A DNA stretch of 64,000 nt from a virus. A model generated the notes under the pieces. The model saw only the letters and a list, made by a program, of their open reading frames with translations. It did no database searches and was not told where the DNA came from. The DNA lies in IMG/VR virus record IMGVR_UViG_3300046462_000310, positions 1 through 64,000 of that record; one strand, 5' to 3'. The translations under genes were made by a program, and so were the position numbers. Numbering within the stretch: the first letter of the stretch is position 1; every line of letters starts with the position of its first letter. This document shows positions 1 through 64,000 of the stretch, in pieces.

Positions 1-1214
1 ATCTTTTCGAGTTCATTGAGCATCGAGGCCACGTCGCCAGCCTTATTTTCGTCTCTGTCGCCCAACGCTTTATAGATAGGGTCAACGATGTCCAAGACGA
101 ACGCGCGCCGGCGGAGCACAGCCATCAGATCATCAGTAAGATTCTCGATGCCCTCGCTATGGCCGCGCAGGTTCCACGCGAGCAACATGCCTTTGTCGAG
201 CTTGACGCCTTTAGCCTTACAAATCAGTTCTACCCGATACCAAAAGAAGGCTTCTGGGATTTCGAAGTTGAGGTAACACACTGGCCCGCGCTCGCATGGG
301 AACCCCCACCAAGGCGTACCGGTAGCCACAGAAACAGCCAGATCGATGAGCGCCATCGTTTTACGCCCCTTGGACGTGCCACCGATCACAAACTTACTGC
401 CGCGATGCAGGATGCCTTGCACGAGCTCCGCGGGGAGCGGCGGCCGATTACCATTCGAATAGAGAGAAGCATCAGATAACGCCGGCAACCGCATCCGGCC
501 CACCTGCGCTAAGGACTGGACCGCTATGATTCGCGCCTCATGCTCACCGAGGAAATCAACGACCTTATCCGGCTCTTCGTATGCTTGGCGAACGCTCTCG
601 TTTGAGGCCGCTATAACCTCACGCAAAACATACTTATCCCTAACAATCTCAAGGTAATACTGTATATTCGCGGCTGTCGGAACGAAATCTCGCAGGTCCA
701 TTAAATACCCTGGCCCACCTATTCGATCTAGCTGGCCCATGTCGCGAAGTCGATCAGTGAACGTAATGGTATCAACGGCGCCATCGTTCTCCCACATATC
801 GCAAAGAGCCTCAAAAATTGTGCGATGAATCGGGTTAAAAATCTGTTGTGGTCCGATCATTTGCCGGGCGATCGGTATGGCTGTGCGCGGATCCCATAGC
901 ATTGAACCGAGAACACCTTTTTCGGCTTCTTCGGAGTGCGGCTGTTGTTGTTTAGAGGGTTGGGCTGGCAGTTGCCGCGGTGCTTTCTGATTCCGCGGTG
1001 TTCCACTGCCAGCCCGTTGTGTGGGCCTTTCGGCCGCTGTTAGCTCGTCCTCTTCCGGGTAAATGTTTTGAGACGGCGGGGCATGCGAGCCCTCTTTCGG
1101 GCCAGTATTACAAGGTTCGGACTCGCTTACACCCGACTCATCCCCGCCGCTCAAATTGTTTTCGGCCAAAGTCTTCCTAAGAAGCGCGCGCAACTCTTCT
1201 TTTGAATTGGCCAT
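1..1214 (-). CDS. DnaB-like replicative helicase/RecA-fold ATPase, 3' end outside window
   Basis: Reading from ATG 1214 the first 100 residues are low-complexity (Gln/Pro/Glu-rich). Next comes a DnaB N-terminal-like helical domain (EKGVLGSMLWDPRTAIPIA, then HRTIFEALCDMW), then a RecA-fold core with a variant P-loop (IGGTSKGRKT) and a Walker B-like strand (FVLDIVDPIYK). That order fits phage replicative helicases that load at forks, or RepA-like AAA_25 ATPases. The gene runs off the left edge after about 404 codons, so motifs after Walker B cannot be seen. It is the last visible gene of a minus-strand operon and starts 7 bases after the stop of the preceding gene. The ATPase assignment is firm; the DnaB versus RepA subtype is less so. 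Confidence 0.8.
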   Translation of the reverse strand, partial: MANSKEELRALLRKTLAENNLSGGDESGVSESEPCNTGPKEGSHAPPSQNIYPEEDELTAAERPTQRAGSGTPRNQKAPRQLPAQPSKQQQPHSEEAEKGVLGSMLWDPRTAIPIARQMIGPQQIFNPIHRTIFEALCDMWENDGAVDTITFTDRLRDMGQLDRIGGPGYLMDLRDFVPTAANIQYYLEIVRDKYVLREVIAASNESVRQAYEEPDKVVDFLGEHEARIIAVQSLAQVGRMRLPALSDASLYSNGNRPPLPAELVQGILHRGSKFVIGGTSKGRKTMALIDLAVSVATGTPWWGFPCERGPVCYLNFEIPEAFFWYRVELICKAKGVKLDKGMLLAWNLRGHSEGIENLTDDLMAVLRRRAFVLDIVDPIYKALGDRDENKAGDVASMLNELEK

Positions 1215-1220
1215 GTAAAA

Positions 1221-1550
1221 TTATTTCGAACCGTTTAACTCGACTGCAGAACGCTGTCGTTCCTGTTTCAGCGCGTGAATATAGCGGTCGCCAATCTTCT
1301 GCGTGTACCAGCAAAGTTCAATGGCGTCAACGTCGGGTAGCACGAGGCCAGTCAATTCTTCCTGGAAATCAATGAGCGTGCCGTCTCCGTCGTACACCTT
1401 TTTTGTGCGCGTCTCGAGCTTCCATGTGCCGCGGTCACGCGCCTTTTCATCCATAACCACGAGTCCACTGCAAAGCCCCATGAAATAACAAAGCGCGTCA
1501 TCATTGAACTCTTGGGGTGGCCCCCAGTTTTTGCGGCGTTTGCGGCTCAT
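1221..1550 (-). CDS. Hypothetical protein between methyltransferase and helicase
   Basis: Encodes 109 residues from ATG 1550, whose ATGA overlaps the methyltransferase stop, so translation is probably coupled. The N-terminus is basic (MSRKRRKNWGPPQEF). The middle contains GLVVMDEKARDRGTWKLETRTKKV, beta-rich in appearance. I do not recognise a family and see no membrane segment or cysteine motif. Its place between a modification enzyme and the replicative helicase suggests a role in DNA metabolism, but that is only context. Confidence 0.7.
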   Translation of the reverse strand: MSRKRRKNWGPPQEFNDDALCYFMGLCSGLVVMDEKARDRGTWKLETRTKKVYDGDGTLIDFQEELTGLVLPDVDAIELCWYTQKIGDRYIHALKQERQRSAVELNGSK

Positions 1551-3673
1551 AAGGCAAGGCCTTGGGTTACAGAGCACCGCTTGTGAATCATCGGGATGTA
1601 ATTAGCTTGTAGTTCGATGATGATCGCTGCACGCCCGAGCTCATTAGCCACTTGCGCGACCGTACCAGAGCCGCCGAAGGGATCCAGAACAACGCACAGA
1701 TTGGTTGGCCAGTTGTCATCATCTGCACAAACGCTACCCGGTGCATCGCCATCCAACCCAGGACAGGTACAGCTCGCGCGATAACCGATTACGCGCTTTT
1801 CAACCATGCCGGCGAGGATGCGCGCTTTAACTTCGCTCGCGTTCTCAGCTCGGGTGCCCGCGAAATCCTTGATAGCTTCCCCGTGATATTCCCCGTTGTG
1901 ATTACTACCACAGGCCAGTTGTTGCTCACGTCGTGCAGGCCCGCGTTCAATCACTGGCGCATAAGGCGCACCGCAGGCAGCGCAACACTTGGGCGACGTA
2001 GCGGCCGCGATGATTGGCCGCACCAGGTTAGTCGGGAATGTAGCAAAATGCGCGTCGCGATATGGCGCCGTTGGGATTTGCCACACTGATCGACGGTTGC
2101 GATTGCCTGTCCGCCCAAGGTCTCCTACCTGACGGTCAGTATCTCTGCGCCCAGTTCCTTTACGAGAGACAGCAGTAACGCTACGTCGCGGGACATACGT
2201 GCTTCGTTCACGCCCTGCTTCCCCATCACAAAAATAACTGTCACTCTTGGAAAACTGAAACACATACTCGTGCGCGGTTGTGCAACGCCAGTTACCTTTG
2301 CGCAGGATGAGGCCACCGTTATGCGTGCATTTGTCGCACCCTGGGCAATTCACAAGAGGGTCAGCATCCTGTCCCGTTTTGTCGAGTTGCAAGATGGGCA
2401 CGCTGGGACCACGTTGCTCGCCTCGTGTGGTCCGCCCTTCGATAATGGGATTACATGATCGATTGTTACCTTCTTCATTCTTTTTCGGCACCAATAGCAC
2501 TTCCTCTTGCTTGAACTTAGGATGAGTCGCCATTGATTTATAGTCAGGGGATTCTCTGAGTTCATCCATCCCCTGCGTCGCGCCTCTCGTTTCGCTGCCA
2601 TCATCTGTCCCTTGAGTGTCTTCCAGTATCGACGATGATATTCCTTCTGCTTTTCGATTCGCCGCGGATCGTGTTGACGCTTGCGATCCTGCCGTCGAGC
2701 TGACGCCCTTCCCTTCTCTGTCTGTCGGAATCGTTTGGAGATTCTGCGGCGAGTTAACCTCCCCTTCTCCGACTGGGTGTAAGTTTTTTGCCTTTCCTTG
2801 CCCTTTACTGAAAGACTGTAAGCTAGGCGTTGCGCCTTCACTGCTGGCCGACTTTCCCTCGCACGGTCGGTCGCTATTCCCTTCGAGCTTCGACGGTATC
2901 TTGATTTCACTGCCGCCATCTTCTCGTCTCGGCACATCACGCAAGTCAGTGGCCCGGTTTTCGTCGTTACACTCAGTCGTCTGCAACTTACACATCTTCT
3001 CATGCACTGACCTTCTAACACGATGTTGCTCCCAAGTCCAGCCACGCACTGACTCCGGCATCGGGTTGTTTTTAAACCAGATGTTATCACGTCGCAGAAA
3101 CCACCCATCAGCTTGCAGGGCGAGAGCTACGCGCCAGGGGATACCGCAGAGGTCGCCAGGCTTTAGGCCACCTACAATCGTCGAATACGGTTTCAGTGCT
3201 CTATATGCTCCACCATCACCCGGATGGCTTCCACTGCCGAAGTCTCCCGATGGATGACTCGCATAGCTATCACCCAAATTCAGCCAAAGCGTACCATCCT
3301 TTCGCAACACGCGCTTAACCTCACGGAAGATCAGGACCGAGTGCTCGAGATAGAGTTCCGGTGTCGGTTCGAGCCCAAACGTGCCACGCCAAGCATTACA
3401 TTTAGAGCAGAAATCGGATTTCTTCGGCTTACGCGTGGCCGAGTTACCCGACAGCGTTTCGCCGGTCATGCCTCCATCGTGAATTATGCCATTCGCGCTT
3501 GGCTGAATGTGCTCTTGCCAGTCATGCTCGCAATCAGGATCACCACCCCAAATACTTGCCGGCAGTTTGTAATCGCGGAGCCCCCAGTACGGTGGGCTAG
3601 TCACAACGCAGTGCACACATTCCGCCGGCAACTTTGCGAGTTCCGTGAGGCAATCGCCCTGAATAATGGTCAA
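1547..3673 (-). CDS. DNA (N4-cytosine or N6-adenine) methyltransferase with a long disordered insertion
   Basis: A 708-residue beta-class SAM-dependent DNA methyltransferase. The catalytic motif TSPPYWGLRDY lies near residue 30, the AdoMet-binding motif DPFGGSGTVA near residue 665, and a CxxC-containing segment (NCPGCDKCTHNGG) and HEYVFQFSKS lie in the second half. SPPY favours m4C, but m6A cannot be excluded. Between about residue 224 (HRVRR) and residue 441 (VNCPGCDKC) lies a Ser/Gly/Glu/Gln-rich stretch unlike an enzyme core. It coincides exactly with an HNH nuclease gene read in another frame. Start is TTG 3673. It probably protects phage DNA from host restriction. Whether the enzyme folds around the insert is unknown. 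Confidence 0.9.
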   Translation of the reverse strand: MTIIQGDCLTELAKLPAECVHCVVTSPPYWGLRDYKLPASIWGGDPDCEHDWQEHIQPSANGIIHDGGMTGETLSGNSATRKPKKSDFCSKCNAWRGTFGLEPTPELYLEHSVLIFREVKRVLRKDGTLWLNLGDSYASHPSGDFGSGSHPGDGGAYRALKPYSTIVGGLKPGDLCGIPWRVALALQADGWFLRRDNIWFKNNPMPESVRGWTWEQHRVRRSVHEKMCKLQTTECNDENRATDLRDVPRREDGGSEIKIPSKLEGNSDRPCEGKSASSEGATPSLQSFSKGQGKAKNLHPVGEGEVNSPQNLQTIPTDREGKGVSSTAGSQASTRSAANRKAEGISSSILEDTQGTDDGSETRGATQGMDELRESPDYKSMATHPKFKQEEVLLVPKKNEEGNNRSCNPIIEGRTTRGEQRGPSVPILQLDKTGQDADPLVNCPGCDKCTHNGGLILRKGNWRCTTAHEYVFQFSKSDSYFCDGEAGRERSTYVPRRSVTAVSRKGTGRRDTDRQVGDLGRTGNRNRRSVWQIPTAPYRDAHFATFPTNLVRPIIAAATSPKCCAACGAPYAPVIERGPARREQQLACGSNHNGEYHGEAIKDFAGTRAENASEVKARILAGMVEKRVIGYRASCTCPGLDGDAPGSVCADDDNWPTNLCVVLDPFGGSGTVAQVANELGRAAIIIELQANYIPMIHKRCSVTQGLAL
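2350..3003 (-). CDS. HNH homing-type endonuclease nested out of frame inside the methyltransferase gene
   Basis: A 217-residue basic protein from ATG 3003, with AGAAGG about 6 bases upstream as a Shine-Dalgarno. N-terminal CxxC pairs (CVSC, CVMC) are followed by Lys/Arg-rich repeats of the type SxKGKxxxxxY and TEKGRA. The C-terminus is a complete HNH nuclease: CYWCRKR, then VTIDHVIPLSKGG, then ACPSCNSTKRDR. The stop TGA sits exactly where methyltransferase-type sequence (VNCPGCDKC) resumes in the other frame. This means the nuclease gene was inserted, and the recipient frame stayed open through about 650 bases. Homing nucleases of this type cut alleles lacking the insert. Confidence 0.85.
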   Translation of the reverse strand: MRRCVSCRRLSVTTKTGPLTCVMCRDEKMAAVKSRYRRSSKGIATDRARESRPAVKAQRLAYSLSVKGKERQKTYTQSEKGRLTRRRISKRFRQTEKGRASARRQDRKRQHDPRRIEKQKEYHRRYWKTLKGQMMAAKREARRRGWMNSENPLTINQWRLILSSSKRKCYWCRKRMKKVTIDHVIPLSKGGPHEASNVVPACPSCNSTKRDRMLTLL

Positions 3674-3681
3674 GCGATCGC

Positions 3682-4107
3682 TCAGAGTAACCCCCTTAGC
3701 TTTTCCGTAAGCCCTCGGTCATCATCCGGAGGAGGTGGCTCGACAAATGGCGGCGACTCCTCTTGATATGGAGGTCTGTCTGCGCTGGTTAGCTTTCGTT
3801 TTCGAAACAGTCCGCGATATTGCGGATTACCAACTTCAAACAATCGGGCATAATAGGCCCGGAACACGTTATTCAGCTTAAAACCGTCTTCGCTTTTGGT
3901 CTCTATGCTGACATGCCACCGAATCCTCTCAAATACCGCGTTTACCGAGTAATGAACGAAACCGGCGTCTATAACCTCTTGCGTGAACCGCAGGAACAAT
4001 TTCCAGATGTAAGGGTTCATGCGATGAAAGGTCTCGAAGGCGGCAAAGATTTGATCTGCTCGCGTGCGCACGTTTCGCCTGCCCATCCAGTCAAAAAGGT
4101 CGCTCAT
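3682..4107 (-). CDS. Conserved phage-type hypothetical protein (141 aa)
   Basis: Starts at ATG 4107, overlapping the upstream stop by ATGA, and ends 9 bases before the methyltransferase start. The core (FHRMNPYIWKLFLRFTQEV, then FERIRWHVSIET, then KLNNVFRAYYARLF) resembles a conserved helical protein I recall from phage early regions and metagenomes. I do not know its function. The C-terminus is proline- and acid-rich (FVEPPPPDDDRG). Its neighbours are DNA modification genes. Confidence 0.7.
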   Translation of the reverse strand: MSDLFDWMGRRNVRTRADQIFAAFETFHRMNPYIWKLFLRFTQEVIDAGFVHYSVNAVFERIRWHVSIETKSEDGFKLNNVFRAYYARLFEVGNPQYRGLFRKRKLTSADRPPYQEESPPFVEPPPPDDDRGLTEKLRGLL

Positions 4108-4436
4108 GTTCGGCCTGTAGCGCGTTCTGACAGCTTTCCGCTGTCACTCTTACCCGAAAAATCCAGTATGCCTTGTTTTGGCCCTATCTGTGGCTGCGGG
4201 ATGGTGCTCTCTGTATGTGGCGGGATAGTGATATTCAGCTCCGCAGCCAACCGATCGCTTAGCCACCATTCCCTTGGCGCCCTTGGCAGATCCACTTCGC
4301 GGCCACCAGGGATAAGCGCGTGCCACCCTGTCCATTTCGAGAACGCAGCGTCAAACACCGAGCCACCGTCGCGCACCATGATTGTGCGCCCTTCTGGCGG
4401 CGGGACCAACGATACGAGAACGAAGCGGCCACTCAT
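4104..4436 (-). CDS. Hypothetical protein with a 17-bp palindrome at its 3' end
   Basis: Encodes 110 residues from ATG 4436. It contains EGRTIMVRDGGSVFDAAFSK and PREWWLSDRLAAELNI, but no family I recognise. The last codons cross the dispersed palindrome at 4129-4145, giving the residues SDSGKLSE. The repeat is therefore translated, not intergenic, which suggests it was inserted near an older C-terminus. Overlaps the next gene by ATGA. Confidence 0.65.
   Translation of the reverse strand: MSGRFVLVSLVPPPEGRTIMVRDGGSVFDAAFSKWTGWHALIPGGREVDLPRAPREWWLSDRLAAELNITIPPHTESTIPQPQIGPKQGILDFSGKSDSGKLSERATGRT
4129..4145. repeat. Dispersed palindrome copy 1 (GACAGCTTTCCGCTGTC)
   Basis: Six-base-pair inverted repeat, inside the 3' end of the 4104-4436 gene. 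Confidence 0.8.
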
Positions 4437-4469
4437 TGTAAGTTTTATGATTTCATCCGAAAAAACTAC

Positions 4470-4904
4470 TTAGTCGGGCTGAGCTCTAATGCCGTCTTTA
4501 ATGATTGGGTTTAGCTCCATCACGAACTCAGCCGCCATTCTTCGCATCGAGGAAACACGAGAACCGTCCGCAGCGAACTGTTGGTATTTATGCCGAAGCT
4601 CGACAAGTTGTTGAACAACAGGCTTCAACTCTACGGATGATCCATTCGATCTATTCCCGTTCTCGTGTTCGTAGCTAATCTGGGTCTTAATTCTACCCAA
4701 CTCGACTTCGAGTTCTCCTTTCTCCTGAATCCAAGTTCGCTGGTCGTTACAGAGGCTCCGGTAGTCACCGTTCCTCATCCTACCCGAAGTCCGCGCTTGG
4801 GTTCTCAGGGCTATCAACTTGCTATCCAGTTCCTTAATCCTCTGGATAATGTCTGATCTTCGCTGCCGAAGCTCTATCACTGTCGTTTCGTTTTTCATAT
4901 TCAT
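4470..4904 (-). CDS. Coiled-coil hypothetical protein
   Basis: Starts at ATG 4904, preceded by GGGAGAG as a Shine-Dalgarno and overlapping the upstream stop by ATGA. The 144-residue product is highly charged and helical: residues 10-45 (IELRQRRSDIIQRIKELDSK) and 60-95 look like paired coiled coils. No catalytic motif is visible. Upstream in the operon is a small membrane protein, so the two could act together at the envelope, but this is speculative. Confidence 0.7.
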   Translation of the reverse strand: MNMKNETTVIELRQRRSDIIQRIKELDSKLIALRTQARTSGRMRNGDYRSLCNDQRTWIQEKGELEVELGRIKTQISYEHENGNRSNGSSVELKPVVQQLVELRHKYQQFAADGSRVSSMRRMAAEFVMELNPIIKDGIRAQPD

Positions 4905-5170
4905 TTTCTCTCCCAAGGTTGCGTCCGCTTGACGTGCATGTGTCGGCAGACCTCGGCGTTGAGCTGCTCCCAAGTCATCTTGCCCTGATGTTGGTCCTCT
5001 ACCCACATCACCACATCGAGCGTTTCATTAACCGCGCGATCATATATGGCGGTCTTTTGCTGGACATTTTTCGACCCGCCGAACATCGCTTCGGCCAGGA
5101 ACAAATAGGACAGGACAAACAGCGCGAATACTGCTACCACTGACCAGTTTCGTTTGATGAAAATAGCCAT
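4901..5170 (-). CDS. Small single-pass membrane protein
   Basis: 89 residues. The N-terminus MAIFIKRNWS is followed by one hydrophobic segment (VVAVFALFVLSYLFLAEAMF, residues 11-30), then a hydrophilic domain of about 58 residues. Topology is likely N-in with the tail outside, or an uncleaved signal anchor. It is translationally coupled by ATGA to the coiled-coil gene downstream. Function unknown. Superinfection exclusion is one possibility for a gene in this position, but nothing in the sequence proves it. Confidence 0.7.
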   Translation of the reverse strand: MAIFIKRNWSVVAVFALFVLSYLFLAEAMFGGSKNVQQKTAIYDRAVNETLDVVMWVEDQHQGKMTWEQLNAEVCRHMHVKRTQPWERK

Positions 5171-5182
5171 TCGCCGTGCCGG

Positions 5183-5485
5183 TCACGGATAACGAGGTAA
5201 TTCGATTGCCTCTATCATCAATCTCAGTCTTTGAACGGATACACGAACCGAATCACCGTGAGCTCGGATGTTTTCCGCTAGTGGCACTAGGACGGGGCTC
5301 GGCCGACAGATATCAGCCTGTTTCTCAGGTTGACGGAGTACAGACGAGAGTCGTTCTTCGAGAAATGACACGACTTCCGTGAGTTCATATTGTGCGCCGG
5401 AAAGCCTGCTTAATTCTTCCTCGACTTGTGTTACTGGACCGGTTGCTGGGCAGCCGTCCAATGATGGTTTATTTGGTTGGTTCAT
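5183..5485 (-). CDS. Hypothetical protein beside attP
   Basis: I place the start at ATG 5485 (MNQPNKPSLDG), not further upstream, because the upstream extension would translate the tRNA-derived att core. The 100-residue product is helical, with VTQVEEELSRLSGAQYELTE followed by a second helix (VSVQRLRLMIEAIE). No known motif. Its 5' end adjoins the left integrase arm repeat, so integrase binding may compete with its transcription. Confidence 0.6.
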   Translation of the reverse strand: MNQPNKPSLDGCPATGPVTQVEEELSRLSGAQYELTEVVSFLEERLSSVLRQPEKQADICRPSPVLVPLAENIRAHGDSVRVSVQRLRLMIEAIELPRYP

Positions 5486-5493
5486 ATTATTTA

Positions 5494-5514
5494 GTGTGAC
5501 AGCCGCAGTGTTAC
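5494..5514 (+). promoter_or_regulatory. Left arm-type integrase site (predicted)
   Basis: GTGTGACA at 5494 and AGTGTTAC at 5507, 13 bp apart. The same pair with the same spacing recurs at 5631-5651, on the other side of the att core. Predicted P-arm site. Confidence 0.6.
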
Positions 5515-5537
5515 GTTTCAGTCGTGAGGCGACTTCT

Positions 5538-5581
5538 TTGCCAAGGTGGACGTCGCGAGTTCGAGCCTCGTCACCCGCTCC
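5538..5581 (+). other. attP: attP core: 3' half of a tRNA-Gly(GCC) gene
   Basis: The stretch begins with the anticodon loop TTGCCAA. It continues through the T arm (GCGAG, TTCGAGC, CTCGT) to the acceptor 3' strand CACCCGC and T-CC. The 5' half of the tRNA is absent: the preceding bases do not form an acceptor, D arm or 5' anticodon stem. This is the classic layout of a phage attachment site that restores the host tRNA 3' end after integration. Phage genes flank both sides, so it is attP and not attL or attR. Confidence 0.8.
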
Positions 5582-5630
5582 CACGCAAAACTCCATATTA
5601 TCTCTATAAGATCGATTATTTGGTTGCAAA

Positions 5631-5651
5631 GTGTGACAAAAAAAGTGTTAC
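5631..5651 (+). promoter_or_regulatory. Right arm-type integrase site (predicted)
   Basis: Second copy of GTGTGACA plus AGTGTTAC at 13-bp spacing, ending 8 bases before the integrase start. Integrase binding here could also repress int. Confidence 0.6.
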
Positions 5652-5659
5652 ATCACGGA

Positions 5660-6712
5660 ATGACCCATCCGAACGCACGCGGCATCTATCTCCGCGGCCG
5701 AACATACTGGCTGAATTTTCAACGTAAGGGTAAGCGTTTCTTCGTGTCCCTCGATACGGCGGACTTTGCAGAGGCGGTCAAACGCGCCATAGAGATCCGT
5801 GTGCGACCGGAACTCAATCGGGTCCATTCCTTCGATGCAGAAATTGACGCCTTCCTTGCGCACAAGCGCCGTAAAAACCAATTCACGGTGGCCAGCGCCA
5901 ATGCACGTAGGTACATCCTGCGCGCGTTCGCCAGGGAGTGCGGCAAGGTCTCCCCCGACTACGTTACTCCACGCGACATTCAGATGTTTTACGACGGAAG
6001 GCTTCATCAGTATTCAGCGGTGACGGCGAACGGGTACGCGATGATTCTTCGCTCGTTTTTTCGGTGGTGCGTAGAGGTCGCGCACATTAGTCGGCAAAAC
6101 CCATGCAACGGAATAGAGCTCGCCTCCGAGGTTGGCCATAAGATGAGAGACTTTTGCAGTGAAGAGCAGCGTGACCTTCTGATCTCCACTTGTCATCGTG
6201 ACGATCTGCTGTTTTGCCTGTTTTGTGGTTTTCATGCCGGGCTAAGAAAGAACGAGATCATCGAAGCGCGGCCATTTTGGTTTGACCTTCGCGCTGGGCT
6301 CCTGCATCTCCGCAAGACCGCCACTATGAATTTCAAAGATCGAGAGGAACGCACCATTCCCCTTACGGACGGCTTCAAAGCGTTTCTCGATGGCTATGGC
6401 CTTCGTGAACCATTTATGTTGCAGCCGACCGTACGACACGGAAAAAACCGTTATCGTTACGATTTCACTAGACCGTTCAAGTCTCATGTAGAGCTCTGCG
6501 GTCTCAAATGGGTTACTCCGCATACCATGCGCCACACATTCGCGAGTCTTCTCGCAAGCGCCGGCCGCAGCCTCTACAAGATTTCGATCTGGCTCGGAGA
6601 CGACCCACGCGTTGTAGAACGCCGATACGCCCGCCTTAAACCGAATGATCCAGAGATTGATCCAGCGTATCATTCTGGGAAATCTCCGGATGCCAATCGC
6701 TCGACGCATTGA
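5660..6712 (+). CDS. int: Tyrosine recombinase (phage integrase)
   Basis: 350 residues from ATG 5660 (MTHPNARGIYLRG). An N-terminal arm-binding-like strand pair (GRTYWLNFQRKGKRFFVSL) is followed by a SAM-like core-binding domain (about 60-150). The catalytic domain then shows Arg in HAGLRKNEI, the box II HTMRHTFASL (HxxR), a degenerate WLGDD where LGH is usual, and the nucleophile Tyr in VVERRYARL. It catalyses site-specific recombination between attP and the host tRNA-Gly. It lies 79 bp from the att core and converges with the Xis-like gene, overlapping its 3' end by 43 bases. The start is conservative; the frame is open further upstream through the att site. Confidence 0.92.
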   Translation: MTHPNARGIYLRGRTYWLNFQRKGKRFFVSLDTADFAEAVKRAIEIRVRPELNRVHSFDAEIDAFLAHKRRKNQFTVASANARRYILRAFARECGKVSPDYVTPRDIQMFYDGRLHQYSAVTANGYAMILRSFFRWCVEVAHISRQNPCNGIELASEVGHKMRDFCSEEQRDLLISTCHRDDLLFCLFCGFHAGLRKNEIIEARPFWFDLRAGLLHLRKTATMNFKDREERTIPLTDGFKAFLDGYGLREPFMLQPTVRHGKNRYRYDFTRPFKSHVELCGLKWVTPHTMRHTFASLLASAGRSLYKISIWLGDDPRVVERRYARLKPNDPEIDPAYHSGKSPDANRSTH

Positions 6713-6882
6713 TCGAGTTGATTCAGGTCGAACAACGTCATCCTTGGTCGTTGCACCACGGGTTTAATCCAGCCGGCCTCTCGCATCTTGGCGAACAACG
6801 CGGGAACCTTCACGTACAGACCGGCGCCCTCAGCATCCGTGAGGCGCTGCGGGGATGATTCAGTGATGACCGAATACCTCAT
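6670..6882 (-). CDS. Excisionase-like small winged-helix DNA-binding protein
   Basis: 70 residues. LYVKVPALFAKMREAGWIKP, then RMTLFDLNQLDQCVERL, fits the MerR/Xis-type winged-helix fold: helix-turn-helix, a short wing, and a closing helix. Size, position and orientation against int support a recombination directionality factor. It overlaps the int 3' end on the opposite strand, so int and xis transcripts would interfere. It is the last gene of the early minus-strand operon. That would tie excision to lytic expression. Confidence 0.65.
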   Translation of the reverse strand: MRYSVITESSPQRLTDAEGAGLYVKVPALFAKMREAGWIKPVVQRPRMTLFDLNQLDQCVERLASGDFPE

Positions 6883-7076
6883 AACGCGTCCGATGGAACA
6901 AGCGCCTGCCGCTTCGGGCTCGGCTCAGCTTTCAGTAATTCGGGATGCTGCAATAAAAACTCATACGCGCGCTGCCGGCGGTCCAGCGTCGCTTCGCGCT
7001 CCCAGCGTCCGTCAACCACAAACTCGATGAGTAACGCGGTGGCGCAGGCGATCACTGTCATTGCGATGTGCTTCAT
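6879..7076 (-). CDS. Small membrane protein, unknown
   Basis: 65 residues from ATG 7076 (MKHIAMTVIACATALLIEF), with one N-terminal hydrophobic segment and a basic/acidic tail (LDRRQRAYEFLLQHPELLK). The ATGA overlap with the upstream gene decides the start; longer in-frame starts would run over the neighbour. No family recognised. Confidence 0.65.
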   Translation of the reverse strand: MKHIAMTVIACATALLIEFVVDGRWEREATLDRRQRAYEFLLQHPELLKAEPSPKRQALVPSDAL

Positions 7077-7270
7077 GGTAACTTCAACGCCTCCCTTATC
7101 CTCGTCAGTTGATCCCATCCCTCGTCCACGTTCGATATTTGAATCGCGTGGAGTAACGCCCGCTTCCACGCTGTCGAGCAGTAAGGTTTCGATCGATCCC
7201 GTATTCGCCGCAGGCACGTAGCGATGTTTCCGGTTTCAACCAACTCTATCCGATCAGTTGTCGTTCTCAT
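7073..7270 (-). CDS. Small hypothetical protein (65 aa)
   Basis: Linked by ATGA overlaps on both sides. Helical and charged (GWDQLTRIREALKLP at the end), no recognised motif. The tight coupling to the DUF2800 nuclease upstream suggests co-expression. Confidence 0.65.
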   Translation of the reverse strand: MRTTTDRIELVETGNIATCLRRIRDRSKPYCSTAWKRALLHAIQISNVDEGWDQLTRIREALKLP

Positions 7271-8406
7271 TTTTTCTTCCTCGTTAAACTCGGCTTCTGT
7301 GTTCCACGCTCGAGCACTGGTTCAAGTGCGCTTTCGACAGCTTCTTTTGCTTCCTGCCAGGTGCACTTCTTTTTGGCGCGCACCTTTTCCTCGATGTCGT
7401 GCAGCTTTGGGTCACAGCAGCCAAGTATCTCGTCGCGCGACAGGTCGCCGCGTAGTGTGAGCAATGAGATCGCGCGCCGCGGATCCGTGATGTCTCGCGT
7501 CGGTTTCGGTTTGCCGAGCTGCCACGTATCTAGCCGACCAGATTCAACGCGGAACCGCGCTTCATCGCGCGCCAAGTCCTTGATGAACTCTGCAAACTGT
7601 ATCGACACGAGAACGTGATCGAGTTGTTCATCTGTGCACGTCGAAAGCGCCTGTTCCGCCGTGGACGCGCGCAGCGTCTTTGATCCCGTTGTGTTCGGGA
7701 CCAGCATTAAACCCTTTTGCACCTTCGCCTGGTAGGCCGAGCAAATCAGTTTGGCTTTACAATATCGACACCCATCCTCAGTTGCGACCAATGGAGCATC
7801 GTCACGTCGAGACACCAACCTGATATTAGTTAGTTCAGCCTTAGCGAACTCAATATCCTTGGAGGTGTAGCACGCCATCGTCACGCGTTGCTCGTATGGC
7901 AACCGAGGCTGCGTGATGGCAACAACTATGTTCTCCGGGTGCCACGCGTCGTAGCCAGCGATCGCATATGTGCGCAACTGGTAATTCGCCGCCGCCGGCG
8001 TGACTTCCTTGAATCCGAATTTTTTATCTGTTATGACCAATAGGCTAATAGCCGGATACAACCGCCACCGATCACAATGCCCAGGGGTTTCGCTCTCGGT
8101 GCCAGCCATTGCTATCAATTCCCGCTCCCTGCCTTCCTCGAATGGCTCGTTCTCTGGTATAGAAAACTTCTCAGTAACGTACGCGAATATGAACTCATCT
8201 AAGCCGTTCGATATTCGCAGGAGATGCTGTTGCTGTGGCCGCAGGACCGCGCGCTCAAGCTTAGGATTGGCGTCAAAACTATGGAGCAGTGTGCCCTCTT
8301 GAGACTGCGCAGAATCTTGATCCGGAAGACCCGCTTCCAATTTCTCGCTACCAGGGCAGATTTCCCTGCGGAAGATGTTACTGGCGCTCGTTACGGCCCT
8401 TAGCAT
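7267..8406 (-). CDS. DUF2800-type RecB/Cas4-like nuclease
   Basis: 379 residues. The PD-(D/E)XK core is visible: GHCDRW, then LLVITDKKFGFKEV (D...DxK), then the QLRTYA helix. A cysteine cluster follows (CRYCKAKLICSAY), as in iron-sulfur-containing RecB-family nucleases. DUF2800 proteins sit next to RecT-like annealing proteins in many phages and are thought to be the RecE-like 5'-3' exonuclease partner. Here the RecT-like gene is directly upstream, 4 bases apart. The N-terminus (SNIFRREICPGSEKLEAGL) matches the family's usual opening. Substrate polarity is inferred from the family. Confidence 0.85.
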   Translation of the reverse strand: MLRAVTSASNIFRREICPGSEKLEAGLPDQDSAQSQEGTLLHSFDANPKLERAVLRPQQQHLLRISNGLDEFIFAYVTEKFSIPENEPFEEGRERELIAMAGTESETPGHCDRWRLYPAISLLVITDKKFGFKEVTPAAANYQLRTYAIAGYDAWHPENIVVAITQPRLPYEQRVTMACYTSKDIEFAKAELTNIRLVSRRDDAPLVATEDGCRYCKAKLICSAYQAKVQKGLMLVPNTTGSKTLRASTAEQALSTCTDEQLDHVLVSIQFAEFIKDLARDEARFRVESGRLDTWQLGKPKPTRDITDPRRAISLLTLRGDLSRDEILGCCDPKLHDIEEKVRAKKKCTWQEAKEAVESALEPVLERGTQKPSLTRKKK

Positions 8407-8410
8407 TTAC

Positions 8411-9412
8411 TCAGGCCTTGTTAGCGAATTTAGAATCCAGTACACCCGATACAGAATCCCACTCTTCGATGAACGTATAGAGTTGATCGAGGGGGATCTT
8501 CTCAAGCGTGTCTTGCTCTTCCGTAGCCCACTCGTTAGCCTTGGCCACGGTGAGTAGTTGTTCGCGCGTGTAACCATTTTCGGCCAGACGCTTGTCGATT
8601 TCAGCTATGGTTTCCGCGAATGGACCTGATGCCCCGGACACCGGCGGCGTAGACGTACCAGCCTCGAACGGACTAGAGGGTTCAGCCGCCTTCTTATTCT
8701 GCTCTTCGGGCTCCTTAGACTTTCCCTTCTTTTTCGGCTCAGGTTTCGACTCCGGTTCGGTTGGCTGTGGGTTTTCCGGTGCATCCGTTATTTTCGAGAA
8801 CTTTGGCGACTCAATCACTGGGCCAGTAGAGCTAACTACCGTGCCTTCTACGTCGATTACTTCAGAGTCATCTTTCATCCCCATCAATACTTCAGGAGCG
8901 TACAGTCTGCCGAAGAATGTCGCGGCCCTGTAACGCAACATCAGCTCTGGCATCGTCTGCCACTTACTCCCGTTCTTACCGAACCAGCCCTCAGCCTTAG
9001 CCATCGCGATCGATGACGGTGGACCTTCGAGCTTCTCGTTGGTTCCCAGCTCCACCGCCCAGGCTGTGCACTGGCGCTTGTCGCCTTCGCCTTCCATCCT
9101 GAATCGCAGTGGAGAGAAATGACCGGTTGAGTTAATCGCCGCGATGATGAACTGGCTGCTCCACGCCGGTTTGCCGTGGACGATGTACAGGTTTTGCATC
9201 ACCGCCATCGGACTGGCGCCCATCCGCGCCGCCATTTCCAGGGCAATCAGGCAGTTGGGCAGATTGTTCTGGAATGATGTCGGGATGAGGCTCGACTTCG
9301 AGATTGCGGTAGCCATGCGCTGCGCGAGATCGAAGTTTGCCGGTGCGAGTAATGCCGCGGCCGCTAATGTGGTCGCGTTGTTTTGTGGTAGTGCTAGTGA
9401 TTTTTCAGTCAT
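8411..9412 (-). CDS. RecT-like single-strand annealing protein
   Basis: 333 residues. The core at about 30-190 carries LPNCLIALEMAARMGASP, NLYIVHGKPAWSSQFIIAAI and the conserved block around FGRLYAPEVLMGM, ending in SEVIDVEG. It is typical of RecT-family recombinases, which bind ssDNA and anneal homologous strands. A proline/lysine/glutamate-rich linker (about 205-255) leads to a small helical C-terminal module. With the nuclease downstream it forms a RecET-like recombination pair used in replication and recombination. Start ATG 9412 overlaps the preceding tiny gene. Confidence 0.85.
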   Translation of the reverse strand: MTEKSLALPQNNATTLAAAALLAPANFDLAQRMATAISKSSLIPTSFQNNLPNCLIALEMAARMGASPMAVMQNLYIVHGKPAWSSQFIIAAINSTGHFSPLRFRMEGEGDKRQCTAWAVELGTNEKLEGPPSSIAMAKAEGWFGKNGSKWQTMPELMLRYRAATFFGRLYAPEVLMGMKDDSEVIDVEGTVVSSTGPVIESPKFSKITDAPENPQPTEPESKPEPKKKGKSKEPEEQNKKAAEPSSPFEAGTSTPPVSGASGPFAETIAEIDKRLAENGYTREQLLTVAKANEWATEEQDTLEKIPLDQLYTFIEEWDSVSGVLDSKFANKA

Positions 9413-9536
9413 AATATCTGTCGTTTTCTAGGTCTAGGTTATCGTGTTGCTGTTGGTTGTGATTGTTGCGTCGTAACTGCGCGAAGTAGCAGTAAAGCCC
9501 GTAAAGAAAAAGTACCGCGCCTACAATGACGATCAT
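9405..9536 (-). CDS. Tiny membrane protein (43 aa) coupled to RecT-like gene
   Basis: Reading from ATG 9536 gives MIVIVGAVLFLYGLYCYFAQ followed by an Asn/Gln-rich tail. There is one membrane-spanning helix at residues 2-19. Its ATG shares ATGA with the upstream stop, and its TGA lies inside the start of the RecT-like gene, so it fits the operon's coupling pattern. Function unknown. Confidence 0.65.
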   Translation of the reverse strand: MIVIVGAVLFLYGLYCYFAQLRRNNHNQQQHDNLDLENDRYYD

Positions 9537-9784
9537 TGGTCGAGTAACTGGCGCAAGATCCCGCGCCATTTGTATGCCTTGTTAGTGTGATTGCTAATCC
9601 GGTGTTCAATAAGTTGCTGTACGACAGATTCAACGGTTGGCCGGGGTTTCCGTTTTCCGGGCGCTAAATACCCGCCTTCCACCAAGACGAACGTACCAAC
9701 TATGTTATTACCGATCCTGACCGACGAGTATTTAGACCCATTTGGGTAAGTATCTTCAGTGATATGAAAAGCACGGAGACTCAT
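9533..9784 (-). CDS. Small hypothetical protein (83 aa)
   Basis: Start ATG 9784 (MSLRAFHITEDTYPNGSKY) is fixed by the ATGA overlap. A beta-rich N-terminal half (SSVRIGNNIVGTFVLVEGGYL) is followed by helices with Gln and His. No family recognised. Confidence 0.65.
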   Translation of the reverse strand: MSLRAFHITEDTYPNGSKYSSVRIGNNIVGTFVLVEGGYLAPGKRKPRPTVESVVQQLIEHRISNHTNKAYKWRGILRQLLDQ

Positions 9785-10017
9785 TTGTGCCTTAGCGGGT
9801 ATTCCCTGAGTTTCCTGAGCTCCATTTTCTCCCGGCGAAAGCAGAACAATTGAAATTGCCGCTTGGCCAAGCGCGCGGCAACCTCGGCGTTCTCCGGTTG
9901 CCACCCATTGAATTGCGCACGACTCAGGCAGCGCGTCTGTGTCCGGGCAAAGGCGCCAATAAACCAGCCGGCGCGACGCGCCAGGAAGAGATAAACGACG
10001 ATCTTAACCTTGATCAT
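9781..10017 (-). CDS. Small basic protein with N-terminal hydrophobic segment
   Basis: 78 residues from ATG 10017 (MIKVKIVVYLFLARRAGWFIGAFARTQ). The tail is rich in Arg and Lys (KRQFQLFCFRREKMELRK). Possibly membrane-associated. ATGA overlaps at both ends define it. Confidence 0.6.
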   Translation of the reverse strand: MIKVKIVVYLFLARRAGWFIGAFARTQTRCLSRAQFNGWQPENAEVAARLAKRQFQLFCFRREKMELRKLREYPLRHK

Positions 10018-10328
10018 CGTATTGCCCCTCGCTTCACGTTCAACATATAAAGCGCCGCGTTCCAGGTTGCCCCGAACGCGATCAGTTCGAACACGCACTC
10101 CTCCACCAGTATGCCTTCCATGCTCTCGGTGGTAACGGGATGCAGCTTTCCGATCTGGCAACGCATAAAGGCATACTGATCGATTGGCTCCATAGTCCTG
10201 CAATCGAGCCCGCTCATAGCAACCGCATCTTCCCGCGTGTAACTACGCTCTGGATCCGGGACTACTGCCGGCGGGTTATCTTCCGCAGAGCTAAACGACT
10301 TGTGTAAATCGTCGATCTGGCAAATCAC
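10014..10328 (-). CDS. Hypothetical protein with GTG start
   Basis: I choose GTG 10328 because it makes GTGA with the upstream stop, like the other junctions in this operon. A longer reading would lie inside the neighbour. The 104-residue product (MICQIDDLHKSFSSAEDNP) has acidic and helical parts and ends in LYMLNVKRGAIR. No known motif. Confidence 0.6.
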   Translation of the reverse strand: MICQIDDLHKSFSSAEDNPPAVVPDPERSYTREDAVAMSGLDCRTMEPIDQYAFMRCQIGKLHPVTTESMEGILVEECVFELIAFGATWNAALYMLNVKRGAIR

Positions 10329-10702
10329 GACGCGCGCCTCCGTATAGCCATTTCTCTGTCGAACGAGATGATTTGAGCCATTGTCATCGAAACCCACTTG
10401 ATACCGCGGGACGCAAAGAACCGATCGCAAGCTGCGTCCATTTCCTTGATCTCGCGCTTGCTAGGCAATCCCTGGTAGGGAAGTTCCCGGAATCCGCATC
10501 TAACTTGGATGCCGTCACAAGTCTTGGCCGTCCTGAATACCTTTCTAGGTTTCAGTCGGCCACCGTTCGTGGATCTTACCCGATCGTAATACCTGCGCAT
10601 CCGAAGCGCGTCCTCATTCGGGTTATCGCCCAGTGGTCGTCCACGTCCACGTTTCGACAGCGTTCCGCTGTCAAGACAGCCGGTTAAATCTTGAAAACTC
10701 AT
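10325..10702 (-). CDS. Hypothetical basic protein, palindrome near its 5' end
   Basis: 125 residues. ATG 10702 has an ideal AGGAGG eight bases upstream, so the start is secure. The dispersed palindrome at 10656-10672 is translated as residues LDSGTLSKR just after the start. The remainder is basic (GRGRPLGDNPNEDALRMRR), with KREIKEMDAACDRFFASRG. It could be a DNA-binding protein; the family is not recognised. Confidence 0.7.
   Translation of the reverse strand: MSFQDLTGCLDSGTLSKRGRGRPLGDNPNEDALRMRRYYDRVRSTNGGRLKPRKVFRTAKTCDGIQVRCGFRELPYQGLPSKREIKEMDAACDRFFASRGIKWVSMTMAQIISFDREMAIRRRAS
10656..10672. repeat. Dispersed palindrome copy 2 (GACAGCGTTCCGCTGTC)
   Basis: Perfect 7-bp arms; within codons 11-16 of the 10325-10702 gene. 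Confidence 0.85.
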
Positions 10703-10923
10703 TGTGTAATCCTCCTTGGTTTTTGTATCAACGCCTTAGTCGCCGTCCGCACCCCGCGCGCTATAATGATCCCGTCCTTGTTCGTCACACAGATGGAGTT
10801 CGGCCCAATCGATACCGTATTCTCGCCGCACGAAGAAAGGGCTTTATCCCCGAACCTTACCTTGGACTGTGCCTGTAAAAGACAAATTGCATTTCGCACC
10901 GCGTCATTGTGTGGGTCCCTCAT
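10699..10923 (-). CDS. Small hypothetical protein (74 aa)
   Basis: Contains FGDKALSSCGENTVSIGPNS, probably a small beta domain. Coupled by ATGA to both neighbours. Its last codons contain the AGGAGG of the next gene. Function unknown. Confidence 0.65.
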   Translation of the reverse strand: MRDPHNDAVRNAICLLQAQSKVRFGDKALSSCGENTVSIGPNSICVTNKDGIIIARGVRTATKALIQKPRRITQ

Positions 10924-11156
10924 TGTACCGTCGCCTTTCCGTTTGCCGCCTTCCGAATCAACGCTTCCGCCTCCGCGATATATTTCGTTGGCAGAAACGC
11001 GCGCAGCGCCATGTTCATGGTCTGCGAGATCGTGTGCGTGGTTTCCTTGTTGTAGAGCGCCAGTGCGTGAGCAATAACGTCGTTAGCGCGAAACTGAGGC
11101 CGAGTGCTTATCGGCTTCTCGTTAGGAGTGATTAAGCGAGATTTAGATACCGGCAT
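10920..11156 (-). CDS. First gene of early minus operon, hypothetical (78 aa)
   Basis: MPVSKSRLITPNEKPISTRP leads to a helical segment (ANDVIAHALALYNKETTHTI) and a Lys/Ala C-terminus. It is the promoter-proximal gene of the operon running down to the Xis-like gene. No Shine-Dalgarno is visible before ATG 11156. It might be a small regulator or anti-repressor, but there is no motif to prove it. Confidence 0.6.
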   Translation of the reverse strand: MPVSKSRLITPNEKPISTRPQFRANDVIAHALALYNKETTHTISQTMNMALRAFLPTKYIAEAEALIRKAANGKATVQ

Positions 11157-11353
11157 AAAAGAAAAAGGCCATTTGCCAGTATCAGATTCCGCCTTGCTTC
11201 TGGGGTCAGGTTTTGGCTGATGGGGTTCATGGATGCGTCCTTGTTTATCGCTGTCTGACAGTGACTACAAGACTTTTTTTAAAATTTCTTCATTTTTGTC
11301 TGACAAATTTAAATCTTTTACTGTATATGAGGTGCGGTTGGAACGAGTTAGAT
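11157..11353. promoter_or_regulatory. Divergent control region between early operon and regulator operon
   Basis: An A/T-rich intergenic region. It holds perfect palindromes CTGTCTGACAG (11251-11261) and TTTGTCTGACAAA (11295-11307), sharing the core TGTCTGACA. A plausible rightward promoter is CTGACA (11300-11305), 16 bp, then TGTATA. A third core copy lies at 11742-11750, just before the next gene. The pattern looks like a phage genetic switch with operators. The bound repressor is probably one of the ribbon-helix-helix-like genes to the right. Confidence 0.55.
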
Positions 11354-11680
11354 GTGAAAAAACAACACGAAAAAGAAGAGAACCATAAGAAGGCGCACCC
11401 CGGCGATTATCCGAAGATCGAAGGCCGCATTAGCCCGTTGTTGAACCTCGCGCTTGAGCTCTACATGCGCGACCGGCATCTGGAGAACCGTAGCGAGGTG
11501 CTCAAGAGCGCCCTGGGACAGTTTCTCGAGCGCGAAGGCTACCTGGTGAAAACCGTTGGAGAAGAAGTGGGGGAATACAAAGTCACCACTCCGGAGGAAC
11601 GCGCAACCATTCAAAAAAAGATCGGATTCATTCCCCAAGCAGTTCGGGAGCAACTGCTGAGATTCACTCCCGGGATGTGA
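11354..11680 (+). CDS. Ribbon-helix-helix-like regulator
   Basis: 108 residues from GTG 11354 (MKKQHEKEENHKK); ATG 11327 is an alternative nine codons earlier but overlaps the -10 element. The core YPKIEGRISPLLNLALELYM, then SEVLKSALGQFLEREGY, reads as a short beta strand plus two helices, as in Arc/MetJ-type DNA-binding dimers. First gene of the plus-strand operon behind the TGTCTGACA palindromes, so it may be a lysogeny regulator. Confidence 0.6.
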   Translation: MKKQHEKEENHKKAHPGDYPKIEGRISPLLNLALELYMRDRHLENRSEVLKSALGQFLEREGYLVKTVGEEVGEYKVTTPEERATIQKKIGFIPQAVREQLLRFTPGM

Positions 11681-11741
11681 AGAAAATGGCATGAAGGTGC
11701 GAGGTAATGCCCTACATTTTTCCACGCGTAAAGAAAAAAAG

Positions 11742-11750
11742 TGTCTGACA
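11742..11750. promoter_or_regulatory. Third TGTCTGACA box
   Basis: Same 9-bp palindrome core as in the divergent region, ending 6 bases before ATG 11757. Binding here would block initiation or transcription of the second regulator. Confidence 0.5.
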
Positions 11751-11756
11751 ACTTTT

Positions 11757-12029
11757 ATGAGGTCCAAAATCATTAGCTTTCGCGCACCGGCGCCGCTCTA
11801 CGACGCCATGATGCAGTTGTGCCGTGATAACGGCTACGGGGAACTCTCAAACTTTATGATCGCGATTGCACTTCTCTCCATTCAAGATTCCCGCCGTCCC
11901 AACTGGATCAAACACATCGCGAACGCCAAACCTAAGATACAGGATTTTATGATCGACAGACTGCTTAAGTGGCCACAGGACAAGGAAGGCATGGTCGAGG
12001 CGATGAGGCGCATGGATATAAACAAATGA
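11757..12029 (+). CDS. Small regulator-like protein (90 aa)
   Basis: Start ATG 11757 (MRSKIISFRAPAPLYDAMMQ). SFRAPAPLYDAMMQLCRDN, then LSNFMIAIALLSIQ, fits a ribbon-helix-helix layout (strand, helix, turn, helix). The TGTCTGACA box directly upstream suggests autoregulation or control by a neighbour. Overlaps the next gene by ATGA. Confidence 0.6.
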   Translation: MRSKIISFRAPAPLYDAMMQLCRDNGYGELSNFMIAIALLSIQDSRRPNWIKHIANAKPKIQDFMIDRLLKWPQDKEGMVEAMRRMDINK

Positions 12030-12415
12030 CCGACCGACAATACAAACCCGATTTGAGCGTCCGATACTCTCCCCGCGTCTCGCGACGACTGCGAAACGCC
12101 GTCAACGCCGTGTGCCTCGCCTGCGACATGCCAGAGGCCGATGTCCTGCGCTACAGCTTTGAAGCCGCCGTATTGACCGCCAGGACGCGCCTACGACGCG
12201 CTACAGCGTCCGATCCTGGTCCGCTTGACGCAATGATCACCGTCCGCACCAGCCGGCGCATACAGGGCCGCGTAGCGGAGCTGTGGCGCCGTTACCCTAA
12301 TGTCCTGAAAGCCGATCTACTCCGCGCGCTCGTGGATTCAATTCTCAGCGTCGCCCGACACCGAGGCATGGCTTATGTAATGAGACTCAGAGAAGAAGCC
12401 TTGCGAAAATTGTAA
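12026..12415 (+). CDS. Small Arg-rich protein, possible tandem ribbon-helix-helix
   Basis: 129 residues from ATG 12026. Two similar segments can be seen: LSVRYSPRVSRRLRNAVNAV with ADVLRYSFEAAVL, and DAMITVRTSRRIQGRVAELW with ADLLRALVDSIL. Each matches strand-helix-helix, so the protein could be a fused pseudo-dimer DNA-binding protein. Highly Arg-rich. Precedes the IS-split gene by 45 bases. Confidence 0.6.
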   Translation: MTDRQYKPDLSVRYSPRVSRRLRNAVNAVCLACDMPEADVLRYSFEAAVLTARTRLRRATASDPGPLDAMITVRTSRRIQGRVAELWRRYPNVLKADLLRALVDSILSVARHRGMAYVMRLREEALRKL

Positions 12416-12466
12416 ATAAAGTGGTTGCGGGTATTTGGCCTTCCCAATACTTGAAGGCGATGAATG

Positions 12467-12474
12467 AAAAAAAC
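12467..12474. repeat. Target-site duplication, left copy (AAAAAAAC)
   Basis: Identical 8 bp at 14943-14950, directly outside the terminal inverted repeats. Confidence 0.85.
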
Positions 12475-12490
12475 GGTATTGGGTCCGATT
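12475..12490 (+). repeat. Left terminal inverted repeat of the IS
   Basis: GGTATTGGGTCCGATT; pairs with 14927-14942. Confidence 0.88.
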
Positions 12491-12521
12491 GGAGGGATTG
12501 GACTAAGTGAGCCGGCGCTCG

Positions 12522-13136
12522 CTATCGAGCGGAGATCCCGCCACCCTCAAAAAATGGCATAGATTTCTTAAAAAATTCCACTCCATCAAGTTGAGAAACC
12601 TCTTTGATGTCGAAATTCTCAGGGATGTATTCAGCCATCAACTTAGTCAAGGAACTGGCCTGGGGCATGGTGCCAGCCGGAAGCCAAAACACAAAACGAA
12701 TCATCAGAACGCTCATGCAGGGCGTTCGGTACTTAAACACAGCTTCAAAAACCCAAACCGTCGCGGCAAGCAGCATGATGTTTCGATCAGGAACAAAATC
12801 TAAGACCTTAGTAAGATCGCGCGATGAGTGTCTTATGAAGTCGTATGCACCGGTCAATTGCTCGTGCCCGATTATTTCTGTCAGCCATAGCTTCAATCCG
12901 CTTTCGCTCGTTATATCGGACAGGGTTCGATATGCCGCTGACGCTAAAACGTGAACGCACAAATAGTCTCCGTTATGGAACCAAAGCCGTATCGCGGTAT
13001 CTATCAGCCGTACCAAAATCTCCTCGCGGTTTATTACCACCATGCTGCCGATCTCGATTGCTCTCTCTCTTGCAACAATTTGTTCCGGCGTGAGGGGTTT
13101 GGGGTTGCCTCTTCTGCTCTTTCTGCCCTTGCCCAT
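12522..13136 (-). CDS. IS passenger gene A: helical hypothetical protein (204 aa)
   Basis: From ATG 13136 (MGKGRKSRRGNPKPLTPEQ) the protein has a basic tail, then helical segments with VRLIDTAIRLWFHNGDYL and LAATVWVFEAVFK. It resembles an uncharacterised family common in environmental bacteria, with phrases like IDTAIKLWF...DPVSIHTLTAAAY. No catalytic motif is known to me. It sits 15 bases after gene B on the same strand and ends 46 bp from the left IS end. It may be cargo that benefits the host of the element. Confidence 0.7.
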   Translation of the reverse strand: MGKGRKSRRGNPKPLTPEQIVARERAIEIGSMVVINREEILVRLIDTAIRLWFHNGDYLCVHVLASAAYRTLSDITSESGLKLWLTEIIGHEQLTGAYDFIRHSSRDLTKVLDFVPDRNIMLLAATVWVFEAVFKYRTPCMSVLMIRFVFWLPAGTMPQASSLTKLMAEYIPENFDIKEVSQLDGVEFFKKSMPFFEGGGISAR

Positions 13137-13151
13137 CTGACAAGCAAGCAA

Positions 13152-13604
13152 TTACACCAACTTATTCTGCACAAGGTAAGCGCGGCCTTTTGGAGAAATT
13201 CCCAATGTGGCGGGTCTATCTGTTCCCATCCACGCGCTTTTTATACCAGTGCTGGTCCATTGAACCATGCCAGCGTCGATTAGAGCGTCCTTATGATAAT
13301 TGGCCAACCCGACATCAATTCCAAGCTGCTGCGCGATTGCTGCAACCGAAAGATCCTGGTTAAAAAGCAATCCAAGGAAATTGATTTCTATTTCTTCGAT
13401 TATGCGAGTTTTTGGGCGAAAGCTATCAAGTTCTTTTTCAAGGTTTGCCATCTTCGTTTTAAGCTCCGCGTTCTCCGTCGTGAGCGTTTCGATCTCCTTA
13501 GTAAGCAGTCCGAGCTTCTTCTCCTGAAGATCAATTACATCTTTTTTGACTCCGGCATTTCTGAACGCATTTGCGATGCTATTCGCGATCTCCTGCCAGT
13601 TCAT
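13152..13604 (-). CDS. IS passenger gene B: coiled coil plus winged-helix protein
   Basis: 150 residues from ATG 13604 (MNWQEIANSIANAFRNAG). A coiled coil covers about residues 30-75 (LTKEIETLTTENAELKTKMA). A winged helix follows at about 85-150 (FLGLLFNQDLSVAAIAQQLG, ANYHKDALIDAGMV, LGISPKGRAYLV). It looks like a dimeric sensor or transcription factor. The frame is open further to TTG 13658. Pairing with gene A suggests a regulator-effector unit, which is inference. Confidence 0.75.
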   Translation of the reverse strand: MNWQEIANSIANAFRNAGVKKDVIDLQEKKLGLLTKEIETLTTENAELKTKMANLEKELDSFRPKTRIIEEIEINFLGLLFNQDLSVAAIAQQLGIDVGLANYHKDALIDAGMVQWTSTGIKSAWMGTDRPATLGISPKGRAYLVQNKLV

Positions 13605-13687
13605 TCCGAGCCAGTAAATCAGAGTCCGAACGCCTCTGACAACCCGATAATTCGACAAGTATGCAACAAAATCGTATATGTGGATTC

Positions 13688-13876
13688 ATGGCAGACCGTG
13701 ATGCTAACAAAGAGGCTCTCGATCAAGTCGAGCGCGTTACCGAATCAGAGCCGCTCCAAGGCGATGATTTGCTGGAGTCGCGCGACCTCAGGCAGCAGTT
13801 ACGCGAGGCCAAAGAGCATCTCAATTCCGACGAAGCCAGCTCGCCAAAAGACGGTCGAGAAGGCCGGAAAAGTTAG
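13688..13876 (+). CDS. Doubtful small charged ORF in the IS
   Basis: 62 residues (MADRDANKEALDQVERVTES), charged and helical. It has no Shine-Dalgarno and its 3' part is antisense to the better-supported gene at 13821-13988. Composition looks more protein-like than random, so it is kept at low confidence. Confidence 0.3.
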   Translation: MADRDANKEALDQVERVTESEPLQGDDLLESRDLRQQLREAKEHLNSDEASSPKDGREGRKS

Positions 13877-13988
13877 GCTCTTTTTCCTTAGCCCTCTCCG
13901 CGTTTTCCTGTGTCAGGGTGACGGTGTAAGCCGCTTTTCCTTCAGGCTTTCGGCCAGCTCCCTCTCGTTTACCGCCTCTCTTTTTCAT
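13821..13988 (-). CDS. Small ribbon-helix-helix-like DNA-binding protein of the IS (55 aa)
   Basis: Reading from ATG 13988 gives a basic N-terminus (KKRGGKREGAGRKPEG) like the GGxRxGAGRK leader of many small phage and plasmid DNA-binding proteins. AAYTVTLTQENAERAKEKE (strand then helix) and FSGLLDRLLASWLRRN (second helix) follow. It diverges from the transposase across three ATACGTAT-type boxes, so it is a likely repressor of transposase. Confidence 0.65.
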   Translation of the reverse strand: MKKRGGKREGAGRKPEGKAAYTVTLTQENAERAKEKEPNFSGLLDRLLASWLRRN

Positions 13989-13996
13989 TTGAAACA

Positions 13997-14065
13997 ATAC
14001 GTATCTTTTCTATTGACTAAGATTGAATCTATACGTATTCTTTCAACCAGTCAAGAAACACGTAT
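13997..14065. promoter_or_regulatory. ATACGTAT operator cluster and transposase promoter
   Basis: Perfect 8-bp palindrome ATACGTAT at 13997-14004 and 14031-14038, with a near copy (ACACGTAT, 14058-14065) reaching the transposase ATG. A -35 TTGACT with 17-bp spacing to TATTCT gives a rightward promoter overlapping box 2. Box 1 overlaps the likely -10 of the leftward gene. Confidence 0.55.
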
Positions 14066-14927
14066 GGCAAATAAAAGACTCTCTAAAGATAAGCAGGCTT
14101 TAGTTTTGGCTGCGCTGTGCGAAGGCACGCCAATCCGCGCGTGTGCACGCATGTTCAAGACTAGCAAGAACGCTATCAAGCGTGTCATTCGCGAAACCGG
14201 AGAGGCCTTCGCGGATTACATGGACAAGGAATTTCGCGATCTTCCATGCAGCCGAATCGAGATGGATGAGCAATGGCAATATGTCGGCGCTCACGGAAGC
14301 AGGCTAATTAAGCCTGAGTCCGAACGCGGCGATTTCTGGCTATGGTGCTGCATCGACGCTGACACAAAGCTTGTCTTTTCGCATCGTGTCGGAAAGCGCG
14401 ATTGGTGGACAGGAAACCAGTTTGTGGAGGATGTTCGCAATCGCGTGAGGCTTCCCGTCCAGATCGCGACCGACAATCACAGGCCATACGCTTTTCATAT
14501 CCGGCAGCACTTCGGGTATGAGGGGTACGCTTACGGAACAGAAACAAAGATATTCGGCGCGCCGAAACTGACCGATGGCACGCTGGCACGTCTTGGACGC
14601 AATGAAGGCGTTCGCAAGATGGAGACAGCGGAGCGCAAGGTTGTAATAGGCGCGCCGGACTTAGAAAGCCTCACTACGAGTCATATAGAGCGGGCATTTC
14701 TGACCGTGCGGCAAGAGCTCAAGCGATTTGAACGCAAGGGTCTTGGCTACAGCAAGAGCCTCGAAATGCACAAGCTGGCCGTGGCGCTCCACTTTGGCGT
14801 CTACAACTTCGTTCGAAAACATCACACGCTAGGGACAACGCCAGCAGTCGCGGCAGGGCTTGAAGAGAAGCCGTGGAGTTTAGAACAGGTCATTGAAATG
14901 ACGGCGGCTTACTGGGCGACCAGATGA
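14064..14927 (+). CDS. IS1-like DDE transposase
   Basis: 287 residues from ATG 14064 (MANKRLSKDKQALVLAALCE). An N-terminal helix-turn-helix (CEGTPIRACARMFKTSKNAI) precedes the catalytic core. First Asp is in IEMDEQWQYVG, second Asp in QIATDNHRPYAF, Glu in SHIERAFLTVRQE, and the end NFVRKHHTLGTTPAVAAGL is typical of IS1-type transposases in environmental bacteria. The stop TGA overlaps both the right terminal repeat and a new ATG for the next gene. The frame is open far upstream, but ATG 14064 fits the operator layout. Confidence 0.88.
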   Translation: MANKRLSKDKQALVLAALCEGTPIRACARMFKTSKNAIKRVIRETGEAFADYMDKEFRDLPCSRIEMDEQWQYVGAHGSRLIKPESERGDFWLWCCIDADTKLVFSHRVGKRDWWTGNQFVEDVRNRVRLPVQIATDNHRPYAFHIRQHFGYEGYAYGTETKIFGAPKLTDGTLARLGRNEGVRKMETAERKVVIGAPDLESLTTSHIERAFLTVRQELKRFERKGLGYSKSLEMHKLAVALHFGVYNFVRKHHTLGTTPAVAAGLEEKPWSLEQVIEMTAAYWATR

Positions 14928-15337
14928 ATCGGACCCAACACCAAAAAAACCAACACACGCCCGGGCCGTGGACATCGGCGCAACAAGATACTGGTAAAGT
15001 AGCAATCTTTTCGGATTGCGAATATCACCAACGAATCTGCGAAATGGACGACTTCACGATCGGCATGGGGCCGATGAGTGAAGGCAAAAAAACCGGAGAT
15101 TTTGGAAATCGTCCAACTGGAACATGGGGACATGAAGCGGACACTGATCGACGCGCCGCAAACGCCCGCCTGATCGCTGCTGCGCCAGAGTTACTACGCG
15201 CCTGCCAGTCCGCACTGGCATACTTGGGCGAGCCACCGTTCAGTAAGCGAAGCAAGTTCAAAAGCAATAGGCTGGCCGCGCTCAATATAATTCAGAACGC
15301 AGTCAAACTCACAACGCCACCGAAGGAGGACGCATGA
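14924..15337 (+). CDS. Phage accessory protein (HTPGPW family) with IS-supplied start
   Basis: 137 residues. The core HTPGPWTSAQQ, then RRAANARLIAAAPELLRACQ, is a widespread phage protein signature of unknown function. The first codons (MNRTQHQK) come from the IS right end and the target duplication. Without the IS the gene would start at ATG 12460 as MNEKNQHTPGPW, preceded by GAAGG. The new ATG overlaps the transposase stop as ATGA. Translation is therefore probably coupled to transposase. Confidence 0.8.
   Translation: MNRTQHQKNQHTPGPWTSAQQDTGKVAIFSDCEYHQRICEMDDFTIGMGPMSEGKKTGDFGNRPTGTWGHEADTDRRAANARLIAAAPELLRACQSALAYLGEPPFSKRSKFKSNRLAALNIIQNAVKLTTPPKEDA
14927..14942 (-). repeat. Right terminal inverted repeat of the IS
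   Basis: Inverse complement of the left end with one mismatch (position 4). Confidence 0.88.
14943..14950. repeat. Target-site duplication, right copy (AAAAAAAC)
   Basis: Duplicate of 12467-12474. Confidence 0.85.
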
Positions 15338-15507
15338 CAAACTCACCGGACATCAAAGCTCTCCGTGTTAAAACCGAAACGATCAAAAGATACTACGTCG
15401 AATATCCGGGCGGAGACATTTACGGCGGACCCTTCGACACGAAGGAAGAGGCCAAAGAGTGCCTAAAGCAGGCTCGGGAAATCGACGCTCAACACCCAAT
15501 CCAATGA
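15334..15507 (+). CDS. Small hypothetical protein (57 aa)
   Basis: From ATG 15334 (MTNSPDIKALRVKTETIKRY). YYVEYPGGDIYGGPFDTKEE suggests a small beta-beta-alpha domain. A GGAGG precedes the ATG, and ATGA overlaps occur at both ends. Function unknown. Confidence 0.65.
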   Translation: MTNSPDIKALRVKTETIKRYYVEYPGGDIYGGPFDTKEEAKECLKQAREIDAQHPIQ

Positions 15508-15731
15508 GCGATACCCGAACGCTATCTGACAAGGTGATGCAGGCCAAAGCAGAGGTCTTGCGACGAATCAAGTGCCCGTTATGCGAGCAATCAGTTAGAG
15601 TCAGGCGAGAAGCAACCGGTTACACCTACATCGATCGGCACTTTATCAGACGATCAAAACTCTCCAGGAGCTTCGGAACGAATTGGAACAAACCAGTTCT
15701 TTGCCAGCGTAGCTTCGACCCTCAGCCTTAA
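15504..15731 (+). CDS. Small protein with a CPxC motif (75 aa)
   Basis: From ATG 15504. The segment RIKCPLCEQSVRVRREATGY carries one CxxC and resembles half of a zinc ribbon; a later Cys may complete it. It converges with the endolysin gene, and the two stop codons share TTAA. No terminator separates them. Confidence 0.6.
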   Translation: MSDTRTLSDKVMQAKAEVLRRIKCPLCEQSVRVRREATGYTYIDRHFIRRSKLSRSFGTNWNKPVLCQRSFDPQP

Positions 15732-16318
15732 AGCCCAATCGCCTTGAGCGAAACAACGTGGTTATTCACGAGCCACGATAGCGCGGTAATCGCGCCGACC
15801 TGCTTACTCTCCGCCGTCGCGCTGTAATCCCCATCCCCGACAAATTTCCCCTTGTCGTAGAGATTCGAGAAGCTCCATAGATACGGAGAATTGATCGGGT
15901 GCTGCAGTTTCCTGTAGCCCCAGCCGTTGTAACCTTCGATCTTGAAACAGATCCCAGCGAGACTCCAATCGTGCCAGGTCGTGAAGTTGTCGTATTCCAG
16001 CGCGTCGATCGCGCTTACTACCCAGCTAAATGGCGGCTCGCCTTTCACTGGCCGGCCACGCGGCACGTTTACTGTCCGATGTGACAGCGGATCGCCATTG
16101 TGCAAATGCGTCTTGAAACTGAAGCTGCCCTCGAGGCCGTGCAGGAGTCCCACGACGAACCAAGGGACGCCGGTAATTCCTTCGACCTGCCGGTATTGAT
16201 CGTAGCCTTCGCGCAGCTTGGAGCAGAAATGCTCGACTTCCTCTTCCCATTCAGGCCCGATCTTGCACTCTTGGAATAGGCGCTCGTATTCGGCGCGGAG
16301 TTCGTCGGTTAGATTCAT
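15728..16318 (-). CDS. Endolysin (lysozyme-family peptidoglycan hydrolase)
   Basis: 196 residues. The block ITGVPWFVVGLLHGLEGSFS with FKTHLHNGDPLSHRTVNVPR, and further on IEGYNGWGYRK plus SPYLWSFSNLYDKGKFVGDG, matches phage lysozyme-family proteins whose catalytic Glu is in HxLEGS. It cleaves cell-wall glycan strands at lysis. No signal peptide, so it needs a holin. Several tiny membrane proteins directly upstream supply candidates. Its ATG overlaps the stop of the 48-residue membrane protein. Confidence 0.8.
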   Translation of the reverse strand: MNLTDELRAEYERLFQECKIGPEWEEEVEHFCSKLREGYDQYRQVEGITGVPWFVVGLLHGLEGSFSFKTHLHNGDPLSHRTVNVPRGRPVKGEPPFSWVVSAIDALEYDNFTTWHDWSLAGICFKIEGYNGWGYRKLQHPINSPYLWSFSNLYDKGKFVGDGDYSATAESKQVGAITALSWLVNNHVVSLKAIGL

Positions 16319-16461
16319 GTGTGCCTCACTTCATCGTTCTCCGATGGGAAAGAAAAGGGTGCTTTCGGTGGCGGACTGATCACGTAGCAACACTCGCGCA
16401 TGAATAGAGTGAGAGCGGTGACGGAGATCACGATCAATGCGACTTGCGCGACTTCTTTCAC
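16315..16461 (-). CDS. Tiny membrane protein of the lysis cassette (48 aa)
   Basis: Begins at GTG 16461, which makes GTGA with the upstream stop, and ends in TGA overlapping the endolysin ATG. MKEVAQVALIVISVTALTLF is a single membrane helix; the tail contains CC and PPP. Size and position suit a holin, pinholin or inner-membrane spanin part, but the type cannot be told. Confidence 0.6.
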   Translation of the reverse strand: MKEVAQVALIVISVTALTLFMRECCYVISPPPKAPFSFPSENDEVRHT

Positions 16462-16772
16462 GGCCCGCGCTCCGATGATTTCATGTCGATGAATTTCTCG
16501 ACAATCTCATACGTTACCCGGTAGTGATCTCCCTCTGGATTAATGGCGGAATCGCCTGGGAACGTCTGCTTAAACTCGGTCTCCAACGCGCGATATTTGT
16601 CCAGCCAGTTTCGTGTCACTTGGCAGCCATCTTTGTCGCAATCGATAATTCCGGCGGTTTGTTCGTTGTTGTCGAAAGCGATAGCTGTTGCCACGACCGG
16701 CTTCGGCGCCACCGTCATTTGAGAGCAGCTAATTACCGAAACTGCGACAACCAGTAGAAATTGGTATTTCAC
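16458..16772 (-). CDS. Lipoprotein of the lysis cassette
   Basis: 104 residues from GTG 16772. The signal sequence MKYQFLLVVAVSVISCSQ has a lipobox-like VISC, so it is probably lipidated. The mature part has an acidic patch and a CDKDGC pair that may form a disulfide. An outer-membrane spanin (Rz1-like) role is plausible beside the endolysin. Gram-negative-type envelope is implied. Confidence 0.65.
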   Translation of the reverse strand: MKYQFLLVVAVSVISCSQMTVAPKPVVATAIAFDNNEQTAGIIDCDKDGCQVTRNWLDKYRALETEFKQTFPGDSAINPEGDHYRVTYEIVEKFIDMKSSERGP

Positions 16773-16990
16773 GATCCAGCCAGTCTTAGTGCCCTGAGCG
16801 CGTCCGCGTGTTGCGCCGGCGTCGAGTTTGGATTTGCAGTGACCGCCTCCGCGTTACGGATGGCGTCTTTCGCCTGTTGCTTGGCGATGTCCAATTTGTT
16901 CTTAACCATCACTGGATTATTCCAGATTGCGCGTTCCTGGCGCCACGTAGCCAGAGCGGCCGAGATCACTGCTAAGATGGCCGTAATCAC
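16769..16990 (-). CDS. Small membrane/coiled-coil protein, spanin-like
   Basis: 73 residues from GTG 16990. An N-terminal hydrophobic helix (MITAILAVISAALATW) is followed by a long helix (NKLDIAKQQAKDAIRNAEAV). This is the architecture of an inner-membrane spanin (Rz-like), and it is coupled by GTGA to the lipoprotein gene. Assignment is by architecture and context only. Confidence 0.55.
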   Translation of the reverse strand: MITAILAVISAALATWRQERAIWNNPVMVKNKLDIAKQQAKDAIRNAEAVTANPNSTPAQHADALRALRLAGS

Positions 16991-17003
16991 GGCGCAATGC
17001 TCT

Positions 17004-17138
17004 CTATTGTGGCGCGTATCTCGACAGGGCGAGAATTAGCGTTGCGATTGGAATCAGGATGGGCAAGCGCGCGGGCCAGATCATGCTCGAAATGGCTAAG
17101 GCGCATACACAGATGGTTAGGAATGTTTGGACTGTCAT
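17004..17138 (-). CDS. Holin-like two-helix membrane protein (44 aa)
   Basis: From ATG 17138: FLTICVCALAISSMIW and ILIPIATLILALSRY are two hydrophobic helices joined by a short turn, with no other domain. Two-helix mini-proteins in lysis cassettes are often holins. I prefer this short start because upstream codons belong to the lipoprotein gene. Confidence 0.55.
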   Translation of the reverse strand: MTVQTFLTICVCALAISSMIWPARLPILIPIATLILALSRYAPQ

Positions 17139-17142
17139 ATTG

Positions 17143-17541
17143 TTAGAACCCCGCGTTAAGTAAACCCGTGGCCACCGCTCGAACGTAAGAAAGCGTGGTC
17201 CCGTTATTCGTTCCCCACTTCTGAATCGCAGAATTGACAAAACTCACTCCCGCGGCGATCAGCGCGTCCGCCTCAACATTGCCAGTATGCGGAATCAATG
17301 CCACGAGCTGTGACGGATCCAGATTGCCAGCTTGCTGTAGATCGAGGGCAAACTTGTGAATCTGTATCAGAACGTTCTGGTCGGTGATACGAGTCTTGGA
17401 GATCGCGCCCAGCGCGGTCACGTCGGCCTGAACCTGGGCAGGAGCGCCGAGTGTTTTGATAAAAGATTGCGTATTCGCGCAACCAGCGAAAGAGGCTGCG
17501 ATAGTGACTACAGCGAGGATTGATAATGTGAATCGTTTCAT
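17143..17541 (-). CDS. Secreted lipoprotein, unknown
   Basis: 132 residues. MKRFTLSILAVVTIAASFAGC is a signal peptide with a lipobox (SFAGC). The mature domain is helical with VQADVTALGAISKTRI and DALIAAGVSFVNSAIQ. Coupled to its upstream neighbour by ATGA. It may modify the lysogen's envelope or assist lysis. Confidence 0.65.
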   Translation of the reverse strand: MKRFTLSILAVVTIAASFAGCANTQSFIKTLGAPAQVQADVTALGAISKTRITDQNVLIQIHKFALDLQQAGNLDPSQLVALIPHTGNVEADALIAAGVSFVNSAIQKWGTNNGTTLSYVRAVATGLLNAGF

Positions 17542-17795
17542 GGTTTTGGTGTGTCAGTTTGTTTTGGGTCAACTTTCAAGGCTACGTCAGTCACCGTTTT
17601 AGCGTTCTCTGTGATCCGTCGGGAGTGATCATCCAACCGTTCCGAGTTGTCCGTAGCCGACTGCCGCAATGCCGCGATCTTTGGCATGATCGTAAGGATT
17701 GCGGCAATAGCAGCTCCGGCAACAACGGTAATGGTGGTCAACCACGCGAGCGCGGCAGCCTGGAACGCCTCCGGTGTAATGGCGAGCCTCATCAT
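17538..17795 (-). CDS. Membrane protein with C-terminal coiled coil
   Basis: 85 residues. A hydrophobic segment (TTITVVAGAAIAAILTI, about residues 20-37) is followed by a heptad-like helix (LRQSATDNSERLDDHSRRI). Similar small proteins near phage lysis genes are annotated as holin or spanin parts. No firm family. Confidence 0.6.
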   Translation of the reverse strand: MMRLAITPEAFQAAALAWLTTITVVAGAAIAAILTIMPKIAALRQSATDNSERLDDHSRRITENAKTVTDVALKVDPKQTDTPKP

Positions 17796-17810
17796 TTCAA
17801 TGAGAAACCC

Positions 17811-18158
17811 TTACTGCGACAGCGAAACGCTGTCAACCTGCGATTCCTCGAATAACACTCTCGCGATGATGGCGTAAACAGCTAGGTCGTTCAGGCTGTC
17901 TATAACCCCTTCGTTTTCAAGTTTGCCGTTCTTAGTGAACGCTTGAAGACGCCGGAGTTTGTCCGTAGCGCGAACCATTGTCCCGACCCAATCAGTGATC
18001 CCCCATTCTTCCGAGGCCCGGACATTAGCGAACGGATCCCCAACGCGGCCGTAATCCGCCTGTTTTTTATCGTGTAGTGCTCCAAGTTCGGAGAGAATGT
18101 CGTGGAATCTCTGGGATGACGGATGCCTGTTTAGTGTCGTGATGTCGCTTTGTATCAT
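17811..18158 (-). CDS. DUF1599/Nmad1-like nucleotide-modification-associated protein
   Basis: 115 residues from ATG 18158. LHDKKQADYGRVGDPFANVR, then MVRATDKLRRLQAF, then SLNDLAVYAIIARVLFEE matches the DUF1599/Nmad1 pattern (K..DYG..DPF.N, later D..NYA), a helical family linked to nucleotide metabolism or DNA modification in phages. The last codons cross the palindrome at 17818-17834 (VDSVSLSQ), so the repeat extended the C-terminus. ATGA overlap with the upstream gene. Confidence 0.7.
   Translation of the reverse strand: MIQSDITTLNRHPSSQRFHDILSELGALHDKKQADYGRVGDPFANVRASEEWGITDWVGTMVRATDKLRRLQAFTKNGKLENEGVIDSLNDLAVYAIIARVLFEESQVDSVSLSQ
17818..17834. repeat. Dispersed palindrome copy 3 (GACAGCGAAACGCTGTC)
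   Basis: Perfect 7-bp arms; translated at the end of the DUF1599-like gene. Confidence 0.85.
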
Positions 18159-18376
18159 TGTATTGTGAACCAGTTGAATAATCTGCGGAGTAAAAAGGAC
18201 CGTATGAGAGAGATCAGGGTAAACCAGCCGACCATCTGAAGGTTGACCGAGAGCGACGGGTGCATCCCGTACCACGGCAAAATGATCTCCTGAGAAATTA
18301 ACGCCACCAACGCGCCGGCAAGGATATTCGTCAGCGCCTCGACCAGACTCGCCCGTTTTGATTGTCCTGCTCTCAT
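18155..18376 (-). CDS. DUF7220-like small membrane protein
   Basis: 73 residues with two hydrophobic helices (NILAGALVALISQEIILPWY and LQMVGWFTLISLIRSF), ending LLRRLFNW. The pattern SLVEALTN...GM.PSLSVNL...SLIRSFLLRRLF resembles the DUF7220 family seen in many tailed phages. Function unknown. Coupled by ATGA on both sides. Confidence 0.7.
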   Translation of the reverse strand: MRAGQSKRASLVEALTNILAGALVALISQEIILPWYGMHPSLSVNLQMVGWFTLISLIRSFLLRRLFNWFTIQ

Positions 18377-18660
18377 TTCTTAAACTTCACAATCTTCGGA
18401 ACCACCAGTAACCCCTGAATAATCGCCTGCTCCGCCTCATCGATCGCTTCCTCTTCCAGATCGTAAAAACAGGCATGCAAAATTTCGTGGACAATGCACT
18501 CAATCTTGTTATCCGCCGACGGACGTATCCAGATCGTCTTTGTCTGGTATTCGCACAGCGCCCGGCAATCGTTCTTCGGCGGGCGCGCGATCACAATGCG
18601 CCAATTCTCGCCGCGGATCTTTAGACGACGGCATGGGGGTTTATTGGTAGGCCTTGCCAT
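18373..18660 (-). CDS. Small zincin-like metallopeptidase (HExxH)
   Basis: 95 residues from ATG 18660. IVHEILHACFYDLEEEAIDE carries HExxH with a following Glu, the metal-binding arrangement of minimal zincins. The N-terminal half has strands (LKIRGENWRIVIARPP). It resembles small phage metallopeptidases of unknown substrate. The gene overlaps the phosphoesterase 3' end by 20 bases. Confidence 0.7.
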   Translation of the reverse strand: MARPTNKPPCRRLKIRGENWRIVIARPPKNDCRALCEYQTKTIWIRPSADNKIECIVHEILHACFYDLEEEAIDEAEQAIIQGLLVVPKIVKFKK

Positions 18661-19675
18661 GCACAATCCGCATGTTGCTGACTTCAAACGCGCCGTCTTT
18701 ATCGACGTGCACCATCTGGAAGCCGTGGTTCCAACTATTGATCGGGTTATAGCGCGGGTGAAGATCACACAGGGCACCGGCGCTCCATGTGCTGATTACG
18801 TCCTGCTCGAGCGTCGCGTCCGAGAACTGGCTAGTGCGATGGAAATGCCCGCAGGTCGCGTGCACTTTGGCTCTCAGGAAGAGTCCTCGGGCCGCGCTAA
18901 CAGGGTTAGAAATCGCGAAAGTGTATTCATGCCCGTGAATCACATTCAGCTTTCCGAGTTGAATCGGCCGGCGTTCGCTCACGAGCTGAATGTCGTAGTC
19001 AGCTAATCCAAAGATGCTGCTAAACTCAAAGTCGGGTATCCCTAGAAGCTCCGGCGCCTTCAGGAACATATACCGCTCGAAACGCTCTTCGTGGTTTCCC
19101 AGCTTGTAAACGATGCGAGCACGAGGGAACATCTCGCGCAATGCAATCAGGAAATCTTTTACGGCCCGAATCTCGGCAGGGAAATTCTTCATCCGGGGAT
19201 CCTTCACGAAATCGGAAATGGAGTGAGCGTCGCAAATATCTCCGTTGAGCAATATAAAATTAGCCTTCTGTGCTTGCCCGTGTCTCAGTGCGCAAACTAG
19301 CGCCGGCTTGTCGTAAAATGGAATATGCGGATCTGATATAACGAGTGCCCGTATCGGACCCTCGAACCGGATAGCCAGCCACTCCTCAAATTCGCGCTTA
19401 GGCTCCGGCAGCTTCTTAAATGGATCGCCCGGTTGTACCGGATCGCGGTAGTGCGACTGATCAGTAGTTGCGCGGCGATGATAGGTCCCTTTCGCCCCCC
19501 GGAGCGTTCGGAAATATGACCTACAGGCATCAAGGCTGGTCCAAAGGCTGCCGTGATCTCGGTAAGCCATCCGCGCCAGGGTTTTTGTCGCTGCGTCTGG
19601 GAATTGCGAGAGCAGATCGTTCGCCACTTCGCGTTGATGCTGGTTTATTGGACCGCCCCGCGCTGGTTTTGTCAT
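18641..19675 (-). CDS. Calcineurin-like metallophosphoesterase
   Basis: 344 residues. The complete metal-binding set is visible: SDPHIPFYD, LLNGDICDAHS, LGNHEER, VIHGHEYTF and CGHFHRTS. The N-terminal 80 residues look like a DNA-binding helical extension (ATKTLARMAYRDHGSLWTSL). Such phage enzymes hydrolyse phosphodiesters or nucleotides, possibly during DNA processing. Start ATG 19675 rather than the TTG three codons earlier. A dispersed palindrome lies just upstream. Confidence 0.85.
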   Translation of the reverse strand: MTKPARGGPINQHQREVANDLLSQFPDAATKTLARMAYRDHGSLWTSLDACRSYFRTLRGAKGTYHRRATTDQSHYRDPVQPGDPFKKLPEPKREFEEWLAIRFEGPIRALVISDPHIPFYDKPALVCALRHGQAQKANFILLNGDICDAHSISDFVKDPRMKNFPAEIRAVKDFLIALREMFPRARIVYKLGNHEERFERYMFLKAPELLGIPDFEFSSIFGLADYDIQLVSERRPIQLGKLNVIHGHEYTFAISNPVSAARGLFLRAKVHATCGHFHRTSQFSDATLEQDVISTWSAGALCDLHPRYNPINSWNHGFQMVHVDKDGAFEVSNMRIVHGKAYQ

Positions 19676-19696
19676 TACGGCCAAAACCGTTAAGGC

Positions 19697-19713
19697 GACA
19701 GCGTTCCGCTGTC
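19697..19713. repeat. Dispersed palindrome copy 4 (GACAGCGTTCCGCTGTC)
   Basis: Intergenic, between the beta-helix protein stop and the phosphoesterase start. Confidence 0.85.
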
Positions 19714-19733
19714 AATCCTTTTCGTTAGGCGCA

Positions 19734-21281
19734 TCACTGCGCGTGGTTATACGAAACCTCGCCCCCGGCGCACGCTGTAGCGGTTGGTGTAGCGGTGGCG
19801 GTGGGAGTTGGCGTAGATGTCGGAGTGGCAGTCGGCGTAGGGGCCTGAGCCGCCCCGAGATCAGGATAGCCGGTTGTCCCGGTATTCGTTCCATCCGTCT
19901 CGGTAAACACGCCGCGACCTTGCGCGGCTAGTGTCATTGTGAAGTTGCCTGTCGTTGGAGCGACGTAGGGTGTCGTGTCGGTAGCGTAAGTGATGGCTGT
20001 ATTTGTGCCGGTTGCATCATCCAGGATCAGATTTCCGGTCGTGTGATAATTACCACTCGAATTAGCTTGCGTTCCGGAACCATATCCGTTGTTGAACATC
20101 GTTCCATATAGACGTGTAAACGACGCGCCGCCGTTGATAGCATAGGCCCCGTTCTTGATGAAATTGTTGTTCTCGATGTAGAGGCAATAGCTTCCCGCGA
20201 TAGCTTCCACTAAAATCGCAGACCCCGTGTTGTTGTAAAAGTCGTTCTGCGAGATAAATCCGACAATCTCGGATGAGGAACTACTGCTGGCGACCGACAC
20301 GCCGTTTCCACCCAATGTGTCAAAAATGTTATTCGCGACAGACCAAGTTCCCGATCCCGCTGTCGTCCTCGCTCCGTTGACGTTACTGCCAGTGCAATCG
20401 TGGACGTAATTTCTATATAAAAATCCACCACTAGAGGCGTCGATGATGCCGAGACCCGAAGTGTTGCTTTTGTTGCAAGCATAAAACTCGCTTTCAATAA
20501 CAGTAGCGCCTCCCAAATTAACCCCGGACCCTCGCACGTCGTGGACGACGCACCTGAGCATGAGACTTGATGCACCGAAGCTGACACCTCCGTTGGTTCC
20601 GGTTGTCCCGTTGTTTGAGAAAATAAGATCAATATATTTTCCGCCATTACTGGAGGATACTAACACGATTGCGCTCGTGCCGCCGTCAATCGTCGCCCTT
20701 CCGAGGTCTCCCGTCGTTGTTGTGTAACCCTGAAATACGACATCGGTCGATGAAACAGTAATGCCCGTCGTGATCGAATAAGTTTGATTATTCTTCAGAT
20801 TTATCCGCGTAACGTCACCGCTCGTGTCTCGTAAGTTTTGCAGATTCGACAGGTTCATGGGAAATCCGACTCCCGCGTTCGGGCCTTTCCACGCGCCGCC
20901 CACGACGATAGTCATTGTTCCTGTGCCGTTGGACGGATTAGTGCCCGCGAAAGTTGCGGCGAATACTAGCGTCCCGTTTGTGGAATTTGTAACGGTTGTG
21001 AGTCGCCCGACAAAAGTGGCTACCGTTGCACCCGATGTGACATAAACACTGGCAAACATTCCAACAGCAGCGCCGCCGCTAACAGGGTTACTGCCATCGG
21101 TCGGAGTGAATGTGGCGGTTGCGTTAGCCCAACTTCCTGTAGCTGTGTAAACAGGGGTGTTGTTGGTGGTCGATCCAGCGTTGAGATTGCTGCCGCCGCT
21201 TTGACAATAAAATTCAGTGTAAGCGGCTTGGGCGGAAACCGCCCACAGGACCGTGACCACAGTGAGAAGAAAACGTTTCAT
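19734..21281 (-). CDS. Secreted-type parallel beta-helix protein (tail-spike or surface adhesin)
   Basis: 515 residues. The N-terminus is a signal peptide (MKRFLLTVVTVLWAVSAQAA). The central part has the periodic Asn/Gly/Ser-rich coils of a right-handed beta-helix (NNIFDTLGGNGVSVAS, ENNNFIKNGAYAING). The end is a Pro/Thr repeat linker (PTATPTSTPTPTATATPTAT). Phage spikes often use beta-helices to bind or cut polysaccharide, but they normally lack signal peptides. It is coupled by ATGA to the tail-fibre-like gene upstream, so it is expressed with tail genes. Confidence 0.7.
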   Translation of the reverse strand: MKRFLLTVVTVLWAVSAQAAYTEFYCQSGGSNLNAGSTTNNTPVYTATGSWANATATFTPTDGSNPVSGGAAVGMFASVYVTSGATVATFVGRLTTVTNSTNGTLVFAATFAGTNPSNGTGTMTIVVGGAWKGPNAGVGFPMNLSNLQNLRDTSGDVTRINLKNNQTYSITTGITVSSTDVVFQGYTTTTGDLGRATIDGGTSAIVLVSSSNGGKYIDLIFSNNGTTGTNGGVSFGASSLMLRCVVHDVRGSGVNLGGATVIESEFYACNKSNTSGLGIIDASSGGFLYRNYVHDCTGSNVNGARTTAGSGTWSVANNIFDTLGGNGVSVASSSSSSEIVGFISQNDFYNNTGSAILVEAIAGSYCLYIENNNFIKNGAYAINGGASFTRLYGTMFNNGYGSGTQANSSGNYHTTGNLILDDATGTNTAITYATDTTPYVAPTTGNFTMTLAAQGRGVFTETDGTNTGTTGYPDLGAAQAPTPTATPTSTPTPTATATPTATACAGGEVSYNHAQ

Positions 21282-22813
21282 CTGTAATACAATGTCAACT
21301 GCACATAGGTCGCAGTACTAACACCCGAAAGACTGATCGCCAGGTTGTCTTTTGCCGTGAGCGTTACGGAAGTCCAACTGGTGAAACTGGTCGATGAGTT
21401 TTCAACCGCGGACGAGATCGCCGGTTTCGTTCCACTACCGCCAACGATACTCGTAGATGGTAATCCGGCACCGTCGGCCGCCCGTAAAATGTCGGCCGTG
21501 ACTGAACCGCTGGGCTTACACATCATCACCCAACCCTGCAACGTGCCCCCGAATGGGATCTTGATTGGATTCTTGGTGCCAGTCGTAAGCACTGTTCCGG
21601 CACCATCCACGGCAAGCGTGACACTGTGCTCCATCGTCGTAGTGATCGACGTAGCTCCACTGCCCGATACGTCACCGCTTAACGTGATGGTTTGGTTCCC
21701 CGTTAAATACGTGCTGTTGTCATTCGTCAGCGTGTTTGCACCGGTGCGTTTGATGAAACCGTTGGATGAAACTCCAGTGATGGTATCTAGCGTGATCGAT
21801 CCTCCCAGAGCGGTGGACGTTCCCGCAATAGTGATTGCCGAATTACTTAGCGTTGCATTTGCAATCGCGCTCAGTGTGAGAACACCAGCACTCGAAAGTG
21901 TCGCCGTAGCTCCTGAACCGCTAAGCGTAACGGGAGCGTAAGCAGTGCCTCCCGCGTTCCCAGCTAAAAGCTGCCCCGCGGATGGGGCGGTATTTGGGAC
22001 GATTGCGGCCTTGGTTTGCGCGTCATTTGTGACGCTTCCGAGTCCAACATCAGAAGCGGTAACTGTAACATTACTCGAAAGCGCGTGGCTATTAACGGTA
22101 GTGGTCTTAGTAACCAGCCCACTCAGATCCTGATCTCCGGTATTCGTTCCGCTCGTGTTCCCGAGCACTGTCCGCTGTGCGTCAGTGACATACCTCTTGT
22201 CTGTCGAATCGGATACGTCCGCCGTGGTAAGCGTGACGTTGGAAGAAAGCGCATGGCTATTGACCGTGCGCGTACTGGGAACCGCATCAGTGATGCCGTA
22301 GCCAGAGAGCGTAGTTGGCGTACTGGTGATCTTTGACCATATGAGAGACGTTATCCAGGAAGGATTTGCGTAAGATCCCGTCGTGTCCGCCGCGTTCGTC
22401 ACTTGCGCCGCGGTGTAATCGCCCGAGACCGCAACCACTACACCCGTGCGTCCAAATACCGAATCGACTGCGCCTCCAGATGGAAGATCGAAGTATCCCA
22501 GCGTCCCGCTTCCGTTACTTCCGTAGTATTTAGAGTTCCCGGGAGAAGCTGTGTCTCCAACTAGCGTTATGGTCCCTCCGGTGTTTACCAGCGAATCCGT
22601 GAAGGTAAACCCACCGATGGGCAGGTTTGTTAGAAGCGATCCGTCAAGCGCCGGAAGTTTCCCGTCAGATCGAGTCACCACGACTTGAAGCGCCCCGTTG
22701 AAATTCTCGAAAGGATTAACGATCTTATGTGTCTTTGTGTCGATCATCACCGCCTCTGGTGCGCCAAATGCCACCGACGATAGAAGGCACAAAAACGCCA
22801 GAATCCTCGTCAT
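21278..22813 (-). CDS. Tail-fibre-like protein with N-terminal signal peptide
   Basis: 511 residues. MTRILAFLCLLSSVAFGAPE is a signal peptide. The middle has fibre-like repeats, including two copies of TVNSHALSSNVT, plus phrases common in phage fibres: SGYGITDA, YVTDAQRTVLGNTSGTNTGDQ, SGDVSGSGATSI. A beta-rich head ends the protein (ATYVQLTLYYR). It probably contacts the host surface. The signal peptide is unexpected for a cytoplasmically assembled fibre. Confidence 0.75.
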   Translation of the reverse strand: MTRILAFLCLLSSVAFGAPEAVMIDTKTHKIVNPFENFNGALQVVVTRSDGKLPALDGSLLTNLPIGGFTFTDSLVNTGGTITLVGDTASPGNSKYYGSNGSGTLGYFDLPSGGAVDSVFGRTGVVVAVSGDYTAAQVTNAADTTGSYANPSWITSLIWSKITSTPTTLSGYGITDAVPSTRTVNSHALSSNVTLTTADVSDSTDKRYVTDAQRTVLGNTSGTNTGDQDLSGLVTKTTTVNSHALSSNVTVTASDVGLGSVTNDAQTKAAIVPNTAPSAGQLLAGNAGGTAYAPVTLSGSGATATLSSAGVLTLSAIANATLSNSAITIAGTSTALGGSITLDTITGVSSNGFIKRTGANTLTNDNSTYLTGNQTITLSGDVSGSGATSITTTMEHSVTLAVDGAGTVLTTGTKNPIKIPFGGTLQGWVMMCKPSGSVTADILRAADGAGLPSTSIVGGSGTKPAISSAVENSSTSFTSWTSVTLTAKDNLAISLSGVSTATYVQLTLYYR

Positions 22814-23133
22814 AACCCGCCCACCTTCTGCCAGTGCACATTGTTCCGGCTCAAATTGTAATCCAATGGAGCCACCTGCCCCTCTGTGTCGCCAGTGTCA
22901 GCCGGGCCCGATACGAGCTGCCATTCCGATAAAGCCGAGCTCACATCGAGCACGATTAAGATCAGCGTTAAGCTCACGAGATTGAGCGTGGGGAACGCTT
23001 CGAGAGACGTTGCCTCTCCACGCAGCGTGGTAATAGTGGGCTGATAAGTCGCCCCCGAACCCGACAGTGCAGCCGGCGAAAATGAATCCGTTTCGTTCAA
23101 CTGCGGTTCCGCGTTAATCACTAATGCTCTCAT
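22810..23133 (-). CDS. Hypothetical virion-region protein (107 aa)
   Basis: Coupled by ATGA to the fibre gene and one base from the adaptor gene. Beta-rich (LEAFPTLNLVSLTLILIVLD), with no signal peptide. It lies between adaptor and fibre genes and may be a small tail component. Confidence 0.6.
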   Translation of the reverse strand: MRALVINAEPQLNETDSFSPAALSGSGATYQPTITTLRGEATSLEAFPTLNLVSLTLILIVLDVSSALSEWQLVSGPADTGDTEGQVAPLDYNLSRNNVHWQKVGGL

Positions 23134-23134
23134 A

Positions 23135-24070
23135 TCAATATCCCCACGGCCTACCCACCCCGTTGCTCGTCGGTGCCACGTCCGTTGGTATCTTTGGCAT
23201 CTTATTCGCCAACACGTTCTGCGCCCGTGTGACGACAGCAGTTTGCTGTCGCGCGTCCCGCCAAAACTTACTCGTAACTAATTCGGCCTCGCATAATGGC
23301 ACCAGAATATCCTCAATGTAGGCGTCAGCCACGTAAATCGCCCTGGCCGTCTTCAGGTCGGCAAACACGATCCGTTCCGTGGAAAGCTCCGCTTCCATGC
23401 GCACCGTGTAATCCGTGTCCGGCATCGGCGCCACTCGCAACAGAAATTCAGGCTCACCCCCCTGGCTAGAACCAACCGGATCTAGGTAATAGTAGCGCGG
23501 CCGCCCGATCTCGGAGAGATACGCAGCGTCAAAGGGATACACGATCTCATCAGGAGCCAGAGAAGGCATCCAGCGCCGCGCCCTGCCGCCACGTAGCCGT
23601 TCATCCCGAATCAAGGGCGTAGGCTCTGACTTGGTGGCGCTATAAAGCCGCACCGCGCCGATCACGCGCTCTATTACGTCCTGCAGCGGAACAACGTCGC
23701 TGTAAATCGTCGCGTCGGTCGAAAGTGCGTCCATCAGGTAATCGTCCAGCACGGCGTTCGACGCGGTAACGATGCTATCCGCCGCGCCATTGTTAAACCT
23801 GATCGTGCACCCCATGTCCCGCGTTTCAAAACTGTCGTCAGCCACCCGGTTCGAGTATTTCGCGTTGAACACCACCGAGAGCGTTCGAGGCGATCGCAAC
23901 GTGCAGGAAAGGGTTGTCCTCTTGTAGATCCCCGGCATCTCTCGGTAAAACGTGCCAATGCCGGCGTTCATCGCTGCCAGCACGTCCAACGCCGCTTGAT
24001 CTTCCAAGTTGAATACATCTTCCACCGCCAGGTTTCTGGCCAGCCGTTGCGCTAATTGAATTGAGTTCAT
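23135..24070 (-). CDS. Probable head-tail adaptor / tail-tube protein
   Basis: 311 residues, beginning with helices (MNSIQLAQRLARNLAVEDVF) and beta-rich after. RPRYYYLDPVGSSQGGEPEF and YTVRMEAELSTERIVFADLK resemble tail tubular-like or stopper proteins of podoviruses. Coupled by ATGA to a second adaptor-like gene upstream. The palindrome at 23234-23250 lies inside its conserved helical end (ARQQTAVVTRAQN). Confidence 0.6.
   Translation of the reverse strand: MNSIQLAQRLARNLAVEDVFNLEDQAALDVLAAMNAGIGTFYREMPGIYKRTTLSCTLRSPRTLSVVFNAKYSNRVADDSFETRDMGCTIRFNNGAADSIVTASNAVLDDYLMDALSTDATIYSDVVPLQDVIERVIGAVRLYSATKSEPTPLIRDERLRGGRARRWMPSLAPDEIVYPFDAAYLSEIGRPRYYYLDPVGSSQGGEPEFLLRVAPMPDTDYTVRMEAELSTERIVFADLKTARAIYVADAYIEDILVPLCEAELVTSKFWRDARQQTAVVTRAQNVLANKMPKIPTDVAPTSNGVGRPWGY
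23234..23250. repeat. Dispersed palindrome copy 5 (GACAGCAGTTTGCTGTC)
   Basis: Variant with a paired A/T change in both arms, so the symmetry is kept. Lies inside a structural gene and could be chance. Confidence 0.5.
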
Positions 24071-24837
24071 ATACCCGGATCCGGCTGTTGTTGCTGTGGC
24101 GGCCTAGTCTGTCGCAACTCGAGCGCGTCAGCCCGCGAATCACCCGGCTTTGGCCGGCGAGGATCCGAGCGCCCTAGAAGTTGCAAGGCGCGCAGGTAAT
24201 CGTCATCAATCTGCGTTTTCTTGCTATTGTCGAAAAAGAGAGAACTGCCAGTGGCGTTCCAGCGCGCGATCGGCAAAAAGATCGATTCCACGTATTTCTG
24301 CGGGACTGCCAATAAGGCTGTGCCAGCCGCTAAATCCTGAGCCGTGAAAAGACTAGGCTCGCGGATCACGTTAAGAACCAACCGTGCCGTGCCGGCGTTA
24401 ATGGAATCCGGCGCCGGCCGCAGATGAAGCTGTACCGTCACGCTATCTGCGTTCCCGGACGTATCCTTGAGCGATTCGATGAAATAATGCGTAGGCGTGC
24501 CATTACTCACCGTGCCGCTCAAAGCGTCCTGAAAAACCTGCCCGAAAGTCGATAACCCGCCGCGCGACGTGATCTCAGTTAGGAACGTGCCATCCGCGCG
24601 TTTCACTGGTTTTAACACCGTCTGAATGTCCTTATCCAGAACGTAGGCCGATTGGCCCTCAACGAGAGTCATTAACTCTTCCTCGCGACCATAGAAATCT
24701 TCGCCCGCGTCCTGTAAGGCTTGAATGGTCGCATTGATGTCCGACAGTATTCGGGCCTTGGCGATGTCCGGCGACGTTAAGTACGTCGTCTGTAAGAACA
24801 CCTGTGCGAGCTGGTCTGCTACTGCTCCTATTAGCAC
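24067..24837 (-). CDS. Probable head-tail adaptor (gp6/TTPA-like)
   Basis: 256 residues from GTG 24837, with GGAGG just upstream. Helical N-terminal region (DIAKARILSDINATIQALQD) then beta domain (YFIESLKDTSGNADSVTVQL). It ends with the helix bundle region YVESIFLPIARWNATGSSLF and a Gln/Pro tail. This matches the layout of phage adaptor proteins that dock on the portal. The family is inferred from layout and position between capsid and fibre genes. Confidence 0.6.
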   Translation of the reverse strand: MLIGAVADQLAQVFLQTTYLTSPDIAKARILSDINATIQALQDAGEDFYGREEELMTLVEGQSAYVLDKDIQTVLKPVKRADGTFLTEITSRGGLSTFGQVFQDALSGTVSNGTPTHYFIESLKDTSGNADSVTVQLHLRPAPDSINAGTARLVLNVIREPSLFTAQDLAAGTALLAVPQKYVESIFLPIARWNATGSSLFFDNSKKTQIDDDYLRALQLLGRSDPRRPKPGDSRADALELRQTRPPQQQQPDPGI

Positions 24838-25172
24838 GGAACCTCCTCATGTGTGGCTCCGACGCCGGCAGCCACCGGTTGACCGATCACTTGCAGTTTT
24901 CGCGGACGCACTTGCATTGACATCGGTTCCGACGATGACTCCGCAATCACTTCCCCTTTCTCGACCTGAATAATTTCGATGGTCAGAAACGGATCCCCGA
25001 AATTGAGCACCGCCTTCATTGCGGCATTAGTCTGCTCGGCCAGTTCTTCCATGTTAGAGGCGACTAACCCCCTCCATGTGTGCCGTTCGTATTCCGGCAA
25101 GAACGTAAACTCACCCACCCTCGTAGGTGCATAGATGCTTTGTTTTCCGAGTGCTACTGCGTATTTATCCAT
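24831..25172 (-). CDS. Hypothetical virion-region protein (113 aa)
   Basis: Beta-rich N-terminus (SIYAPTRVGEFTFLPEYERH) and a C-terminal strand region (MQVRPRKLQVIGQPVAAGVG). It ends inside the start of the adaptor gene. No family recognised; a minor head protein is possible. Confidence 0.6.
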   Translation of the reverse strand: MDKYAVALGKQSIYAPTRVGEFTFLPEYERHTWRGLVASNMEELAEQTNAAMKAVLNFGDPFLTIEIIQVEKGEVIAESSSEPMSMQVRPRKLQVIGQPVAAGVGATHEEVPC

Positions 25173-25175
25173 ATT

Positions 25176-25679
25176 TTATTTCAGTTGCATGCCGCGCTGA
25201 TTAATTTCTTTCATCTCTACAAGCACGGATTTTAACGATTCTGAGATCGTTGCGAAAATCGCAGCGTCGCTTTCGCTATGATCTTTGAGTGATTGCCCTA
25301 GGGCGCGCATCCATTCCTTCTGATCAGTCAATAGTGCCGTGAGTGCTCCTAGGTCGGGCCTCGACTCCAATTCCTTGATTCTTAGCTCAGCTACCTGGTG
25401 ACTGTCGCGCTCGTCGTGGAGTTTAGTCCGGTAATCGTCGCGCTCCCTTTCCAGTGCCTCGATTTGCCGGTCAAGCGTTCTGGCCAGATTCCCGCTGGCT
25501 GCGGCCTGCATGCCAAGCACCTTGCGATTGACGATCCAAAACAGAATTGACGCCACCAACATGCCCGAAAGAACCCATATCCCGCGGATGTTCAGGAACT
25601 CGTTGGTGTCAAATCCCAGCAACGTGGTAGTAGCGGTAGCCATTCCGCCGAACACCTTGAAAATATCCAAGCCAGTCAT
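25176..25679 (-). CDS. Membrane-anchored coiled-coil protein
   Basis: 167 residues. A hydrophobic helix (IWVLSGMLVASILFWIVN, about 33-50) is followed by a long coiled coil (TLDRQIEALERERDDYRTKL) and a second helix region. It sits between capsid and adaptor genes, an unusual place for a membrane protein. It could assist DNA entry or act as a holin-like protein. Confidence 0.65.
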   Translation of the reverse strand: MTGLDIFKVFGGMATATTTLLGFDTNEFLNIRGIWVLSGMLVASILFWIVNRKVLGMQAAASGNLARTLDRQIEALERERDDYRTKLHDERDSHQVAELRIKELESRPDLGALTALLTDQKEWMRALGQSLKDHSESDAAIFATISESLKSVLVEMKEINQRGMQLK

Positions 25680-25700
25680 CCTTTTGTTAAGCCTCCATGA

Positions 25701-25724
25701 CTGCCCCCAATTTCTCGGGGGCAG
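25701..25724 (-). other. Intergenic hairpin after the capsid gene
   Basis: CTGCCCCC and GGGGGCAG form an 8-bp GC-rich stem with an 8-nt loop, 14 bases after the capsid stop. No T-run follows, so it is more likely an RNA-processing or stability element that sets the capsid to downstream ratio than an intrinsic terminator. Confidence 0.5.
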
Positions 25725-25738
25725 GTTGAAGGTTTTAC

Positions 25739-27307
25739 TTAGGTGACAGTCGGAGTCGGGACGCCCGCGATTTTCAACGCGTGCACCAGAACCAACGCAC
25801 CAGGAACACGCTGGATGCGGTCTTTCCTCGGAGCTTGTCCGAAGACAGACGTTACGTAGCGGTCCATCACGAAGCCGCCTTCGTGATCTTGCGTGCTGTA
25901 TTTGTTGCGATACTTGCCGTAACCACGTCGAGCCGCCCGTTTACCGAGCAAGAGCGAGTAACCCAGAATCGTGCCTTTTTGGTTGCACGCCAGGATTGTC
26001 GCGCCGATCGGATGTTCGGTCGTGTTGATCGTAGGATCCCACGTCACTCCACCCAGGATAGTGTGTGCAATACCGGAGCTGCTTCCCGCGAGCCTTCCGG
26101 TCACAGTGATCTTGTTCCCGTTATTGCCCGTTGTGTAGGCGTATAGCCCCCACTTGTTCGGGTTGTTCGCATCGTTCGGAGGATTCACGATCATCACGTA
26201 GTGAGTTTTCGAGTCCTGCGCCAATGCGTCGTCCACCAGGAACGTGTAAGCGTAGTTCGGGAAGTACTTGAAGAACAGAATGTCTGTCTCCGCAGCAGCA
26301 TCCGCATCGCCACCACCAAGGATGTCAAACGCCGCAGTTCCAGCCGTGATCGCGCCGCCCAAAGAAGCCTTCGGGTTTAGCGGACTGGCAATGGCGCCAA
26401 CGCCGTCGTGATCGATCGGCTGGTATTCCTTGATTATGTTGCCCTTGATGTTGGTGTAACCACCTTCGAAGATCGTTTTAGCGTCTTCTTCACTCCGGGT
26501 AGTAGCCAGGATGGAACGGTAATTACTGTCCAGGTCGAGCGAATACAGCGCGTCGCTTGTGGCGATCACCGTATTTTTGAAGATCGGTTGCCCGTTCTTA
26601 CTCGTGGCGATTTGACCGGGGAGTCCACCGAGACGTTTCAACTGGGCGTTAAGCCCCAGAATCTCGTTGTAACTCAGTGTGTCGGCGCTGGCGAGCGTAT
26701 CGATGTTCTTTCCGCCGGCATACACCACGTTGGCATCCGGCAAAGATTCGCGGAACATCATAAAGAGTTCCTCGCTCTTCAAACGGCCAAGCCATTTACC
26801 CGTCTCCGTATTGAGACCACTGACGATCTCGCCACGCATACCGAGCAACTCTTCCATGCGCTCGGTGAACCGAATACCGTGCCGCAGGAAATCCACCTGC
26901 AACTCGTTGCCCTGGATGCGGATCTTCTCGAAATCCGCGCTGGACTCAAAGAGTTGGTCGCCGCGGTGAGGCTCCTTATAGAAGCCGCTCATCACTTCGA
27001 ACCTGATCTTCTGTCCTTTACCCTTGCTCGTATCGGTTACGGTCTCGACGATTGCGTTCGCGCCACCTTCCATTGGAGCGAAAAAGTCTTCGGTTTGTTC
27101 GAAGACATCCACGCCCGTCTGCCAGAGTTTGCGAACGGCATCCGGATCGAGTGCCGCCAGCGAATCGCCAGTATTGGGACTCGCGTAGAACACCGTGCCG
27201 AGCATCGCGCTACCGGCCCAGTAAGAGCCGAGAACGTGGCCAGCCACGATCGCGCACGCGATCATAAACAGACCCCATGCGGCTTTTCTGATAACTAATT
27301 TCTTCAT
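25739..27307 (-). CDS. Major capsid protein (N4-gp56/DUF4043-like) with N-terminal membrane segment
   Basis: 522 residues. The capsid core is recognisable from GKGQKIRFEVMSGFYKEPHR, then VDFLRHGIRFTERMEELLGM, with later SNYRSILATTRSEED and YAYTFLVDDALAQDSKTHYV. It resembles N4-gp56/DUF4043 major head proteins. Oddly the N-terminus is MKKLVIRKAAWGLFMIACAI plus VAGHVLGSYWAG, a signal-anchor-like helix. AAAGGA seven bases before ATG 27307 supports this start; the internal Met at residue 36 has no ribosome site. The helix may be cleaved, or used for membrane-associated assembly. Confidence 0.8.
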   Translation of the reverse strand: MKKLVIRKAAWGLFMIACAIVAGHVLGSYWAGSAMLGTVFYASPNTGDSLAALDPDAVRKLWQTGVDVFEQTEDFFAPMEGGANAIVETVTDTSKGKGQKIRFEVMSGFYKEPHRGDQLFESSADFEKIRIQGNELQVDFLRHGIRFTERMEELLGMRGEIVSGLNTETGKWLGRLKSEELFMMFRESLPDANVVYAGGKNIDTLASADTLSYNEILGLNAQLKRLGGLPGQIATSKNGQPIFKNTVIATSDALYSLDLDSNYRSILATTRSEEDAKTIFEGGYTNIKGNIIKEYQPIDHDGVGAIASPLNPKASLGGAITAGTAAFDILGGGDADAAAETDILFFKYFPNYAYTFLVDDALAQDSKTHYVMIVNPPNDANNPNKWGLYAYTTGNNGNKITVTGRLAGSSSGIAHTILGGVTWDPTINTTEHPIGATILACNQKGTILGYSLLLGKRAARRGYGKYRNKYSTQDHEGGFVMDRYVTSVFGQAPRKDRIQRVPGALVLVHALKIAGVPTPTVT

Positions 27308-27376
27308 AGATTATTCCTTTGTTTCCAAAGGAGGGCTATGAAGGGAGATGCTTCCGGGAACCGCCGCTGCCTACAC

Positions 27377-27393
27377 GACAGCGATCCAATGTC
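27377..27393. repeat. Dispersed palindrome copy 6, degenerate (GACAGCGATCCAATGTC)
   Basis: Intergenic, between scaffold-like stop and capsid start; arms imperfect. Confidence 0.6.
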
Positions 27394-27405
27394 GGGCTAC
27401 AATCT

Positions 27406-28641
27406 TTATGCCGGAACCAGCCTTTTGGCTTTTTCCAGCACTTTCTCGTAGTCCGTTACACTGTGGATTTTATCCAGACCCAGGGCGTCAGCCTTCGAAC
27501 CCTCCTGCGTTGTGCGGGCAGCTCCGGAAGCGGGAGCGGCTGCAGGTTGCGCTGGACGACCCACCGCGCGCTGGTTTACAGGCGCAGGTTTGGTTGCCGC
27601 AGTGGATGTGGAGGGTTTTGTGCCGTTTGTATCCGGCGGGTCTTTTCTGAGATGCTTTGGTAACAGTCCGAGTTGCCTGGCTGCCAGTTCAGTGAAGAAA
27701 AATGGAGAGTCAGGCTCGGACACGCGGTGTTGCAAGTCCGGGTCTTTTTCGTAGGCGTCAGCCAGTTCTACTGTTAGTTTAGAGAGCTCGCTTTTTTCGT
27801 CCCTGGCTTCGGGCCAGTATTCTACCGCCTTAGCTTTTGAGCCATTGGCCGTAGAGTTATACCGTTCCTGCTCCACCTCTTGAAGTTGTCGCGCGGCTTC
27901 CTTTTCCGATGCCTCGACTTGATTCAATTCCTTATCGAGCGCCCGCTCGCGCTTGCGGAGTTGCACCATTGCGCCGGTATCCAGATCGTTGCCGGCTTTT
28001 TCGTATTCTGCGTCGAGCGCAGCAATGTCCGACTCGATCTCTTCTCGCGTTCGGACCTGTGGTGCCTCAGTGGTTTCCGTCGTTCCATTGGTGGCCGGAA
28101 CGTCCCTTTTTGGAGAAACGCGATCCCACGCTTCTCCGAAGGGAATACCCTCTTCGCGAGCAATCGTGTTGGCAGCCTCGACCAGATGGCCGTCTTTCAG
28201 CCCTTTCAGGCGAATACGTTTGTCGGATTTCTGCTCTTCGGTCTCTTCAGCTTTTCCGGGGGGAACAGCCGCCTCAGTAGCAACGTCGGTTGTAGCCGCG
28301 GATTCCTCCGGCGGCACCTCTGCGGTCGTCTTCGAAGCGTCGGAATCAGCCTGGGCTTCCGCCCTGGCCGCGTCCCACTTCTCAGCTTTCGCTTGCGACG
28401 TTTTCTGCTCGGCCTCCGCTTTCGCGTCAGCCAGCATCTTCTCGTAACCTTCCACACCCACCGCGGTCCTTGCCGGCGCTTCTGTAGCGCCAGTCGGCTT
28501 CTCGGTGGTTGTCGTCGATTCTTTACCAGGCGCAGTTTCCGTTGCAGTTACTTCCGTATTGGTCGTTTCCGCGTTGGCTTGATCCCCGCCCGCCGTTGCT
28601 GTTGAATCCGTCTCGGCTTTCGCCTGTTCTGGGTTCTCCAT
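27406..28641 (-). CDS. Scaffold-like protein upstream of the capsid gene
   Basis: 411 residues from ATG 28641 (MENPEQAKAETDSTATAGGD). The first 150 residues are low-complexity Thr/Ala/Glu-rich. A long charged helix follows (REEIESDIAALDAEYEKAGN, RALDKELNQVEASEKEAARQ) and the end is Pro/Ala-rich with DYEKVLEKAKRLVPA. Position just before the capsid gene, helicity and charge all fit a scaffolding protein. The frame extends upstream through a palindrome, but MENPEQ is the sensible start. Confidence 0.75.
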   Translation of the reverse strand: MENPEQAKAETDSTATAGGDQANAETTNTEVTATETAPGKESTTTTEKPTGATEAPARTAVGVEGYEKMLADAKAEAEQKTSQAKAEKWDAARAEAQADSDASKTTAEVPPEESAATTDVATEAAVPPGKAEETEEQKSDKRIRLKGLKDGHLVEAANTIAREEGIPFGEAWDRVSPKRDVPATNGTTETTEAPQVRTREEIESDIAALDAEYEKAGNDLDTGAMVQLRKRERALDKELNQVEASEKEAARQLQEVEQERYNSTANGSKAKAVEYWPEARDEKSELSKLTVELADAYEKDPDLQHRVSEPDSPFFFTELAARQLGLLPKHLRKDPPDTNGTKPSTSTAATKPAPVNQRAVGRPAQPAAAPASGAARTTQEGSKADALGLDKIHSVTDYEKVLEKAKRLVPA

Positions 28642-28661
28642 TTGGTAGCAACTTGTCACAC

Positions 28662-28678
28662 GACAGCGGAACGCTGTC
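28662..28678. repeat. Dispersed palindrome copy 7 (GACAGCGGAACGCTGTC)
   Basis: Intergenic, 21 bases upstream of the scaffold-like ATG. Confidence 0.85.
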
Positions 28679-28729
28679 AACATTTGTCACACGTAGAGAC
28701 AATTCGATGCGTGGCAACGTGTCGCGCAT

Positions 28730-28746
28730 GACTGCGCTTCGCAGTC
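28730..28746. repeat. Dispersed palindrome copy 8, co-varying (GACTGCGCTTCGCAGTC)
   Basis: Both arms carry the matching A/T swap at position 4, keeping a perfect inverted repeat. Confidence 0.75.
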
Positions 28747-28790
28747 AATACTTGTCACGAAACGTCTTTCAGTTCATTGTCCACACCAAA

Positions 28791-30737
28791 ATGATCAACC
28801 GATTCGGACCATCCCCCGAAACTCCAGGCGGAGCTTCAGTCAGCTATCCGGTCCCGAACCCGGTCGATCTTGTCGTCATTGAGCAGGTAGGCGCGCGTCC
28901 GGAGAATTATGAACCGCTCCCGATCGACAGCCCGCACCCGGATAATGCACTCACCGGTCTCGATCTTCGTTTAGTATGGCAGGGACCCACCCCGAGTGAT
29001 CCCACCCAAATGCGACGGGTTTACGCCGGACCGCGCACCTCGCAGGATGTTTACAATTACGCGCTCCAATACTCAGAGCAAAGCAACGCCGCGCCTATCT
29101 ACGTCCGCACGTATCTTGAAAGACGTGACACTTACACGTCACGAACTAAAGGCCAACCACTAACGGGAGTTACGGGTCTCCGGCTAACGGCCGCCGGCAC
29201 TGGATACGTCCAGGAGACGACGACTGTCTCAATATCAGGAAGCGGGACCGGAGCCACAGCAGTCGCAAAGGTCCGCGATGGCCAAATTATCGGACTTTAC
29301 CTGACGGACGAGGGAACCGGTTACACCACTACGCCGACTGTTACGATTAACGGCGACGGATCTGGAGCCACGGCCACCGGAAGTATTCAGCCGCAATCAG
29401 CCGTCCTGGTCAAAGAAGACGTTCAAAAGATCGAGGATGACGTTGGAGAAATCCGTTGGGGTTGGCACGAACAAATGATGGGGGGAACGTACGTCAAAGT
29501 CATTCGAACCTACGAAACCCTGCCCGGGCCCGTTACAACCAGCACCGCTTACGAGCGTGACGGAGTAAAGAAAACCGTAACCAAGCAGCGGATGCTCAAG
29601 GCCAGCACTGCAACCAATGAATCACTCGCCACCAATTTACTGACTCGAAATTTCTCAGAGTGGATTGACGATGTAGTGGCTAACCAGGTCACGGAGTTAA
29701 TCACCGTCGATAGCGACTCCCTACTTGATGATCCGGGGTTCACGGTATCAATCCCTGACATTATCCCTCCTGATTTGCGTGCCCAAATACCGCAGGTGGT
29801 CACAAGCCATATCCTGAAGGGGACAGCTACGGAGCCAACGCTAGCAGCGCAAGAGTTCGAACATTCCCAGAAGCAATTAACGAAACTATATTACGAGGAG
29901 CGCATCACCAAGATAGCCAGTGATTTGCCAGTCACCGTCTTTGGTAAGGAAATCACAGAGGAATACGGCGGCGGCGTCTTGAATACCGCCTTGACTCTCG
30001 CGGCCAACCCTCCCGGGCAATCGGTCGATCAGGGGCTCTACATCGTAGAATCCAAAGTCACTCCGCTTGGGAACGCGATGGACATGAAGTTCACGAAGTT
30101 CTCGGCCGGCACTTCGTGGTTCACTATTAGTGGCAGCAAATTCGACAGGGAAATGCAGGTCTTCGTCCAGGAAGACCACCAGATCGTTGACCCTAGCTAT
30201 ACGCCACTCGCCTCGGGACATTGGGTTGAAAGAGTTGAACCTATTTCCGTGTATCGATCCCGAAGGATTCGCACGACGCGCGCTCCCACGGCTATTTCTC
30301 TCGCCACCGCACTGGTAGAAGAAGTTGACGGTCCTTATCAATTTCCCGGTCTGGTGTACGCTGTAACCGGAGGTTACTACCGCCGTCAGGCGAGTGCTCA
30401 GTTATGTCAGCACACGTTGAGAACCTGGTGGCTAAATTCCGTCAGTAAACCCACGAGGGGATTACCCGGTTCTGGCGCTGATGTCGAGGTTCAGGACATC
30501 GTAATGGACGACATTATCATCAGTGCACTGAATAACGTAACGACACTGGAGTATTCGGGCATGGCGCTACACGACGCCATCACCACTTTCGCTACTTTTG
30601 TTTATGCTGCCACTGTGCCTAGCGCAACAGCTTACAGAGCCATGATAGGAACAGAGATCGTCGTGGCGGCCAGTATTGAGCCAACCGAAATACCATTCCA
30701 ATGGAAGATCCAGACGAAATCAGTGGTAGCGAGATAA
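28791..30737 (+). CDS. Large tail/virion structural protein
   Basis: 648 residues from ATG 28791 (MINRFGPSPETPGG). Around residues 130-200 are beta repeats of the form LTAAGTGYVQETTTVSISGSGTGAT and LTDEGTGYTTTPTVTINGDGSGAT, a small repeat domain found in phage and bacterial surface proteins; here two copies occur. The rest is beta-rich with SWFTISGSKFDREMQVFVQE. It starts the plus-strand tail operon. No signal peptide. Exact tail role unknown. Confidence 0.7.
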   Translation: MINRFGPSPETPGGASVSYPVPNPVDLVVIEQVGARPENYEPLPIDSPHPDNALTGLDLRLVWQGPTPSDPTQMRRVYAGPRTSQDVYNYALQYSEQSNAAPIYVRTYLERRDTYTSRTKGQPLTGVTGLRLTAAGTGYVQETTTVSISGSGTGATAVAKVRDGQIIGLYLTDEGTGYTTTPTVTINGDGSGATATGSIQPQSAVLVKEDVQKIEDDVGEIRWGWHEQMMGGTYVKVIRTYETLPGPVTTSTAYERDGVKKTVTKQRMLKASTATNESLATNLLTRNFSEWIDDVVANQVTELITVDSDSLLDDPGFTVSIPDIIPPDLRAQIPQVVTSHILKGTATEPTLAAQEFEHSQKQLTKLYYEERITKIASDLPVTVFGKEITEEYGGGVLNTALTLAANPPGQSVDQGLYIVESKVTPLGNAMDMKFTKFSAGTSWFTISGSKFDREMQVFVQEDHQIVDPSYTPLASGHWVERVEPISVYRSRRIRTTRAPTAISLATALVEEVDGPYQFPGLVYAVTGGYYRRQASAQLCQHTLRTWWLNSVSKPTRGLPGSGADVEVQDIVMDDIIISALNNVTTLEYSGMALHDAITTFATFVYAATVPSATAYRAMIGTEIVVAASIEPTEIPFQWKIQTKSVVAR

Positions 30738-30958
30738 GCCGTGTCGAAAGCCTCGAACGGATCGTGAACCGGTTTAAGCTCGCAGTTTCTGGCGACGGCA
30801 ACGTTTTAGGCGGGTTCGGTAAACTGCCAAAGAACCAGAAAGAACTGCCGTTACCCGAACGACTGGCGAACATAACGCGAGCCCGCATCGAGTTTAGCCT
30901 GTCTGGTCTCAATGTTGACGTAGCCGGAAGTTTCCACGATGGATTTAGATTTTCTTGA
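30701..30958 (+). CDS. Small virion-region protein (85 aa)
   Basis: ATG 30701 lies inside the end of the large tail gene (37-base overlap). MEDPDEISGSEISRVESLER gives a helix, then GDGNVLGGFGKLPKNQKELP, then strands (ARIEFSLSGLNVDVAGSFHD). The last strand resembles the following protein's FSVAGTDRVQVAGNLKSGF, so the two may share a fold. Confidence 0.6.
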   Translation: MEDPDEISGSEISRVESLERIVNRFKLAVSGDGNVLGGFGKLPKNQKELPLPERLANITRARIEFSLSGLNVDVAGSFHDGFRFS

Positions 30959-31796
30959 GCAACTAGCCGAGGAAGAAAGGCAGTTCAAGAGATTTAGCGT
31001 GGCGGGAACCGATCGGGTTCAAGTCGCCGGTAACTTAAAATCAGGGTTTGCTGTCAATATAGGACCGAAGGGTGGAGGCGGAGAACCTGTGCCTGGAGCC
31101 TGTTGCTTTTGTGATGGGACTTGCACCGAGGAAACGCTTGGACAGTGTTTACTCGACGGCGGTAACTGGCAGGGTGGAACATGCGATCCTAACCCGTGTT
31201 CCGCAAAGGGTGCTTGTTGCGATGGGGATGGTAACTGTACCATAACCACGGAAGCGGACTGCTCCGGAACGTACCTCGGGGATTGCACCACCTGCGATCC
31301 TAACCCGTGTGGAGCAGGAGGCGTATGCTGTATTTGCGGTGCGTGTAGCAGTTTAAGTGAATCTGACTGTATTGCTGGGGGCGGAACATTTTTCCCTGCA
31401 CCGATAACTTGCGGCGCCACCAATCCATGCGACCCGACCTGTTGCTCCCAGAGTCCATTTGAGGATGGGTTGGGTGGTTTCTGGACTACATTCTACACGG
31501 ACTGCGATGGGGTTGCGCATTACAGCGGCGCGACGACGGCTGGCGCTAACTATAGAACGTTGACGCAGACTTATGGCGCGAAATGTGATCCTGGCTGCGT
31601 CGAAACAGGAACCGTATTTATTTGCAGCGACACCCCGTATTGGAACGGATCGGATTGTCAATCTTTCCCCGGTAGCTTGGACGACTGTAACTGGGTTTGT
31701 GTGAATGCAGTGGTATCGCAGTTATCTGATTTATGTAATTGCCCCGAATCTATTGCGAACAACAGCCCGACAAGAGGTTTCCTTCCTCCGCCATGA
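30939..31796 (+). CDS. Cysteine-rich repeat protein of the tail operon
   Basis: 285 residues with about 40 Cys. Repeats of the type GACCDGDGNCTITTEADC followed by CTTCDPNPC occur from residue 52 to about 165; the C-terminal half has spaced Cys pairs (CCSQSPFED, CDPGCVETGTVFIC). Such repeats appear in secreted bacterial proteins where they form disulfides. No signal peptide is seen, so the protein is either in the virion or oxidised after lysis. It overlaps both neighbours. Confidence 0.65.
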   Translation: MDLDFLEQLAEEERQFKRFSVAGTDRVQVAGNLKSGFAVNIGPKGGGGEPVPGACCFCDGTCTEETLGQCLLDGGNWQGGTCDPNPCSAKGACCDGDGNCTITTEADCSGTYLGDCTTCDPNPCGAGGVCCICGACSSLSESDCIAGGGTFFPAPITCGATNPCDPTCCSQSPFEDGLGGFWTTFYTDCDGVAHYSGATTAGANYRTLTQTYGAKCDPGCVETGTVFICSDTPYWNGSDCQSFPGSLDDCNWVCVNAVVSQLSDLCNCPESIANNSPTRGFLPPP

Positions 31797-32230
31797 CCGG
31801 AAAACTCTACGTCCCTGATTTACGCGAAGCTGCGGGTAATCGTCCGACTGGATACTTGGAAGAAATTCTCGCAGCGGGCCGCGTTGAAAACGACGTTGTT
31901 CTCCATATCGAGCTAGATGTTTACTTTGCGCTTGTGCGAAAGTATTCCCCTACCGCGCACAATAATCCAACAACTCAGCAAGGCCGCCCTGGCACCGAAC
32001 TCAAGAAGTTGATTTCCAAATTTGGATTAAAACCGAAAGCCGGTTGTAAGTGCAACCAGCACATTCAAGAGATGAACCAAAAAGGCGTCGAGTGGTGCGA
32101 GCAAAACATCGACACGATCGTTGGTTGGCTCAGAGAGGAAGCCGACCGAGCCGATCTACCGTTCACCGCTATCGGCGCTAAGATCATCGTCAAACGCGCG
32201 ATTCGGAACGCGCGCAAGAAGCAGTCCTAA
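31793..32230 (+). CDS. Hypothetical protein with CxC-H motif
   Basis: 145 residues from ATG 31793, ATGA-coupled. The end, AGCKCNQHIQEMNQKGVEWC then NIDTIVGWLREEADRADLPF, resembles a Cys-containing helical tail found in various phage proteins, often next to glycosyltransferases. Converges with the next gene; stop codons overlap in CTAA. Confidence 0.6.
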   Translation: MTGKLYVPDLREAAGNRPTGYLEEILAAGRVENDVVLHIELDVYFALVRKYSPTAHNNPTTQQGRPGTELKKLISKFGLKPKAGCKCNQHIQEMNQKGVEWCEQNIDTIVGWLREEADRADLPFTAIGAKIIVKRAIRNARKKQS

Positions 32231-32505
32231 TCCTCGCGCGAACTACCTTCGAGAATACTCCGACAGGCTGCTTCATCCACGCCCAGCATCTCCGCCACTT
32301 CCTTCCAGATAAGGTATTTCATCTTGGAGTGCTCAAGCTCTGCGGGTTGCGTCTCTTTTTGTAAAACCTTGTCGCGCGCCTCGTTCACCCTGGCGATCAC
32401 GTGCACGCACCAGTAATTCGTCCATTCTGGCAATTTCTTCAGCTTTTCGATCGCGTTCAGATCGTCTAGCGCGTGTTTTTTTGCCACTCTGTTATCTTCC
32501 GGCAT
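32227..32505 (-). CDS. Small helical hypothetical protein (92 aa)
   Basis: Helical and charged (NAIEKLKKLPEWTNYWCVHV, EEGSSRED-type acidic end). Its start lies inside the end of the GT9-like gene. No motif recognised. Confidence 0.6.
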   Translation of the reverse strand: MPEDNRVAKKHALDDLNAIEKLKKLPEWTNYWCVHVIARVNEARDKVLQKETQPAELEHSKMKYLIWKEVAEMLGVDEAACRSILEGSSRED

Positions 32506-33589
32506 ATTGCTCCAGTTTCTTTTCGACTTCTCGTATCACTCGCTCTGGTTTGATGCTCCCTAGTACTTCGCACCGGCCAGTCTTATTGCACGGTCCGTGT
32601 AACGGGAATTGATGTCGCCCAGGTAAAGCATGATGGAAGCACGGAGCGCACGCTCCCTGTCCTTGTAGTGCAAACGTCTTCGGCGCATACGCCGTCCTGA
32701 GCGTCCACGGAAACGGCCCATAAAGCGCGACGCAGGGGATATTCAACGCGCCGGCGACATGCGTAAGCGCACTGTCGGGCGCCACCAGCACATCGCACGT
32801 CATTAAAATCGCGCAGCTCTCCCTGAAACTCTTCCCGAGCATCATTAGATTCACAATGCCGTCGGGCTCATTCGTCTTAATCTCCCCCGGACCGCCAAAC
32901 AAAAACACTTCGCGTCCGTCCATCCAGAGTTTCTTAGCCACTTCGAGCATGTGCGGATACATCCGGCAATGCCCGCTCGCCGTCATCTGTATCCCTACCC
33001 GCTTATCGCGTTCCGACTTTTTTGGAAACTCCGTGATCGCCGCAGCCAGCTCCTCTTTCGTCACAAAATACCGCATCCGTCTGTCGGTGAGATCAAGAGC
33101 GCAACGTTTCGCGATCAGATCAACCGCGTGTGTGTTCAGTGCCTCGGGATTCTTCTCTATGATTCCCTCAAGCCAAATAATTGCGTCGAAATCGTGCCAG
33201 CACACTTCCGCGTCCTCTTTCTGTTCCCTGATTTCCGATAGAGGAACCGGATACGAAATCACGTCCGTAACGTCCGGGTTATTCAGTAGCACCGGCTTGA
33301 ACCGATCAAAGCACGCCACGTAAATCTGAACCTTCGGGAACCGACGCTTAATCTCCGCGATGGTAGGCGTCAAAAATAACAAGTCCCCGAACCCACCGGG
33401 ACGCACAAAAAGAATCCTGCGCTCATCCCATCCCAGTTTATCGTCGAACGGCCTGCCCTTGAGTTCCTTTTTGCTGACCGACTCCGCCCATCCGTTCGCC
33501 AGCATTTGTCCGGCAGAAACGTCCTCGCAGACGTACTCACCAGGAGCCAGTCCCAGTGGATTCTTTTCTGTTACCGTAGCGACGTGCAC
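32492..33589 (-). CDS. GT9-like glycosyltransferase (heptosyltransferase fold)
   Basis: 365 residues from GTG 33589; the frame is open into the portal gene and no Shine-Dalgarno decides the start. LFVRPGGFGDLLFLTPTIAE is the GT9 N-terminal motif. The C-terminal half has VFLFGGPGEIKTNE, CDVLVAPDSALTHVAGAL and PCVALYGPF, the nucleotide-sugar binding signature of ADP-heptose:LPS heptosyltransferases. It likely transfers sugars to virion proteins or host glycans. First of several sugar genes near the portal. Confidence 0.85.
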   Translation of the reverse strand: MHVATVTEKNPLGLAPGEYVCEDVSAGQMLANGWAESVSKKELKGRPFDDKLGWDERRILFVRPGGFGDLLFLTPTIAEIKRRFPKVQIYVACFDRFKPVLLNNPDVTDVISYPVPLSEIREQKEDAEVCWHDFDAIIWLEGIIEKNPEALNTHAVDLIAKRCALDLTDRRMRYFVTKEELAAAITEFPKKSERDKRVGIQMTASGHCRMYPHMLEVAKKLWMDGREVFLFGGPGEIKTNEPDGIVNLMMLGKSFRESCAILMTCDVLVAPDSALTHVAGALNIPCVALYGPFPWTLRTAYAPKTFALQGQGACAPCFHHALPGRHQFPLHGPCNKTGRCEVLGSIKPERVIREVEKKLEQYAGR

Positions 33590-33602
33590 AACGATTGTTT
33601 TT

Positions 33603-36023
33603 TCATACTGCTGACTGTGGCGGACCTTGATCTTGTGGAGCTTCGGGTGGCGGAGGCGGCGCCGCGGGTTCATCCGGGTGCTGACCTTGATTCAATGGAG
33701 GCAACCCCGCCGTCTGTAGCACTCCGTTAATATCGTCCACGCTTACGGGCGCACCCGCCTTCATTAACGCCGCAAGCATCTGACCGACCGAACTCGGCTT
33801 GTCGTTGGACGGCTGGTTGGCCGACAAATCCACTGGTTGAACCATCTTGTCGGACTGGCTTATACCAAGGCCTTTTAATCGTTGGCGCACGTACGTAGCG
33901 ACCTTTTGCTGCCATACGAACGGCAGATTGATAAACCAATCCATGAGCTTCGTGGCAACGTCCCCTTGCTGCAGCGCCCGCTGTTCCTGCGTCCGTGACA
34001 ACTCAAGCGTCACGTTCAATGCCAGCTCGCGCACCTCGCCCGGTTCCAACGAAAGAATCTCGTCGGCCTCGCCATTAAAGAAGCTAAACACTTCCGTACG
34101 ATTCATGTTCGCGTAAATGATCTCGATAACCGATTGCAACGCGCCTTTTACGCCGGGGAATAAAGACGCCAGTATGAGTGAGAATAGTTCCTCGCCGCTC
34201 TCAGTAATGATGTTCTCTCCCGTAGCTGTCTCGCTGCTTGGCAGCCCGCTCATCTTCTGGTCGCCAGGGTTGATCTTCCCGCTCTTGAGCTGCATCGCCT
34301 GCATAAACAGATCGATCAGGTATTGCAAATTATCCTGGTCCGTCGGTAACACCACGTAACTCAGGATCTCTTCTGTCTTCTGCCCGACGTTACGCTTGGT
34401 GTAAGTCTTCCCGTGCTGCAGCTTCAGGTTGGGGTCACGACTGCCTTCTACTGTCGCGCTAGGCTCCCAGAACGTTACCCTGCCGGCTCCGCTCGTGGCA
34501 AAGTTGTGGCGGTTAATCTGTAGATCGATGAACTCTTGTTCCGGGTCGAAGTACTCCATTGATCCGAAGCCATACCATCGACCATCTATGGCCATAGGGC
34601 GCCATACGTAAAAGGGCCGAAGCCCACGCACGGTCACATTGGCCAAATACTCGTAATAGATCGGAGCCTTATGCTTTCGGTCGAGAACCAGCATGATCTC
34701 TTCCTGTATCCCGTCGTTGTCCGCGTCGTAGGTCAGGTACACTTCAGCCACTTCCACGATCGGCACTCCGACCGCGCCCGTGGTATCCGTCTCCTTGAAA
34801 TCCACTCGCGGTTGTTCCGTGGCTGATTTCGGGATATTGGTTTCGCCCAGCATTGCCCGCAGCCGTTCCACTGCCGCCGTCATGTTCGAGATCGCTTCGT
34901 CGCCTTCCCCGTACTGTCCGCGGAACATCTCCGCGATTTGCATTGCGTTCTTATCGTAGAGATGCGCAATCAGATCGGCCTGTTGCACGTCCCCCGCCGA
35001 TTCTGGGCACAGAAAATCTTTGTAATAGACGACCGCTGCCTCTGGACCTTCGAACGTCACTAGCCGCCGCGTGATCACCTGCTCTTTCCAGACTGGCTTC
35101 GGAGGTAGCTTCGTAACTCCGTCCCGCTTTAATACCTGGTTCCCGGTGGGAACTAACTGCTGGGCACTCTGATCAACCGCGCCAGGCTCCGGACCCGTAA
35201 AATAATTCTTCACCCTCTGTATAATTCCGGGATCGGGCGGTCCTATCTCTGGCATCCACGCGTCCCCTTCCACAATGTAATCCCCGTTGGCGTCCAGCAT
35301 CGGAGCATCGATTGACGGCTTTCCGCTGTCATCCGGTCCACCCATCAGAATTGTGGCCGTCCGCTTGTAAATCTGTCCACGCTCCTGGTGCGTGACCTTT
35401 AGGACTGATTCACCACGCACAAAAGCGAACTCCAGTGCTTCAATGAAGTGGTCTTTTACGCTACGCTGTCCACTATCAGGTTGTGCTACTTTCCATCGGC
35501 TGTGCTTCTTCACCTTCTCCGAGAGCGTCTCGTCCTCGGAGCCCACCGCGCTGGTCGAAAACCAATCCGTGTCATCCGGTTTACCGAAAAAGAAATTGGT
35601 CGCACTGGCCACCATTTGTTTTGTGATCCTCTGCGAAAGCGAAGCCGTTAGATTCGATTCAGAGTAAATCGTATCCGGAGAAACACGGTCCTCGACATGA
35701 TTGTAATATCGAAGCGTGTATTTCTCGCGTTTACCCATGAACGAGTTCGGGTTATCGATCGACGCCCTGAGCGTTCCCTGCCCGCGCCCCGTCGTTCCCG
35801 TTTCCTTGATCTTGCGTCCGAGCTGATCTTCCAGTTGTTGCAACCGAAGAATGGCATGCTGCACCAGCGCGTCTTCCTGGTCGCGCGTCAGCACATACGA
35901 AGTCTTGAACGGCATCCGTGGCTCTTTCGGATCCTCTTCTTTCGCCGGCGGTAACTGCTCATCGCGTAGATTAGCAATCTGATCGGCTGCCTTCGGCGTT
36001 TCTTCGTTTACGTTTCCGGCCAT
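33603..36023 (-). CDS. Portal protein
   Basis: 806 residues. Central features typical of large podovirus-type portals: ITKQMVASATNFFFGKPDDT, VKDHFIEALEFAFVRGESVL, RPFYVWRPMAIDGRWYGFGS and NEFID-like segments with TATGENIITESGEELFSLIL. The C-terminus is a Pro-rich tail (EPAAPPPPPEAPQDQGPP). It forms the dodecameric ring for DNA packaging and tail docking. Starts at ATG 36023, overlapping the RusA-like gene by 16 bases. Confidence 0.82.
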   Translation of the reverse strand: MAGNVNEETPKAADQIANLRDEQLPPAKEEDPKEPRMPFKTSYVLTRDQEDALVQHAILRLQQLEDQLGRKIKETGTTGRGQGTLRASIDNPNSFMGKREKYTLRYYNHVEDRVSPDTIYSESNLTASLSQRITKQMVASATNFFFGKPDDTDWFSTSAVGSEDETLSEKVKKHSRWKVAQPDSGQRSVKDHFIEALEFAFVRGESVLKVTHQERGQIYKRTATILMGGPDDSGKPSIDAPMLDANGDYIVEGDAWMPEIGPPDPGIIQRVKNYFTGPEPGAVDQSAQQLVPTGNQVLKRDGVTKLPPKPVWKEQVITRRLVTFEGPEAAVVYYKDFLCPESAGDVQQADLIAHLYDKNAMQIAEMFRGQYGEGDEAISNMTAAVERLRAMLGETNIPKSATEQPRVDFKETDTTGAVGVPIVEVAEVYLTYDADNDGIQEEIMLVLDRKHKAPIYYEYLANVTVRGLRPFYVWRPMAIDGRWYGFGSMEYFDPEQEFIDLQINRHNFATSGAGRVTFWEPSATVEGSRDPNLKLQHGKTYTKRNVGQKTEEILSYVVLPTDQDNLQYLIDLFMQAMQLKSGKINPGDQKMSGLPSSETATGENIITESGEELFSLILASLFPGVKGALQSVIEIIYANMNRTEVFSFFNGEADEILSLEPGEVRELALNVTLELSRTQEQRALQQGDVATKLMDWFINLPFVWQQKVATYVRQRLKGLGISQSDKMVQPVDLSANQPSNDKPSSVGQMLAALMKAGAPVSVDDINGVLQTAGLPPLNQGQHPDEPAAPPPPPEAPQDQGPPQSAV

Positions 36024-36379
36024 GTTATAGTAATCTCGGTTCGCTCTTCATTGAAGTGCGCGACTTGTTCTTGCTCTGTTTCGAGTTTGATGTGCCTCCA
36101 CGAGTCATCCGGTATGAGGCCAGCACGTCTAAGGCCGTCGAGCAGATCCTTGGTGCTTCCGGCGAATCCATCAGGATCGAGCGGCCGGACGCGGTATCCT
36201 GTAAAGCTAACTCTAATGCGTCCCACGCTTTGTTTTTCTCCTTGTACTGCGCGGCCCAATGCTGGCGCTTGGTTACATTTAGGCTGGGGGTCCGGTATTT
36301 GACCGTTAGCTTTAAGTGTTGATTTGCTGGCATGTGGAAACATTTCCCTGAACCGGTCCGGAGACAGACTCAGTTCCAT
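36008..36379 (-). CDS. RusA-like Holliday junction resolvase (probable)
   Basis: 123 residues from ATG 36379. RIRVSFTGYRVRPLDPDGFA, then TKDLLDGLRRAGLIPDDSWR and KLETEQEQVAHFNEERTEIT, follows the divergent RusA pattern: an Asp pair, K..LD.L, then xPDDS. RusA-type enzymes resolve branched DNA before packaging. The motif is looser than in classical RusA, so confidence is moderate. It is directly upstream of the portal gene. Confidence 0.55.
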   Translation of the reverse strand: MELSLSPDRFREMFPHASKSTLKANGQIPDPQPKCNQAPALGRAVQGEKQSVGRIRVSFTGYRVRPLDPDGFAGSTKDLLDGLRRAGLIPDDSWRHIKLETEQEQVAHFNEERTEITITWPET

Positions 36380-36381
36380 TG

Positions 36382-36570
36382 TCACGGGGGAACCTCCCCA
36401 AGCATGGTATAATTGGCCTGAATCATCAGGAGCCTGGAAACATCGCCCGAAGTCAGTTTCATCGCGTATTTCCGACACAAATCGTCAAGATCAGCGTAAA
36501 ACCGCTCAGCGTCAGCGTCGTATGTATCCTCCGTGGTGACGGACTCTGATTCGTGACCATTCGCGTCCAT
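36382..36570 (-). CDS. Small acidic hypothetical protein (62 aa)
   Basis: MDANGHESESVTTEDTYDAD is acidic; the rest (ERFYADLDDLCRKYAMKLTS) is helical. Its ATG overlaps the stop of the preceding small gene. No family known. Confidence 0.6.
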   Translation of the reverse strand: MDANGHESESVTTEDTYDADAERFYADLDDLCRKYAMKLTSGDVSRLLMIQANYTMLGEVPP

Positions 36571-36704
36571 TAGTGGTTAAAAAAGAGGCCGGCGCGACGA
36601 GCGCATCCTGATAAATGAAGGGACAACCGGCAAAGCGTTTGCCCAAACCCTTGTCCATCGGGATCTCCCCGAGGCTCTACACTTGGTTTCATCGCGCCAG
36701 CCAT
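36570..36704 (-). CDS. Very small hypothetical protein (44 aa)
   Basis: From ATG 36704 (MAGAMKPSVEPRGDPDGQGF), ending TAATG with the next start. It contains two Cys (TLCRLSLHLSGC). Supported only by operon position and overlap pattern. Confidence 0.45.
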   Translation of the reverse strand: MAGAMKPSVEPRGDPDGQGFGQTLCRLSLHLSGCARRAGLFFNH

Positions 36705-36706
36705 AT

Positions 36707-37888
36707 TCAAATCGAACCTATACGACAGCGATCCGCTGTCATCAACATCCTTTCTCCCAGCCACCTCGCCACCGGCACCGTCACCGCGTTCCCCAGCATC
36801 CGGTATCGTGCGCTGTCGCTGATCTCTTTTCCGTCCTGATCCCATCGTGTCCAATCGTCAGGGAACCCCTGTAAACGCTCGCACTCACGCGGAGTAAGCC
36901 GGCGCACCGACATGCCGACTCTGGCAAACTGGTAATTATGTTCCGCTCCCGCGCGTAACGCCTGAGCTGACGGATTCTCAAGTTTACCTCCGCCACTGGC
37001 CCATTGAACTATCGCCGCCTGTCCACCACCGTCGATGTGCGACTTATCAAAATTCATTGAGCGCAACGTAGGTGATTTGTCATTCTGCGCGTCCGCACCG
37101 TGATCTTTCGAACTGAATCCCACTACCAGATCTGTAGCGTCCTTGTAATCCCGTTCCTTTAGCGTCGATGCAGATCCATCGTCAACGTACTCGCCAAAGG
37201 CCGTCATTCGGGCCGAAGAGATATAGGTCTGGTCGCTCCCGTCGTTGTATCCGTCGCGACCGCTGTTAAGGCACAGCGCAACATCTCTGGTAGCACTTTC
37301 CCTCTTTTCTCTGCTCGGCGGAGTATCCCCGCGCACGCTTTCCGGCTCAAAAAGTATTTCGGCGCAACTTCCGTTTCCAAGACTGCCGATAATGAACACA
37401 CGCTCGCGCCGTTGCGCCACGCCGCGGTATTGAGAATCAAGCACTGTCCATGCGACGCTATACCCGAGTTCTTCCAACCCTCGAATGACGGTGAGGAAAT
37501 CGCGGCCTCCGTTAGAGCTAAGAAGGCCGGGGACGTTTTCGATTTCGACGAACTCCGGCGTAAACTCTGTAACAATGCGGCGGAACTCATGCCAGAGTCC
37601 GCTTCGCGCTCCAGCCAGGCCCGCGCGTCTGCCTGCCACGGATAAGTCCTGGCACGGAAATCCCCCGCAAATAACATCAACTCGCTCGAATCGGTCTCGT
37701 GTGACTTCTTCGACGAGTTCACCGCGAGACCTCTCCGGCCAATGTCGTCGGAGAACTCGGTTACAATATTTGTCGCGTTCGACTTGCCATTTACACTCGA
37801 GTCCAGCTTGTTCGTGTCCGAGATCGAATCCCCCGATTCCAGTGAAGAGGCTTCCATAAGTCAGTGACGGCGTTTCGCTGTCATTCAT
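36707..37888 (-). CDS. dcm: Dcm-type C5-cytosine DNA methyltransferase
   Basis: 393 residues from ATG 37888. Motif I SLFTGIGGFDLGHEQAG, catalytic motif IV GGFPCQDLSVAG with the active Cys, ENVPGLL, QRRERVFIIG, and the C-terminal RLTPRECERLQGFPDDW and GNAVTVPVARW are all present. It methylates cytosine C5. The target domain (about 185-300) includes an Asp/Ser-rich stretch. Codons 3-8 cross the palindrome at 37866-37882 (NDSETPSLTYG), so the repeat lies at the very start of the gene. Confidence 0.92.
   Translation of the reverse strand: MNDSETPSLTYGSLFTGIGGFDLGHEQAGLECKWQVERDKYCNRVLRRHWPERSRGELVEEVTRDRFERVDVICGGFPCQDLSVAGRRAGLAGARSGLWHEFRRIVTEFTPEFVEIENVPGLLSSNGGRDFLTVIRGLEELGYSVAWTVLDSQYRGVAQRRERVFIIGSLGNGSCAEILFEPESVRGDTPPSREKRESATRDVALCLNSGRDGYNDGSDQTYISSARMTAFGEYVDDGSASTLKERDYKDATDLVVGFSSKDHGADAQNDKSPTLRSMNFDKSHIDGGGQAAIVQWASGGGKLENPSAQALRAGAEHNYQFARVGMSVRRLTPRECERLQGFPDDWTRWDQDGKEISDSARYRMLGNAVTVPVARWLGERMLMTADRCRIGSI
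36724..36740. repeat. Dispersed palindrome copy 9 (GACAGCGATCCGCTGTC)
   Basis: Inside the 3' end of the Dcm gene. Its translated residues near the stop (TADRCRIGSI) lie after the conserved domain. Confidence 0.8.
37866..37882. repeat. Dispersed palindrome copy 10 (GACGGCGTTTCGCTGTC)
   Basis: Within the first codons of the Dcm gene; one G-U-type arm pair. Confidence 0.75.
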
Positions 37889-38595
37889 CCGATGTATTGC
37901 GCGTTCTCCCGCTCGATCACGCTGTTCCGGTTGATCCGCCACTGGTCCATCTCTTGAATCAAGGGGTGGCCCAGCCCTAGCGCGATCCAGCACGGCGCCG
38001 ATTGGTTGCCAATAAAGATGTCGCTGCCGAGTATCAGGCCCGCGACCTGCAGGAGATCCGACGTTGGCGCATAAATCACCTTGCAATCGTGCGTCTGGAA
38101 ATTAGCCCACTCTTCCTGCAAACCTACGAACACCGCCGGCGAATGATCTTGGACCCTTGCCTTCCAATCGAATCCAGTGTTCTGGTATCTAAGGCTGCGC
38201 GCGAACACCGCTTTGTGCCAACTCGCGTTATTATCGGGAGTCGCCTTCAGCCACGGCGACAAATCCACGTCCGTAACCCCGAACCAATTCGCCTGCCATG
38301 TAGCCAGGTTGTAACCCAATTCCCCGCACCGCGGCCCCTGCGGTGGCGGCTTGGTCCTGAAATGGTGGAAGTCATGTGAAATCCCGCTCGGATCATCCTG
38401 ATGCACCACTTCCGTGATGTATTCCTGTGCCGCGAGCAACGGCGCAATCACGTCAAATCGCGCCTTCGTCATCGGCTCACGAGCACCGACGCCGTTGCGA
38501 TTGCCGAGAATTAGGCGACCACCCCCAAGCTGACGAATCGTTGGAAGACAGGCAATGCAGTCACCCATGTCGCCGGAATGAAAAGCCGTGATCAT
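37885..38595 (-). CDS. GT9/GT-B-like glycosyltransferase
   Basis: 236 residues. MITAFHSGDMGDCIACLPTI is a GT9-like nucleotide-sugar binding start (SGDxGD). The end has VIYAPTSDLLQVAGLILGSD with GNQSAPCWIALGLGHPLIQE, a GT9-type C-terminal signature. Shorter than typical enzymes, as in phage versions that lack part of the second domain. Coupled by ATGA to neighbours. Confidence 0.7.
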   Translation of the reverse strand: MITAFHSGDMGDCIACLPTIRQLGGGRLILGNRNGVGAREPMTKARFDVIAPLLAAQEYITEVVHQDDPSGISHDFHHFRTKPPPQGPRCGELGYNLATWQANWFGVTDVDLSPWLKATPDNNASWHKAVFARSLRYQNTGFDWKARVQDHSPAVFVGLQEEWANFQTHDCKVIYAPTSDLLQVAGLILGSDIFIGNQSAPCWIALGLGHPLIQEMDQWRINRNSVIERENAQYIG

Positions 38596-38756
38596 CGTGG
38601 ATGACTGCGTTTCGCTGTCAGCACTTCTTTAACCAAAATGTTCTGTTGCGCCAACCGATGCTTCTCATTCTCTTCACTGGTCCCATCCCAAATGTCGCCG
38701 TTGGGATACAATCGAACCCACCAGTATCGCGCCTTACGTTTGCCGCGTCCTCTCAT
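38592..38756 (-). CDS. Small basic protein with palindrome at its 3' end
   Basis: 54 residues from ATG 38756 (MRGRGKRKARYWWVRLYPNG); ATG 38795 is an alternative overlapping the upstream gene. The last codons read through the palindrome at 38603-38619 (VLTAKRSHPR). Function unknown. Confidence 0.55.
   Translation of the reverse strand: MRGRGKRKARYWWVRLYPNGDIWDGTSEENEKHRLAQQNILVKEVLTAKRSHPR
38603..38619. repeat. Dispersed palindrome copy 11 (GACTGCGTTTCGCTGTC)
   Basis: Translated at the end of the 38592-38756 gene; one arm mismatch. Confidence 0.75.
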
Positions 38757-38766
38757 TGTCTTGGGA

Positions 38767-39045
38767 CTACCACAGCCTGCGCCTTCCTCGATCATAATCA
38801 GCGAGACCGTCTTTGAAGTATTTGCCCGTGGCGCTATCCCTAAGCTTTACATCAATATGTGCATTTTGCGGCCAGTGCGAACCGATTCCTTTTTCTTCTT
38901 CGAGATAGATACACTCCAGTGCATCGCATAGCCTCTTTTGCGTTTCTACTGAGCAGCTTTGGAGGAGGGTCCTGGGCAGGACCAGATAATTAGCGTAGCT
39001 CAACCCAAAGAAATCGTGAACAGGAGATTCGGATTCGGGTATCAT
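38767..39045 (-). CDS. Conserved phage hypothetical protein (92 aa)
   Basis: From ATG 39045 (MIPESESPVHDFFGLSYANY), fixed by ATGA overlap. FFGLSYANYLVLPRTLLQSC matches a common phage protein whose core reads like LSYASYLVLPRSVLQSMP. Function unknown. It lies among the sugar genes. Confidence 0.7.
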   Translation of the reverse strand: MIPESESPVHDFFGLSYANYLVLPRTLLQSCSVETQKRLCDALECIYLEEEKGIGSHWPQNAHIDVKLRDSATGKYFKDGLADYDRGRRRLW

Positions 39046-39749
39046 TTTAGCTTCAGGTGCCCGAGAATCAGCGGCAACCATTCTTCCTTTCCGCCCCCGT
39101 TGACATGGAAGGCAATCGGCGCACTCCCCGTCTCCCGATTCCTGATCAGCGGTTCACTGAAATCAAGTTCCTCTTGCTTGACGTTGCATAATGTTTGGCA
39201 AATCTCCGCGCGCGTATCGATCGCCATCCCGAGCTCCGAGTGGTTATCGACGAAAAACTGTTGCCATATCACCTGATCATTCGGTTGCACCCAACTTCCG
39301 TCCGGTAACTGGTAGTCGTCTTTGATCTGGTCTGCGTTTAGGAGCTTGAGACACAACCGGAACGTGCCCACGTCTCCAACAATGAATCCGCTGTTAAGAA
39401 ACTTGTAAGACGTTTCAGACTTCGGATGCCCGCTTTCAATCTCGGGGTTGGGCGGCCATATCGCGCGTTCGGAGTTAAACACGATACGACGACCAGGACG
39501 GATGGCCTTGAGGCACAAAACAGGGTCTTGTTGGAACACCACATCGAACGAATCACAGAAAATCATGCACCCTTCGGATGGCGTAGCATCCAGATATTGA
39601 TTCAACATCCGCAGTTTGCTGCCGAGTCCGCCATAACCTTCCCGGAGCACAATCGGCTCATGCCCGAATCGCCGGCAGGATTCCATGAACGCGTTGAAAC
39701 AGTAATACGGCTCTTTCGGCTCCCGGCTGGCAATAGTGATCATCTTCAT
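39042..39749 (-). CDS. PLOD/GT25-like glycosyltransferase
   Basis: 235 residues. The pattern LREGYGGLGSKLRMLNQYLD, then MIFCDSFDVVFQQDP (a DxD-like metal site), YKFLNSGFIVGDVGTF, NDQVIWQQFF and FHVNGGGK matches the glycosyltransferase domain of procollagen lysine glycosyltransferases (PLOD family), also known in giant viruses and phages. It likely adds sugar to hydroxylated residues or other acceptors in virion proteins. Coupled by ATGA to the next glycosyltransferase. Confidence 0.8.
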   Translation of the reverse strand: MKMITIASREPKEPYYCFNAFMESCRRFGHEPIVLREGYGGLGSKLRMLNQYLDATPSEGCMIFCDSFDVVFQQDPVLCLKAIRPGRRIVFNSERAIWPPNPEIESGHPKSETSYKFLNSGFIVGDVGTFRLCLKLLNADQIKDDYQLPDGSWVQPNDQVIWQQFFVDNHSELGMAIDTRAEICQTLCNVKQEELDFSEPLIRNRETGSAPIAFHVNGGGKEEWLPLILGHLKLK

Positions 39750-40729
39750 TTCGCTACAAACTTCTCGATGAGGTCCACCACGTAATTGCTTCGAGCCTCC
39801 AGCGAGTAATGCCGGCGCATGTGTTCTGCGCCGTTCACGTAGATGGAGTAAAGAAGGTCCGGATTGCTGACTACGGACAGAATCTTGTCCACGTCAGCCC
39901 GCGAAATCGCGCCATCGTAATCGCCCACTTCGACCATGTGCACCATGTCCTCACGCGGAAACGGCAACCGGTGGTCGCTCTTAACCCTCAACATCGGCGC
40001 CACCGTGATCAGTTTTAACGGCCGCTCGCTCCCCAGGCTGGCGTCAGCTTCCAGGAAGAGCTTCGCCTGCCGATGCCGGTCCATCCAAACGTGATAATCC
40101 AGGCGGCGATAACTCGGGACAATCTCGCAATCCAGTTTTAACCGGCCATCCCGGTAAAGATCGATCATCGCCACCGCGCGCGTAAGTCCGATGTTGGTCA
40201 ACCCGCATACATCGAACGGCCGCGCACACAATTCCTCTTTCGAGACCAGCGGGAAATCTTCCATCATTGGGTGCTCAATCGGATGCACCCATGACGGGTA
40301 ATCCTGATGGATCTGCATCTTGCGCATCAGATAAAGGAGCGGGTTATTACCTCTTGAAACGTTCCAACCAAACCATGCGAAGTCGTGGCGATCGAAATCG
40401 TATGATTTCATATCCGCCCAGTCGTCGGTCCCCGGCCAACGTCCGTGTGACGTATTGCTGCCCGCGTGGTCAAAATGGTCGAACCACACAACGGGCAGAT
40501 TCTTGTGCAGCGCGAATTGGAGTACCGTTCGGTCGTAAGGCGATGTGCCGCGTTCAATGTTCCAGCAGTCGCTATTGAACAGAATAAGGTCACACTCCTG
40601 TATCTGATCGTATGTTAGGTTGGTATGCCCACGTTCGATTAGTCTTGCTTCCAAGTGTGCGAAGTGATCTGGCTCGTGACCTCGAGGTCGATCATCGTAC
40701 CCTAATGGATGGACTATTAGAAATTTCAT
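39746..40729 (-). CDS. GT-B glycosyltransferase-like protein
   Basis: 327 residues. The N-terminal half is a Rossmann-like fold (MKFLIVHPLGYDDRP, CDLILFNSDCWNIERG). The C-terminus DADKILSV-type with NPDLLYSIYVNGAEHMRRHY resembles the last helix of GT4/GT1 enzymes. No perfect catalytic motif is visible. Part of the sugar cluster. Confidence 0.65.
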   Translation of the reverse strand: MKFLIVHPLGYDDRPRGHEPDHFAHLEARLIERGHTNLTYDQIQECDLILFNSDCWNIERGTSPYDRTVLQFALHKNLPVVWFDHFDHAGSNTSHGRWPGTDDWADMKSYDFDRHDFAWFGWNVSRGNNPLLYLMRKMQIHQDYPSWVHPIEHPMMEDFPLVSKEELCARPFDVCGLTNIGLTRAVAMIDLYRDGRLKLDCEIVPSYRRLDYHVWMDRHRQAKLFLEADASLGSERPLKLITVAPMLRVKSDHRLPFPREDMVHMVEVGDYDGAISRADVDKILSVVSNPDLLYSIYVNGAEHMRRHYSLEARSNYVVDLIEKFVAK

Positions 40730-40730
40730 C

Positions 40731-41345
40731 TCAGCGCAGATACAGCACGTCTTCCTGAATCAACTCCCGCGAGATCGGATGCACGATGTCGCCAAGTTTT
40801 TCAGCTAAATGAAATCCGTGCTCGTACATGAACGAGTCGACCTCGGCAGCCGGCGGAGCACCTTCGTTGTAATTCGTGTGCGCGACTTCCAATACCACGG
40901 CATCAGCCTGTCCCAAGGTTTTTAAGCCTCCACGCATGATGTCCAGTTCGCTTCCCTGCGTGTCGATCTTGAGAAGTATCGGTAATCCCGTAGTAAAAGG
41001 ACCCAAGGCTAGATCAAGTGTCGTGGCCCAACGCTTATGTTCTACGGCTTTATCGCCTTCGAAAAATGGAGTGTTTTCCCTGTAGTAACTACATCCGGTG
41101 GCGGTAGCGCAATCACGCATTGTGAAAAAAGTTACCTCCCGATGGTGATCACTCAGGAGCGAGATTAAAATATACGGGAAACCCGCTTCCCTGAGTGCTG
41201 GTTCACATTCCAGGTTAGCTTCGATCAATATAAAGTCTGCGTCCGGCCAAACAGACTTCGCCTCCTTAGACCAGTCACCGAGACGAGCGCCTACATCAAT
41301 CACTACCGCGGGCGTGATGTGTTTCTTGATCAGATCGAAATTCAT
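40731..41345 (-). CDS. FkbM-family SAM methyltransferase
   Basis: 204 residues. VVIDVGARLGDWSKEA is the AdoMet-binding loop. DADFILIEANLECEPALREA, then LLKIDTQGSELDIMRGG and AVVLEVAHTNYNEG, is the FkbM signature. These enzymes O-methylate sugars, so it may cap glycans made by the surrounding transferases. One base from the next gene. Confidence 0.85.
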   Translation of the reverse strand: MNFDLIKKHITPAVVIDVGARLGDWSKEAKSVWPDADFILIEANLECEPALREAGFPYILISLLSDHHREVTFFTMRDCATATGCSYYRENTPFFEGDKAVEHKRWATTLDLALGPFTTGLPILLKIDTQGSELDIMRGGLKTLGQADAVVLEVAHTNYNEGAPPAAEVDSFMYEHGFHLAEKLGDIVHPISRELIQEDVLYLR

Positions 41346-41647
41346 TCAACTTCCCTTATGGCCAGGTGCCAACTCCCGTCAGTCCATTGCTGCTCGAGAA
41401 CCGTAGTGAAATTCGTTTCTGCAACTTTGCGTATGGCGTATCGAATCTTAGCTGTGGGTTCAACGCTGATTGGTCCGGCTTTATGCCATGTAGCGTCAAG
41501 CAACGCTTGTTTCTCTTGAATCAGTTGCGACAGATGTGCCATAGTTTTTCGATGTGCACGCTTTAGCTCGGTCATCTGATTCTTGAGGGATTGCACCTCA
41601 TCACTTCGGTGAGTTCGCCTGATTTTGGTTTTTGTTTTCTTTTTCAT
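41342..41647 (-). CDS. Basic coiled-coil hypothetical protein (101 aa)
   Basis: MKKKTKTKIRRTHRSDEVQS, then a coiled coil (KNQMTELKRAHRKTMAHLSQ), then a small domain (IRYAIRKVAETNFTTVLEQQ). ATGA overlaps on both sides. Function unknown. Confidence 0.65.
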   Translation of the reverse strand: MKKKTKTKIRRTHRSDEVQSLKNQMTELKRAHRKTMAHLSQLIQEKQALLDATWHKAGPISVEPTAKIRYAIRKVAETNFTTVLEQQWTDGSWHLAIREVE

Positions 41648-42636
41648 TCTTCTATTTTAGGCATCGCGCCCTCAATCAACGGCAGCACATAATCCCGCAC
41701 ATAAGCCGGCCCCCGATACCGAGCCACGGTCTCTTGGCTGCGCTTGTAAATCTCATAGAGATCTGCCCGTTTCGTCGCTGCGTTCAAATCCTCAAACAGA
41801 TTGTCCGGCCCTAACCGGATGCAATTCTCGCCGTGCACCCACGGTATTCCCCAGGCCAACCGATCTTCCGGGAGCGCCATGATAGATTCACACGGGCTTT
41901 CAGTGTGACGGAAGCATTTTACTCCGCACCCAGGTAAAGCCACGCTCAACTTCGCCCTGCGCTGATAGAACAATAGGTCTGTGATCGACACTCTAGAATA
42001 ATAAGGAGCAAAAACTGTCATCCATGCCCGCGTGTGCGGATGATCCCGGATAAATGGTTCGAACTGACTGGCTTCACTGATCATTCCGATCCCGTTGTTC
42101 ATCGCGTGAAAAATATCCCCGTGCAGCTTCGGCCGCATCGGGTTAGAGAAACCCCAGTTGTTAAACACCTGCAGAACGCGATTGTTGAACTCGTCCTCGC
42201 TTTGCATTGGCATGTCAGGCAAATAGCAAGGCCACTCTATAGGTACAACCTTATCGTTCGCGTCCTTAGAGAGCAGTTCCCGCTTAAAGTAAACCAATGG
42301 CGGATGATTCCGCATCCATTCGTGTAACGGATGCCAATTAGGATTCAGCCAGGGACATTCAAGAGTGTTCACTCCAAACAACTGCGTTTCGTCTTTCTGG
42401 TCGAAGTAACACCATTCCAGTTCAGTGAAATCTAGAAATACGTACGGCTTTTTGGACTCCGCGATGTCGTAAATTCGGGGATTAAACTTGTAGTCATGGA
42501 AGAAACTAACGACTATTACGGCGATGTCGGCAGGTGCCAGGTTGGTCGTGACCTCCGGGAAATGGTTCAAAAGATTGCATTGAATTGATCCGTCAATTCT
42601 CCCCCGATCATCTGCGCTCACGATGAAGGACTTCAC
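41644..42636 (-). CDS. Glycosyltransferase-like protein with GTG start
   Basis: GTG 42636 is chosen because AAGGAG lies nine bases upstream and the stop of the preceding gene shares its G (TAGTG). The 330-residue product has PADIAVIVVSFFHDYKFN, YVFLDFTELEWCYFD and a C-terminal part with SVALPGCGVKCFRHTESPCE and EDRLAWGIPWVHGENCIRLG, reminiscent of exostosin or GT-B C-terminal domains. Likely another glycan enzyme; family not firmly identified. Confidence 0.65.
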   Translation of the reverse strand: MKSFIVSADDRGRIDGSIQCNLLNHFPEVTTNLAPADIAVIVVSFFHDYKFNPRIYDIAESKKPYVFLDFTELEWCYFDQKDETQLFGVNTLECPWLNPNWHPLHEWMRNHPPLVYFKRELLSKDANDKVVPIEWPCYLPDMPMQSEDEFNNRVLQVFNNWGFSNPMRPKLHGDIFHAMNNGIGMISEASQFEPFIRDHPHTRAWMTVFAPYYSRVSITDLLFYQRRAKLSVALPGCGVKCFRHTESPCESIMALPEDRLAWGIPWVHGENCIRLGPDNLFEDLNAATKRADLYEIYKRSQETVARYRGPAYVRDYVLPLIEGAMPKIEE

Positions 42637-43214
42637 TATGATTTTCTCCTTCCGCTGTGCCATACTCGGCCGTCGGGCTCGCTTCCGTAAAGCGCGATTG
42701 CGTTTTCCACGGACAATCCACGAGATTTGACTTTATCGTGCAACCAGTCGTACGGGATTCCGTTATCACGGGCGAGTGAAGCTATTGATGGCTTGCGTGA
42801 TAGAATCCGAGACGCATCCAGTCCTCGATGGAATCGTTCGTGAATGGTAACAACGGGCAGGTTTACTTTCTTTGCCCACTGGGCGAGCGTTAATGTCTCT
42901 CCCCGAAACGTAAATCGTATATTCTTGCGACTGTTATTGGCCTGAACTAAACGGCTTTCCCATCTGCAATTCGACGGCGAATACCCTAGGTCGTTATTGA
43001 TGCGCTCAATGGTTAGTCCTGGCTTCCATGACGATCCCATGTCCTCTAGGAAATTCTCGAACCTGCTCCACCGGTCGCAAATTGTGATACCACGCCCACC
43101 GTAGTAGGAAAAACAAGTGTTATTGGGATTACGGCATCTCTGGCGCATATTAAGCCAAGTGGCATAAATCGGATGTGTCGCCTTTCTGCGAGAAAAACCG
43201 TGCCTCGTTGTCAT
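42636..43214 (-). CDS. Homing endonuclease of the phage HNH/AP2-like family (copy 1)
   Basis: 192 residues from ATG 43214. YATWLNMRQRCRNPNN, then YYGGRGITICDRWSRFENFL, MGSSWKPGLTIERINNDLGY and SPSNCRW is the well-known phage homing nuclease signature. A C-terminal helix-turn-helix part follows (TLAQWAKKVNLPVVTIHERF). It overlaps the methyltransferase stop as ATGA and the next start by one base. It is thus fitted into the operon without breaking coupling. A relative lies at 57900-58595. Confidence 0.88.
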   Translation of the reverse strand: MTTRHGFSRRKATHPIYATWLNMRQRCRNPNNTCFSYYGGRGITICDRWSRFENFLEDMGSSWKPGLTIERINNDLGYSPSNCRWESRLVQANNSRKNIRFTFRGETLTLAQWAKKVNLPVVTIHERFHRGLDASRILSRKPSIASLARDNGIPYDWLHDKVKSRGLSVENAIALYGSEPDGRVWHSGRRKS

Positions 43215-43843
43215 TTCTTCTGCAAAACCATTTCGATAAAGCACTCCACGCCTTTATCTGGATCGAAAGTCTGATCCACTGTAACCGGTAGGTTGAAATC
43301 GTAATTCGTCGTCACGAGCCGGCAGACTATCACATCGGCGCCGAACTGACTCAGCCACTCAGGCAGCTTAATGTGGTAATCTATAGCGGACCGTTCGGAC
43401 TTATGAAATGTCTCCCCTGGATCCCCGTTCGAAATCGACATCGACCACGTTGATCGGTGGCCTTGATTCCAGTGGCTCGGCCAACTTCGCTTCTCATAAA
43501 GCTCCCAATCAGGAACAGTGGCCACGATATACCCGCCAGGTTTCAACACCTTCAGCCACGAGCGCAACATCACCGCGGGATCAATGGCATGTTCCAAAAC
43601 TTGGGATCCGTGCACAAAATCAAATGGTTCATTTGGAGCAATGAATTGTGTCACGTCGTCGCCGGCGCCATCAGGTAGATCAAGCGTGCTAACTAAATCA
43701 CAGTGCGGCCAATCACCTGGTCTCATCGGATCATCTCCGGAGCCCACGTCCAAACCGCTCCCCTTGAATACGTCAGTCCATTTGAGGCTTTCCGACTGCT
43801 GCTCAAGTGAGCGGCGACGCATCGCCTTCGAAGTCTCTTTCAC
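43211..43843 (-). CDS. Class I SAM-dependent methyltransferase
   Basis: 210 residues from GTG 43843; GTGA overlaps the stop of the tiny gene upstream. SGLDVGSGDDPMRPGDWPHC is motif I, and DFVHGSQVLEHAIDPAVMLR with WLKVLKPGGYIVATVPDWE are motifs IV and V. Likely methylates a sugar or small acceptor in the glycosylation island. A second possible start is ATG 43822. Confidence 0.8.
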   Translation of the reverse strand: MKETSKAMRRRSLEQQSESLKWTDVFKGSGLDVGSGDDPMRPGDWPHCDLVSTLDLPDGAGDDVTQFIAPNEPFDFVHGSQVLEHAIDPAVMLRSWLKVLKPGGYIVATVPDWELYEKRSWPSHWNQGHRSTWSMSISNGDPGETFHKSERSAIDYHIKLPEWLSQFGADVIVCRLVTTNYDFNLPVTVDQTFDPDKGVECFIEMVLQKK

Positions 43844-43935
43844 TTCAGCACCGGCTGCCTGAATGTCTTACACTTGCCGACAGGGGATTTGCAGATAACG
43901 CACTTAGGGCGTTTCAGTGATTTCTGTTTCTTCAT
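43840..43935 (-). CDS. Tiny CxxC protein (31 aa)
   Basis: From ATG 43935, with AGGTG upstream: MKKQKSLKRPKCVICKSPVG followed by KCKTFRQPVLK. The three Cys (CxxC then C) could bind zinc. The stop overlaps the methyltransferase GTG. Small enough to be missed by most gene finders. Confidence 0.55.
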   Translation of the reverse strand: MKKQKSLKRPKCVICKSPVGKCKTFRQPVLK

Positions 43936-43952
43936 AACGACACCTATACCGT

Positions 43953-43969
43953 GACAGCGTTTCGCTGAC
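43953..43969. repeat. Dispersed palindrome copy 12 (GACAGCGTTTCGCTGAC)
   Basis: Intergenic between the Endo VII-like gene and the tiny CxxC gene; one arm mismatch. Confidence 0.75.
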
Positions 43970-43989
43970 AATCACAAAAATCAAAAATC

Positions 43990-44502
43990 TTAGTGATGCC
44001 ACTTCGCCGCGTAATCCAGTAAGCGTGTAATTCTTTCGGGGTTTTCTTCCATTAAGCCTAATGCGGTGTTGCATCTAGCGCATAGTAATCCTCGTATTTC
44101 CCCCGAGCGATGGTTATGGTCAACGGCTAGTCGCCTTCCTGATTTGCATCGCTCCTTGCAAACGGCGCATGAATGATTTTGAGCTTTCAGGAGCGCGTCG
44201 TATCCATCGACCGTTAATCCGTGACTCCACATCAGGCTACGTTTCCGGGATGCTTCTTTATTGTTTCGGTTCGGCCTAATTTTATCGTAATGGTGCTGGC
44301 ATAAGCCATGTGCCTTAGACCTATTCTTGCAACCGCGCTTTATGCAAAGGCGTTCTTCTTTTGCCCACTGCCTCAACACCGTAAGATCGGAACCATGTTC
44401 TATCTGTCTCCGATGACCAGAGCAGTACAATAGGCGTTGCTTTCTCAGATTTTTACATCCTGGGAATTTACAAAAAAGCTGACCAAGTTCTACTTGTTCC
44501 AT
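43990..44502 (-). CDS. Endonuclease VII-like HNH nuclease
   Basis: 170 residues. Two N-terminal Cys-rich zinc-finger-like repeats (CKFPGCKNLRKQRLLYCSGH and CIKRGCKNRSKAHGLCQHH) precede the core: LLKAQNHSCAVCKERC, LAVDHNHRSGEIRGLLCARC, then NTALGLMEENPERITRL. This is the recombination endonuclease VII fold. Such proteins resolve DNA junctions or act as homing nucleases. The finger repeats suggest DNA targeting. Confidence 0.88.
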   Translation of the reverse strand: MEQVELGQLFCKFPGCKNLRKQRLLYCSGHRRQIEHGSDLTVLRQWAKEERLCIKRGCKNRSKAHGLCQHHYDKIRPNRNNKEASRKRSLMWSHGLTVDGYDALLKAQNHSCAVCKERCKSGRRLAVDHNHRSGEIRGLLCARCNTALGLMEENPERITRLLDYAAKWHH

Positions 44503-44711
44503 TGCTTGGCGTTCGCAGCAAACGTAGCACGCTTGCGCGTCAACGGATTCGGACTGTTTTTCAATTCCGCCGTGGTCTTGCCGGTCCGCGCCTTGAGCGC
44601 ATTGAACTTGCCTTTGTTCGCTGGGTTGATGTGGATCCCACCTTTTCTATTTCTCGGCAGTGTGTCCACCCCTCTTTTGGGCTGATCATCTTCGTCGTTA
44701 TCGTTAATCAT
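44490..44711 (-). CDS. Small basic phage protein (73 aa)
   Basis: Start ATG 44711 has a strong AAAGGAGG seven bases upstream. KGGIHINPANKGKFNALKAR, then RKRATFAANAKQWNK, matches a small conserved phage protein ending in FAxNAxxW. Function unknown. It lies directly after the giant gene, so it may be packaged or co-expressed with it. Confidence 0.7.
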   Translation of the reverse strand: MINDNDEDDQPKRGVDTLPRNRKGGIHINPANKGKFNALKARTGKTTAELKNSPNPLTRKRATFAANAKQWNK

Positions 44712-44776
44712 TTTCTTGCCTCCTTTCCATAGTTTATGAATGTCGTCTGGTAAAAATTGCGCTGGTGGCGCACCTA

Positions 44777-47700
44777 TTACGCTGCTTGCTTCCATTGCTT
44801 CACGATGTTTACACGGTTCGCCTGCGGTGTCGAACCTTTCGGAAACATCTCGCGCTTGATTTGCTCCGTAGCTTGAGTGTGTAGTTTCTCGATCAGTTTT
44901 ACGTCTTCCTCAGTGGGTTTGGCGATCTGTTGAGATGTGAACCGTCCGGTTAAAAGTTGGTCGAACCGTTTGCCGGCCGCGATCTGATACTTGGTCGATT
45001 GCGCAGGCGTCATCTGCTGCGTCTTCCCATGAATATCTTGGTATGTCGTTCCGGGCTCGGTAACGGCCTTTTGGTCTCGTGGGTGACTATTATTCCAATG
45101 AATCAGGAGGCGATCTGCCTTTTTGAGTTCATCGTACGGATGAATAGCGGCCATCGTGAACATTCGGGTGAACCAGTTCCCCGTCTTTTTAACAGGGTTT
45201 CCGTACACGTCGATCTTCGGCTGCCGCAGACTCGGCATCGGCAAGAGATTGTATGCGAGATTCGAGTGTTTGGCGTCAGGGACGAAATCATCGTAGTTGC
45301 GCAACGGTTGACGGATTAGATTCGGCACCAGCCAGTTCAGGAACAGGTGAGGCACGGCCTGTGTCACCGGGGTTTCACCCGAGAACATCTTCGAGAGACC
45401 GTCCAGGTTCATCAGGAAACTCTTCTCGTCTGTCTGGGCGAGCAGATAACCGGCTAACGCGTCCACGGCTTCCCGCGGCCCCAGTTCGCCCTTGAGGAGA
45501 TGCTTCGTGTTGATCAACGTGTCAGCCACGGTCCCTAGTATCGTCGCCGCCGGTTCGTATTTTCCGTAATTGAAATTTACCCCGTTGCGGCCACCTATCC
45601 TAATCACGTAAGGACCGCCATACGCCCGCTGTTGTAGTTCTCTCACGCCTTTCTTGAGTTGCGTGTAAGGCGTCGAACCTGTGATTAAAACGTGCTTATC
45701 GTCGTCGTCACTGTCGCCAGCTATAATTCGCCAAATGATTGCGCCAACGGCCAGTGCCGCTATCGACTTGGCGATGTCTCGGATCTGTTGCGGTTGCGAG
45801 TAGTTAGATTGAAACTTTTCGCCGTTCCAATTAAAAAAGCCTTCGCCGGCGTCATACGAAGACTTGGCCGCTTTCGTGAACTTGATCGGAGTAGTAACCG
45901 GAGCCGCGACACCGCGCGCAGCGTTTTTCAGGTAATTGTATGGAAGCTGCACGAACGGGAAGAAATACCCCCAAGCGTGACTCCGGCTCCTGGTCTGCGC
46001 GAACTGCCCTACCGCGTTGTCTATCCAGTTGCCCTTAATTCCACGAACCCAGTTTCCTTTCGAGTCCTTGAATGGCACGGGTTCTCGTAACGCCATCCAC
46101 TTAGCGAAATCTGCAGCCTTAATCCATGCCGGGCTGCCAGGCGTAGCGACAAGCTCGTTCATTCGTTTCGTAAGCGCATCCCCAGAGAGTCCTTCTCGTT
46201 TAGCCATCCGGTACGCTACCGGCGTAACTTCCATCATCCCGTTCAACGTTTTAATGAATCCGTCCACGAACCACAGAACTCGCGTCGGCATCCTGATGAC
46301 GCGTCCCCGTACGGGGTTCCAATTCCCGAGATTCTTCTGTAGCGCGTCCTCGACAGGTTTGGCTTTGTCACCAAAAAACTGTTGCAATGGTCGCTCGGAA
46401 ATGGACGGACGGTGAAAGGTTTGCTCCGCGTTAAGTTCGCCTGGGTACAGTTCGGACTGACTGTTTAGAACCTCTTGATCGAATATGTCACTCTCTGTGG
46501 ACCATTGACGGGCGCCTACTCGCAACGCTCGGGCCAGCGAAGGAACCACTCCCCTGAAGATGTATTTGAACTCCTTGAACGTCGGCGCATCCGAGTTCTG
46601 GTACATCGGCATGAGATTAACAAGACTTTCGAGTCCGCGCATAACGGTGAACTCGAAAGCACTGTTCGCTAGTAAACCAACCTTGTACGTGATGTGCGTG
46701 GTAGGACCGGATAGCAGATTTTGGAGTCCCGCTTCGTAAATCATGTCGGCGCGATTACCGTTAGCCGCCTGAGCTACGCGCGCAATCTTCGCGACATCAT
46801 CCACGCTCCCGAGATCCGCGCCTTTACGCACCATCATCTCTTGATACAGCGGCAATCCAGGCTGCCCGAGCACTCTGCCGGTGTAGGGCGGCTTTTGACC
46901 TTCAGGATACGGAACCGGAGCGTTCTCCCGACGCGCAACATCTTCCGGGGATTCTATCACGGTCCGCGGCACCTTCGGCGGAACGAAAATCTTAGAGCGT
47001 TTCCGCTTTGTCACCTTGAATGTCCCTTGATCCTTCGCGGATACCAATCCCATGCCACGCATGATCTTGCGGGCCTCGGCTAACGCGTCCGCGTCGCTGA
47101 TCTCCTGAGCGCGAAGTGGCTGCGTTGCCAACATCCCCTCGAAACTCATATTCTCGACGCGTAGCCCTGCCTTCACCTTGGCAACCAATTCCTTCTCAAC
47201 CTGGTCGTTAAACTGGTCGATCGTGTCTCTCACGTCCTTCTCTGTGAGTCCTGTCGCCTTGGCGATCTCTTTCGAGGTTCGCTCCCCACCGATCGCCAGC
47301 TTTAAGGCTTTCTGATGCGGCACATCCAGATTTTTGCGCTGGTTTTCCAGAAATTCTTTCCCTTTCCCGTGCAACTCCCAGCCGCCGCCCATAATGTCTT
47401 CGAGTGTCACGCCACCCTTGGAAATGTAGGAAAAGGCCTTTTCAAGCTGGTCCAGGCGCTCTTTCATGGCGGCATCAAGCATCGCGCGCTTCTTCGCCTT
47501 ATCGGGCTCACGCTCAATCTCCGCTTCCTTTGCCGGCGGCAATGTCGAAATCACTTTGGTTAGAAATTCCCGATTCCGTTCCTCGGGCGTCTTATGCGGG
47601 TCGAATCCAGCCGCGAGATCCCGCGCGGTCTGTCCACGGATGTTCCGATAAGCAAATCCTGCCGCAAACATATTGCGGAGTCCTTCAGGAGAGGTGTCCC

Positions 47701-50700
47701 GACTCAGATCGGCCAGAAGCGTCTTAGCCGCCATCACTTCGCTGTCACGCAAGGTATCGCCATTCAACCATCGTTGCGCGACTTCTGTGGCCGAGATCGG
47801 ATTCTTCTCAGCTTCCCGCTGCATTTGGTCCCGCGACTTCGGTTTCCAGAGATCAGTGTAATACTGGTCCACCGCGCGCTGCGACGCTTCGCTGGCACCC
47901 ATCGCCAGGTCAGGACGCCCAATGGTGTAACGCCCGCGCTCTTCCGCGTTCGACTTATCGAACAAATTCTCAAGCTCATCCGTATTCAGGCTGTCGATTA
48001 ACTGTTGTAACGGATCCGCGCTGGATTGCGCTTTGAGTTCGTCCTTAACGTAAGAATCTATGACATTCAGTGCATCACCTGATTCCAGTCCACCCTCGTC
48101 ACTGGTAAATGTATATCCTTGCTTTTTTGTAAGCGCCAAGGCCTCATCTCTGTCAACAAACCGGCCTTTGGATGTCGTGTAACCGTACTCCGTTCTGTCA
48201 TCCTGAGAGATTACGAACCTTGCCGTGCTGTCAGGAATGGCGTCCACTAATGCGTCGGCGTGCGTACCCAGTGAGGTAACGACGCGACCGTTAGGTAATT
48301 TGACCGCTACCTTTTCAATCCTCTCGTCTTTCGAAATCGGCTGACTCAACAAATCACTCACCTTCGTAATGCCCACTTCCCCCAGCTTCCGACGCATCCG
48401 TTCCATAGCGGTTGTTGCCAACTTACTCACAGCCTGCGGGCTCACCCCGATCCCGTCCGCGATTTCCCTAATCGATTTCCCTTCCAAAATGCCGTTGAGC
48501 GCAGCCTGCATCCGTTCCGGTAACTGCGTCACTAATTCGTTGATCACCTTGCGCCCTTCATCCAGTGCCGCTTCACTGCGCACATCGGACGTGCTGGGAA
48601 TTAAATCCTTACTTGTCTCGTTCCGGCCCTCGATCGGCGCCTCAAGCGATCGCGTTTCCTGAATCCGTTTCAACCGGTTCCCGCGATCATACAACCCGCG
48701 CAGCTCATTCCGGACCGCCGTGACCGCAAACGGCCGAAACGCGCCCTTGTCCGGATGGTACGATTCCGCCGCGCGGGCCAACGCAATCCGGGCGTGTTGC
48801 TCCAAGTCATCTCGTTCCAGAGGGCCTTTGACGTTCTCGAAACTACGGGCAATCCTCATAGCTAGTGGTAATTCTTCATTAAATCTCTCCGTAGCTGGAG
48901 ACGGACCGCCCTCGGGCCGCTGCGTAACTAATGGCTGTGATCGCAAAGTCTGGACCGCTTCCCTGATCGGCGTTCCCGCCCCGGCCCCCGCGTAGCTTTG
49001 CACCGCCTCGTATGCGTGATCTCGGTCCAGGAATCGCCCATTGGTTGTGGTGAATCCCTCCAGTAATCCAGGGATACTTCCCTCAGACCATCCCCGCCTG
49101 CTCACTTTCCCCTCTCGGGCTGCAGCGTACGCCGCAGATAAGGCGTCATCGTGATATGCCCCCGTGAAAATCTGACCATCCGGAAGCCGCACCGCCGCCG
49201 CCGAGATCCGTTCCCCCTCGTTATTGATCGGCTGACTCCGCAGAACGTTTAACGCCTGCGTCCGCAACGCCACGCCCTTGCCGGTGCGTTCCTGCTCAAT
49301 CACATCAAACACTTTCTGCCACGCGGTATCCAGCACAGATCGTTCCTCGCCCTCCGGATAGGGTTTGAGATCGAACATCTGGTAGAACTTGTTCTCAACT
49401 CCGTGCACTAGGTAATCACTACGACGCCCTTCCGCCGACAGCTTGTCATGCACGAACGATTCGAACGACCGCGCCCCCATCTCGTGCGGAGTGCTCCAAT
49501 AATCGCTCGATCGAAAATCATCGATCTTGCGCGACTCCCTGAAGTAATCCGTCGGACGCGATTTCACTTCCGTTACGCCTTCACTCGCCTTGGCGAGACG
49601 TTCTTGCGCGTCAAACATCGATTTCAACTGCCAAAAGAGTTGCTTGCCGAGGCTGTGATCCGCGCTGGTCGCGAAGCTGCGTCCGAGCACCTCCTTGTAA
49701 ACCGAGTTCAAATCTTCAATCGCCTGGTAACTCTCTCGTCCGCCAAACCTGCTCTTCTCGCTCTCGATAAATTTCCGATCTCCAACATCTCCGGCTTCAA
49801 TCTTCGCCGAGATCGTATCAAACCGTTGCAACTGCTGTGAAGTAGGCGGCTTCTTCGACCGAGAATAAACGTGATACGTCTCCAGTTGCCGGCGAATATC
49901 TTTCAGTGTGCTCGCGACGTGTTCACTCATCCTGTCGGCGTTCTTTTCCGCCAGTGACTTATCGATCTCGCCTGTGACATTTTTGCGAACCATCGCCTCC
50001 ATCACGGCTTTAAAGGCGTCCTCCAGTTCAGCGCGAACCTTCGTTTTATAACTGAATCCGTGGCTCACGTAGTTACCAGCCTTATTGGCGGAAACCTTGA
50101 ATGTGCCCTCCGTCGTCTTTTCGGAAGGCGCCTTGGTGTCCTGTCGCGCCAGATAATGATCGAACGCGTGAAACCACTCATGCGCCGCGCTACCAGCCCC
50201 CTTGATCTTCGTCAGGTTTATGACTGCGTAATCCGGCTCGTAATGAGCGCGAGCGCCTTCCAAACCGTGTCCGCGCGCTCCAAATGCTATCGCCAGTTCG
50301 CCGTTCAGTGATAACGCGCGTGGATCTACGCCCAGCGCATGCGCGAGGTCATACATGGCATCGTAAGCGTGATTGAGTGCCGCCTGTCCTGAACTCCCCA
50401 TATTCCAGTTACCAAACTCGCCGCCGCGAAACCCAAACGCGCTCTGAAACATCCTCGGAGTAACATCGCCGAGCTTCGAAGTCGTAGCGGGTCGATGCGC
50501 CGGGCCGGTGCGCTCAATGTGGTCCAGCCACGGTTTCTCCGGGAAATTGAATTTATGATTGATGATCTCTTCTGGGTTTGTCGCCATGTAGTGCATGGCG
50601 TCCTCGCGAGTTGCGAACCCGTCCTTAACGGTTGGACGCTTCCGTGGCCCAAGGCTGCGCTGGATGGCATAGTTATCGGTTTCGCCTGAGCGCGCGATAT

Positions 50701-53700
50701 TGCGAACATCGTGGTTCCGCGACACCTCTAGTAACGGAATCGCCTTTTCAGCTTCCGCCTTGCTCTGGAACGCTGATCGACTCGCTAACCCGCCATCGCT
50801 CAACCCGATCACCCATTCGCCCGGTTTCCGAGCGTCCTCAAAGACGTGATATTTACGCATCCACGATGGTCTCTCATCCGCTGTCTTGCCTTCGCCTTTC
50901 GGACCAGTCTTTTCGGCCAAGTCTTTGCGCGCCCCACCAATCTTCTCTCCGAAATCCTGAATCACCGCGTTCGAAGCGCGATGCAATTCCGAACCAGCGA
51001 CCGGCGATGTCTCAGGAACTCCTAGTGGGAGTTCTTCCGAGACCGAGGCAGGCTGTTGAGTTTCGCCCGTTTCGGCAACTTTAATCCCTTGCTCGCCTGG
51101 TTCCACTCGTCCACGTTGACTCCCTGTTTCTCCAACTCCTTCTTGTGGATGTTGAAGTACGCCGCCTGTTTCAGGCTTTTGTATGGCATTTGATTCTCCT
51201 CCTGTATTTCTCTCAGCTAACGCGACAGCGTTTCGCTGTTCACCTGCATCCAACCGATCAAACAAATTCAACTGACCCGGAAATTCTCTATTCGCGAAGC
51301 GCGAACGTAATCTCTGGGAGAACAACGTCCCTTGCTCTTCGCCTTCCGGCATCCTTCCGACAGCACCGCGCTGATCAAACAACCCCTGCTGCGATTGCAC
51401 CTCGCCGCCTTGAATCGGACCTTCTGTCCATTTCGCCTTGAATTGCGCAACAGATTGCTGCCCGCGCGTCTCATCGCCAAACATGAGTTTCTGTCCCAGC
51501 GCGGACTCGGCCTTGTCGAGTACGCGCCTCTGATTCTGAGTTAACTTGGCACCGCTCTGCTCCAGTGAGAAAAGTTTCCGGTAAATTTTAGCCCAATCCT
51601 GTAGTGATCGCTGCACCGGCTCGGACGTAATTTGAGGAACTGTGTAAAGCGGAGCCTCACCAGATTCACGAGCGGCAATCTCAGCCTCCATTTTTGATCG
51701 TGTAGGCTCATCGGCAGACTGAACCCTCTGTTTGAGTTCCTCTGTCGTGTATGCTGGGAATGTCCTGCGACGCGTGGCAGACGACTGCGCCACGTTCCAA
51801 AGCATCTCCCTATCAGTGTCATTCGTGGTCGTCTTTTGCGCCTTCAGTATCGCCGCCGCACTCGGTGGCTCCTCATCCCCGAAAAACCGTTGCTGATTCG
51901 GATCCCCGTAATCCACAACCGCTTTCACGTATCGCATTAGCGGATCCACCACCTGCTTAACGCTTCGAGCGTTCGCTAAAAGCTCTAGTATCCGAGCATC
52001 CAACGGATCTGTAGCCACGGCCCTGTGGGCCGTCCCAAGATCGAATGCTCCTTGCGAAAAATAATCCGATACGTTCCTGACTTCACCCGAGTCCTTCGCC
52101 CGTCTGTAATCCAGTAACGTCGTCAACGCGCGTCCCAGATTCGGTGTAATCGATAATGACGGGTTGATCGTATCCACGTTCACTATCGCCGGACCAACCT
52201 TCGATAATCCCGACACCACCTGTCGTATCCCAGGCGTGTTGATGTTATCCATCAAACTCGATAGTACCCTGTCCACGCCCGGTTGTTCACCGAGTAGATG
52301 TGCCAATAGCGCGGCCTGAGCGCGACGCTCAATCTTGCCGTTGTCCGGCGTACCATCTTCAAATCGGAGCTCTTTAGGAGCCCCAACGGAGTTGTAAAAC
52401 GCCGTCAAAAATTCGTGATTGAAACTGCCGTCCTCGTTCGGATTCAACGATTGCGTAAGCGTCGGATCAGAGAACAAATTGCGATCGGATAACGCTGTCT
52501 CCGCAATGCTCCGTTGCTCCGTAGCAGCCGTGTTACTCGCCTTAACCAATTCCTGTTGGCTGAGACCGCCGCGCTCCGCAGATGTCACGCGGACGAGTGC
52601 CACCGGTTCGCCATCTGGAATATCAGTTTTGATCCCGAGTCGCGCAGCCTCGCCGCGCGCCCACTTATCGTAAATCGCAGCCTTATCCGGATGCGACGCA
52701 TACATGTCCCGGATCGCCATCGTCCGATTATTCCCAACTTCAACGCTGCCATCAGGCGTAGTAATCGGAGCCCCATCATTCAGCGTAGGCGACGCGCCCC
52801 AAGCGATTTCCACATTCTCCGGCGTAAGATTCTGTATGATCTCCAGCCGTTGCGCAGCGCCAGTCCGTTCCCGGTCAATCCTATCCTGCGCGGCCCCGCG
52901 CTCAGTGTTGATGGTAAGCGACTTGATAGGCGCAAGCGCCCATTTCCCAGAAATCACTTCCGACCCACGGGGATTCTTCGTGCGCCACTCACCCGCCAAA
53001 GGAATCGATTGCCCCTTAAACTCAGTAGAGTTTCCTAATTCAACATTGGGCGTTGGGCGTTGAGTGTTTGGGGTTTCTCCCGCCGTTCCTACGGCTCCAG
53101 TTCCTCGATCAGTCTCCCCGCCTCCGTCACGTCCACTGCCCACTGGAACAGTTCCAGCCTGAACGCCTCCCGTTGCTCCAGATTCTCTTGTACTTGAATT
53201 GTCAGGTGCGGTGGCTCCGGCACCGACGGAAGGATGAACCTCGGATGTTTTTGTAACTGGGGATTGCTCATCAAAACGACCACGTAGCACGTATGCCAAA
53301 AGCTGTTCAGCCGAAACCGGTATTTTTGATTCTTTCGAGGCCGCAACGGCTTCCTGTATGCGCGACTTCGGCGACCGAACCCCGATTTTCACCGCCGCTT
53401 TCGTAGCAGCAACAACCTCTGCCTTCTCCGATTCCTCTTCAGTTCGACGTTGGGCGTTGGGCGTTGAGCGTTCGGCGTTTGCCGCTAATTCAATTCGGCT
53501 CGCTGGTTCAACCGCTCCACCAGAAACTTCCGGGACACCCGTATCTCCTCTTCCAGTTCCGCGAGTCCCTGTAATCTCTCCAGCACCAGCACCCGCTCCT
53601 TCGCCTCGTGTCTCCCCAGGAGGACCACGGGCAGTTTGTTCGGTGGGAACATTGCTTTTAGCTTTGGTTTCACTACTACCCTTTCCAGACTCCATCTGGG

Positions 53701-56700
53701 CGTGAGCGTCAACCTCTTTTACTTTACTGCGGATAAATTCCTGCGCTTGCCCGACCTGTTTTACTAGATCCTCGTCGGCGCCGGACTTGCGAAGTTGCCC
53801 CTGCATATCACGAAAAAACCGGAGCAAAGTCGCAAGCGCCTTTCGGTTTTCGACGATGAATTGTCGGCTCGACTGCTCCGGTAGAAATTTGTCTTTCAGT
53901 CTAATCTTGCGGCCTTTGGCCAGTTGCATGTCGCCCGCCAGCCAATAGGCCCACATCTCATGCGCAAAATGGTAATCGCTCGAGCCTTCCGATTTATAGA
54001 AGGTCCGCATGGCGTCCTGAATCTTTTTCGGGAGCGACTGGTAAATCTTAACCAGGTCGATGGGGCCGCGCACTTCGCCCGTCTTCGGATCCCGATTTTC
54101 CAACGCCGTAGTGACCGCATGCGTAACTTCGTGCGTCATAATGTTCGACGTGTGATCGGGGCTGCCCGTGTATTCCGCCGCGTGCCGAATCACGTCAGGA
54201 ACCGAAATTACGAGTTTCCGTTCCGTAGATAGTAACGCGCCACCGCTCTGTTGCCCTTCCAGTGTAAATCCGACACCCTGGAACGCTTTCTGCCAGCGTT
54301 CGTATTCCGGCTGCAGCACTTTCGCCACCACGCGCACCTGTTTATCTTCCGCTGGCGTGAGCTCTCCGCCCTTCTCCGCCGCGGCGCTGGCCACTGCGCT
54401 CTCGACAAAATCATGTGGCTGGACTGCTTCGGTCGGGCCCGGCACTCGTGTAACATCACGAACCATGCCTTTGCCGGGCTGGATCTCACCTGCGACCTGC
54501 GCTTGCGCGGCCTGCTCACTCGGAGCCTGGACTTGTTTGATCTCCCGTTCACCCTTTGGCCCTTCCACTTCCACCGCAAAAGTCGGTTGCGATTCGGGCT
54601 TGAGCGTCTGTTGCCGCTGGGTTTCTTCATCCTTCGGCAAAATCTGAGCTGTAATCGGAGCAATCTGTTGAACCCGCGCCAGCGCCGCGTCGGTGATAAT
54701 CGGCTTCGATCCGTCTGGGCCTTTCGCCATCTCCACGCGAGCAACGCCGTTCTCGTCTTTGGATAAAACGGCCTTCTTCTCCGCAGCCGTAAGCGCATCC
54801 ATCGGCTGCCCCTGCGAAATCTTAACGAGACCACGAAGCGCATCCTGTGTGACCGCATGCTCTTCGGGCGTCTTACCCTCCATCTGTAGGTTGTCGATCT
54901 CCTGGTGAGCCTGATCGACGGTCGGACGAGCAGCCGGTGCTTGCTTTTCCGTTGGACGTTGAACGTTTTCGGGCTGACCTGCGTTCCCCGTGGAACCTTC
55001 AACCGTAGCCCCAGTCTCCGGTTTAGGAACCGGCTTGTATTCCATCCCTAACGACTGCGCGAACGCCGCCACCTTCTCATGCGTAGTGCCTGCTACTTCT
55101 GGATCAATGCCACCGAAAAACGCGCGAAACTCCGGAGAAACACCGTCTTTTTTTGCCTTCGCGATGGATTCCTTGACTAAATCCGCTGTCTCCGGCCTCG
55201 CGTTCGCGGCCATACTCGCTGCCCTCTTGAAAGTGTCACCCAGCCCTTCACCGCTCAGGATTCCCATAATCGCCGCAGCTTGAGCTATAGATTGGAACGT
55301 CGGGTAATGAACCTCGTCTGGATTAAGACCGATCGCGTGCGTAGCCGCATCGAATCCCGGCCTTAACGCAGCCTCGAACGCAACCCCAGCACCAGCACCA
55401 CTGGCGAGTTTAGTAGCGATGAACTTTACCGCAGCACCCGCTCCCTGTTTCTCGGAAATAACGCTGGCTGCCTTAGCAAAACCTTGATACGAAGCGACCG
55501 CAGCCGGTCCCATGCCAGCGATCTCGCCGGCCGCCGCGTATCCTGGTTCCAACTTCGCGCTGCTTTCCAGCGAATTAACCAAGTCGCTGTAATTTGACGC
55601 GCGATCCAGTAATGCACCCGCCGCCTTTTGCGTGATTGCCGTGCCAGCCAGGAAAGCTATACCGTGCACTAGAGCAGGTAAGGCCACCGCACCCCAGCCG
55701 CCGACAGGAGCAGTCAGGCTCGCACCACCAACCGCCAATTCAGGATCGAACGGAACCACCGCAGCCGAAGCGGCAGCACCACCTTGAAACGCGAGATAAG
55801 ACTTGATCCCCGTATCTACGAACGCCTTGAGTTTCGGATTACTGCCGGCGGCATCCATCAACGCCTTATATTCGTCGTCAGCCTTCCGAGCGTCGGCCAA
55901 GTGGTCCTTGACGTAATCGGGAGACAACGCGCCATCGCGCATGGCTTTTATCATCGCTGGTCCAGTGTAGCCACGTTCGAACGACACGGTTCCGGCGTCT
56001 TTATCGGTGTGGTAAAGTCCGTCGGGAGTGTTACCTGATTCCCAATCCTTGCTGATTTCCTTCTCGGCTAATGCCCTCGATGTTGCATCCTTGGCTATTT
56101 GCTGAAGTTCTGGGCTTAACGTTGGCTGCCCAGCTCCGGCCTGGACCTGGTTGAACTTCTCCTGTAGCGCATCCCGCTGCGGAGCTAAAACAGCCTCGTT
56201 GTCCTCAAATTGCTGTTGTACCACCGAGTTGCGCTCGTTCGCCATCTGGTCGTGCGCGTCGATCAACGGTTGCAATTGCGCTTTTCGCTGTTGAACCTCG
56301 TCCAGCATCGGATTCAACCGGTTCAATAACGTCTGGACCTGCGCTTTCTCGCGAATATCCGTCAAATCACCGATCGATCGACCGCCCAAAATCGTGTTCA
56401 CCCGGTCCTGCAGCTTGCCAGCGACCTTCTCAAGCGGGTCGATTTGCGCCTGGGCCGCTTGGATTTCAGCGCGGGCCGGATTTAACCTGTCGTCATACGC
56501 CTTAGCGGTCGCATTGAGCGCATCCGAAACGTCATTGTGCGCCGCGTCCAGCGCATCGCGTTCCTGCATCAGTGGGCCGTAATTCGGGTCGTTCCTGAAT
56601 TGCGCTTCCTGGTCTTGCTCCTGGCCTACACCCAGTTGCGCTTTACGGTCCTTTAGTGCTTTCAGGACTGGATCTTGTTCAGGGTCGAGGCCGCGAGCGC

Positions 56701-57898
56701 CGAGCGCGTCTTCGCGCTGCTGGATTACGCGGTCGAAATCTCCTTGCTCTTTCGGAGCTACTTCACTCCATCCCGCGCGGTTAGCATGAGCATCTTTCAA
56801 CGCCTGGCGTGCACCGGAGAGCTCTTGCGCGACGCGACTTTGCGGATTTAGAACCGAATCGCTCTTCGCGCTACCGGGCGAGACTGACGTTCCCGCGGGC
56901 GAGTAACCGGCTTCCGTTAGATCCTGAATCTGTTTTTCGAGTTCAGCCTTTCGGTCTTGAGCGGCTTTCGCGCCTTGCGATAAAGTGCCGCCTACACCAA
57001 AAATTCCGACACTATCCTTTTCGTTGAGTTTATCGGGCGTGATCCCATCGAGTTCCTTTTGTAACGCCTGTATCTGCTGCGCGTTCGCCTGAATGTCCTT
57101 AACTCGGGATTGAACATCCGAGAAAGCAGAATTGACGTGTTCCCCGAGAGTTTCCTGAACCGCTGCGTGCAATTTTTTGTCCAGCGACAGCTTCGCCTCT
57201 TGCGCCGCCGCCTGGATATTTGGATCCTTGCTCTTTAATCCTTCATCGATTGTCCCTAGCGATTCCCACGGCGAATACTTGTTCTGCTTGAAGAGATGGT
57301 TCGGATAATCCGAGTGCGTCCCGATCGGAGCGTTGGCGTCAGGCTGGACCTGTTTCGGGCCCGAAGGCGTGTATTGCGTCTGTTGCGCTTGCCCTTGCTG
57401 GTCGTAGGTCACTGGGCCTTTGCCGGTCTTGTAAATGACGTTCCCGTTTTCGTCGCGCTGCGGGACAAGATTCCCGTTCTCATCGCGCTCAGTCAGCACG
57501 CGACTCTGGCGAAGCGTATCCGCCGTTTCCGCGTTATCGGCCTGTTGCTCGGGCCCAACCGCGGAACCGGCCAATCGTTGCTGGTAACGATAAGTCGATT
57601 GCGCGTAGTCATTCCATTTCTCGGCAGGAACAGGGACATTGATAACTTGTCCGCGCCGGCCGCGTCGCTGCGTCGGTTGCGGTTCCTTCGGCGGCTCAAG
57701 CGTGTCGCCAGGATCTGGAACATCCGTCAGTTCTACCGGCTGCGTCTGTGTGGCAGGACGAGCAAGCGGCTGCGCGTCCGCCACGGGATATGCGTTCGCC
57801 GGAGCACTCGGAGTGAGTGGTCTGTTTCCTACGCTTGAATCTACCCTGGCTCCCTGCTGTTGCTCTTCTTGAGGATCTTGGTCATCGGGATACGCCAT
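44777..57898 (-). CDS. Giant polyvalent protein with zincin, ParB-like and sigma-factor domains
   Basis: 4373 residues from ATG 57898 (MAYPDDQDPQEEQQQG). In order: low-complexity and coiled coil (to about 690); a hydrophobic Ala/Gly stretch (about 690-760); a zincin-like HEVTHAV (about 1255); a DdrB/ParB-like domain (about 1630-1920; GNNRTMAIRDMY); an LPD1-like polyvalent-protein domain (about 2450-2830) with AAHEWFHAFDHY; and a two-domain sigma factor (about 3005-3180; YHPDKGAFRPFAVTAVRNEL, then SIREIADGIGVSPQAVSKLA). A further HTH-like segment and a conserved C-terminus with a membrane helix near 4040 follow. Large polyvalent proteins are often ejected with phage DNA. Enzymatic activity is inferred from motifs only. 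Confidence 0.88.
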   Translation of the reverse strand: MAYPDDQDPQEEQQQGARVDSSVGNRPLTPSAPANAYPVADAQPLARPATQTQPVELTDVPDPGDTLEPPKEPQPTQRRGRRGQVINVPVPAEKWNDYAQSTYRYQQRLAGSAVGPEQQADNAETADTLRQSRVLTERDENGNLVPQRDENGNVIYKTGKGPVTYDQQGQAQQTQYTPSGPKQVQPDANAPIGTHSDYPNHLFKQNKYSPWESLGTIDEGLKSKDPNIQAAAQEAKLSLDKKLHAAVQETLGEHVNSAFSDVQSRVKDIQANAQQIQALQKELDGITPDKLNEKDSVGIFGVGGTLSQGAKAAQDRKAELEKQIQDLTEAGYSPAGTSVSPGSAKSDSVLNPQSRVAQELSGARQALKDAHANRAGWSEVAPKEQGDFDRVIQQREDALGARGLDPEQDPVLKALKDRKAQLGVGQEQDQEAQFRNDPNYGPLMQERDALDAAHNDVSDALNATAKAYDDRLNPARAEIQAAQAQIDPLEKVAGKLQDRVNTILGGRSIGDLTDIREKAQVQTLLNRLNPMLDEVQQRKAQLQPLIDAHDQMANERNSVVQQQFEDNEAVLAPQRDALQEKFNQVQAGAGQPTLSPELQQIAKDATSRALAEKEISKDWESGNTPDGLYHTDKDAGTVSFERGYTGPAMIKAMRDGALSPDYVKDHLADARKADDEYKALMDAAGSNPKLKAFVDTGIKSYLAFQGGAAASAAVVPFDPELAVGGASLTAPVGGWGAVALPALVHGIAFLAGTAITQKAAGALLDRASNYSDLVNSLESSAKLEPGYAAAGEIAGMGPAAVASYQGFAKAASVISEKQGAGAAVKFIATKLASGAGAGVAFEAALRPGFDAATHAIGLNPDEVHYPTFQSIAQAAAIMGILSGEGLGDTFKRAASMAANARPETADLVKESIAKAKKDGVSPEFRAFFGGIDPEVAGTTHEKVAAFAQSLGMEYKPVPKPETGATVEGSTGNAGQPENVQRPTEKQAPAARPTVDQAHQEIDNLQMEGKTPEEHAVTQDALRGLVKISQGQPMDALTAAEKKAVLSKDENGVARVEMAKGPDGSKPIITDAALARVQQIAPITAQILPKDEETQRQQTLKPESQPTFAVEVEGPKGEREIKQVQAPSEQAAQAQVAGEIQPGKGMVRDVTRVPGPTEAVQPHDFVESAVASAAAEKGGELTPAEDKQVRVVAKVLQPEYERWQKAFQGVGFTLEGQQSGGALLSTERKLVISVPDVIRHAAEYTGSPDHTSNIMTHEVTHAVTTALENRDPKTGEVRGPIDLVKIYQSLPKKIQDAMRTFYKSEGSSDYHFAHEMWAYWLAGDMQLAKGRKIRLKDKFLPEQSSRQFIVENRKALATLLRFFRDMQGQLRKSGADEDLVKQVGQAQEFIRSKVKEVDAHAQMESGKGSSETKAKSNVPTEQTARGPPGETRGEGAGAGAGEITGTRGTGRGDTGVPEVSGGAVEPASRIELAANAERSTPNAQRRTEEESEKAEVVAATKAAVKIGVRSPKSRIQEAVAASKESKIPVSAEQLLAYVLRGRFDEQSPVTKTSEVHPSVGAGATAPDNSSTRESGATGGVQAGTVPVGSGRDGGGETDRGTGAVGTAGETPNTQRPTPNVELGNSTEFKGQSIPLAGEWRTKNPRGSEVISGKWALAPIKSLTINTERGAAQDRIDRERTGAAQRLEIIQNLTPENVEIAWGASPTLNDGAPITTPDGSVEVGNNRTMAIRDMYASHPDKAAIYDKWARGEAARLGIKTDIPDGEPVALVRVTSAERGGLSQQELVKASNTAATEQRSIAETALSDRNLFSDPTLTQSLNPNEDGSFNHEFLTAFYNSVGAPKELRFEDGTPDNGKIERRAQAALLAHLLGEQPGVDRVLSSLMDNINTPGIRQVVSGLSKVGPAIVNVDTINPSLSITPNLGRALTTLLDYRRAKDSGEVRNVSDYFSQGAFDLGTAHRAVATDPLDARILELLANARSVKQVVDPLMRYVKAVVDYGDPNQQRFFGDEEPPSAAAILKAQKTTTNDTDREMLWNVAQSSATRRRTFPAYTTEELKQRVQSADEPTRSKMEAEIAARESGEAPLYTVPQITSEPVQRSLQDWAKIYRKLFSLEQSGAKLTQNQRRVLDKAESALGQKLMFGDETRGQQSVAQFKAKWTEGPIQGGEVQSQQGLFDQRGAVGRMPEGEEQGTLFSQRLRSRFANREFPGQLNLFDRLDAGEQRNAVALAERNTGGESNAIQKPETGGVLQHPQEGVGETGSQRGRVEPGEQGIKVAETGETQQPASVSEELPLGVPETSPVAGSELHRASNAVIQDFGEKIGGARKDLAEKTGPKGEGKTADERPSWMRKYHVFEDARKPGEWVIGLSDGGLASRSAFQSKAEAEKAIPLLEVSRNHDVRNIARSGETDNYAIQRSLGPRKRPTVKDGFATREDAMHYMATNPEEIINHKFNFPEKPWLDHIERTGPAHRPATTSKLGDVTPRMFQSAFGFRGGEFGNWNMGSSGQAALNHAYDAMYDLAHALGVDPRALSLNGELAIAFGARGHGLEGARAHYEPDYAVINLTKIKGAGSAAHEWFHAFDHYLARQDTKAPSEKTTEGTFKVSANKAGNYVSHGFSYKTKVRAELEDAFKAVMEAMVRKNVTGEIDKSLAEKNADRMSEHVASTLKDIRRQLETYHVYSRSKKPPTSQQLQRFDTISAKIEAGDVGDRKFIESEKSRFGGRESYQAIEDLNSVYKEVLGRSFATSADHSLGKQLFWQLKSMFDAQERLAKASEGVTEVKSRPTDYFRESRKIDDFRSSDYWSTPHEMGARSFESFVHDKLSAEGRRSDYLVHGVENKFYQMFDLKPYPEGEERSVLDTAWQKVFDVIEQERTGKGVALRTQALNVLRSQPINNEGERISAAAVRLPDGQIFTGAYHDDALSAAYAAAREGKVSRRGWSEGSIPGLLEGFTTTNGRFLDRDHAYEAVQSYAGAGAGTPIREAVQTLRSQPLVTQRPEGGPSPATERFNEELPLAMRIARSFENVKGPLERDDLEQHARIALARAAESYHPDKGAFRPFAVTAVRNELRGLYDRGNRLKRIQETRSLEAPIEGRNETSKDLIPSTSDVRSEAALDEGRKVINELVTQLPERMQAALNGILEGKSIREIADGIGVSPQAVSKLATTAMERMRRKLGEVGITKVSDLLSQPISKDERIEKVAVKLPNGRVVTSLGTHADALVDAIPDSTARFVISQDDRTEYGYTTSKGRFVDRDEALALTKKQGYTFTSDEGGLESGDALNVIDSYVKDELKAQSSADPLQQLIDSLNTDELENLFDKSNAEERGRYTIGRPDLAMGASEASQRAVDQYYTDLWKPKSRDQMQREAEKNPISATEVAQRWLNGDTLRDSEVMAAKTLLADLSRDTSPEGLRNMFAAGFAYRNIRGQTARDLAAGFDPHKTPEERNREFLTKVISTLPPAKEAEIEREPDKAKKRAMLDAAMKERLDQLEKAFSYISKGGVTLEDIMGGGWELHGKGKEFLENQRKNLDVPHQKALKLAIGGERTSKEIAKATGLTEKDVRDTIDQFNDQVEKELVAKVKAGLRVENMSFEGMLATQPLRAQEISDADALAEARKIMRGMGLVSAKDQGTFKVTKRKRSKIFVPPKVPRTVIESPEDVARRENAPVPYPEGQKPPYTGRVLGQPGLPLYQEMMVRKGADLGSVDDVAKIARVAQAANGNRADMIYEAGLQNLLSGPTTHITYKVGLLANSAFEFTVMRGLESLVNLMPMYQNSDAPTFKEFKYIFRGVVPSLARALRVGARQWSTESDIFDQEVLNSQSELYPGELNAEQTFHRPSISERPLQQFFGDKAKPVEDALQKNLGNWNPVRGRVIRMPTRVLWFVDGFIKTLNGMMEVTPVAYRMAKREGLSGDALTKRMNELVATPGSPAWIKAADFAKWMALREPVPFKDSKGNWVRGIKGNWIDNAVGQFAQTRSRSHAWGYFFPFVQLPYNYLKNAARGVAAPVTTPIKFTKAAKSSYDAGEGFFNWNGEKFQSNYSQPQQIRDIAKSIAALAVGAIIWRIIAGDSDDDDKHVLITGSTPYTQLKKGVRELQQRAYGGPYVIRIGGRNGVNFNYGKYEPAATILGTVADTLINTKHLLKGELGPREAVDALAGYLLAQTDEKSFLMNLDGLSKMFSGETPVTQAVPHLFLNWLVPNLIRQPLRNYDDFVPDAKHSNLAYNLLPMPSLRQPKIDVYGNPVKKTGNWFTRMFTMAAIHPYDELKKADRLLIHWNNSHPRDQKAVTEPGTTYQDIHGKTQQMTPAQSTKYQIAAGKRFDQLLTGRFTSQQIAKPTEEDVKLIEKLHTQATEQIKREMFPKGSTPQANRVNIVKQWKQAA
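51224..51240. repeat. Dispersed palindrome copy 13 (GACAGCGTTTCGCTGTT)
   Basis: Inside the giant gene, in frame near residue 2220, in a low-complexity linker; last base differs. Confidence 0.75.
53041..53075. repeat. GTTGGGCGTT-type repeat 1 in the giant gene
   Basis: Repeated 9-mers of the form GTTGGGCGTTGAGTGTT; the minus strand encodes PNTQRPTPNVELG. Related arrays at 53441-53480 and about 54949-54972. Confidence 0.7.
53441..53480. repeat. GTTGGGCGTT-type repeat 2 in the giant gene
   Basis: Contains CGTTGGGCGTTGGGCGTTGA; encodes NAERSTPNAQRRTEEE on the minus strand. Confidence 0.7.
54949..54972. repeat. GTTGGACGTT-type repeat 3 in the giant gene
   Basis: Shortest copy (CGTTGGACGTTGAACGTTT); encodes NVQRPTEK. 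Confidence 0.6.
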
Positions 57899-57899
57899 A

Positions 57900-58595
57900 T
57901 CACGCACCCTCCGTAACTGGAGATTTATGGCGCTTCGGATGGAAGACCGCGCGCTTATGATCCCAACCAGCCGAAATCCGATCCAAGATAGTTCCGTAGC
58001 TTATACCCCCACGCTCACTCCATTCCTTGACGCATAAGGTTTCCCCGGAGATGGACAACCTGATGTTAGTTCTTCGATTTCTGGCCTGATCTTTTGACGT
58101 TACCCAACGACAATTCGAAAGCTCGTAGTTCCCGTTCATGTCAACCCGATCGATCGAAGTTCCGACCGGCTTCTCGCCCATGTCAGCTAGGAAGTTTTCG
58201 AAATCCTGCCAACGCTCGCATACTCGTATCCCGCGACCGCCGTACTGCGGGAAATTTTTACTCCTTGGATTTAAGCAACGCTCGCGCATCCCGCGCCAGC
58301 ACTCGTAGGTCTTAGTGCTAGGCTTATCTAATCTTCGCGTGTGTCCGTGCGTAGATCGGTTGCGATTGGATCGCGACAACCTTTCTCGTCCCAAGCACCC
58401 ACAACTGCGCGAATTTCCACGGACTAGGTTTCCTTCAAGAACAGGAATTGGCGCCTGATTTCCGCAGCCACAAATGCAAAGCCATGTTCGGCATTTCTTG
58501 CCGCTGGGTTGAATGTGATCCTTGCCGCGCTGAATGACTTCAAATCGACCGAACTCGCGGCCTATCAGTCCGTCTTCATCGCAGTCATAATCCAT
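57900..58595 (-). CDS. Homing endonuclease of the phage HNH/AP2-like family (copy 2)
   Basis: 231 residues. The N-terminus has a Cys-rich finger (CRTWLCICGCGNQ, GNSRSCGCLG). The nuclease core follows: YECWRGMRERCLNPRS, YGGRGIRVCERWQDFENFLA, VGTSIDRVDMNGNYELSNCR. Its end carries a helix-turn-helix region (SERGGISYGTILDRISAGW). Same family as 42636-43214, but with an extra zinc-finger module. It ends one base before the giant gene start, an ideal spot to spread without harming neighbours. Confidence 0.88.
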   Translation of the reverse strand: MDYDCDEDGLIGREFGRFEVIQRGKDHIQPSGKKCRTWLCICGCGNQAPIPVLEGNLVRGNSRSCGCLGRERLSRSNRNRSTHGHTRRLDKPSTKTYECWRGMRERCLNPRSKNFPQYGGRGIRVCERWQDFENFLADMGEKPVGTSIDRVDMNGNYELSNCRWVTSKDQARNRRTNIRLSISGETLCVKEWSERGGISYGTILDRISAGWDHKRAVFHPKRHKSPVTEGA

Positions 58596-58607
58596 TCCAT
58601 GAAACTG

Positions 58608-59372
58608 TTATTGCCACTGAAAATTCTGCGGCTGCACCGCTCGCTCTTTGCGCGGCGTCATTGCCACCTGCCCGCCAACTGCCGGAGTAGGGCCAGCTTG
58701 TTGCCTGGGAAGGAAATTTATACCGGAACCGGTATTCACCGCGCTGGCCGTTCCGCCACTGGGGGTCCGAATCGATCCATCTGGGTTTCGCGTAGATCCC
58801 GACAATGAACCGCCAAGGGGACCGGTATTTACCGCGCTGGCTGTCCCGCCACTGGGAGTCGTGATCGATCCGTTGGGATTTTGCGTAGATCCCGCGAGGG
58901 AACCGCTTCCAAGCGGAACGTACCTACGTTCTGGTGTATTCGGAAGAATCGGATACCCGTTAGGGGCTCTATTGGAATTTGGACTAATAGGCACCGACGG
59001 AGGAGGAACCCGCGGCGGAACAGGTGCGGTCCGCGGTAACTGCGAGACTGCCGCTGTGTTCGGCGCTGCCGAGGTTGATCCAACAGGACCAGTGGGAGCC
59101 GTAGGCGGTCTCAAAAATTGCGGAGCGGTAGGAGCGGCTGCCGGAGAAGCAGGACGAGGAGCCTTGTCCACTTTCACGGTAGCGCCGGCACCCCTGGCTT
59201 CAAACGAGGTGCTGCCGGGGGTTGGACCAGCCGGAGACTGACTTGCCGCCGGTCGCGGTAAAGTGTTCAACGCATGCTGATAACCAGCCTCGTGCGCATC
59301 GGTCCATCCCTTGTCACCGCGGTTCAACGCATCCGCGTCATCCGTCTCTGTGTCGTCGTTCTGGTTGGCCAT
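58608..59372 (-). CDS. Proline/glycine-rich low-complexity virion-region protein
   Basis: 254 residues from ATG 59372 (MANQNDDTETDDADALNRGD). After an acidic start, DAHEAGYQHALNTLPRPAAS leads to a Pro/Ala-rich stretch, and two 31-residue repeats follow (GSTQNPNGSITTPSGGTASA and GSTRNPDGSIRTPSGGTASA). It ends in VQPQNFQWQ. No enzyme motif. Located between sugar gene and nuclease; possibly a head decoration or fibre component. Confidence 0.65.
   Translation of the reverse strand: MANQNDDTETDDADALNRGDKGWTDAHEAGYQHALNTLPRPAASQSPAGPTPGSTSFEARGAGATVKVDKAPRPASPAAAPTAPQFLRPPTAPTGPVGSTSAAPNTAAVSQLPRTAPVPPRVPPPSVPISPNSNRAPNGYPILPNTPERRYVPLGSGSLAGSTQNPNGSITTPSGGTASAVNTGPLGGSLSGSTRNPDGSIRTPSGGTASAVNTGSGINFLPRQQAGPTPAVGGQVAMTPRKERAVQPQNFQWQ
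58731..58916. repeat. Two tandem 93-bp repeats in the proline-rich gene
   Basis: Copies begin at 58731 (GGTATTCACCGCGCTGG) and 58824 (GGTATTTACCGCGCTGG), period 93 bp or 31 codons. Confidence 0.75.
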
Positions 59373-59395
59373 CGCTTTGGACAATGAAATCACAT

Positions 59396-59412
59396 GACAG
59401 CTATTCGCTGTC
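59396..59412. repeat. Dispersed palindrome copy 14 (GACAGCTATTCGCTGTC)
   Basis: Overlaps the end of the GT4-like gene. On the minus strand the loop contains its stop codon TAG. Confidence 0.8.
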
Positions 59413-60507
59413 AACAAACAGATTTTTCGTGAACCGTTCCCACCTGATCCTGCTCCGCTCGGAATAACTGGCTAACCCGCGCAAGTTTGATCTTACCGCA
59501 GTAGTGGACGTGAACGCCCTGTTCATCTTGCGCGCAATGTCGTCGCTATTGCCTTCATCCGCGAAATATGCCGGGTTTACCCAGCTCACTTCTTCACTCG
59601 TGACTACCGGAACTCCGTGCGTGGTCAAATCAGCGGAGTTAATACTGAATGTTTCGGAAAATGACACGTTTAACCCGAGATCCATCTTTGCACACAGATT
59701 CAAAAACTCCGGCCGCTTCAACCACGAATGTTCAATGAGTAAATGTCCGCGATTCGACACGCCGGCGAACAATGCCCGCAGATTCTTTAACACCGGTTGC
59801 GCCATCTGCTCGATGCGCGTCGCGTTAATGTGAAACTTGAGCGGTTTCCTGATCTTCTCCGCAAACTTAATCGCCGCCACCGCCTGAATTAGATGATTCT
59901 TGAGCGGCCTGATCGCGCCAAAGCACGAGACATGCAGATACCTGCGATGCCCCCGGACGTGATTGTGTAGATGCGCCGGGTAATAATTGGGAAGTAGCAC
60001 CACCTTTTCCCTCACTTGATGCTCCGTCCATCCCCTGCCGATCCCGACCAGGAACGCAAATTCTTCATCTGTTCGAGCGTCATTGCACGCCAGATACACG
60101 TTCGGCAGCCCGACATACGCCAGACTCCATTCCATCACCACGCCTTCAAGCGCCAGGAACGGCATGGAACTGTGATTGCGGACGACCCATTTCACTCGCG
60201 GATGCCGGCGATGCAGCACTTTGAACTTCTCCGGGACCACCCAGTACGCTTCGATCACGCAAATATCCGGTCGGAACCGTGTGACTTCGCGATCGATCTG
60301 GTTGTTGTCGCGCACCTGGACCAGTTCGACATAATACCCGAGCTGGTCTCGTAACATATCGGCCACCAGCCGCGCGCTGTTAAGCAGCCCGCTACACAAA
60401 TGCCCGTAACTGTAACACCCGTTGCTTTCGTCGGTGTAAAGAAAATCACGATGCTTCAGCAAAAATAAAACACGTTTTCGAACAGGCGACGTATCGCAAT
60501 GCGACAT
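59401..60507 (-). CDS. GT4-like glycosyltransferase
   Basis: 368 residues. The N-terminal Rossmann domain (RVLFLLKHRDFLYTDESNGC, PDICVIEAYWVVPEKFKVLH) is followed by LHVSCFGAIRPLKNHLIQAV (GT-B linker strand, GxxRPxKN) and LGLNVSFSETFSINSADLTT with GVPVVTSEEVSW. This is a GT4-like acceptor/donor layout. It ends inside palindrome copy 14. It likely belongs to the same glycan system as the genes at 32-44 kb. Confidence 0.8.
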   Translation of the reverse strand: MSHCDTSPVRKRVLFLLKHRDFLYTDESNGCYSYGHLCSGLLNSARLVADMLRDQLGYYVELVQVRDNNQIDREVTRFRPDICVIEAYWVVPEKFKVLHRRHPRVKWVVRNHSSMPFLALEGVVMEWSLAYVGLPNVYLACNDARTDEEFAFLVGIGRGWTEHQVREKVVLLPNYYPAHLHNHVRGHRRYLHVSCFGAIRPLKNHLIQAVAAIKFAEKIRKPLKFHINATRIEQMAQPVLKNLRALFAGVSNRGHLLIEHSWLKRPEFLNLCAKMDLGLNVSFSETFSINSADLTTHGVPVVTSEEVSWVNPAYFADEGNSDDIARKMNRAFTSTTAVRSNLRGLASYSERSRIRWERFTKNLFVDSE

Positions 60508-60523
60508 GCCGCAGTTTTCACAC

Positions 60524-60540
60524 GACAGCTATTCGCTGTC
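60524..60540. repeat. Dispersed palindrome copy 15 (GACAGCTATTCGCTGTC)
   Basis: Intergenic, between PP-loop gene stop and the GT4-like start. Identical to copy 14. Confidence 0.85.
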
Positions 60541-60545
60541 AAAAC

Positions 60546-61397
60546 CTAACGAGTCACAGCGTTAATATTGCATCTGTGACAGAGCGGTTGAAATTCGTCG
60601 TAGCCAAGCATGAACATCTGACCCTGATTTTTTTCCTTGTACCACGCCGGGGGGTGATCCTCCCAACCCCACGGAAATTTTGGGAGCAATTCCTGCTCTA
60701 AATCTCGTATCCTTTTGGCTTCCTTGGGGAACCATATCTCGAGTTCTGAAAGCTCACCAGGTTCCGCAAACGCTCCGCATAAACACTCTCCACTCTTATG
60801 AATCAGGTCCACCACTTCATTCCTGTGTAGTGCGCAGTGAGCCATGCAGGTGGAGCAGTCCTTTTTAGTAAAATCATGGATGGCGTTTAACCACACTTGT
60901 CTGCCTTTCTTTTGGGGTTCAGGTTTGACGTTCCCCATTCTACGAACGCTCTCATCTGATCTCGCTCCACTAATATAGAGCACGGGTCGGACTGGGGTTG
61001 CCCTTATGTCTCTCTCGAATCTAGCTAGCTGTCTTTCTTTTAACTGGACGTACATGGCGTAGTGCTGTGGTGCTCCGGGAAAACCATGCTCCCTCACAAT
61101 ATCTTCGTAAATCTGTGGGTCCGGCGTTCCGTCAGCCTTGGTGTTTTCTGTCGCCTTGTATTCACGTAGGTTCCAATTTCTATTAGAGCAAGTTGCCCTG
61201 ACGTAATCTCGTGTCTGCTCGACTCCGATTCCAGTATTGATATGCAGTGTGGTATCCGCGCCCGATTCATTCGCGATGAGTGTTGCCGTTGCGCTGTCGT
61301 GCCCTCCGCTAAACAACGCCACTATTGCGATCGGATTAAATCGATCTACCGCTGAACGAACGCGATCAGTGGCGCGTTGAATTAATTCTTTCACCAC
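60546..61397 (-). CDS. PAPS-reductase-like PP-loop protein with Cys clusters
   Basis: 283 residues. IVALFSGGHDSATATLIANE is the PP-loop (SGGxDS) of ATP pyrophosphatases. TTLHINTGIGVEQTRDYVRA follows the PAPS-reductase/DndC-like pattern. C-terminal Cys groups (CSTCMAHC, CLCGAF, CHRC) could bind a metal or an Fe-S cluster. Phage members may act in sulfur incorporation or DNA modification, but no dnd or deazaguanine partners are visible here. It overlaps the terminase start region by 7 bases. Confidence 0.8.
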   Translation of the reverse strand: MVKELIQRATDRVRSAVDRFNPIAIVALFSGGHDSATATLIANESGADTTLHINTGIGVEQTRDYVRATCSNRNWNLREYKATENTKADGTPDPQIYEDIVREHGFPGAPQHYAMYVQLKERQLARFERDIRATPVRPVLYISGARSDESVRRMGNVKPEPQKKGRQVWLNAIHDFTKKDCSTCMAHCALHRNEVVDLIHKSGECLCGAFAEPGELSELEIWFPKEAKRIRDLEQELLPKFPWGWEDHPPAWYKEKNQGQMFMLGYDEFQPLCHRCNINAVTR

Positions 61398-63175
61398 CTC
61401 TGCGCCCCACCCGGTTTACTCAGTTCGGCTTCTTCGAGTTTCCGGAGATCGGGCGGTAGCCTTGGCGCAATCCGCGGCTCGGAGTAAGTCGTGGCGCCGG
61501 CGACGCACATCAGGCCAATCGCCGTCTCTAATACCGTGTCGTCGTGTTTCCCCGGCATCGCCTCACTGCGGCCGTTAGCCTTAACCACGAAGTTTTGCAT
61601 CTCGGCAAGTGTAATCGGGCAATGAATCTCGATTCCTTCACTTTGCGTCCCACGTTCACGAATCGCTCGAGCAAGGTTCTCGATCATCATCTCGCGCGTA
61701 GCCGTTGTCGTTTGCCAGCCGTACGCTTTGGTTGTTTTGTTATCTCGGCGATTGAACACCTCGCGCAAATAAATGTTCGCACCGATCCGCAGCTTCAATA
61801 GCTCAATCAGTCCGCGGTCCATGTTCACTTCCGGAACGATCAAGCAGTTGCCGTAATATTGTGCCAGCCGCCATACTTGCTCTTCTAACACGTCGATGTC
61901 CCATCGCAGTTCGTATTTCCGGTTACGTTCCCATGCGCCCCAGTCGTCAATCAGGCGCGCAACCTTTTTTGGCATCACCCAGCCGCGTCCTGAATCGAAA
62001 TATCCCGCGCGGGTCACACTGACCGAGTGGTTATCGGGATCTTTCCCGCCCACCTGCGTTTCCCCGGTCATCTGATCGACACTGATTAAATAACGTAGGT
62101 CGCGCTTGGGTAATTCCCATCTCAGTATCCGGGCTTCTTCCGACGTGCACGGGCGCCACACGTATTTGTCACCAGACGGATCGAGTAAACCGAAGTCAGG
62201 CGGGTACAGCTTTGCCGCGGCCACCATCTTTTCAAGAATACCCAGGTTGAACCGCCGACGACCACTCGTTCTAAACGCACTTTCGGCGTCAAACGGGTAA
62301 TCCTCGCAGAATTTGTCAAAATCTTTCGAGCACTCTTCCCTGATCGCCCATTGCATCCACGCGATTTGCCAGTCATCAAGTCCATATTGTTTTCGTAACT
62401 CATCCACCTTCTCGGGGCTCACGCATTGCTCGCGGCCTTCCTCGAGTTTCGGATCCCGCCGGCTATCAGGGAACTGGAACCAGGCTGCGAATAGTTTCAC
62501 GTATCCGTCTTTCCCTGATTTCAGCTCGTCAAAGGTGATTCCGCCCTGCCACCGTTCGTAAAAGTCGCCGCTGGCGCCGTTGGCCGTCGATTCCAGAATG
62601 ATCAGCGTCATCGCCTCTGGCGGAACGCACTTCAGTAATCCCGAAAGCAAATCTGACGCATTAGCCACTCCTTCCTCCGCCCAGCGCGCGACCTCTGTGG
62701 CTACCACCGCCTGATACGTTCCTGATCGGCCGGCCTCGCCGTTCTTAGCCGTCAACTGCTCCATGAACGATCCATTCACCCACCTGGCTTCGCGGTCCAA
62801 CACACTGCATTTATTGCGCGCCTCAAACGTGTCGTTCTGAGCAAAAGTCTTCAACATCCGGAACAGATTCGATGATTGCGCGTGCGCCCCGCCGATAATG
62901 GCGCCGTTCGACCGCATATTCGACAGCCACCGGTAAGCGTTCCACACAGACGACGTGCTACTCCCCTTCTGCCGCGGCTTTAACTTGATCATCCGGCACG
63001 GTTTCCCGTTCATCAGGCACCAGTTCACCACATCGCTCTCAAGTTTCTGTAGATAATTGGCTTTTAGCTCCGGAAACTTGAGTAACTGCCCCACCTTCGG
63101 CTTAATCGCACCGTACGCCTCGAAACACGCCGCCGGCGTGGTCCGAAACATGATCTCGAGCTTTTCCTTAGTCAC
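61391..63175 (-). CDS. Terminase large subunit
   Basis: 594 residues from GTG 63175. The ATPase half has a Walker A-like loop (MIKLKPRQKGSSTSS), LTAKNGEAGRSGTYQAVVAT and Walker B-type LIILESTANGASG. The nuclease half shows LISVDQMTGETQ, VPEVNMDRGLIELL and KHDDTVLETAIGL with conserved Asp residues. It cuts and packages phage DNA. The start is 13 bases from the tRNA gene. A small-subunit gene was not recognised. Confidence 0.9.
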   Translation of the reverse strand: MTKEKLEIMFRTTPAACFEAYGAIKPKVGQLLKFPELKANYLQKLESDVVNWCLMNGKPCRMIKLKPRQKGSSTSSVWNAYRWLSNMRSNGAIIGGAHAQSSNLFRMLKTFAQNDTFEARNKCSVLDREARWVNGSFMEQLTAKNGEAGRSGTYQAVVATEVARWAEEGVANASDLLSGLLKCVPPEAMTLIILESTANGASGDFYERWQGGITFDELKSGKDGYVKLFAAWFQFPDSRRDPKLEEGREQCVSPEKVDELRKQYGLDDWQIAWMQWAIREECSKDFDKFCEDYPFDAESAFRTSGRRRFNLGILEKMVAAAKLYPPDFGLLDPSGDKYVWRPCTSEEARILRWELPKRDLRYLISVDQMTGETQVGGKDPDNHSVSVTRAGYFDSGRGWVMPKKVARLIDDWGAWERNRKYELRWDIDVLEEQVWRLAQYYGNCLIVPEVNMDRGLIELLKLRIGANIYLREVFNRRDNKTTKAYGWQTTTATREMMIENLARAIRERGTQSEGIEIHCPITLAEMQNFVVKANGRSEAMPGKHDDTVLETAIGLMCVAGATTYSEPRIAPRLPPDLRKLEEAELSKPGGAQRW

Positions 63176-63187
63176 ACCGAGAAAAAA

Positions 63188-63262
63188 TTACGGAGGCGGG
63201 ATTCGAACCCGCGATTTCGGCTTATGAGACCGACGACTTAGACCAGGCTTGTCAACTCCGTG
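63188..63262 (-). tRNA. tRNA-Met(CAT), initiator-like
   Basis: A 75-nt cloverleaf on the minus strand: acceptor 2-7 ACGGAG pairs with CTCCGT; D arm GAC/GTC; anticodon arm TCGGT-CTCATAA-GCCGA; T arm GCGGG-TTCGAAT-CCCGC. The first acceptor pair is C1xA72, the mismatch typical of initiator tRNA, and AGCCTGGT with CGTCGG also matches initiator tRNA. The third anticodon-stem G-C pair is replaced by a T-G pair. The CCA is not encoded. Confidence 0.88.
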
Positions 63263-63269
63263 ATAAAAT

Positions 63270-63506
63270 TTACGCTGGCCCGTTAAAGTTGACCAGCACA
63301 TCGCTACCTTTCACGAAAATACCGGTGACAGCACTCGCGATCATCCTAATGTGAATCAACTCTTCTGGAACTGATGCGTCAGGGAAAAGTATCGGGTTCT
63401 CCGTGTTCGCGCCTTCGGCTTGTGACTTCGCGCGAAGAGTGATGCGGTTTATCAATCCCTCGTCCTGGATGTCTTTTACCACGAACCTTGCTGTTACGTT
63501 TGCCAT
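63270..63506 (-). CDS. Small beta-rich hypothetical protein (78 aa)
   Basis: MANVTARFVVKDIQDEGLIN, then IRMIASAVTGIFVKGSDVLV, suggests a beta sandwich. It resembles small phage virion proteins near the terminase. Function unknown. Confidence 0.65.
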   Translation of the reverse strand: MANVTARFVVKDIQDEGLINRITLRAKSQAEGANTENPILFPDASVPEELIHIRMIASAVTGIFVKGSDVLVNFNGPA

Positions 63507-63524
63507 AATTGCGAATCGTCGCCC

Positions 63525-63541
63525 GACAGCGTTTCGCTGTC
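63525..63541. repeat. Dispersed palindrome copy 16 (GACAGCGTTTCGCTGTC)
   Basis: Perfect arms. It overlaps the stop codon of the tiny gene at 63540 on the minus strand. Confidence 0.85.
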
Positions 63542-63638
63542 AAGATTTTGCCAGAAGACGCATCACGATTACCGCCACTATCCATCCCACGAACACGAAC
63601 ACCGGAAACAAGCCTGTGACGTTTTTTCTTGCTTTCAT
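63540..63638 (-). CDS. Tiny membrane protein (32 aa)
   Basis: From ATG 63638: MKARKNVTGLFPVFVFVGWI with VAVIVMRLLAKS, a single transmembrane helix with basic ends. GGAATTGAGCAAT upstream gives a weak ribosome site. The stop TGA is formed with the edge of palindrome copy 16. Confidence 0.55.
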   Translation of the reverse strand: MKARKNVTGLFPVFVFVGWIVAVIVMRLLAKS

Positions 63639-63707
63639 ATTGCTCAATTCCTTCCGGTGTACGTCGTCCAGTGTACGACGTGGTTGGCGTGAATCCAATC
63701 GAATGGC

Positions 63708-64000
63708 TCATTCCTTCACCTTCGCCAGCGCGTCCAGAGCGTTTCGAGCTTCAACGAAACATTCTGCTAAGGTTAATACTCGATTGCCATCACGAGCAGC
63801 AATTCTGGATAGCGCATCCACCAGCGGCTTCATTGACTCCACCAGCGGCTTGCGCACTTCTGCGTCGTGTTCTGCTATCGCCGCCTGTGCCTGTAGGAGT
63901 TGCTGTTTTAGTTCGTCGATACGCGCTATGGCTTTGTCGCGCAGTTCCTTTTCAGCAGTAAAGTTTCGATTCCGCTCGGAGGCGAGTTGCTGTTGTAGGT
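63708..64000 (-). CDS. Coiled-coil protein, 5' end outside window
   Basis: The 97 visible C-terminal residues read LQQQLASERNRNFTAEKELR, then AIARIDELKQQLLQAQAAIA, then LTLAECFVEARNALDALAKV. It is a long coiled coil followed by a short helix. The start lies beyond the right edge. Could be a terminase small subunit or regulatory protein; not determinable. Confidence 0.65.
   Translation of the reverse strand, partial: LQQQLASERNRNFTAEKELRDKAIARIDELKQQLLQAQAAIAEHDAEVRKPLVESMKPLVDALSRIAARDGNRVLTLAECFVEARNALDALAKVKE

Follow-up and report, generated by a model that had tools for sequence, protein, structure and literature searches.

A sigma-70 unit within a giant polyvalent virus protein that may enter the cell with the phage DNA

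Results

A giant polyvalent protein is encoded between terminase and portal

The window, by which we mean the whole 64,000-nucleotide stretch of DNA analysed here, covers the greater part of the 69,736-base record of an uncultured phage. An uninterrupted open reading frame (ORF) on its reverse strand (44777..57907, (-)) starts with GTG and encodes a giant polyvalent protein of 4376 aa with a putative role in ejection. Pfam and NCBIfam profiles revealed several unrelated enzymatic or effector domains in this single ORF, as is characteristic of polyvalent proteins. They include a ddrB-ParB domain (52589..52942, (-); aa 1656-1773; PF18763, 47.9 bits), a zincin-like metallopeptidase domain with the motif HEWFH (50117..50512, (-); aa ~2466-2597; alignment, and NF041907 at 134 bits, under that model's own cut-off of 260) and LPD1, the large polyvalent protein-associated domain 1 (49289..49516, (-); aa 2798-2873; PF18796, 66.1 bits).

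The gene order is terminase, giant gene, portal, capsid. The large terminase gene (61391..63175, (-); phrog_24361) lies upstream of the giant gene in the same orientation; the genes for the portal protein (33603..36023, (-); phrog_1216) and the major head protein (25739..27307, (-); phrog_334) lie downstream. The order terminase–giant–portal is conserved in the relatives described below, and the portal protein is about 51-53% identical to the one encoded near the giant gene in most of them. A position between terminase and portal fits a virion protein.

Close to the giant gene, on either side of it, lie HNH and endonuclease VII genes (57900-58595, 43990-44502 and 42636-43244, (-)); they are perhaps homing endonucleases. 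A tRNA-Met (CAT) gene (63187-63263, (-)) is located just upstream of the terminase gene. A single DnaB-type helicase gene is split between the ends of the record (window 3-1214; L002 9233-9736), and the record is therefore probably a complete, circularly permuted genome, although it is classed as linear. Other records of the family may be fragments.

The giant protein contains a sigma-70 unit

A first-pass annotation of the sequence had placed a pair of sigma domains, regions 2 and 4, inside the polyvalent protein at 48350-48885. The coordinates were right (they correspond to aa ~3008-3186), and profile searches bore out the assignment. The sigma70-ECF profile TIGR02937 spans regions 2-4 (aa 3010-3175) with 70.2 bits and an E-value of 1.5e-19 (cut-off 42.9). 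Region 2 (48698..48880, (-); aa 3010-3070) was detected by PF04542, Sigma70_r2, with 34.7 bits (cut-off 24), and region 4 with its helix-turn-helix (HTH; 48395..48544, (-); aa 3122-3171) by PF08281, Sigma70_r4_2, with 28.0 bits (cut-off 25.7) and by its fold. Both regions thus score above curated cut-offs. The unit was also matched by phrog_351 and phrog_1740, both described as 'RNA polymerase sigma factor'.

The annotation had overlooked two further elements. One is a linker resembling region 3.2, the sigma finger (SLEAPIEGRNETSKDLIPS; 48593..48649, (-); aa 3087-3105), which aligns in an unbroken profile alignment with SigA and RpoS chains in the PDB. The unit at aa ~3005-3190 of the 4376-aa ORF hence consists of region 2, a finger-like linker and region 4. 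The other is a second sigma4-like HTH further downstream.

Structure prediction, which the annotation had proposed as a check, agreed with these results. In an AF2 model based on seven family sequences, the sigma2 and sigma4 helices were confidently predicted (pLDDT ~75-92) and the linker was loose. Among the best 50 PDB matches of this model in Foldseek nearly all were sigma factors, most of them within RNA polymerase (RNAP) initiation complexes, and the same applied to sigma factors among the named best viral matches. The TM values of these matches were low because the orientation of the linker is free. Both the profile scores and the sigma2/sigma4 fold place the unit in the sigma-70 family.

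Searched against PDB chains, the profile of the unit matched FliA best (E 3e-15), along with SigA and RpoS. The alignment was unbroken from profile position ~87 across regions 3.2 and 4; regions 3.0 and 3.1 were missing. Given the region 3.2-like linker, the best match to FliA and the lack of regions 3.0 and 3.1, the unit would fall between group 3 and group 4 (ECF).

Region 2 columns kept across the family comprise an Asp and Gln3037 (region 2.2), Phe3057 (region 2.3) and Asn3067. Two tryptophans of sigma70, whose positions we take to belong to region 2.3, are not retained in the family, so that promoter opening is not assured. Many alternative sigma factors likewise do without the region 2.3 tryptophans. 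Judged by its sequence, the unit would be an alternative sigma factor with its own promoter preference rather than a duplicate of the housekeeping sigma.

The second sigma4-like HTH (47177..47314, (-); aa ~3532-3577, or about 3520-3580) sits about 370 aa past region 4. It was matched by HTH_29 (18.1 bits, below the cut-off) and by the sigma factor family phrog_3282 (E 4e-4), and in 6 relatives TIGR02937 matched the same frame a second time. Using hhalign, we compared this HTH with the family's own region 4 and obtained a probability of 89% (E 2e-6); unrelated control windows gave <0.5%. This HTH may contact the beta flap or DNA.

A domain of ~75 aa is duplicated on either side of the sigma unit (49010-49243 and 48140-48352, (-)), the two copies being 37% identical (E 4e-12). 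They look as if the sigma unit had been inserted with duplication in the lineage of the window. At the borders of the sigma unit and adjoining modules, the giant protein has four copies of the motif L-x-[ST]-Q-P-[LI] (aa 2888-2894, 2987-2993, 3185-3191 and 3592-3598; about 47113-49246, (-)), which is not preserved in the relatives. The motif might serve as a linker or be cut by the zincin. Release by the zincin is possible for the window protein; it is probably not a general trait of the family, because a search of L092, L094 and L095 gave no match to the zincin region of the window.

The sigma unit is conserved and co-inherited with a C-terminal module

By alignment-based scans and hmmsearch we found the same sigma unit ahead of a C-terminal module of ~1100 aa in 12 other IMG/VR contigs. 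The relatives were recovered by alignment queries; single-protein scans of viral contigs gave none. The TIGR02937 cut-off was passed in 10 of the 12 relative records scanned, each time in a frame of 3846-6469 aa. In the same scan, L096 and L084 had the C-terminal module and no sigma match; ejection therefore does not need sigma.

Pfam independently detected the sigma unit in three relatives with very different N-terminal domains. These domains are a Zeta toxin and a SNF2/ResIII-type helicase in L095 and L112, a strawberry-notch-type helicase in L094, and HD and helicase domains with a weak ART-PolyVal match in L092. Since the N-terminal domains vary so widely, what stays constant in the protein is the sigma unit together with the C-terminal module.

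The sigma units of the relatives are 29-38% identical to that of the window. For close pairs, dN/dS of the unit was 0.05-0.16, which indicates purifying selection, with some dS values saturated; the cleanest pair (dS 0.40) gave 0.09. Identities and distances of the sigma unit correlated with those of the C-terminal module (r=0.92; reached in 0 of 2000 permutations), showing that the two were inherited together. Among 80 loci found via the peptidase, a sigma unit was present in L023 and L039 only, both of which have the C-terminal module. Sigma tracks the C-terminal module rather than the metallopeptidase.

Scans of the genomes of 84,980 species of bacteria and archaea revealed no prophage with the C-terminal module, and none of 50,697 phage records contained a sequence similar to L101. 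Sigma matches also occurred in two short human-gut 'phage' records, which were rejected as relatives: they carry stand-alone sigma genes, one of them adjoining plainly bacterial metabolic genes.

Some contigs of 37-51 kb devote more than one-third of their length to a single ORF of 6261-6466 aa (G001:16219-35619, G005:18682-37467, G002:3780-22658). In three giants of this type the first ~2000 aa have no Pfam match. Separately, G006 (30187-30420), G007 (33305-33538) and G009 (5364-5504) have a small ORF of 225-313 aa with a weak match to sigma region 4, which may encode another transcription factor.

Homology of the C-terminal module with internal virion protein D

The C-terminal module common to all relatives occupies 44813..48097 (-) of the window (aa ~3271-4365; alignments and hmmsearch). 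In hhalign, an alignment of eight C-terminal modules, that of the window being the first, matched an alignment of four internal virion protein D (IVP-D) proteins with a probability of 99.9% and E 5e-32 over 438 columns. The homologous part lies at 45188..46753 (-), or aa ~3719-4240. As a control, the sigma profile was compared with the same IVP-D alignment and gave 0.3%. In tblastn, the module of the relative L100 matched genes for 'internal virion protein D' of T7-like phages of Pelagibacter, Roseobacter and Synechococcus (E down to 1e-14), and L100 also matched phrog_6651, 'internal virion protein' (E 4e-17).

In the marine T7-like phages the IVP-D gene lies between the genes for tail tubular protein B and the tail fibre; gene 16 of T7 also precedes the tail fibre gene. 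T7 gp16 itself, used as a single sequence, did not match the IVP-D alignment, and the term 'ejection protein' therefore rests on the marine T7-like genes, on their position and annotation, and on phrog_6651. An AF2 model of the C-terminal module was of low confidence (pLDDT 39.6) and was left unused. Ejection proteins of the T7 type are packaged and exit the virion together with the DNA (PMC8954989). Given its homology to IVP-D, the giant protein would likewise be delivered with the DNA.

Searches for a phage polymerase and for promoter targets

We searched the family records for three kinds of RNAP. No T7-like enzyme (PF00940) was found, whereas the positive controls T7 and CRP-804 were detected; unlike the window family, these two genomes carry a T7-type RNAP. 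A search for an N4-type single-subunit RNAP with the N4 mini-vRNAP also gave none, and the N4 positive control was detected. Nor was an Rpb2-type subunit of a multisubunit RNAP found. The 69.7-kb record contained no second sigma factor, PF04542 region 2 matching once. Five T7-like phages (four with an IVP-D gene, plus T7) had no sigma above the cut-off.

The first-pass annotation had suggested the TTGTCACACG repeats at 28653 and 28684 as targets of the sigma unit. This did not hold: allowing at most 1 mismatch, we counted 6 sites against 4.2 expected, and 27 of 100 shuffles reached as many. Six GACAGCGnnnCGCTGTC palindromes are scattered through the window, and the two exact TTGTCACACG copies merely lie on either side of one of them. 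A search of the window genome for a promoter dyad shared upstream of genes gave top counts equal to those of shuffles. In the G001-G004 set, a CCCC-17-GGGG dyad exceeded shuffles and proved to be an inverted repeat among close relatives.

The six exact copies of the GACAGCGnnnCGCTGTC palindrome (10656, 17818, 19697, 28662, 36724 and 63525) lie mostly at or near gene ends and in intergenic gaps. The palindrome is possibly an operator, a terminator or a repeat element.

Discussion

The giant protein described here combines features of several known systems. It resembles gp50, the virion RNAP of N4 (Schitoviridae), in being a giant protein (gp50 has about 3500 aa) that brings transcription machinery with the DNA, delivery being deduced here from the genes. 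The N4 protein is an ejection protein with a beads-on-a-string architecture (PMC12633501). It brings a whole single-subunit polymerase, whereas the protein of the window has a sigma unit and its family no polymerase that we could find. The C-terminal module is shared with IVP-D of marine T7-like phages (phrog_6651; 438 columns), which also adjoins virion genes. IVP-D, however, has about 1200 aa and no sigma; here the module ends a protein of 3800-6500 aa. LPD1, ddrB-ParB and zincin peptidase domains, and in relatives a SNF2-type helicase, Zeta toxin and weak ART-PolyVal match, recall the polyvalent proteins described by Iyer et al. 2017 (PMC5512222). In the main text of that survey sigma factors go unmentioned, and the transcription starters listed are N4-like RNAPs.

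Stand-alone phage sigma factors, such as the ECF-type proteins of phiEco32 and Privateer and the SigF-like protein of a Bacillus phage, belong to the same sigma-70 family and were matched by Foldseek and tblastn. In four cultured-phage records, these are free proteins of about 227-371 aa, made after infection and not part of a virion protein. No virion sigma factor turned up in searches of the open literature. The domain and the class of delivered protein are each known; their combination and its probable role were not described in the open literature searched.

We consider it probable that a virion-delivered sigma factor reprograms host RNAP on entry, as the host-polymerase counterpart of the injected N4 vRNAP. 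Delivery with the DNA, which the first-pass annotation had supposed for polyvalent proteins at large, now appears much better founded: the protein has IVP-D homology, its gene lies in the virion operon beside the portal gene, and no phage RNAP was detected. Added to this are the sigma unit itself, its conservation under selection and its co-inheritance with the C-terminal module. From packaging and ejection to core binding, promoter use and activity, and the timing of the delivered sigma, the course of events would be as follows. The giant protein would be made late and packaged with the genome. At infection, the C-terminal IVP-D-like module would push it into the cell. The sigma unit (region 2, finger-like linker and region 4, perhaps aided by the second HTH) would then bind host core RNAP and, ahead of all phage gene expression, steer it to phage promoters. 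As a tentative and rather doubtful extension, a sigma unit that remained attached to the ejection complex at the inner membrane could recruit host RNAP at the DNA entry pore; transcription, beginning with the end that enters first, would then pull in the rest of the genome, so that phage sigma and host polymerase together would form an entry motor. In N4, the injected polymerase has been suggested to pull in a comparable way (PMC12633501).

Virion-delivered modification of host RNAP is exemplified by Alt of T4, and the sigma unit might by analogy be a decoy that occupies host core RNAP and halts host transcription with no directed initiation. Further delivered modifiers of this kind, the polyvalent ARTs, appear in the survey cited above (PMC5512222), and both the unconserved region 2.3 tryptophans and the negative search for target promoters would suit a decoy. 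Such a function needs neither a DNA-reading helix nor a finger, yet the HTH of region 4, the finger-like linker and the Phe of region 2.3 are kept under purifying selection; nor did we find a phage polymerase that would profit from host shutdown. We therefore regard a decoy as unlikely.

Could sigma instead work as a late (or auto-) transcription factor in the cell that produces the phage, its fusion only coupling late transcription to assembly, with no function on entry? The giant gene does lie in a late operon, and infected cells express stand-alone phage sigma factors, one of which peaks in mid-infection (PMC12282133). A product of the late operon, built into a giant virion protein, would however be a poor switch for that operon, and a free small sigma would serve equally. 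The 69.7-kb record has no other sigma, and no polymerase was found. This makes a late factor quite unlikely. Least credible is a former sigma that no longer touches RNAP and now serves the ejection complex by binding DNA or as a packing element: the unit does lie amid DNA-related modules with a second HTH downstream, but the core-binding Asp and Gln positions of region 2 are conserved together with region 4, and every sigma-positive record tested matches the full TIGR02937 profile.

Phages are known to start transcription from strong host-type promoters, by modification of the host polymerase or by injection of a whole polymerase, as in N4 and phiKZ. A sigma factor packaged in the virion and delivered on entry would, if true, be a further answer to the problem of starting transcription on arrival, one that is small and reaches the host's own polymerase. 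It would add a transcription-initiation domain to the polyvalent repertoire, and it ties one polyvalent group by homology to a family of ejection proteins. The family offers a testable system: its domain boundaries (aa ~3000-3190) are conserved, relatives have been sequenced, and the N4 ejectosome can serve as a model. The presence of sigma inside an ejection-like giant protein suggests that the virus carries its own transcription director along.
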